Below are positions 1 through 64,000 of a stretch of DNA of 64,000 bases, piece after piece (positions within the stretch are counted from its first letter, which is position 1; every line of letters begins with the position of its first letter). A model generated the notes under the pieces. The model was given only the letters and a program-made list of their open reading frames with translations, had not been told where the DNA came from and made no database searches. This DNA comes from Cliona cf. orientalis (lineage: Eukaryota > Porifera > Demospongiae > Clionaida > Clionaidae), in the NCBI GenBank assembly GCA_963930775.1, contig OZ005695.1, forward strand, positions 806,001 to 870,000, given 5' to 3'. The position numbers were made by a program, and so were the translations under genes.

Positions 1-1701
1 TAACTCCAGTGTCCTTATTTGTTGATGAAGCATTTGTATCTCTTCCTCATTCTGTTTTTGCTGATCATGGTTTGGCTGTTGACCACCTTCCTCTCCTTGC
101 TGTTGCTGCTGCTGCATCATTACCTTAAGCTTCTCTCGCAAATTTCTCAGTTGGTCCATTATTTCCTGCTGTTTATCTTTCGGCTGTTGATCATGCTCTC
201 CTTGTTTTGTAATCATTTCCGATTGTTTATGTAACTGTTCGATATTCTCTCTCTGTTGCTGCTGTTGTGACATTTCTTGTTTTTTAAGCTGAACTCCCTC
301 ACCTTCAATGTCCATTCGCCCTTCTTTAATTTCCTCATGCTTTTCTTTGATTTCCTTCCTCTGTGCGTCTGCAGAATGCTTTTGCTGTAAAAGTTCACGT
401 TCTTTTTGCTGCTGTTGTTCAAGCTTCAATCGTCGCTGTTCTTCCTCTCTCTGTTGTTCAAGCTTCAATCGTCGCTGTTCTTCCTCTTTTTGTTGTTCAA
501 GTTTCAATCGTCGCTGTTCTTCCTCTCTTTGTTGTTCAAGCTGCAATTGTCGCTGTTCTTCCTCTTGTTGCTGACCACCACCTGATCGTTGAGCATTTTC
601 TGCTCCCTGCAAAACGTGCTGTGGTGCTTGCCCTCGTTGCTGCTGCTGGTCAGGATCCATAAGTATCCACTGCCCACCATGTAGCACCCATTTCGGCCGC
701 ACCCCTCGTTGATGCTGTCGTTGCTGCTCAGGGTCCTCTGGTACAGGTACCCACTGCCCACTGTGTAGCATTGTTCTCTGGCCTTGAGAGCTCACCTGTG
801 GAGCACTTTCACCTCGCAGCATAAACTTCTGCCGGAATTCTTGTCGTCGGTTCAATACTGTCTGTAGGTCACCTTGAAGTTGTTGACAGAATGCCTCTTG
901 TCCCAAAAGTTGCTGTTGTTGATCAGGGCCAAATCGTGGCCCACCACTACTTTGCTGCATGTGCCTAAGCCGATGCAGTTCTTGTTCAAGCTGCTGTTTC
1001 AACTGTCCTTCACTTCCAACCAGCAGCTGGTCATACTCCAAGAGTTGTTGCGGTTCACTCACCCCTCCCAGCATGATAACTTGATGCCACAATCCTTGCT
1101 GTTGCTTCAATACTATCTCTAGATCATTCCATAGTTGTCGACACCACATCCTCTGTCGCATAAGCTGTTGAAATTGATCAGGACGTAATTGTTGCCCATA
1201 TGCATGGAAATTCGATTCCATTGACCCAAGCCAGTAGGCTTGTTCATCATACTTCCGCTTTAGTTCACCATACATTCTCTGGTTTTCAGTCAACTGCTGT
1301 TGGTAATGCAACAGTTGTTGCTGCTCACGGCCGAGTACTACTGGACCTGGCTGTTGCGGCCCACGTGTCTCCTGAATCGGCTGCACTCCTTGCATTGGCT
1401 GTTGTGTGAGTACTGCTTGCTTGAGGGATTGGTCACCCTCATTTAGTCGAGAGAAGTCCCCACCACCGGCCTGGGTACCGCTCGCGTTCCGATCACTTGT
1501 CGGTTTCGCGGCTCCGGGAGATCGGAAAGGATTTAGAGTCGGCTCTGCTAAGGGCTTTTCGGCAAGGTAACCAGGTTGGGTCGCTTCACAGAAAGGACAG
1601 CTGGGTAGCGAGTTAGCTGCAACACCCACACCCGGTGCTATTGTTTCTTTGCAGACGGCACATCGCCAACACTTCGGTCTCCCTCCTGAATCGTTCGACA
1701 T
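1..1701 (-). CDS. Zinc-ribbon, Gln-rich coiled-coil protein (partial, runs off left edge)
   Basis: An open frame of exactly 567 codons runs from an ATG at 1701 to the window edge without a stop. Residues about 11-40 form a zinc-ribbon-like unit, WRCAVC followed by CPFC about 20 residues later. This resembles the WQCVHC...CLIC start of the divergent RNF213 homologue next door. A long glutamine- and glutamate-rich, coiled-coil-prone region follows, with a four-times repeated 13-residue unit (EEEQRRLKLEQQ plus K or R) encoded around 417-572. It also has two WVPVPEDP/WILMDPDQ-type repeats, each preceded by a VLHGGQ- or MLHSGQ-like stretch. I do not recognise the full protein. It could be the N-terminus of a second RNF213-like gene, because the ribbon and the head-to-head position match, but no AAA+ part is inside the window. 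The reading frame is certain; the function is unknown. Confidence 0.75.
   Translation of the reverse strand, partial: MSNDSGGRPKCWRCAVCKETIAPGVGVAANSLPSCPFCEATQPGYLAEKPLAEPTLNPFRSPGAAKPTSDRNASGTQAGGGDFSRLNEGDQSLKQAVLTQQPMQGVQPIQETRGPQQPGPVVLGREQQQLLHYQQQLTENQRMYGELKRKYDEQAYWLGSMESNFHAYGQQLRPDQFQQLMRQRMWCRQLWNDLEIVLKQQQGLWHQVIMLGGVSEPQQLLEYDQLLVGSEGQLKQQLEQELHRLRHMQQSSGGPRFGPDQQQQLLGQEAFCQQLQGDLQTVLNRRQEFRQKFMLRGESAPQVSSQGQRTMLHSGQWVPVPEDPEQQRQHQRGVRPKWVLHGGQWILMDPDQQQQRGQAPQHVLQGAENAQRSGGGQQQEEEQRQLQLEQQREEEQRRLKLEQQKEEEQRRLKLEQQREEEQRRLKLEQQQQKERELLQQKHSADAQRKEIKEKHEEIKEGRMDIEGEGVQLKKQEMSQQQQQRENIEQLHKQSEMITKQGEHDQQPKDKQQEIMDQLRNLREKLKVMMQQQQQQGEEGGQQPNHDQQKQNEEEIQMLHQQIRTLEL
417..572 (-). 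repeat. 39-bp tandem repeat coding for 13-residue coiled-coil units
   Basis: Four near-identical 39-base units (plus-strand form begins GTTCAAGCTTCAATCGTCGC) lie in frame within the left-edge gene. Each encodes E-E-E-Q-R-R-L-K-L-E-Q-Q plus K or R, so copy-number change would keep the frame. The repeat lengthens a helical, charged coiled-coil segment. Confidence 0.85.
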
Positions 1702-2056
1702 CTCAAGATTTGCTATTTAAAACGTAGCCAACTTGAAATTTTAGATCTACCGCTTTACCTCAGTACTTGACAAGTCGGCCAAATGGTGTTTGTCATATGC
1801 ATCCCGATCCCCAGGAATCGGAGTGGGCGATTTTTAATAGTTCAGGGATTTCCCCCGGGGTAGTCCCTCCACCCTCGAACCCTGCACTGTCATCTTGACG
1901 AGAGAATAAATTATTATTAGTGAGATAAAGAACTGCTGTTAATAGGTACTAGGTATCTACTGCGTGTGAGAATTAACTTGAGTTTGCGTATAAACTTCTA
2001 AAAAGCTCCACGTCAACATTAATTTTGTGAGATTTTCTACTCAGCATTGAAACAGT
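1702..2056. promoter_or_regulatory. Shared bidirectional promoter region
   Basis: The 355 bases between two divergently transcribed ATGs (1701 minus, 2057 plus) must hold the 5' ends and promoters of both genes. I see no clear TATA box with good spacing. There are GC-rich stretches near 1855-1885. The head-to-head layout and shared N-terminal ribbons suggest an old inverted duplication, which is inference. Confidence 0.5.
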
Positions 2057-28325
<26,269 letters not shown>

Positions 28326-29218
28326 CTGTGTCTAATTATATCAGTATGCATAGTAGCAGTTAATATTTCATTATAAATTATGTGACTAAATTTGCTGTAG
28401 TACACTATTGATTTATGACACTTAGTCTTGTGATTTATTGACTATGCGACCCTGTACCATGTTTGCATTCCATAAAATTGCATGCACACTCGGTGAATGA
28501 CCTCTTAGCTTCTACAATTGCACGTCCTCAGCACTTTTCCAGTCGTGAATATCATTGAGATGATGGAATCAGGGACCTCTATGGCATATGGCATTCATTG
28601 CAGATCACATCACATGCACATTTAGATTGCATAGTTGAGGGAGGTGAAGGTCAACATAATTATCATGTGCATGACCAAGAGGGATGTCAGCTGACTTTGT
28701 AACAGGCCTAGGGTTGCTGTGACCTTGTTTTCACATGCATCCCAAAAATAGATTTCTGAGCTTAGCCAACACCTGCTAATGATAATATTCATACTGAACT
28801 TGTTACGGGTTATGAGAAAATTATTAATAGCAATTATTGACTGTTAATACTGCAGTACAATGAATGTGGTCTTTCTGCTACCCAGTAAGGTGAACCTCAT
28901 TGTTCTAACTACTTAAATTTTAAGGTGCCCTCCGAGCCTAGGCCTCACTATTTTATGCCTATACGTGCATGCATTGTGTCCACACCACAAAACCTACCCA
29001 CAACTTCACCGGTGGTTGGAGTGCATGCTGGTTCTATCAATAGCTAATTGGCTGCCAATGCACAATGGGTAATTATTTTATTACACTCATGCACCCTAAT
29101 GCATGATATGAAACATAATTTTAATCTATTGGAAATATTGGATCATAGTATTACCATCCAAAACAAGAGACAACCTGCACTTAAATTGATAATAATAATA
29201 TAATAATTAGCTATTATG
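28326..29218. other. Gene-free gap between convergent genes
   Basis: About 890 AT-rich bases separate the stop of the RNF213 homologue from the stop of the MFSD12-like gene. It should contain both 3' UTRs. I see no open frame of note, no RNA gene and no clear repeat here. Confidence 0.6.
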
Positions 29219-31802
29219 CTATAAGCTTAGATCACGTAGTTCATCTTTTTGGCCTGTAATAGTATTGATATCAGTTCTCTCTTGGGTGCCTTCTGCTGCC
29301 GTTGCTGAATTCTTTGTTGGGTGTTGTAGGCTTTGCTTTTGCTCATCAATGGTTGAAACAAGCATAGATCTGTTGCTCTTTAGTAGCGGCGCTGTCGATT
29401 CTGCATCACCTGTGATTGCCAAAAATAAATTAAATGAGATCAGGATCATATCCAGCATGCATATGCACATCTTATATCCTATATGTTCAGGCTTTTGTAT
29501 TTCCAGACAACATTAATTTAAACTTTTGAGATTTGGAATGTAACTGCACTAGGTGGAAAAGGTCAGCAGCTATATAGCTCTCCACAAGAAGACATACAGC
29601 AAGACAAAAATTACCATTTTGTATTGTTCCATATAAAGTCTCTGGACTTGATGGGTGAGCTTTTACAGCACGTACATCACTATAGAGATTAGTGCCTCTT
29701 GGGTGCCACATTTCCAGTGCCTTGATCAGAATGATGGCCACCAGGCCTAGAAGGGTTGCACTGAGAGACACAAACACTATCACTGATCGATAGAAGACAG
29801 GTTCACTGTTGGGAAATCAATGAGAGTATCTGGTAAAAATTTTTTTACTGAAATGTGGCTGTTATTTATCCTTACTTCTGGGAGTGTGCTCGTAGGATGA
29901 TGTTGTTCACTATTCCGTTGGACAAGCGATCGGCAAAGTAGGCCCATCCGTATACAAACGCACTGCTTCCCTAGGTGGAGGAGGAGAAGGAGTCTATCAT
30001 GCTAACTAACTACTTTGAGCTACGTAGTACAAGCACACAAATAATAATAACATGCACATGCGTGAAACATTGAAAATATGGAGTGGCCTGGGGACGAGGC
30101 TAGCTCATGTCTACATGGCTGCAACCAGTACACCACTGATAGCTTTGAGTGTGGTCATAGCTAATCCCTTCTTGTGGTTGATTAGCAGCACTTACTGTGT
30201 TCTCTCCCACCAGTAGAGACAAGTGGGTGAGCCCTACCACACTCAACGCTGTCCCACCAACGCCAAAGAGAATGACGGCAAGATAGATGTCGTCCCCAAT
30301 CCAGTCCCCTGCAGGTATGCTAGCTTTCAAAGGATGGAACTGGAACCACATCCTGCAGTATGAAACATAATGATTATTGTCCCCTATAGTACACATGTTG
30401 GTTGCCATGGTAACCACATGTGCTTCGGCTATATTTCACGCATTAGGCTTACATTGAAATCCAAATTACAACGATGCCAAAAATGTACACCAACTGCAAG
30501 GATATTGAAAAATAGGGTGATCACGTGACTGCATGAGTGCATTATACACCCACTCTCACCTTTAATCCAACGTACTTGCTGATTATCTTCGCAAACGGAG
30601 TGAGTATGCAACTGGTTACAAACAGCACGAGGGGACCAATTGCAATGCTGGTCTATTATTATGAATTTATAAACGGCATCAAAATTAATGTGATGGTGAC
30701 TACTATACAATACATGATATTTTCAACGTACCTTATCCATTTCTAGAGTCTCAAGAAGATAAAATGGAAGATAGGTTAAAGGGATGACAGTGACTAGCTT
30801 GGCAACTATGAAAGTGCATATCACCTTTGGAAGTGAGAGGAAAATAAAGTGAATTGCAGACGACTAGATCTCATTCCATAGTAATTTTTACCAAATAAAA
30901 CTGAGGATTTTGAAGCCACTTGTACCACGTAAGCTTCTTCAACTTCACATTCGATTTTTCACGAACAAATATTTGGAACGGCAAAGTGAATACAAACCCA
31001 ACTATAACCACTATCAGTGCAAGAACCTGTATAAGAACAAAATAAAGAACAGTTATATTAAAATTACAAATTACATCCACTACACCTACCCAGAATGTAG
31101 TTTTGGTGCCGGGGTCAAAGTGCTTTGGATCCTTTAATCCGTTGTCCAGTGTTGCCAGCAAGATCCACATCAAGATGAATACAAGCAGAGCGCTTGCAAC
31201 CTGAACCCCATACCTACCGTGGTACATATCATCAGCAATAGAGTCACATAGTGGCAAAAAATACATACGTATGTGCATCCACTCATAAAATAGTTTGTAT
31301 ACTGAGATTAATTTATACATGCATGTAGCTACCTGATTGAATTCAGCTCCACTTTTATGTGTTTGTTGGAGGTGAGCTCTGGTATTAGCGCCAATTGACA
31401 GATCTGCGTGCTAGCCCAGCCGAACTGGAACACCGCAGCAAAGCTTGAGTAGTAGAGCACCTTGAACGGCTCGGCTACGTCCGCGCAGCCGATGCAAGGG
31501 AACCAGATGAAGAAAAAGGAACACGCAACGCACAGCACGCCGATAAGGTGAAAAATCTTGCGTCTCCCGTACTTGCATACGCATTGGTCCGACCATATCC
31601 CTATGAACGGCGTCACCACGGCTCCGATGACTTGCGTTATGAGCAGAATAGTGGCCGTACTCGAGGGTGAGATTTGCAGCACCTTCTGAAAGTACATCAC
31701 GCTGTAGGGGTACCACAGCCCCATCACCGTCATGATATTGAGGACATGGCCTGTCCCGAAGGCAACGCGCTGAAGCATGGGGAGCTTGTCGCTGTCAGAC
31801 AT
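29219..31802 (-). CDS. MFSD12-like: MFSD12-like major facilitator transporter
   Basis: About ten exons read from the ATG at 31802 to a TAG at 29219-29221. The first exon starts MSDSDKLPMLQRVAFGTGHV and has the MFS loop between helices 2 and 3 (GIWSDQ...YGRRKIFHLIG). Later exons give further membrane helices: VASALLVFILMWILLATLD, the VFTLPFQIFV region, SIAIGPLVLFVTSCILTPF, a short LQLVYIFGIVVIWISM exon, DDIYLAVILFGVGGTALSVV and GSSAFVYGWAYFADRLSNGI. The last two match MFSD12 closely. The tail is cytosolic and polar. MFSD12 imports cysteine into lysosomes and melanosomes in vertebrates; the substrate here is unproven. Approximate exon ends, minus strand: 31802-31332, 31210-31090, 31026-30890, 30820-30730, 30660-30560, 30496-30453, 30360-30203, 29975-29876, 29809-29612, 29409-29219. 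Confidence 0.85.
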
Positions 31803-31982
31803 TCTCTCTGCTCTTGGATCATGGACGAAGACTCCTTAGAGCTTTTTACACCGTGAGCATACGTATTACTACCATAGATCGCGGTACGGTGCGCGTGCGG
31901 TGGATTGTACTGGCCACGCCCACAAACGATAACGATAGACGTTGAGTGAAAGAACAACGATCGTGCACGGTAGGCGTTCAAG
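31803..31982. promoter_or_regulatory. Bidirectional promoter region, transporter/receptor
   Basis: Only 180 bases separate the ATGs of the MFSD12-like gene (minus) and the seven-helix receptor (plus). It is richer in CG dinucleotides than the surrounding introns (for example ATCGCGGTACGGTGCGCGTG), as expected for a compact shared promoter. Confidence 0.5.
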
Positions 31983-33152
31983 ATGTATTCTCATGATACA
32001 GATGGTGACAACGATGCCGACGACGTCGATAATGTAACTAAGTGTCTGGACTTCGGTATCCGAACTGAAAAAACAGTGCTCAGTATCAAACTATCGATCG
32101 GTGCCTTCACCGTGCTCGCTAATTTGCTGGCTATCATCCTCATCATAGCCTCGAAGAGGTTCCGCGACTTTCTCTATCGCCTGGTCATTTACTTACTGAT
32201 CACCGACATTCTCCAAGCGTTTACTATTTGCCTGGCGCTGTTTCCTATCACCGTCCGCAATGATACGAAACCCGCCCAAGTGAGAAACGGCTCTTTGTGG
32301 CACGACACATGCGCTGGGACGGGGTTTATTCTGATGGTCACCATGTGGATGGGGAATATTGTCATCATCTGGATTGTAGGTCACCTAGTGACTCTTGGTT
32401 GGCGTGAACAGCGCTCACATAAAGTACAGAACGCAGCTGATACTCCATGCAGCAGAAAGGAAGTACTTGGTGTGCTATTTCTGTTTTTTGGACCATTTCT
32501 TGTTGCTTGGATACCTTTCATTTTGCCAGGACAAATGTACGGGATATCTGGCCCCTGGTGCTGGATCAAAATGGTTCAGCATGCATGTGGTGATCTTCAC
32601 AAGGAGCCACTAATCATTGTGTTTATCTTCTTTTACGGCCCTTTGGTGTTGATTGTGCTATTTTCGCTCATCTGCATGATTCTCACTATCGTTCTCGTGT
32701 GTCATGGTGCAGTGAGGAGGCATTTCTCTGTCGATCATCACCAACGGCGTATGAAAGAAATCATAATTGTGTTGGCCTACCCCATGCTGTATTGCACTGT
32801 GTGCCTGATCCTTTTAGCAAATCGAGTGAACGCTATTATCCATCCTGATGAAGACCCCGACTCAGCATTTTGGTATGCCCATACTGTAGCCGATCCAGTG
32901 CGTGTTCTGTTGCCTGCAGTGGCCTTCTTGCTTCATCCTTTCGTCTGGCGAGACCTGTGTAGTCGTAAAAGGCCTTCTTCTTCCCTTGCTGCGAGTTCCA
33001 CGCACAAGCCAAACCAGCCGGACCAAAGCAACAATGTGAATGAGGAAGATCAGGATGACATGGAAGATGATCTACTGATCGCTCAGTCAAATGTAAACTA
33101 TGGAACCTATGATGATGATGAAAGGTACTTGTCTGGGGTTCTTGACAGTTGA
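31983..33152 (+). CDS. Intronless seven-transmembrane receptor (GPCR)
   Basis: The single 389-residue frame has seven strong membrane helices. They are near residues 37-58 (LSIGAFTVLANLLAIILIIA), 64-90, 108-138, 158-180, 205-235, 253-280 and 292-318 (DPVRVLLPAVAFLLHPFVW). A Cys at the top of helix 3 (HDTCAGTGF) and one in loop 2 (GPWCWI) could form the usual disulphide. The N-terminal tail is acidic and lacks a signal peptide. The tail after helix 7 is Ser/Asp/Glu-rich. The pattern is closest to the cAMP-receptor-like or GPR157-like branch, but there is no diagnostic motif such as DRY or NPxxY. Ligand unknown. Its lack of introns contrasts with its neighbours and suggests an old retrocopy, or simply the habit of invertebrate GPCR families. 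Confidence 0.8.
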   Translation: MYSHDTDGDNDADDVDNVTKCLDFGIRTEKTVLSIKLSIGAFTVLANLLAIILIIASKRFRDFLYRLVIYLLITDILQAFTICLALFPITVRNDTKPAQVRNGSLWHDTCAGTGFILMVTMWMGNIVIIWIVGHLVTLGWREQRSHKVQNAADTPCSRKEVLGVLFLFFGPFLVAWIPFILPGQMYGISGPWCWIKMVQHACGDLHKEPLIIVFIFFYGPLVLIVLFSLICMILTIVLVCHGAVRRHFSVDHHQRRMKEIIIVLAYPMLYCTVCLILLANRVNAIIHPDEDPDSAFWYAHTVADPVRVLLPAVAFLLHPFVWRDLCSRKRPSSSLAASSTHKPNQPDQSNNVNEEDQDDMEDDLLIAQSNVNYGTYDDDERYLSGVLDS

Positions 33153-33430
33153 GTCCACAAAATTTATTGTGCACTGTGTGCAAATTTTTTGTTATGTACT
33201 TTAATATAGTAGTAGGCTATTATTTTTTGTATTTCTAATAGATGTGCATTTATATTTGAATTGATACCATCCCTTATGTTGTATTATAGTTCCCATCGTT
33301 TAATGACTACTCTCGCGGCCAGCCCCGCCCTCTCTGCCGCGCGATTGAGCATGTGACGTGATGCGCGTGGGGATTCATGTGTACTTTGACCTCGCGAGCT
33401 CGGCAAGTCGAGAACGATCGACCTTAAGAA

Positions 33431-34399
33431 ATGGAAAATACCTCGTGTTGCAGGCCAAATTTCTTATGCGGGATATGCAATCGTGTTCTAACGGATCCTC
33501 AGCAAACGCTATGCTGTGGCAGTCACTTTTGTCGAAGCTGCATCGACGAAAAATGCGCGGCAGGCGAGACCACTTGTCCAGAATGCAAAGCCGAGAAAAT
33601 GAGCTACTTCCATGACATGCACTTCGGGCGTCTCGTAAAGGAATCTCGTCCTCAGTGTCCTGCTGACGTTGACTGTTCTGAACATTGTGACCACTCTCAT
33701 CGCAATCAGCACATGCCGGATGGGGTGCGGTCGGAGTTGAAAAAGCGGGATCAATCAACAGACGCTGCGTGCGCCCACATGAAAGAAACATATGATAAAC
33801 ACCTTTTGCAATTGACAAATCTCTCGTCTAAACTATCTCAACTCCAGACAAGTATTTCCGAAAGACAGGAAAAGATCGAAGAAAAGCTTGATGCTCAAGA
33901 GAAGGTGCTTCAAGCGTTATGTAGCAAAGTAAGAACACTAGAAAATCGAGTTTCTTCACATGCCCTCCTTCCCTATACGGTAACTGTACCTGACATTGAT
34001 CATTACATTGAAGGAAGTGGAGGGGAAGAGTGGAAGAGCCCAAGATTTTACACGGGAACACATAGCGACAAACAATACCGACTGCAGCTGAGCGTTGTGC
34101 CTCATAGCATCCACAAGCGGAATAAAGAGGCAGCATTGTCAGCAAGTTTGCTTGTCACCAGTGGAGAAGCAGATCAAAGGTTGACTTGGCCTTTTCACGC
34201 AATGTTCGTGCTTACTTTCGTGGATCCATCGGGCACTGAGGTGCCTTATACAGTGACTGGGCGACATACTTGGACAAGTTCCAGTGATGAATCTAGTATG
34301 CAGTTCAAAGCTTGTATCACTCACAGAGATCTGCTGAAATATGTGCAAGATGATAACACACTGCACTTGTGTATTCATGACCACAAATTGGACCAATAA
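33431..34399 (+). CDS. RING - coiled coil - MATH (TRAF-like) protein, intronless
   Basis: The frame is 322 residues. A RING finger at residues 13-52 uses Cys13, Cys16, Cys28/29, His32, Cys34, Cys37, Cys49 and Cys52. A Cys/His-rich stretch follows (CPADVDCSEHCDHSHRNQH), then a coiled coil at about 115-178 with heptads of Leu and Ile. The C-terminal 140 residues read as a MATH/TRAF-C beta-sandwich (KSPRFYTGTH, then SGEADQRLTWPF, then CITHRDLLKYV, then LHLCIHDHKL). TRAF proteins usually have several TRAF-type zinc fingers between RING and coiled coil; here that region is reduced to one short Cys/His patch. A likely role is an E3 ligase or adaptor downstream of receptors, inferred from architecture. 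It is convergent with hydrolase-GTPase gene 1, whose stop is 45 bases away. Confidence 0.85.
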   Translation: MENTSCCRPNFLCGICNRVLTDPQQTLCCGSHFCRSCIDEKCAAGETTCPECKAEKMSYFHDMHFGRLVKESRPQCPADVDCSEHCDHSHRNQHMPDGVRSELKKRDQSTDAACAHMKETYDKHLLQLTNLSSKLSQLQTSISERQEKIEEKLDAQEKVLQALCSKVRTLENRVSSHALLPYTVTVPDIDHYIEGSGGEEWKSPRFYTGTHSDKQYRLQLSVVPHSIHKRNKEAALSASLLVTSGEADQRLTWPFHAMFVLTFVDPSGTEVPYTVTGRHTWTSSSDESSMQFKACITHRDLLKYVQDDNTLHLCIHDHKLDQ

Positions 34400-34444
34400 C
34401 TATTGATAACTACATACTTTGTGGTACAATGTGTGATTTCATTA

Positions 34445-37400
34445 CTATCTGTTCCAGGAGGTCTCAAATTGTTCTTGTAATACCCTTGCGGTGTCCTTTT
34501 CTTTCAAATGTTCCTCTAACGCTTCCACAATCCACTTCCCAACATCCTTGACTCCCTTAATCCCAGCATCACGAATGTTTTGCTGTCCCTCCTGACATTT
34601 CAAGAGCGAATCATTGTCCACTTTCAGCGAGTAGAGATCCACAGTTCGCAAGGGAGAATCAGAAGCTTTTGTCATAATTTTTTTACGAATACCCTAATAA
34701 TAAATTTCGATCATTTTCAAAATTAAATTTTCTAGCATAGTCTTACCTCCACTTCTTTCTTGATGGCTCTCTTAGCGTACGCTGGATCTCTTTCACTCTT
34801 CTCCTCATCTGCGCACTCAGCATAGAGTCTGTCCCCATGAGTCAGGCAGACCAGGTGGGGAATGGCGTACTGGTTCAGCTTGTTGCACCACTCAATAGCT
34901 GCTCCAGTGTGGGCATTTCTGTAGCAGGTGATCATGTGACTTTAATAGATAGCTAGCATGCATACATTAGTCTCATCCCCAGGCTCTCCAATCTTTTTTT
35001 TTTTTTGCATGAATTGAAGATGATGGAGAACCACCTGTATGGTATAGCCTCAAGCACGAGTAGATGAGGCTTTTCAAAAAAGTACTGCATCAGCTGTTCA
35101 AGGTATCAGTATCAGGTTTTCAATACTGGTACCTTGAAAGCTGATGCAGGTACCTTAAGAAGTTGATGGTTAAATTTTGAGGCAATACATATCTCATCTA
35201 CTCCTGCTTGAGGCCGGCTATACCCTACAGGTGGCCCTAACAGTATGTGGCTGCTAGTGATAATCTTTACAGTGGTCATAATTTACCTCATACATAAACA
35301 CTGATAGCAGAAATTGCAGAATTTTCCCAGAATTTTACGGCCGCATGAAACACATGCTATAGCTACCATAATATTATAGCCCATGAACACTCAAACCATG
35401 TGATAACATACAAGGGTTGGCCACATGACATACCTGTAATTGACGACAAACACCACCAGCTGGGCGAGGGTGCGGAGAAGGTTGACCAGATCCGAAATGC
35501 TATCATCTTGGTCATCAACACCTGGAAAGTCGATCACATCAAAGTTCTCGACTCCTTTGATGCCATAGATAAATGGTACTGTGGTACGCTTCTCTTCTCT
35601 CGTACCTGTTTCAATTGCCTATAATAAGATTACAAGAGATAAAATAAGCCAAAAGGCAATGCTTATTGACATGTATACCATTATTTGGAAGAGTTCTTTG
35701 ACTAGCGTCGACTTTCCAGAGTTTACGAGCCCCACAACTCCAACACTGGTGTGGCAAGAGAGTTCAGTACGCAATTTGTGCATCGAGAGGGAAAATTTGA
35801 GCCACCTAGCTATCAGTCGACGATGGGAGGGGACTATCGTTGATAATCCAATGTCCTTAAACAGCATTTCCCAGTTTTCTTCAATTACTTCCAATGGAGT
35901 AGAATTGTCGATCTGTTGGTGTTCTGGCACTGTAGAATTAGCAAATTTCCAATAGAGATGGCTTTCCAGTGAGTAGACAAGAAATTTATCATCTATCAGA
36001 ATAGGCTCATCGTGACGAAGGCTGGAGCTTAGCAAGAACTGTAGCTTGCCAGCATACTTGCTGTTGGCAATGTCTCTGTCAGTTTCTTTCTTTGTCTCGT
36101 AAGCAGGAACTGTATGGCCAGTCTCATCTGCAATGCTGCGAATATGCCTACTGACTGAAACGTACTGTGTCGAAATGTTCTTGGACACTTTTCTTCGGAA
36201 TATCCCCAGACCAAGCTTTAAAAGCTGCCAGTAGCTGACCGTGAGGTTGTAATCGGAAACTGGAATACGAACGTACTCTTCCATGAAAGCAGTGATTATT
36301 TGGATGCACATGTGTAGCTCTTCGTTCCGCAGCCGATTCACATAATCGAGAAGTCTGGCATTGTGTGCTTTGGTGGAGGATTTTTCAGCATCCCTAGCTG
36401 AACTTGGGCGTGTTCTTAGTGTCTCTCTCGTGTTGGTTTGCAGCTCCAAAAGCTCACTTCGACCTTCTTTCAGGAGAGTCCGCGGAGATTTAATACCAGG
36501 TAACCTTGCAGCCTTTGGAATACCTTCACGTTTGCTGAGTTTCTCTGTAGCTCCAAACAGCGACTTTACACTGATTCCAGATACTGCAGGGATTCTTCCA
36601 TGACAATCATTAATCGCCTCCTCCACAGTCTCTTGCAGGTACTTGACTGTGTCAAAATTCTCTCCACTGTTTGAAGCGACATCGGGACCAAACCACTTCA
36701 GGTATTTGCTTTCGTGTGGAGAAGCTTTGAACCACAGGAAGGAAAAAGCAGCTCTTTTCTTTGCTGCAGCTACGAAGACATGAAATAAATCTTCCAGTGT
36801 CGTTGTTTGATCGAACTGAACTGTTTCACCTCGAAGCTTCGTGATAGCTAGGCCGGCGTTGATGAAGAAGCTTTGTGACAAGGGAGGCCTGATGTCTGCA
36901 CGCTTCAGGGTGCGGCACAGATGAGAAGCATTTCGATTGCTGCTAGTACTGGCAATACAGCAGAAAGCACTTTCAATCGGGACAATCCCTACGATCGATT
37001 TCAAAAAATCTTGAATCATCTTGAATCGTTTAGAGGTGTGAGGAGATGAAATTGAGGCACCATGGGGATATCGCTCAAGAAGTGCTCCAAGAAAAGACAG
37101 CTCAATGACTTCAGCTATCGATAAGTTGGCCACCTGTTGTTTCCGACAGGATATGTAAAATTTCTGCAAAGAGGGTTGAATCAAATATCATCAGAAAGAT
37201 ACACTGTAGTTTTACTTACAGCAATACCCCCTTATATTATGCCATTAATTACTGATAACTAAAATACATTTATGTATACTGAAAGCAAGATTGTACCATT
37301 ATACCTTGTGTTTAACTTGAACGTTGTTGAAATGATATTCTCCAAAATGAGTGAAGAGGCAGATATTGGCAGTCTCTTCTACTTCCTGGTAATCGTTGCT

Positions 37401-40400
37401 ATCGGATGCAGTCACTAGCTCCTCAGGAAGGGCAAGAGGTACTTGGTGCTTCTGAATGGATCGGCTTGATATCGACTCTTTCTGATCGACTAAAATTCTA
37501 TACTCCTTAGCACTCTTGCGAAGGTAGAGCATGACCTTGTATGTAAAGCAGAGATTATCGCCTTCCAGGGAGAGTGCTGCAGTCTTGTGGTGACTGAAAT
37601 GGTGAATCTCAAGTCGTTTGAGTGTAGGATTGACGAAATCACTCTGCGAGAGACCTTCTGGCCTGTCAAATCTCATATGTGAAGATTGCATTACATAGTG
37701 TTTCAATATCATGCTGAGATAGTACTCCGTGTTATGCTGGAATATTAGAATAATATACAGTGTATGCAATAAATTTAAAAAATTAACAGAGAGCTACTAG
37801 TAATCTACATACCTCGTGAAACATATCTTCCTTAATCTCTTCATCAGTTGGGAATTCAAAGTCGCTGTTCTTGCACTCAACAAGGCCGAGAGTACTGCCG
37901 ACTTTACGAAACGTCACATGACAAGGTATAACATTGGATCTGTGTCTCTTCACGTGCTGTAGCACTCCACGCAAGTCCTGCAGTGCATCAAGGACACTTT
38001 TCGGACCGTCACTATTCCTGTGCCTTCTCTTAGTAAGCTGTTGGAACATTCTCTCACTGGTTGGGTGGCCTCCCAGCTTCGCATCAATCGTCTGGTAGAG
38101 GCGTCGCTCAAGGTGGTGAACCACTCGCTGCATACTGGTATGCACGTGTGTGTCGTTGCTATCTTGAATCACTTCCAGCTGCTCAATCATCGATGTACTT
38201 AATTCATTCTGAAAATTCTGAAGAAAGACAAATGTACACACACAATAATACAATGGCACATCTGGTAAAGTACAGCTTCTTGGATTGTGTGTTACAATAG
38301 TATTATTACCTTCTCAGGATTGTGCTTGCTCTTGTACTTTTCTGGCACACTGCAAGTGGGATTCTTAAGCTTGGTGGAGGTAGGGTCAAGGTACCTCAGC
38401 ATTCGTGGAATTATGTCATCATCGACGTAGATGGCATGGAAACGGCTTTTGTCGGCAACTCTGTCGGAGAAGTTCGGAGCCCTGGGCAGTGGGATGATCG
38501 GCTGACCGAACGTGATGCACAAGAGATTCTTCTCCAGTAGCTCGGGACAGATGCCTTGGCTCAGGCTCCACAGGTGGGTGGCACACAGATGGGCTAGTAT
38601 CCCTCCAAATGAAAAACCTTAAAGTCGGATACATTCATAGCTAATATCCAAGCAACTCAGCACAATAATTATTAATATTATCTGATTTGATACAAATGTT
38701 CAGTACCACCCCTCAAAACTGCCAAGGAATCATTAATAATCCATTATTATCATTCACATTATCCATGCAAGTGTGGACTAACAATCATTATTAACATTTT
38801 GGATGCAAGTGTGGAGCATGCACGTGTACCTGTCAACACCACTGATGCTCCCTCCCACAGTCTTTCCAAAATGAACTGAATGGGTAGCTGTTCCAGCTGC
38901 TTTCTGAACCCTGCGATTATTAATAGTAGATATACATGAATAATTTAGAGGGGATACTGAACTAATATATTGGGGGGGGGGGGGGAGAATTGCATCCCCC
39001 CTTGCCCATTTCACCCCCTACAAACTTCCTTCTTTGAATAAGCTGGGCATACCTTCTTCAAATGAGACATGACCGCAACTCCACTCCTTCAAACTCTGGT
39101 GGCTGCTGAATGCCATGTAATAGATCACATGACCATCAGGTTCAGTCTCTCCCTTGGCAATCAGATACTGATGAACAGGGGCGCTGTGTATCGCACTTGG
39201 GCTCAGTAGTGGCCACGGTATTTCTCTATTTGAACTCTCAGCTAACTTGCTATCACTTGTGCTGGACTCTATGTCGTGATCGGATCCCGTACAGGATTCG
39301 AGAAAGTCATTCTCGGGTTGAGAGCCTTTTTCTTCCTTTCCCGTAAGTGAAAGAAGGTCAGATTTATTGACTTCAGAGAGTGAATGTGGATAAATAAGAT
39401 AGTCCGAGGCACTCTTCAACTCAGAACAGTCCAACAAGTGACAAGCTAGGAGAGAATTTTGGACAGCTACTTCGCCAAAATTTACTTCACTAAACGGCTG
39501 CTCTTCTAGGGTCTGCTCGAGGCTTGATATCGATGACTCAGGATTGCGGACAGCATTTTGTTTCAGGATCTCCGCTTTGCACCACTGATAGGTGTCACCA
39601 TCAATCACAATGTCAGTGTCTTTGGTGTGGAGATTTTCAAGAGCTCTTTGAATGATATGAACTTCAATACCCATATCCAGAGATGTCGTGATGAAGGATT
39701 TCATGGCCGTCTTGTTCATTTCTACTTTACTTTCTTTAGCTTTCTCAGATTCAGAAGGAATACTTTGAAGAGCGATTAGCTGTTCTCTCAGCCTCTTCAT
39801 TGGACCATCAATCTTTGATTTAACTAAAAGGAGCATACGTTGGAGAGTTAACTTGTTAATCTCATCAAGGCTGTTAATATTTAATACACAACTTACCAGA
39901 GCTTCTATCAACATTTGGAGACAGAGTATTCGACTGCAGCATGCCATTTTCTCCGGTTGCTGCCATGAACTGATGATCAGCGCTGCTACTACTAACACCA
40001 GGTAAGGTCACTGCTGATTGTCCGGTAATTATTGCACTAGAAGTACCTAAAACCAGTCAAGAGTAATTGTCAGTGTATGTCCAGCCACAGTAAGGATGAA
40101 CTATAATATTATATCATCTATGGTCGTACTGTAAATTTATGGTCAGATATTGAATGCACACTGGAGCCTATTTTACTTGGAAATGGCACCAGCACTCACC
40201 AAGTAGGTTATCTGCAAGATTTTCCAATTCGTCCACCTTCTTGATGTGCTGGCAAAAGCTTTCAAAGAAGCTCGGGTCGCCTTCGACCTTGGCTCGTAGT
40301 TTGTCCATGACGCTGCTGTAGTCTTCGCTGTCATTCGCGTCATCCTTCTCATCCTCCGTTATGATTTCCAGCTCCTCAAACGCCTCGAGCATGTCCACAT

Positions 40401-40482
40401 TCTCTTTGCATGATCGAACAAGTTCCTCGCTGTGAGTGGACAGAGATTGGAGAGCAGCCTCTCTTTCCAAGCGGTCGTCCAT
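34445..40482 (-). CDS. CARD-like / alpha-beta hydrolase / GTPase protein, gene 1
   Basis: Eleven exons encode about 1,500 residues. Exon 1 (40482-40200) is a CARD-like six-helix domain (EELEIITEDEKDDAND, DPSFFESFCQHIKKV, LADNLLG). Exons at 40046-39897 and 39823-39053 are a Ser-rich linker and helical part. Exon 38910-38830 plus 38617-38310 form the hydrolase core, with ASVVLTGFSFGG giving a GxSxG nucleophile elbow, then CITFGQPIIP and a VDDDIIPR acid site. Exon 38217-37813 holds a conserved His (PCHVTF). Exon 37736-37315 is the beta-rich module. Exon 37163-35679 is helical and ends in the P-loop GLVNSGKST. Exon 35618-35434 has DFPGVDDQD (G3), exon 34918-34747 has LTHGD (G4 position), and the last exon ends at 34445. 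The ATG at 40482 is preferred over an upstream in-frame TTG. The family is not one I can name; the hydrolase resembles class-3 lipases and plant EDS1. Confidence 0.8.
35031..35234. repeat. Long imperfect hairpin (foldback) in an intron of gene 1
   Basis: The left arm runs CCACCTGTATGGTATAGCCT then CAAGCACGAGTAGATGAG. The right arm is its complement, CTCATCTACTCCTGCTTGAG then GCCGGCTATACCCTACAGGTGG. A second inner pair, TGCATCAGCTGTTCAAGGTA and TACCTTGAAAGCTGATGCA, brings the arms nearly together. This would be a near-continuous stem of about 85 base pairs, typical of a MITE. Confidence 0.85.
38971..38986. repeat. Poly-G run in an intron of gene 1
   Basis: A run of about 14 G residues interrupts the intron between the linker exon (39053) and the hydrolase exon (38910). 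It could form a quadruplex, and its exact length may be a sequencing artefact. Confidence 0.7.
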
Positions 40483-40605
40483 TTTCAATCAGTTGAGCTC
40501 ACGTCACTCTGCGGTTTGCACCTAATTAACGGATACCGCCCCCTGAAGGCAACTCTTTTCCATAAAAAAAAATTGATACGCTGAAGCATAAGTTTGGGCA
40601 GAACA
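40483..40605. promoter_or_regulatory. Compact bidirectional promoter between family genes 1 and 2
   Basis: The start codons of the two divergent hydrolase-GTPase genes are only 123 bases apart, so they must share regulatory DNA. A TTAATTAG-like and an AAAAAAAATTG tract are present; I see no clear TATA box. Confidence 0.6.
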
Positions 40606-43600
40606 ATGGCAGCAGGCTCTCCACCCGATAAGAAATGTTACAGCGGACTCAAAGCGCCCGACGCCAAGGTGGCTAAGAATGCTATCGCGAAAGCAGCCAA
40701 ATCCCTCCGCGCCTTGCTCGCGAACGATGAAGAGAAACTCGAAGTTTTGATTCAGCACGGTCTGATTCGAGACAAAAACGCTAAAAGTGTTACAAAAGAA
40801 CTGCAGGAGATCGTCGTGCAAGAGCCGGCTTTGTTTTGGATCCTACTTCGAGAGATCGAAAATTTTGCTGACGGAGCAGAAGCGGCGAAGAAACTGGAAG
40901 GTACAGCAGAATGGATTTTAGATTTTAGAAAGCAGCAGTATCTTGAGTGATATTGTTTATTTGTAATTTCAGCTAATTGTCCTTCCACTGATCACAAAAC
41001 CGATGCAGCCAAACCTACAGTTCACGAAGCTCGAGTGGTTCTAGGTAAGACTCATTTGGTAATGGTCGTTTGCATTCATATCGCGTTCTGTAATTTTGAT
41101 GATCATTACCTAATTCCCAGTCATACTTTTGCACTCTTAGGCAATTTAAGAAAGAAATTGAGTGTTTTGAAGGATATGAACCCAACAGAAGACATCATCA
41201 AACCTGCAATTATTGAAGCTATTTCTCAGGAGTTGAAAAACTCCACTGACATTGGACTCATCACGAATGAACTTTCGTGCATGCAGCAAGAGGAGCTAAT
41301 CTCACCAGAGCTGCTGACTTGGGCCACTGCTGAAACACAGAGGGAGCACCGACACATGCTTGCAATAAATGTCGATGATTACGATCAACTAGTGATGATG
41401 TGTCCTCCAGTCGAACTCAGCCTTGATGATCTTTACAATGCATCCCTTTGCAGTACCATGGTTAACAAGTCAAGTGACACAGAGCATTGCAAGAGGTTAC
41501 TTCAAAGTCTCTCCTACAATCCTCTGAAGGAGCTATCCCTTTCGCAACCGACTGATGTAGCAACATTTCCAAAGTGTATGATTGCGATCAGTGAGCCTAA
41601 TGGAGGTGGGGCCACCACATCCACGTACTACGTTGCTTTCGAGAATATTGTCGACTATAAAGCCTGGAAGCTGTTCGATGATGATCAGAAGGCATCCTTT
41701 GGGAAAGGTACTATAATTATAGTGCTACAATTTGAATTTTATTTCCCTTCAAATTTTATGCAGTGCTTGAACATCAGATTGAGAAAATTCCTACCCTTTA
41801 CTTTGAAACAATCATCAAAAGAGAAGAAAGGCTGGTTCTTACCGGTAGGCTAGAGATCGATTTGATTATTATAATTATCTAAAACTTCCTTTTTTGTAGG
41901 ATTTTCCTTTGGTGGTGTGTTGGCCCAGATGGTAGCAGCACAGCTGTGGCTTCTACCCCACACTAGGACCGATCAGTTGATGTCCAACGTGATTTGCATC
42001 ACCTTTGGGCAGCCGCTCATCCAGAGCTTACTGCTGACACACGTTGCCGAGAGTTATCCAGACTTCAAGAACAGTGTTCACGCTATTGGCTTGAAAGATG
42101 ATAATTTTCCATCCATTGTGGAAAAAATTGACTCTCAGACTATCACAAAGAGGGTAAGCATTATTATATTTCGTAGCCTAATAACTGCCGCATTTAATAA
42201 CATGATTGTGTTTGCCAGATTGGACTGTTTACAGCCTTGGAGAATCTTCAATGTTTACAGGAGTTTTATTGCACTCAAGAACAATTGTGTATGGAAAATG
42301 CACTAGTAAGTACTATTAATTTAGTTTATCACCTGATTGGTAATGTAATAATATTATATAGACTGAAATACCTTCAAACTCCCAACTTGGTGCATCGGGT
42401 GAAATGATGGCTTCAACTACTTCACAAAATGAGCCAAGGTGCTTTGATGAGCACGAAAAAGGTTCTGAACGAGCCAAAATAGTGCGAGATCCAAAAGTGT
42501 TAGCAGCTAAGAGAGAACTTAAGAAACTACTACAATCACAGCACGACAAATCTGATGTACCGACGGATTTTGCTGCTAAATGTCACCTGATTTTGTGTGC
42601 TGATTCAGGGTTGAAACTGATTGAAATGAGCGAAGGATTACAGGAAAGTTTGAAGTGTGATAAAATGGACGATTTAATCAATCAAGAATGCTTCAATAAA
42701 GTGAGTACCTGTAATTCCTAATTATACAATAATTATGATAAGATTACATTTCGTAGCATTCTTATGGTGTCTACTATCGATCTGTTAAAAAGCTGGCTAA
42801 AAATCACCGGACAAATAATCAACCAATCTCCAGTGACTTTCTTTGTCCTCTCATTGAACAAGTGAAGGTCACTTGGTATGGAAGTGAGGCGATTATTGTG
42901 GTAAAGGGGCACAGACTATGGTTTGTCCACTCCATTCGCCTACCAGCTACAGCAGCTGCCAAAGAGCCATTTCAAGCACAAGAGACCTCTGTGAGCTTTA
43001 AAGCAAAAGTGAGCGACTTCAACGGGAAAGAAGATGAGGTGATTGTTTTATCCCACTTTTCTGAACCAATAGCAAAGAAAGTGTGTGTGGAATCAAATGT
43101 AAGTTGGTTGCTGCATACTGTTGTATACATCATTCATAGCATGGTTTAGCAGATATAGTGTATTGATCTTGTATTCAATCTGTAATAATTGTGATGCTAA
43201 ATATAATAAACCTTGATTATCTACTTTTTATATACAGCCAGATAATTTGAGCCCAAGGGGTAGGCAAATTGCCAGATTGGAGCCAGCTCGCCTCCTTGAG
43301 CTTGCTTTTATGATGTCATTGCTAGAGAAGAGTGCAGATCGGTTCAACAAGTCGAGTCAGTTGCAACTAAGTGACATGCCACCTTTTGTTACCTATTTTA
43401 AGCAGTTTCTGCTCGACATGCTCTCCGTCGTTCCGTACGAGAGTATTTTGTGTGCAGTTGCTCACTGCCGCAACAAAAGTACAGCAGACCTCTGCTCACG
43501 TATGATCAAGAAGCTAAGCATACAATTTCCTTTCTCTCTAACGATGTACGCTAGTTCATTTGTGGCAGCATTTCAGATTCAGCATCAAAAGTCCGGTGAA

Positions 43601-45635
43601 GCGAGTATGACTGAAGTTTTCGATCAGCTGCCATTTGAAGACTGCGCTTACTTCATTTGGCTGAAGGCAAAGTATCTGAAGGGAACTTCATCAAAAGCAG
43701 CAGTCACTTCATTTTCGGAGGAAATCTTTACCGACCCATATATCTTCATATCCCTTCATCTTCTCGATGAAGATGCTCTGTATCTAAGAAGGTTAGTGCA
43801 GCAGTCTCTTGAGCAAGTTGAAACTCTTTCAAAAGTGAGAGCTGTCTCCAATAAATCAGCCACTGATCTGTTTAGTTGGAGCAATGCAGGTTCCAGCTCA
43901 TCAAAGAAGGGAGCAAGGACACTGAAATCACCAATTTCAGTTCTCATTGAAGGAAGACAGGTGCTGCATCCGATCCCGAAGAAGGACATATCGACAACCC
44001 CTCACAAGTCAGACACCACAAGACCTCGCACTTACGATGAAACGATGAAGGTGCTCGACAATGCTCGTGGTGGTCAGATTGATTTGAGTACGGGGGTGCT
44101 TTGCGGCTTCATGTATCAGCACGTTCGAGTGCCTTTCACTGAATTTAACCCGATGACCTTTTGGAAGAGCCTACGTCATCACATTGCCCCCTACTCAGAT
44201 GTATTCAAGAATGATTCTGAGTTCTGGACGTCCATACTGAAAAGATGCCAAAGAGCTATTACTAAGGGCTCACAAGTTGCAGAGCGCACGTATGACGCCA
44301 AGCTGAAGTTCCTGGTGAATAACATTGACCCTGAAACAAAAGGTCATACCACTCCCACTGCATCAGAGCATTCAATGTACACATTTGAGAAAAAGCTGAA
44401 AGAGCTCTGCTTGGAAAGAGGAATCACAAAAGATAAACCAATCGATCGAATCGTTCATGCTTGGAAAGTGCATTTTGAGCACGAAAACTGTCCAATGGCA
44501 AAAGTTGCTACAACCCACCGGTCGCTGATCAGTCGATGGATTAAGTGGTCCTTGATGATCCATGAACTTCGACTTACCCTAGAAAAGCACATCACAATCG
44601 CCATACCTGGACTGGTCAACTCTGGCAAGACACAACTGATACGGAGCCTTTTTGGTTTAGACGTAAGTGTTATAAAGACTACTGTATTGCTGATTTTTTT
44701 ATATTTTATCTTCTCTTCATCGTAATGATCCAGGTCAAAGCCGGCACTACTGAGCAGCGGCGTACGATTGTACCCTTTATGTACACTCTTGCTCCTGATG
44801 TTAAAAATGTCCACATAATTGATCTACCAGGAGCTGACGATAGTGATAGGAATGTTTCTCAGCTCACAGAGTTCTTGAAATTCATTTCACAGATTGTGGT
44901 ATTTGTTGTCAGCTATGAGTAAGTTCATACGGAATAATGAATGGTCTTAGTTATGAAACTATGTGATTTTTGATGAATTTTTTTGCTTTTTCATTCAGCA
45001 AAGCTCATACAAAGGATGCTAAGAGATGGCTGGAACTGTTTGAGAACGAATTAAAAGATGAATCAGCTAAGCCCAATAAAGACTCAGATGATTGCATCGT
45101 CATATCGGACCCCCAGTTTGAATCTAGCAGGATCGAAGGAGAAAAATCTGATGTTCCAATTCTCATGTGCATGACATTTGCTGACAGACTACTCGCTGAA
45201 ATGTTGGATGATAGTGGTGAATACAACAAGGCAAGGGCCAAAAAAGACATTGCAAAACATTTTGAGGTGAGTGTCCCTATGTCATAGATCAAACCAATAG
45301 CACACACAGCCATGTGGGGAGTGGGGGGGGGGGAGGGGCAATAATATTAATTCTAATTTTTAGACCTCGCTTTTCTATCGTAGGACATATCTAGTGCCTA
45401 CTATGGCCAAAGAGTGTGGGTACCTGAAGGGAAAAGAACTCTTGGCTACTACTGCTTCAATCTGAGCAAGAGCACTCTCAACGACGAGGATGTGAAAGCG
45501 GTGGGCATCAAAGTACCGTCTGACGTGGGGGAGTGGATATGTCGGCAGATCAGAGATGAATTGCATGAAAATGACACTGCAGATCAACTTGAAGCCTACT
45601 TTAGTCAGTCCTGTAGAAAACTCAAGGAATTGTAA
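40606..45635 (+). CDS. CARD-like / alpha-beta hydrolase / GTPase protein, gene 2
   Basis: The most readable member: twelve exons sum to 4,167 bases in perfect frame (1,388 residues). They are 40606-40900, 40973-41044, 41141-41707, 41764-41844, 41900-42153, 42219-42305, 42362-42700, 42757-43098, 43238-44662, 44734-44918, 44999-45266 and 45384-45635. Domains: helical CARD-like fold 1-98; helical/beta part 123-338 with YYVAFENIVDYKAW; hydrolase elbow GFSFGG at about 339-344, then VICITFGQPLIQ and the acid site LKDDNFPSIV; candidate His at about 527 (KCHLILCADSGLKL); beta module about 566-679; helical region 680-1135; P-loop GLVNSGKT near 1138-1145; DLPG near 1184; CMTFAD at the G4 position; C-terminal helices. 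Presumably cytosolic, as no signal or membrane helix is seen. The start ATG at 40606 is preferred over an upstream TTG. Function unknown; an immune sensor or effector is the leading inference. Confidence 0.85.
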
Positions 45636-46001
45636 GCATTCAAAGAGTGCAAAAATTTTAGCCAATAATAATCAATAAGCATTCTGACATGTATATGCTT
45701 AGTTCTCTATGTTAACCTAATAATATTGTTATTATTATTGTGATCTGCTATATATACTGAAATCATATTTAGAGGATCAAGATAAAGAGCTTACCATATA
45801 TGAAATTGTGTACACTTGTCTCATCACATGTACTAGATTTAAACAATCAGTACATTGTCTGCTCATCAATGGGCTACTCCATAAAAGTACCCACCATTGG
45901 ATGAAGTGTTTTGTCATGCTGCTGAGAATCTAGTCTATTGTCATAAACTTAATTTTGAGTTCTGAAAACTGTTTGCAAAAAATTTATATGTAACTATTTC
46001 A
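45636..46001. other. Short gap between gene 2 and the ITAM adaptor
   Basis: These 366 AT-rich bases must contain the 3' end of gene 2 and the promoter of the adaptor. No open frame or repeat is evident. A GTAAGC overlaps the stop codon of gene 2, but its phase does not fit splicing into the adaptor. Confidence 0.5.
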
Positions 46002-47370
46002 ATGGTGGAAGGTAAGCTGTGATCCACTTGAAAAAGACTAATTCCCATGTTGTATATTATTATAGCAAATACCACAGTGGTGGAGTCAATATTCCCACTA
46101 TCAACCAATGCAACCACTCTAACTGATGATGCATCACCAACTTGGTCATGGATTGTGGCTGGAGTGGTTGGCAGCTTATTTCTCCTGACAGTGGTGCTGC
46201 TACTGGTCATTGCTGTACCTGTGGTGGTCACAAAAAAGAGAAAGAAGAAATACAATATCAGTGGCCAAGATGTCGAGATCCGCCAACAAAACACATCCAA
46301 TGTGACAAACAGTAAGTTGTAGGTACATTAAAAAAAAATTATCTGGGCGGATCATCTATCTATAGCCTCTGGATATGATCGTTTTAAATCAAATTTAATT
46401 TGCAGCAGTAACGTCACAAATGAGGTCCTTGAAGTATCATCGAGGTGTTTCTACCAACCGCCATAGTCATGTGACTGTTGGAAGAACAGAGAGCGGACAG
46501 CACAAGCACATGCAGGTTGTAAACAAGGGCTACCTATTGGCTTCAAACGAACCACACCAGAACAATGGAGTTGCTACTCATGATCAAAAGCGATCACTAA
46601 AGCCAAGGGTGGCCATCTTGCCAAAGCTCAGAGAGAATGAGGGAGAGGAGTACGACAGCGACTACTCCGAAGTAGCCATCACTACCAAAGCAGATGACAC
46701 AAGTCAAGTCCGGGAGACCGAGGAAAGTCTTGGCATGTCCATACATCAGAACGTTGCTTACGACCTGGATGAAGATGCCATTGCAACAGTGAATTCTCTA
46801 CGCCAAACAGCTGTATTTGGAAGCCCCATCAAGTCCGGTGGCGGTGTACCTCCTCCACAAGCGAAGAAGCCCCCAGCTGTGAAGGTGAAACCAAAGAGAA
46901 TGACATCATCATCTTCATCATCAAGCTTTGAAGCTTCAGTCTTGTACGATGTTCCCAAGAACAATATGTATAAGCCTCTGTGTCTTGAGGACTCCGTTGT
47001 CGATAGTGTATATGATGTGGTGAGGAGCGAGTATGGTGAAGAAGTTGAAACTGCACTCACTGATCATGAGGACATTCCACGGCCGCGACAACAGTCCAAT
47101 GATCCCCAGTACACTAACACAAGCGGTAGCGTTCGAGGGTCTGTTCAAGAGCGATCGAGAGGATACTATAACCAAAGAGATCTAGAACTGATGAAGCACG
47201 CCGAGGTGCTGTATGCCAATCTTAAAGAGGATTCTGATGATTTATATCAAAATCTGAAGAGAGAATCAGATATCAGTGAAGTGTTTTATGGCAATTTGAA
47301 TCAGGAGGAGGATACTGAAGAAAGAGATTACTACAATCGAAGAGAAATGATGTTAAGAGAAAATAACTGA
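46002..47370 (+). CDS. Single-pass transmembrane adaptor with ITAM and many tyrosine motifs
   Basis: Three exons fit in phase: 46002-46011 (ATGGTGGAAG then GTAAGC), 46066-46311 and 46406-47370, together 406 residues. The outer part is only about 28 residues with two N-glycosylation sites (NTT, NAT) and no signal peptide. One membrane helix follows (WIVAGVVGSLFLLTVVLLLV), then a KKRKKK stop-transfer. The cytosolic tail of about 340 residues has at least ten tyrosine motifs, including YDSDYSEV, YDVP, YDVV, YTNT, YANL at 355, YQNL at 366, YGNL at 380 and YYNR. YANL-x7-YQNL is a full ITAM (YxxL-x6-8-YxxL), and the YxN sites suit Grb2-type SH2 domains. There is also a Pro-rich VPPPQAKKPP segment. 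The layout resembles LAT/PAG-type adaptors with a DAP12-type ITAM. The tiny first exon is the weakest point; a start at the in-frame ATG at 46047 is the alternative. Confidence 0.78.
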
Positions 47371-47530
47371 ATACCAGCTTTAATAAGGCTAATAGATTTA
47401 TAACATTGTGTGAATTGTACTATTTATTGTAACACCATTATTATTAAACACAAAGCATAGAATCTGATTACAATTAGCTCACATTATACTGCCCACCATT
47501 ACATACATAACAAAAACAGGAGTTGCATGG

Positions 47531-50500
47531 TTATAATTTACTACAAGATTTTGTAAAGTATTCTGCAAGCCTATCCGCAGTGTCACACGCACACAAATCC
47601 TCCCTAAGCTGCTGGCACAACCAGTCCCCCACATCCGATGGAACTCCAATATTTACTGCTCTCATGTCACTTTCACGAAGACTACTGTGGTGCAGATCTA
47701 AGCAGTAGCAGCCTAGAGTTCGCTTCCCATTCGGCTTCCACATATACTGACCATAGCAGGTACTCGATGTCTCCTGAAATAAAAAAAATTAGAACAGTGT
47801 CATAAATTCCCAGAATAATAATGATTTTTACCGGAGTATTATTATTTATACCATACTCCTAGATAGTTACGTATATACCTTAAAGTGGTTTTCAATTTTC
47901 CGTTTTGCCATTACTTGGTCATATTTACCGTCGACCATCATCTCTGCGAGCAGTCTATCGGCAAAGGTCATGCACACTAGGACAGGCCTGGAGTCTTCAT
48001 CCACAAAGCCACTGTCATCACTTGAGCTGGTGCTGCTGCTCTCTGATCCCTCGGCTTTCTTTTCAAATACTCGCAACCACTTTATTGCATCCTTTGTGTG
48101 GGCTTTGCTGAGAGGTGGGAAAATAATATAGATCTATGCTATAATATCTATGCTAGTCTATACAAGAAAAGCTACTGCATGATCTAATTAGCGCAAGAAA
48201 ATTCGCGTTCCCATAATGAGCACGTGACGACCTTTACCAGAAAATCACGCGAAATTTAAAATCGTAATTTTTTACCTTGCGTTCTATTATATAGCATAAG
48301 CACAGTATTATAAATATCATGTACTGTGCCATATATATAGAGACAACTTACTCGTAGCTGACAACGAAGACTACAACTTGTGAAATGAATCTCAGAAACT
48401 CTGTGAACCAAAGCACATCCTTGTCGCTGTCATCAGCACCAGGAAAATCAATAACATGAACATCCTCAATGTCAGGAGCAAGGGTGTACATGAAGGGCAC
48501 AATCGTACGTCGAGACTCAGTAGTCCCAGGTTTAACCTGTGACAGTTAAAAAACAGAGTAGAGAATTATAATATCAAAAACTGCATTATGCCCATACACT
48601 AAAAAGCTGGGAATTGGGCTTGGGAATGAGGCTATAAGTTGGACTACCCCTTGCATTCATTTTGTATAATTATATTCTTACATCAAAACCAAACAGGCTT
48701 CTTATCAGCTGTGTCTTGCCACAGTTGACCAAACCAGCTATTGCGATTATGATGTGATTTTCTAGGAGAAGTCGAAGTTCGTGGACTGTGAGTGACCACT
48801 TGATCCATCGACTGATGAGGCTACGATGTGAAGACGAAATATTTGCCATGGGACATCCCTTGAACAACTTTTTCCATTCGAGCACCATTCGGTCAACTGA
48901 GGTTTGCTCTCCAATGTTTCTCTCTGAGCATATAACCTTGAGTTTTTTCTCAAGCATATACGTGGAATACTCAGTAGATATGGCAGTGGGATGAGACTCT
49001 GAATCAGCTTCTGGTACGATATTTGTGATCAAAAATTTGAGCTTGCTGTTGTAGGTGCATTCTGCAACTTGTGATCCCTTGGAGATAGCTGTTTGACACT
49101 TCTTCAGCAGTGAGGCCCAGAATTCTGAATCATTCTTGAGTATACTTGAGAAGGGGGCGATCTGGTAGCGCAAATGTTTCCAGAAGCTCATAGGATTCAC
49201 TTCCGTGAAGGGCACTCGAACGTGTTGATGCATGAAACCGCACAGCACTCGAATGCAGAAATCAAAGTGCACTCTACGAGCATTTTTAAGCACTTTCATT
49301 GTTTCCTCGTAAGATTGGGGTTGGAAGGTCATTTCTTCAAATAAGTGAACAGCAGAGTTATCACTGTTTCGATGTAAAGTTTCTCGTCCTGATATCAAAA
49401 CTGTAATAGGAGATTTCAGACATTTGGAATATATATTAGGTACTGAATCAGCTACGGGTGCTGCACCACGTGATGTATACAGATCAGCAGCTGGTTTGTT
49501 GGAAACAGCTTCCACTTCTGACAAACTATTGACACTCTTTAGAGAAGCTCGCACCATCTTTTGCAGGTAGAGAGAGTCATCGCTGAGATTATCTTGTGAG
49601 CCAAACATATACAAATCAGTGAATACCTCCGCTGAAAAGGAATCCACCGCAGGTTTTGTCGAAATTCCTTTCGTGTACTTTGCCTTTGACCACGTGAAGT
49701 ATGCACAGTCTTCGAGTGGTTGTTGCTCGAGAAAGCTGGCTTCAAATGAAATATCATGCTGAATCTTTAAAACAGCCACAAACGAACTGGCATACATCGA
49801 TAGGGAAAATGGAAATTCCAAACCTAGCTTCTTCAAGACACGTAAGTCACGCTTGACAATTTCCTTATCGTGGCTTTGGGATATTGTACACAAAATACTC
49901 TCATAGGGAACTACCTCCAAAATATCATGAAGAAATTTTTTGAAAGAATTGAAAAAGGGGGTAGATTGGCTAAGATGAGCTGCTGGCTGAGAATCACGAT
50001 TACTAGAACGATGCGGACGTCTTTCCAACAGGGACATCGTGAAAGCAAACTCAAGTAGATCATCAGGCTCGAATTTCGCTAGTTTTCTGCATCCTGGGCT
50101 TAACCTATTCAGCTGTAATAATGAAATAACTATAATAATGAAATAACCATTTCGTGAGATGCTATTAACATTATCTTGCACAGGTCATATGAGCACATCT
50201 CGTATATACATGCATACTGTATGGCGGGTAATTTTCGTGGGGGCTAATTTTCATGGAAAGTCCGAAAAGGCCCTCAAAATTAAATTTTGTGGTTTTAAAT
50301 TTCGTGATAGCAACCAGTCCAGGGACGTGGCACTGCTGCACAAGCAATGATGTAATCAATACACGCGCTCACAATCTTCTTTGTTACTAAGCTATACCTA
50401 CAGAGACTTGGATAAATAGCATGAGATAGAAGAATATTAGTGTTAAAGACGCCATTAGCTGGATAACAATGGCTACTGTTGCCTGCTAATACTGGGAAGT

Positions 50501-53500
50501 ATTGGCCACGCTGCCACGATGTTTGTGGCCATGCTCATCATCATGGACTCGCATATCACCGTAGGCATTAATTTTCGTGGGTGGGAAAATCTCGTGACTG
50601 CCAAGTCAACCATGAAAATAACGAAAATTACCCGCCATACGGTACTTAGAACTAGTACTTACATCTACTTCCACTCGGAGCTTCACTTGTACCGGCTGAT
50701 GAAAGTACGAGAATACCTCGATTTCTCTTTCCTCCTGGTTCTTGGGAATCTTGATGCTATTGACGTCCGTCTTAAAGCAGATGGAATACTCCTGAACTTG
50801 AAACGGATCCTTGATGGTCGTTGACGAGAGCTTGAGCGAATGGACGAACCAGAGCTTTTGCCCTCTGGCCACAATGATAGCCTCCTTGCCGTACTTGGTT
50901 ATCTTCATCTTCTCGATGTAGGGACGTAAGAACTCGCTCGAGACTTGTACACCGCTGACTTGACTCTCTCCATCATCATAGGCCAGCTTCTTGATCGAAT
51001 TGTAGTAAGCACTTGCTGTATGCTGCATAATAATAATAATAACTATTACACGTGCATACACAATGACAAACAGTCAAAAATTTAATTATAATTGTCTGCA
51101 ATTCTGCATACCTGGTCAAAACTCTCTCGCTGTGAATCAGCTTCCGTGTATCTTTCTTGGGGCAGTTCTTCCATCGGAAAAAGCTTCAGACCCGATTCAT
51201 CGTGTACAATCACGTGCCGTGTTGCAGCAGAATTGTCACGTGAATTTGAGTGACATTGAGTTCGTAGTAGCCACTCTAGTTTGCTCTTGACTACCATAGT
51301 TTGAGAATTAGATTGAGTGTCACTATCTTTGGGCATTTTTGGAACACGAACACTGGTAGGACCTCGTTTGAATTGTGAAGAGTCACAATGCAATCTAGGC
51401 GTGGACAATACTGTTGAAGCCTGTGGTTGAGTAGTGGTATTGATCAATAGTACAGATAAATTTAATCTTTGTCACTATCTTTACTTTTTTATTCATCATG
51501 GTGTTGGATGATTGTTCTTGATCCAAGTGAAACTCTTGCAAATATACTACATCCTCCAAAATGGTGGATAGCTTGACCTATATAGTTATTAATGGTAGTA
51601 TAAAAAATCATTTGCATAATGAAGGATGAAGTATAGAGATGGCAGGGGGAAAAGTACACAAACAATATTAATCACATCCACTATACATCCCTACACTTGG
51701 TTTTCTCGATCATCATGCACTTATCTTGTTTGTTAGACGCTCTTGACTTGCATGTGGGAGACATTATTGGTTGTTTATGCACCCCTCAAAAGCAAGCGCA
51801 GGGATGTATAGTGGATATGATTATCCCTATAAATCTTATTTGTATACTTTTTGGCCCTGCCATCCTTACTTCATCCTTCAATTTTATTATTCAATTGTTT
51901 ATACTTTTCTGTTCTTTTTTCAGTGTTATAATTCATCTTATACCATTTGCTCATTCAACTGTCAATGGCCAGTGTAATTAAGTAGAAGATGGAGGTGCCG
52001 AAGTTCATGTGTGTGTGCAAAATTCGTAGCCACACCCCTCGTTAACTTGCGTTCCTATGCCTATGTGATTAAGCAGGCTGACAAAGAAGGCTGCTTTAGG
52101 CGGCCAAAGTAGCGATGAGACTCTTACATATAGGGAGAAAATCAAGTTCTAAGTTTATTATTGGTGCAGCTACCATAATCTTATGATCTGTAATTACCGC
52201 TCCTCAAGCCTTGCGCCTTCATATCCATGATCGATCCAGTGGAGCACTAACACTGCACAAGCTAGTGAGTAGCTAGTGCTCGCTTTGCTGAATCTATAGC
52301 TCGCCAGGGCGCTGTCACATGACTACAATATGGCAATACATTGTGAGCATACACATTATATCACAAAATGGTGTATCAGACACACTCAATTGTCAATGCC
52401 CCATACTATTACGTAACTATCAAGATAACGCAATATTAGTGTGCCACTGCACAGTGGGCTACAAAATGTTATACTCAAACTAAGATGAGAGGTCATTATC
52501 AAGGTTGGTTCACTCCTTAAAAGGTACGGCACTCTGAAGTTTCCCCATAATATTATGTTTGTACAGGGAAGCCAAGCATTTGCAATATTTTCCACCCACG
52601 TGCTACGTGATGGGTGGGGTTACGCACGTACATAATATATGTGATGACCTTCACCCAATTTGCACAAAATTGTAGTATGCTTGCATTGTATGGCTCTAGT
52701 ATGCAATGCAGCTTAGCTTTGAGGTGGTTTTCAAACACTCTTTTTTTCCTCCTTAGTGTGTCGGTTCCTTTGCTACACAATAATTACATACTAAGTAGAA
52801 AAAAAGACTTCCATTACTGGGACTCAGGGGAGCGGTTGGGACCGTAAATTCTCTATGGATACACAGAATGGTTCAAATTATCCACTCTGTGATATAATAT
52901 TATCATTCATTGCATAATCATACCTGTTGATCATCTGTGTAAGTGAGGCAGTCTACTTTCTCGACAATGGTCGAAAAACTGTCGTGGTCCGAGCCGATTG
53001 CATGAACATTATTTTTGAAGTCCGGGAATATCTCGGCAACGTGTGTAAGCAGATCGCTCTGGATTAGAGGCTGACCGAAAGTGATGCAAATGAGATTGGA
53101 CGTCAATTTATCAGTGAAGGTTGCAGTGTTGAAATAGATAAATGACTCCATTGCATTGGGTAACGAATTCTCATACAGGGGCAGCAGCCATAAACGTGCT
53201 GCCAGCATTTGAGCCAATACACCTCCAAATGAAAAACCTATAGATAGAGAGTATGGTATAAAGCTGAAGTGCATTATACCTAATGATTTTATGGTCAAGT
53301 ACTTGCCTGTGAGAATAAGCCTGTTCACAGTTTTAATAATTTCCTCCAAGGGAAATTTATTGACTTGATATTCAAGCACTAAAGCAGAAGAGAAATAATA
53401 ATTCCATTATAATTTTTATTTTTGATGAGATCATACCTTTCCCGAAAGTTGATTTATGTACACCAGTTACCAGCTTCCGAAGCTTAAGATTCTCAAATGC

Positions 53501-54843
53501 TATATAGCAGGTTGTTCCCCCCGATTTATCAGTAGATAATGCAATCATGCATCTTGGGAATCCAGCCTCATCTCCAAAGTGTAAAACAGACATCTCCGTC
53601 AGTGACCCACTGTACGACAAGATCTGAAGCAGCTGTCTGCATTGCTCAGTGTCCATTGCTTTGTTAACCACTGTGCAGCAGATTGAGGCATGGTAAAGAT
53701 CAACTTTATTGAGCGTGGCCTGACTAGGTAGTGGTACGATATCGTCGGATATGAAGGAATTTACGGATATATCGGACAATTTAGCCAAGGCCCAGTCTAA
53801 GATCGATGGTGACATTAGTCCCTGATGGTGCATGGTCGAGAGCGCCTCCTTCATTCGTCCAACTTGATTGCTTAAATTCTTCATCTCCTTGGCGATCGCT
53901 TCTGTGATAGTGATTTGTATAACTGCATCTGTTGAATCCATATCCTTCAAAACACTTAGCTTAGTCTTCAAGTCACTGAGTACTAAGTATACAAAAATGA
54001 TCACACCAATAAAATCACGGATATATTCTTACCAGATATAATCTTACAAGGTGTGCCAGATACACTTTTTCAATTAGTGCTAATTACAACGTACCTACAT
54101 CCACAGCAGAAGCAATAGGGGTGGAGGTGGGGGCGGGGTCTGCTACACCAGACCTGGAGGAGGAGGATCCTCCAATGGAGGAAGCAGAGATTTCAACATC
54201 CCGGGCTGAGGACAGTTCACTCTGAACAAGAGGGGTGGAGTCAACTGAAGTAGCAATGCCGTTTTCTGTGGAGACGGCAGGTGCAAGTGATGTCAACAAC
54301 CCTGCCAAAGTGGCTTTGGAGTTTGTTGCTGTAGGTAGAATTAAATGTCACTTTATGATACACAGCTGCTAGCTACACTGTATTTTCATCAGCATGTGTA
54401 TGTATGCAGATAATATCATGGCTATATTAGGGTTAAGTGGCATAAATGGCATCCAATTTTTCGCGTGCTATTGTGACAGGGTTTTAGGTCACCAGTATCT
54501 TCTATGCCTGAAAATTGTCGTGGTGCCGTTCTTGCCACTTGATCCATAGATTATTAGAGACAAACTCACCGAGAAGGGTACTTGCTATGCTACTCAATTC
54601 TTCAATCTGTTTAATATGGAGGCAAAACTTCACGAAGAAGCCTGGATCGGCATTGATATTTTCTTTCAGCTTGACGATCACACAGGTGAAATCATCTCTC
54701 TCATTGGCATCATCCATTTCGGCTGTCGTGATGATATTAAGGTCCTCAAATGCATACATCGCTTCCTCACATTCTTCACACAACTCGAGAATCTCTTTTT
54801 CGCAGCTCGAAATAGCGTAGAGAGCTGCGTCTCTCTCCATCAT
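47531..54843 (-). CDS. CARD-like / alpha-beta hydrolase / GTPase protein, gene 3
   Basis: About twelve exons in the same order as gene 2. The CARD-like first exon (54843-54570, 91 codons) has FEDLNIITTAEMDDANERDD and GFFVKFCLHIKQIEEL. A Ser/Thr-rich linker lies near 54331-54097, then a helical part near 53983-53437 and hydrolase exons near 53379-53305 (NRLILTG) and 53238-52922 (GFSFGG, ICITFGQPLIQ, GSDHDSFSTIV). Then come a small exon near 51578-51489, the candidate His exon 51447-51112 (TRHVIVHDESGLKL), the beta module 51023-50664 and the helical exon 50112-48682. That exon ends in a P-loop with a cysteine, GLVNCGKT. G3 (DFPGADDSD) is near 48538-48356, G4 (CMTFAD) near 48108-47880, and the last exon ends at 47531. 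Tandem partner of gene 4, with C-terminal exons almost identical. One intron carries a family A MITE absent from gene 4. Confidence 0.82.
48185..48312. mobile_element. MITE family B remnant in an intron of gene 3
   Basis: In the opposite orientation to the copy at 13591, it reads TAATTAGCGCAAGAAAATTC, then GACGACCTTTACCAGAAAATC, and ends CATAAGCACAGTA. The equivalent place in gene 4 (56660-56770) has the same element, so it was present before the duplication. Confidence 0.7.
50217..50642. mobile_element. Foldback/MITE family A copy with TA target duplication, gene 3 only
   Basis: Ends are CTGTATGGCGGGTAATTTTC and its inverse GAAAATTACCCGCCATACGG, closely related to the element at 6766-7220. 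TA flanks both ends (50215-50216 and 50643-50644). Gene 4 at 58687-58709 reads GCATACTTAGAATTAGTACT with a single TA, which is the intact empty site. Length is 426 bp, with no coding content. Confidence 0.9.
51621..51879. repeat. Inverted repeat of about 85-base arms in an intron of gene 3
   Basis: The left arm starts GAAGGATGAAGTATAGAGAT and the right arm ends with its complement (CATCCTTACTTCATCCTTC). Both arms contain the ATCCACTATACATCCC segment or its complement. A loop of about 85 bases separates them. Gene 4 (about 62960-63130) keeps only the left arm and loop, so the right arm was lost there. Confidence 0.75.
52530..52800. mobile_element. MITE family C remnant in an intron of gene 3
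   Basis: The segment shares GTACAGGGAAGCCA, CCCACGTGCTACGTGA, ATGACCTTCACC and the poly-T then CCTTAGTGT end with the elements near 59000-59830. An ACTAAGTAGAAAAAAA end lies close by. A shorter copy sits at 63130-63270 in gene 4. Confidence 0.65.
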
Positions 54844-54944
54844 TTTTCGGGCCTCGTGAATGTTAGCGTACGTAATAATTATCACGTCAGCATTTATAAT
54901 AACCGCATAATGCGGCGAGCTGGTTGTGAAGGCGAACCAAGGAG

Positions 54945-55260
54945 AATGATATCATCATATTTTAATATCAAACTTTGAAGCTTCAACCTTGTACAACACT
55001 CCCAAGAGCAATAGGCCTCTGTGTCTTGAAGATTCTACTGTCGATAGCTAGTGCACGATGTATTATGATATATTTAATAAATAGAAGTGAGTACAGTAAC
55101 AGCTTTTAATAAGGCTAATAGCTTTATTATTGTGTGAATTGTACTATTTATTGTAACACCAAACACAAAGCATAGAATCTAATTATAATTAGCTCATATA
55201 ATAATAATAATAATAATAATAATATTATACTGCCCACCATTACATACGTAACAAATACAG
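54945..55260 (+). pseudogene. Truncated duplicate of the ITAM adaptor gene's 3' end
   Basis: Bases 54945-55045 match the adaptor exon around 46909-47015 (the Ser-rich stretch, then SFEAS, LY and the KPLCLEDS-like region). The sequence then jumps to the adaptor's 3' flank (TTTAATAAGGCTAATAG). The exons for the membrane helix and the ITAM are missing and the frame is broken by stops, so it cannot make the adaptor. It marks the left end of duplication unit 2. Confidence 0.85.
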
Positions 55261-55276
55261 GTCAGGAGCTGCATGT

Positions 55277-58200
55277 TTATAATTTACTACAAGACTTGGT
55301 AAAGTATGCTGCAAGCCTATCTGCAGTGTCACACGCACACAAATCCTCCCTAAGCTGCTGGCACAACCAGTCCCCCACATCCGATGGAACTCCAATATTT
55401 ACTGCTCTCATGTCACTTTCACGAAGACTACTGTGGTGCAGATCTAAGCAGTAGCAGCCTAGAGTTCGCTTCCCATTCGGCTTCCACATACACTGACCAT
55501 AGCAGGTACTCGATGTCTCCTGAAATAAAAAAAATTAGAACAGTGTCATAAATTCCCAGAATAATATGATTATTATTGGAGTATTATTATTATTATCATA
55601 CTCCTATAGATAGTCACCTTGAAGTGGTTTTCAATTTTCCGTTTTGCCATTACTTGGTCATATTTACCATCGACCATCATCTCTGCAAGCATTCTATCAG
55701 CAAAGGTCATGCACACTAGGACAGGCCTGGAGTCTTCATCCACAAAGCTACTGTCATCACTTGAGCTGGTGCTGCTGCTCTCCGATCCCTCGGCTTTCTT
55801 TTCAAATACTCGCAACCACTTTATTGCATCCTTTGTGTGGGCTTTGCTGAGAGGTGGGAAAAATAATAATAGATCTATGCTATAATAATGATATTATTAT
55901 CCATGCTTATAGCTATACAAGAAAAGGTACTATGTTTACCCCGCGTGCGCGCATGCGCAGCAGGGGGTAAAGCAATCGGTTTGTCTGTCGTCTGTTGTCT
56001 GTTGTCTGTCCGCACAAAAATCGGCAAATCTCAACATTTAGGCAAAAGTAGAATCAACAAATGGGACAAAATGATGTAAGACAGCAAAAAAACACCTTCT
56101 GTCTCATTCTTAACACTAGGCAATACCCAAGGAAGCTACAAATCGTGCGAGTATGTCGGACACGCCTACTTCGGACACGCCCATCTAGTACCTCCTAAAG
56201 TCTATTGCGCATGCTCGAGCTGCTCTCTAGTTTTTATACTGCGCATGCTCGAGCGGCTCTACAGCATACTTCTATATAGCTCAGAATTTGTGATCGTGGA
56301 CCTCAGAAGGGAACGACAAAGTTCATGAGTAGCAAGCAAGAGATCCAGGGAAGCTACAAATCGTACGAGTATGTTAGACACGCCCACCTACTGGGGTAGT
56401 AGTACCTCATGAAGTCTATTGCGCATGCTCAAGCTGCTCTAGGGAGTCTACTGTGCATGCTCGAGCTGCTCTACAGCATACTTCTAGCACAAAATTAATG
56501 TCATTTGTGATCATGGATCTCAGAAGGGAACGAAAAAGTTCATGAGTAGCAAGAGATTAAACTTCAAAGAATAGAGGTCTCTAACAAGAGGCATGGCCAT
56601 GGGTGATATTGCCATGGCACGCGGGGTATGTGCTCTATGAGCTCTAGTTATTGATAAAACGTATGATTAGCGCATGAGCGCTTGACGACCTTTACCAGAA
56701 AATCGCGCGAAATTTTAAAATCGTATTTTTTAAAGCTTGAATGCGTTCTATTAGCATAAGCACAGTATTGTACTGTGCCATATACAGACAACTTACTCGT
56801 AGCTGACAACAAAGACCACAACTTGTGAAATGAATCTCAGAAACTCTGTGAACCAAAGCACATCCTTGTCGCTGTCATCAGCTCCAGGAAGATCAATAAC
56901 ATGAACACCCTCAACGTCAGGATCAAGGGTGTACATGAAGGGAACGATTGTACGTCGAGATTCAATCGTCCCAGCTTTAACCTGAAAAAAAAAAACAAAG
57001 TAGAAAATCAGTTGAATTATACAATCTCATCTCCAGATATACTCATAGCTTTCAAAAATGGCACACTAAAAAGCTGGGAATTGGGCTTGGGAATGAAGCT
57101 ATAAGTCATACCACACGCACACCAGTACCATGCATTCAGGTATTCTTACATCAAAACCGAACAGGCTTCTTATCAGCTGTGTCTTGCCAGAGTTGACCAA
57201 ACCAGTTATCGCGATTGTGATGTGATTTTCGAGGAGAAGTCGAAGTTCGTGGACTGTGAGCGACCACTTGATCCATCGACTGATGAGGCTGCGATGTGAA
57301 GATGCAATATTTGCCATGGGACATCCCTTGAACAACTTTTGCCATTCGAGCACCATTCGGCTGACCGAGGTTTGCTCTCCAATGTTTCTCTCTGAGCATA
57401 TAACCTTGAGTTTTTTCTCAAGCATATACGTGGAATACTCAGTAGATGTGGCAGTGGGATGAGCCTCTGAATCAGCTTCTGGTACGATATTTGTGATCAA
57501 AAATTTGAGCTTGCTGTTGTAAGTGCGTTCTACAACTTGCGATCCCTTTGTGATAGCTCTCTGACACCTCTTCAGCAACGAGGCCCAGAATTCTGAATCA
57601 TTCTTGAGTATATCTGAGTAGGGAGCGATCTGATAGCGCAAGTGTTTCCAAAAGGTCATAGGGTTCACTTCCGTGAACGGCACTCGAACGTGTTGATGCA
57701 TGAAACCGCACAGCACTCGAATGCAGAAATCAAAGTGCACTCTACGAGCATTTTTAAGCACTTTCATTGTTTCCTCGTAAGATTGGGGTTGGGAGGTCAT
57801 TTCTTCAACTAAGCGAACAGCAGAGTTATCACAATTTTGATGTAAAGCTTCTCGTCCCGATATCAAAATTGCAATAGGAGACTTCAGACATTTGGAATCT
57901 TGGTTAGGTGCTAAGCTAGCTACGGGTACTGAACCAGCTATGGGTGCTGCGCCACCCACTTTATACAGATCGGTAGCTGGTCTGTTGGAAACAGCCTCCA
58001 CTTCTGACAAACTATTGACACTCTTTAGAGAACCTTGCACCATCTTTTGCAGGTAGAGAGAGTCATCGCTGAGAATATCTTGTGAGCCAAACATGTACGA
58101 ATCAGTGAACACCTCCGCCGAAAAGGAATCCACCGCAGGTTTTGTTGAAATTCCTTTCATGTACTTCGCCCTTGCCCACATAAAGTATGCACAGTCTTCG

Positions 58201-61200
58201 AGCGGTTGTTGCTTGAGGAAGCTGGCTTCGACAGACGTCTCGTGCTGAATCTTGAAAACAGTCATAAACGAACTGGCATACATCGACAGGGAAAATGGAA
58301 ATTCAAAACCTAGCTTCTTCAAGATGCGTAAGTCACGCTCGACAATCTTCTTATCGTGGCATTGGGCAATTGTGCATAAGATGCTCTCGTAGGGAACCAC
58401 CTCCAAAATATCACGAAGAAATTTTTTGAAAGAACTGAAAAAGGGGGTAGACTGGCTAAGATGAGCTGCTGGCTGAGAATCAGGACTACTGGAACGATGT
58501 GGACGTCTTTCTAGCAAAGATGTCATGAAAGCAAACTCAAGTAGAACATCAGGCTCGAATTTCGCTAGTTTTCTGCATCCTGGGCTTAACCAATTCAGCT
58601 GTAATAATTTTTATATAAACCAGTACATTTTGTGAGATGCTATTAATATTCTCTTGCACTGGTCATGTGAGCACATCTTGTATGTCATGCATACTTAGAA
58701 TTAGTACTGTATTTATGAACACAAGCTAAAAAAATGATTGTGATTTTAAGGTACCATTTAATTGCGTGGGCGTGAGCGTCAGGAATGGCTAATTCAATTA
58801 GCGAATCGTGAAGGGGCGTGGCCGAAGAGGCCATACGAGTGCTTTTGGTCGAAGGTGGGCGTGTCCAGAATCGGCCAGGGATGATTATGCGCGTGTAATT
58901 AGCGACCGGAAGTGGCCCCTGAAGAAAAGGCCGGTAATTGCCCACATCAAAGCAAGATCAAAGCATTCTTTCTTAACTATTAACCGCAACGACAAATTAA
59001 ACACTAAGTAGAAAAAAAAAGCAAATTTAAATAATTAAATAATTAAATAATCTAATTCATGGGGGGTTTGGGAGTACTTGGGGGGATAATTTTTACATGA
59101 GCATGCAGAATGAGTCAAAACTAGAATTTTGATGGCAGGGAATTTTGATTCACACTTTAGAATTAAAGTTACGGCCCTTTGAAGTTTTCCCATATGTTTG
59201 TATAGGGAAGCCATGCGTTTGCAATGTTTTCCGCCCACGCGCTACGTGAAAAACGGGGAATCCCCGTTAGGCACGCGCACACAAACGTGACGACCTTTAC
59301 CTACTTTGGTCAAAATTGAAGTATAGGGTGCCTGCTTGCATTGTATGGCTCTACTAAGCATCCAGCTCAACTATGTGGTGGTTTTGGACAGTTTTTTTTT
59401 CTGCTTAGTGTTCTGGTCTCCTTGTTAAACACTAATTAAACACTAAGTAGAAAAAAAAAAAGATTTTTAATTAATTAATTCAGGGGGGAACTGGGAGCAC
59501 TTGGGGACACAATTTTTGCACCGGCGCGCAGAATGGATCGAATGCAGAGATTTGACCTTCAGGAATTTTGATTCACGCCTTAGAATCAAAGTTACGGCCC
59601 TTTGAAGTTTCCCCATATGTTTGTACAGGGAAGCCATGCGTTTGCAATGTTTCCGCCCACGCGCTACGTGAGGGGCGGGGCCACGCGCGCACATAAACGT
59701 GACGACCTTTACCAACTTTTTGACAAAATTGATATTTAGGCTGCCTGCTAGCATTGTATGGTTCCACTATGCACCCAGCTCGATTATATGGTGGTTTTTG
59801 GACAATTTTTTTTTTCTGCTTAGTGTTCAGGTCGCCTTGAAAAAAAAAAAAAAAAAAAAAAAAAAAGCTTATTAGGCCTAATTAAGCATGTGGGCGTGTT
59901 CCTGGCACTGTGTGGAGTGTGTGCGTGTGCATTAATGCAGGTTTTATTGCTTCCGATTGGGCGTGGCTTCACGGGCCAGTGCTTGGACATCGGCGCCTGG
60001 GACTTGGCCTCGGCGATAGGTGGGCGTGTCCCGGATGCGGTGGTGACCTTTGAACCCCGCGAGGAGGCTTTGGGGGCGTGGCAGGAGGTCAAAGGTGAGG
60101 CCATGTCTGTTAATGAGGCACTGTACGGCGGTGCGATCGAGGGGCCTGTACGGCTGGACGGAAGCTGACGATGGTTTGAAGCGGATGTGGTTGCGATGAC
60201 GTGTTGTTACTCCGCCCACACAGGAAATGAGGTGAGCTCTTGCGTGGGCGGTGTGGCAGAACGGCCTCCAAGTGTTTGTGTGTGTTTTGGCCTTGAGGAA
60301 GCTGTGTGTTTTAATTGGGATTGATTGTGGGCTTCCGGTGGACATCCGGTGGTTAGTAGGCACTTGATTGAGAATGGTGGTCCTTGGGGAACAGGGTGGG
60401 GCTGTTTTGGGCGTGGCCTGGCCCCTCCCTTCCGGCTCGGCTTCCGGTCCATGGAGGATATTAAATGAACACTTCCGGCTCTAGCAGCCACACCCCTGAG
60501 ACCTGTGCAATTAAAAGGGCGTGGTTACACAACATGCACCTCACTAATGACTTTGATGTGGTTTAGGTGTCATATCCCCCACCTCACGCCCACGCAATTT
60601 AATGGTACCTTAAATGAAAACTTGACCATGTCCTCGGTGGCTGCATAGTGGAAATGGTGTGTGTGGTAAAGGTCGTCAATATAGTGGGTTCACGGTACAG
60701 TACGCCTCAGTCGCAGACTAGACTCGGATCATCTGGAGTCTGAGAGTTGCTCTCGACCTCGACAGTGAAAAGTTTCAAAGCTGAGAAGAACTCAACAGCG
60801 CAGTACAGCTTCCGAACTTCAGATCGGTCCGGGCCAGCCCCTTCAACTGCTTCAAGAGAGGGGCTGGCCCACCAGACTAGTGCGTGCTATATATAGCGCA
60901 GGGCTATCTATATATATCCACGGGATTATGTCAGCCAAGAGAACGCGTGAAGTTCGGCCGTCGCTGCTCGTCAGAGAAGGCAACACGCTGCTTGTAAGGT
61001 ATTCGCTGGATACACGCGCAAGATACTCTACATATTCACTGAATTTCGAGTTGCAAAAAGGCTCCATCGAGGCCCTGAATTTTCTCATAATTATCTCATA
61101 GATTACACCATAGGTTTCATCATAATTAACGCATAATTACCTACTAACCACAAAAAATAAATTGTTACCGAGGACATAATGAAAAACTTAGAGACTATAT

Positions 61201-64000
61201 ACGTCCAGAGTCCCTCATGAATACGCTGCCATATTTTCGAACTAGGACACATTGACAAACTGCGCATGCTCTGTATACGCGTACAATATTGGGGCACGCG
61301 GCTTGAGCCAGTTGACCTTCACCTGCCATGTGCTCGACTGAATAGGGAAATCCCCCTGCCCTGAAAGCGAGCTCGCTAGAGAAAGCAAACTGAGAGAAAC
61401 GCCATAATGATATCATCGGATAGTCCACAATCTCTTTTACGCTAGGTTCTTTCATCATTACTTCCGTCATCAATTACTCATCGCGCGGCCGAATTGTTTT
61501 TTTGCGAATTGGGACTCGGGATGTAATTACCCCGCGCGCATGCGCAAGGGGTAATGTAATCGGTTTTGTCTGTCGTCGTTGTCTGTTAGCACAAAAATCG
61601 CCAGATCTGGAGATCTAGGCATCTGAGCGACACGTAAATACAACGTATCCGTCAATATCGCCGAAAAACTGGCTTCAGTATGCTTCGAATCGTTTGGCAA
61701 GGCCCACGAGCGTTGCAAATGCTGCATTTTGTTGGCCACGCCTATCAACACTACCCACCATGTGCTCTCTGCTCATGCGCACAACCTGGCACCATAATGT
61801 AGGTAAAGGTCGTCAACAGGCTGCTCGCATCATCGAGCTCTCTGACCATTGATATGCTCTGACATCGATGCTGCAGCGCGCGCGGGGTATGTGCTCTATA
61901 GAGCTCTAGTTTCATACAATTTTCTGGTAAAGGTCGTCATGTGCTCTTAAGCTACACTATGAAAAATCCTAGAATGCAAATTTCTTACACATGCATTTTA
62001 TTAGCATAAATACAGTTACTTACGTCTACTTCCACTCGGAGCTTCACTTGTACCGGCTGATAAAAGTGTGAGAATACCTCGATTTCTCTTTCCTCCTGGT
62101 TCTCGGGAATCTTGATGCTATTGACGTCTGTCTTAAAGCAGATGAAATACTCCTGAACTTGAAACGGATCCTTGATCATGATGGTCGTTGACGAGAGCTT
62201 GAGTGAATGGACAAACCAGAGCTTTTGACCTCTGGCCACAATGATAGCCTCCTTGCCGTACTTGGTTATCTTCATCTTCTCGATGTAGGGACGTAAGAAC
62301 TCGCTTGAGACTTTTACACCGCTGACTTTACTCTCTCTATCATCATAAGCCAGCTTTTTGATCAAATTGTAGTAAGCACTTGCTGTATGCTACATAATAA
62401 TAATAACTATTATACACATGCATAACAAGTAGACAAAACTATATTATGCAATTCTGCATACCTGGTCAGAACTCTCCTGTGAATCAGCTTCCGTGTATCT
62501 TTCTTGGGGCAATTCTTCCATCGGAAAAAGCTTCAGACCTGATTCATCGTGCACAATCATGTACCGTGTTGCAGTGGAATGTTTACCTGAATTTGAGTGA
62601 TATCGAGCTCGTAGTAGCCACTCTAGTTTGCTCTTGACTACCATAGTTTGAGGATCAGGTTGAGTGTCACTATCGTTGGGCATTTCTGGAACACAAACAC
62701 TGGCAGGACCTGATTTGAATTGTGAAGAGTCACAATGCAATCTAGGCGTGGACAATACTGATGAAACCTGTGGTTGAGGTGTGGTATTGATCAATAGTAC
62801 AGATAAATGTAATCTTCATCACTATCTTTACTTTTTTATTCGTCATGATGCCGGATGATTGTTCTTGATCCAAGTGAAACTCTTGCAAATATACTAAATC
62901 CTCCAAAATGGTGGATAGCCTGACCTATATAATTATATAAAAAATCCTTTGTATAAAAAGAAGTATAAATAAAATTGAAAGATGAAGTAGGGATAGCAGG
63001 GAAAAAAGTACACAAACAATATTTGTAGGAATAATCACATCCACTATACATCCCCACACTTGTTTTTCTCGATTATCATGCACTTATCTTGTTCGTTAAG
63101 CGCTTCTGACTTGCATGTGGGAGACATTATACATATACGTGATGATCTTCACCCGATTTGCACAAAATTGTAGTATGCTTGCTCAGCTTTGAGGTGGTTT
63201 TCGAACATTCTTTTTTCCTGCTTAGTGTATCGGCTCCCTTGCTACACAATAATTACACACTAAGTAGAAAAAATATCTCCATTACTGAGACTCAGCGGAG
63301 CGGTTGGGACCATAAGTTCTCTATGGGCACACAGAATGGTTCAAATCACAAACTTTGATCGAGAGATTCACACCTTAGAATTAAAGCTATATATGCCGCT
63401 TAGAGTGTTTTCCATAATAATTATGTTTGTGTAGGGAAGCCATGTATTTGCCATGTTTGCAGCCCTGGTGCGCGGGTTTAGGAAAAAAAAACTCCCTGCT
63501 TGCATTGTATATATTATGGCTTTGCAATCTGGGTGTACTATGAAACTTTCTGGACAATTTTTTTAATTAATTTTTTTTGCTTAGTGTGTTGGCTCACTTG
63601 AAAGAAAGAAAGAAAGAATGACAAATGGCCAATTTTTTTAACATCTGGTTCTGGCTTGCTACTTATGGAGTCTACCCACTCTGTGATATAATAATATTAT
63701 CCTAACAATTATTCATTATAATATAACCATACCTGTTGATCATCTGTGTAAGTGAGGCAGTCTACTTTCTCGACAATGGTCGGAAAACTGTCGCGGTCTG
63801 AGCCGATCACATAAATATTATTTTTGAAGTCTGGGAATATCTCGGCAACATGTGTAAGCAGATCGCTCTTGATTAGAGGCTGACCGAAAGTGATGCAAAT
63901 GAGATTGGATGTCAATTTATCACCGAGGGTTGCAGTGTTGAAATAGATAAATGACTCCATTGTATTGAGTAATGAATTTTCATTCAGGGGCAGCAGCCAT
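55277..64000 (-). CDS. CARD-like / alpha-beta hydrolase / GTPase protein, gene 4 (5' part beyond the edge)
   Basis: Seen exons, read on the minus strand, begin inside the hydrolase domain at the right edge (about 64000-63727; ICITFGQPLIK, GSDRDSFPTIV). The GFSFGG elbow itself lies just outside the window. Then come a small exon near 62925-62835, the exon 62794-62461, the beta module 62390-62023, the helical exon 58600-57149 ending in GLVNSGKT, the G3 exon 56981-56795 (DLPGADDSD), the G4 exon 55855-55618 (CMTFAD) and the last exon 55519-55277. The final exon differs from gene 3 by a single residue in 70 (Glu to Ala). The conserved His of genes 1-3 is Tyr here (TRYMIVHDES). No stop or frameshift is seen in the exons present, so the gene looks functional apart from that change. 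Confidence 0.78.
55936..56649. mobile_element. CG-rich repeat element with ACCCCGCG ends, copy 1
   Basis: It begins TACCCCGCGTGCGCGCATGC, then GTAAAGCAATCGGTTTGTC, and ends CACGCGGGGTATGTGCTC then GAGCTCTAGTT. The first and last few bases are inverted. Inside, a unit of about 220 bp (starting GAAGCTACAAATCG) occurs twice. A second, shorter copy is at 61527-61912. It lies in an intron of gene 4 and is absent from gene 3, where the adjoining family B sequence is uninterrupted. Confidence 0.7.
56660..56772. mobile_element. MITE family B remnant in an intron of gene 4
   Basis: It carries GACGACCTTTACCAGAAAATC and ends GTTCTATTAGCATAAGCACAGTA, at the same relative place as the copy in gene 3. Its left end was broken by the CG-rich element at 55936-56649. 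Confidence 0.7.
58999..59412. mobile_element. MITE family C, copy 1
   Basis: The ends are AACACTAAGTAGAAAAAA and the inverse TTTTTTCTGCTTAGTGTT. Internal landmarks are GTTACGGCCCTTTGAAGTTT, GGGAAGCCATGCGTTTGCAA and GTGACGACCTTTACC. It encodes no protein. Confidence 0.85.
59439..59827. mobile_element. MITE family C, copy 2 (tandem with copy 1)
   Basis: It has the same ends and landmarks as copy 1, only 26 bases away and in the same orientation. The pair may come from insertion beside an existing copy or from local duplication. Confidence 0.85.
59839..59867. repeat. Poly-A run
   Basis: About 28 A residues directly follow the second family C element. It could be the tail of a retroposed piece or simple slippage; nothing nearby identifies a retroelement. 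Confidence 0.8.
61527..61912. mobile_element. CG-rich repeat element with ACCCCGCG ends, copy 2
   Basis: It begins TACCCCGCGCGCATGCGC then GGTAATGTAATCGGTTTTGTC, and ends GCGCGGGGTATGTGCTC then GAGCTCTAGTTT. This is the same family as 55936-56649 without the internal 220-bp repeat. Here again it sits beside a family B core. Confidence 0.7.
62930..63340. repeat. Rearranged intron DNA of gene 4 with half a foldback and a family C remnant
   Basis: The left arm and loop of the foldback seen at 51621-51879 in gene 3 run straight into a family C fragment (GTGATGATCTTCACCCGATT, then CTGCTTAGTGTATCGG, then CACACTAAGTAGAAAAAA). The stretch in between that gene 3 retains (51792-52630) is deleted. Confidence 0.65.
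63370..63600. mobile_element. Degenerate family C remnant
   Basis: It has CACCTTAGAATTAAAGCTAT, then GTAGGGAAGCCATGTATTTG, and a TTTTTTTGCTTAGTGTGTTG end. It is related to the elements at 59-59.8 kb, shorter and worn. An (AAAG)n run follows. Confidence 0.55.

Follow-up and report, generated by a model that had tools for sequence, protein, structure and literature searches.

A sponge protein family joining a predicted EDS1-like lipase domain and a C-terminal GTPase in one chain

Analysis of a 64,000-nucleotide stretch of Cliona cf. orientalis DNA (the window) revealed a gene, here gene 2, encoding in one chain a helical N-terminal domain, a lipase-like domain that appears closest to the plant EDS1 family among solved proteins, a beta-rich module, a large helical domain and a predicted GTPase. 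The order of lipase, beta module, helical domain and GTPase is kept at ten more loci on two contigs.

Gene 2 and its family

Gene 2 has 12 exons on the forward strand, from the ATG at 40606 to the stop codon ending at 45635, with GT-AG at every internal junction. The clean 1,388-residue reading given in the preliminary description is real, with exact coordinates and length. A spliced-alignment script gave the identical 11 introns and, being supplied with the gene 2 protein, tests splice consistency only. Exon 1 (40606–40900) encodes the N-terminal helical domain (residues 1–98), which is weakly CARD- or death-fold-like, exon 2 (40973–41044) a linker, and exon 3 (41141–41707; residues 123–311) a helical linker and the first part of the lipase-like alpha/beta-hydrolase domain. 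The latter domain continues in exon 4 (41764–41844), and exon 5 (41900–42153) carries the nucleophile elbow GFSFGG (Ser341), the CITFGQP motif and Asp406. After exon 6 (42219–42305), exon 7 (42362–42700) encodes a poorly conserved middle region (residues 453–565), and exon 8 (42757–43098) encodes His566, a candidate catalytic residue, followed by the proposed beta-rich module, which matches no known family. Exon 9 (43238–44662) encodes the all-alpha domain and runs into the P-loop GLVNSGKT; GTPase motifs G2/G3 (RRT, DLPG) lie in exon 10 (44734–44918), G4 (TFAD) in exon 11 (44999–45266), and the GTPase C-terminus with the stop codon in exon 12 (45384–45635).

The window had been reported to hold three more members, two complete and one partial, and all three were recovered on the reverse strand. 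Member A (type II; 34457–40482, ATG at 40482) stands head to head with gene 2, with 123 bp between the two ATGs. Members A and C (type I; 47534–54843, start at 54843) have the same domain order, and the low coordinate of each marks the last aligned residue, not a stop codon. Member D (type I; 55280–64000) is partial and runs on past the end of the window.

Family members form two clusters, on C7 and on C16, and have intron positions and phases in common; other assemblies also hold relatives. A search with gene 2 as a single sequence (residues 200–1388 scored) found no homologue. Searched against a set of 5.8 billion proteins, a profile of the N-terminal domain retrieved 66 proteins and a profile of exon 9 retrieved 55, of which one and two, respectively, are marked as encoded in the window. 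The dN/dS ratio was about 0.10 for A–H and about 0.15 for B–C, both rough values with dS saturated, and an arms-race excess of amino-acid change was absent, the ratio being below 1 in every scorable pair and domain. Because of the profile relatives, the shared introns and the low dN/dS, we conclude that the family is not a product of chance. It is highly improbable that adjacent genes were artificially fused by wrong splicing, for although the gene models come from genomic sequence, and those of C and D retain extra in-frame sequence, including at least one intron, the order is identical at 11 loci on two contigs, introns 679:0 and 1216:2 occur in all seven models on C7, and the contigs with front-end relatives and those with exon 9 relatives have 11 lengths in common besides 941761, equal length serving as a proxy for the same contig.

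The lipase-like domain

Pfam Lipase_3 passes its cut-off in gene 2 (residues 331–390; 27.9 bits, cut-off 22) and is listed at E ≤ 0.1 for all 12 members scanned. Ser341 is present in 10 of 11 models, Asp406 in all 11, and the candidate His566, assigned by conservation in a region that aligns weakly, in 10 of 11; the elbow given in the first description is present. In a profile search of the PDB the plant proteins PAD4, EDS1 and SAG101 filled the first 14 of 34 rows (best E 5.3e-8), and in a search with 12 members EDS1-family chains made up 12 of 37 rows (best E 2.2e-8). Alignments revealed a TG-x-x-x-GG elbow and a C-[IV]-TFG-x-P-[LI] stretch common to the family and EDS1-type chains. These data suggest that among solved structures, to which the comparison applies, the domain is closest to the EDS1 family, in agreement with the EDS1/PAD4 likeness proposed earlier.

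There is a real possibility that this likeness is general class-3 lipase similarity without special kinship. Plant class-3 lipases are scarce in the PDB, which may have biased the ranking. In the 12-member search a Rhizomucor-type lipase (1.1e-5) ranked above two EDS1 rows (1.7e-5), and a search with only type II members placed fungal lipases (0.0039) above all EDS1 rows, though below PAD4 and SAG101. However, PAD4 came first for each of two subfamilies searched separately, type II being one of them, and an ordinary class-3 lipase of the same genome had no EDS1-family chain among its 33 PDB rows. The hhalign score was 106.5 with EDS1 pieces versus 48.6 with ordinary lipases, a comparison in which the EDS1 pieces, but not the ordinary lipases, had been picked by the family's own profiles.

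In EDS1-type proteins the lipase-like part is a pseudoenzyme used for binding. The same may be true of this domain as part of a scaffold, but we consider it unlikely. In member M5 both the nucleophile Ser (GYLFGG) and the candidate His are lost, and RGT is found in none of the 12 rows of alignment A10, where the ordinary lipase L035 has FRGT, a motif whose meaning is here presumed. The joint loss in M5, on the other hand, suggests that in the other members the two residues are retained as a pair, and the near-complete conservation of Ser and the invariance of Asp likewise speak against a pseudoenzyme.

N-terminal, helical and GTPase domains

The N-terminal domain is helical and at best weakly CARD-like. 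CARD was absent from the Pfam listing for gene 2 at E ≤ 10, scored below its cut-off in member A (13.7 versus 23.9 bits), and was listed at E ≤ 1 for 5 of 48 relatives (best 0.0083), with other families listed as often or better.

The long helical region proposed earlier was recovered as an all-alpha domain (residues 680 to about 1115) with a confident predicted fold. It gave no match to solved folds at E ≤ 0.001, EDS1 chains were not in the fold rows shown for it, and the EDS1-specific (EP) helical domain was not among 17 families listed at E ≤ 0.1 for 40 helical-domain members.

Pfam MMR_HSR1 passes its cut-off in gene 2 (residues 1132–1227; 33.5 bits, cut-off 21.9) and is listed for all seven G domains. 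The G1–G4 motifs GLxN[SC]G, RT, D[FL]P and T[FHY]xD are present in all 11 models, with DFPA at G3 in member F. By these motifs the C-terminal domain is predicted to be a TRAFAC-type GTPase. The 20 families listed for the seven G domains at E ≤ 1 included neither IRG nor GIMAP (AIG1), although distant kinship is possible, and the eight listed for gene 2 at E values up to 10 included neither STAND ATPases (NACHT/NB-ARC) nor LRR. The domain order, hydrolase, GTPase and EDS1/PAD4 likeness of the preliminary description stand, while its CARD assignment falls below cut-off and its IRG/GIMAP-type likeness finds no support.

The head of the chain varies. In member F a RING, two B-boxes and a coiled coil are added within the same ORF (zf-B_box 2.4e-15, two stretches; zf-RING_UBOX 32.7 versus 25.2 bits; zf-C3HC4 30.3 versus 21 bits), the coiled coil being read from the sequence and not predicted by a tool. 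Member F has RING, B-box and coiled coil in the order of TRIM proteins; such a head was found in no other member, six having been checked upstream with a simple B-box pattern only. TRIM E3 ligases share these elements with member F, in which the lipase-GTPase cassette instead comes after the coiled coil.

Possible role and relation to known systems

We tentatively propose that the family is a GTPase-gated signalling device for defence or cell-death control, expanded in an animal. Its proteins are probably intracellular, and probably act as GTPase-switched, death-fold-linked receptors or effectors of lipase type. A microbial or small-molecule cue would be read by the helical part, the hydrolase part or both; GTP binding or hydrolysis would drive assembly, and assembly would cluster the death-fold-like N-terminal domain, or in member F the RING, so that a partner is recruited. 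The putative hydrolase (Ser341-Asp406-His566) may act on a lipid or, like that of EDS1-type proteins, provide a ligand pocket. There are 49 CARD and 36 TIR matches in the genome, and a TRAF-like ORF adjoins member A, which is compatible with an immune setting but does not demonstrate one; nor does clustered expansion by itself prove immunity. The sub-threshold CARD score and the absent arms-race excess count against the proposal.

It is rather less probable that the family serves trafficking or lipid turnover instead of immunity, as a lipid enzyme or membrane-remodelling GTPase cleaving membrane lipid where the GTPase assembles. The similarity to Lipase_3 and MMR_HSR1/Dynamin_N, the conserved Ser, Asp and candidate His and the dN/dS below 1 would all suit such a role, but Dynamin_N is below cut-off for the gene 2 G domain (25.2 versus 27 bits), and the clusters, the RING/B-box head of member F and the fact that signalling lipases match best fit signalling better. 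EDS1-family heterodimers activate helper NLRs on TIR-made nucleotides. A signalling role as the animal counterpart of that module, in which lipase pocket and helical domain would sense a nucleotide-type signal, the GTPase assemble and the death-fold or RING head give the output, so that one chain would equal EDS1/PAD4 plus helper NLRs, seems doubtful; the nucleotide-type signal is considered because of the TIR matches.

EDS1, PAD4 and SAG101 resemble the family in the lipase-like domain, with its elbow and TFG stretch, and in a helical region further along the chain; the family has in addition the N-terminal domain, the beta module and the C-terminal GTPase. Class-3 lipases, both fungal and the ordinary ones of the genome, share Lipase_3, the Ser-Asp pair and a candidate His, but rank under most EDS1-family chains in the PDB searches, and the family's domain sits in a multidomain signalling-type chain.

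In sponges, Death-like N-termini occur on many variable proteins of Amphimedon, according to part of Kaur et al. 2021 (PMC8195603), which also describes TRADD-N proteins, and sponge NLRs are cited in part of PMC10952240. As far as these extracts describe them, such proteins share with gene 2 a small helical N-terminal domain, a variable chain and an expanded animal family, NLRs also having an NTPase; gene 2, however, has a GTPase in place of NACHT/STAND and is only weakly CARD-like, and LRR and TRADD-N were not among the families listed for it. Bacterial fusions of Death-like domains (bDLD3) with effectors, an alpha/beta-hydrolase among them (PMC8195603, in part), likewise join a Death-like adaptor and a hydrolase in one defence-type chain, the gene 2 domain being only putatively Death-like, whereas that partial description mentions none of the helical domain, the beta module or the C-terminal GTPase. 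Bryophyte NLRs with an N-terminal alpha/beta-hydrolase (PMC10952240, in part) combine hydrolase and NTPase switch in one immune-type chain, but with NB-ARC and LRR, as far as that extract goes, where the gene 2 family has a predicted C-terminal TRAFAC-type GTPase.

If an immune role is confirmed, a chain uniting a possible death-fold adaptor, an EDS1/PAD4-like lipase domain, a helical domain and a GTPase would represent an immune-type signalling protein of a kind not yet described. To our knowledge, EDS1-type lipase-like regulators have been described only in plants. Lipase-like immune signalling would then reach animals, coupled to a GTPase and to signalling heads that vary; a large helical domain without a recognised fold would be added, and a further class of NTPase-switched multidomain proteins would join the NLRs.

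Gene model and family members

The window covers positions 806001-870000 of contig C7 in a genome of 216.8 Mb, whose introns and CARD, TIR, TRIM-type and TRAF-like domains point to an animal. Gene 2 (member B of the family) was reconstructed manually from the genomic sequence, and comprises 12 exons at window 40606-45635 (forward strand), with every internal junction GT-AG and a predicted product of 1388 residues. The model matches the coordinates and length given in the preliminary description, in which the nucleophile elbow and P-loop were also correctly recognised. Two Pfam families were found in gene 2, Lipase_3 (27.9 bits against a cut-off of 22) and MMR_HSR1 (33.5 bits against 21.9), and no other Pfam family exceeded its own cut-off. 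On the 3′ side of the gene, an open frame at window 46032-46319 (forward strand) has one hydrophobic, transmembrane-like stretch, as judged by eye.

Further members on the same contig, OZ005695.1 (C7), were sought by tblastn with gene 2 over positions 800001-916000, and the models that resulted from spliced alignment (A, C, D, F, G and H) are all free of internal stops. Type I consists of B, C, D and G, with mutual identity of 45-85%; type II consists of A, F and H, with 46-64% identity within the type and about 25% to type I. A second cluster, of a third subfamily, is located on contig C16 (597191-639568; loci L015-L019), where, in the region 580001-640000, M2, M3, M4 and M5 have the family order and M1 is a piece of the lipase part. 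At least 11 loci carry, in this order, a lipase part, a beta module, a helical domain and a GTPase, family counts being lower bounds. The family N-terminal domain was detected in six members (B, A, C, D, F and G), and was not seen in H or in any M model. Isolated stretches of C-terminal GTPase sequence from this family, at C7 872511-873163 and 891083-891625, are perhaps remnants of duplicated copies. Two loci on contig C10 retain the lipase exon, and the 10 kb examined showed no GTPase. At locus L022, separate open pieces (335-3840, reverse strand) adjoining a lipase exon of the family resemble a Ty3/gypsy-type retroelement.

In the predicted models, the lipase-to-GTPase locus is one gene, not several. 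Intron positions, expressed as gene 2 residue and phase, were compared among the seven C7 models: 679:0, 1153/1154:0 and 1216:2 are common to all seven, 312:1 and 565:0 to six, and 339:1 and 1305:0 to five, the 339 intron having been retained as coding in C and D by the alignment script. Beyond this window, a profile of exon 9, the long all-alpha domain running into the P-loop, matched 55 proteins (two marked as window-encoded), and one of the N-terminal domain matched 66 (one so marked). With equal contig size as a proxy for the same contig, though no proof of it, the two sets have 12 sizes in common, or 11 without 941761, the size borne by the window-encoded proteins. The dN/dS ratio was 0.10 for A-H and 0.15 for B-C, both with saturated dS, and 0.41 overall for C-D (GTPase 0.16, lipase 0.56).

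Member F carries a TRIM-type head in a single open frame at C7 880986-882572 (L011:4986-6572), with a RING, two B-boxes and a coiled-coil stretch, which continues into the family N-terminal domain and is then spliced at the usual family site near residue 122. This head looks like a later capture, because the start Met of relatives such as P0111 matches an internal Met of F.

Candidate catalytic residues and probable kinship of the lipase-like domain

Ser341 is retained in 10 of 11 models (Leu in M5) and Asp406 in all 11. Between residues 206 and 680, His occurs in at least 10 of the 11 only at H399, directly before the Asp, and at H566, with which exon 8 begins. In M5, H566 is missing as well as the nucleophile Ser. 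This conservation suggests Ser341-Asp406-His566 as a candidate triad, with residues 424-565 as a putative variable insertion. All 11 models contain the G1, G2, G3 and G4 motifs, the G3 of F reading DFPA. MMR_HSR1, SRPRB and Dynamin_N were listed for all seven G domains searched, and IRG and AIG1 were absent from the 20 families listed.

Against PDB, a seven-member lipase profile matched the plant lipase-like immune regulators PAD4 (5.3e-8), SAG101 (1.3e-7) and EDS1 (1.9e-6), which filled the first 14 of 34 rows; the first fungal lipase followed at 0.0026. With type I alone, PAD4 scored 4.7e-4 and EDS1-family chains filled the first 14 of 16 rows. Type II alone gave PAD4 (1.8e-6) and then SAG101 (0.0016), a fungal lipase (0.0039) outranking every EDS1 row (0.0054 and weaker). 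A 12-member profile gave PAD4 2.2e-8, EDS1 3.3e-8 and a Rhizomucor-type lipase 1.1e-5, with the plant family occupying the top 12 of 37 rows; the Rhizomucor-type lipase stood above two EDS1 rows. An ordinary class-3 lipase of the same genome, searched as a single sequence and not a profile, had feruloyl esterase and fungal lipases as its matches, and none of the 33 rows at E≤1 was an EDS1-family chain. Profile-profile scores were 106.5 for EDS1-family pieces, which had themselves been drawn from hits of the lipase-GTPase family described here, against 48.6 for three of the genome's ordinary lipases. Specific kinship with EDS1/PAD4/SAG101 is likely on these comparisons, not proved.

Genome setting and possible role

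According to Kaur et al. 2021 (PMC8195603), a variety of sponge proteins carry Death-like heads, and in bacteria Death-like domains occur in fusion with alpha/beta-hydrolases; the words 'lipase' and 'EDS1' are absent from the main text of that paper. PMC10952240 reports bryophyte NLRs with an alpha/beta-hydrolase. No published account of the lipase/helical/GTPase architecture was found in a search whose coverage excluded most subscription journals and preprints.

A dense TIR-domain run on contig C8 (245391-1063527) holds a large part of the genome's TIR matches, and CARD matches form a single-strand run on contig C11 (9070248-9132379). A GPCR-like ORF (Git3, 27.7 against 24.2 bits) lies at window 31983-33149 (forward strand).

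The family has a layout similar to that of NLR-type receptors: a changeable head, a hydrolase pocket, a large helical part, an NTPase switch and clustered copies. The genome has 49 CARD and 36 TIR matches, and a TRAF-like ORF (MATH domain 1.2e-14, RING below cut-off) lies just past the 3′ end of member A at window 33431-34396 (forward strand). Ahead of a lipid or trafficking enzyme, the reading that ranks next, a role in immunity or cell death is therefore favoured for the family, at a tentative level somewhat short of an even chance.
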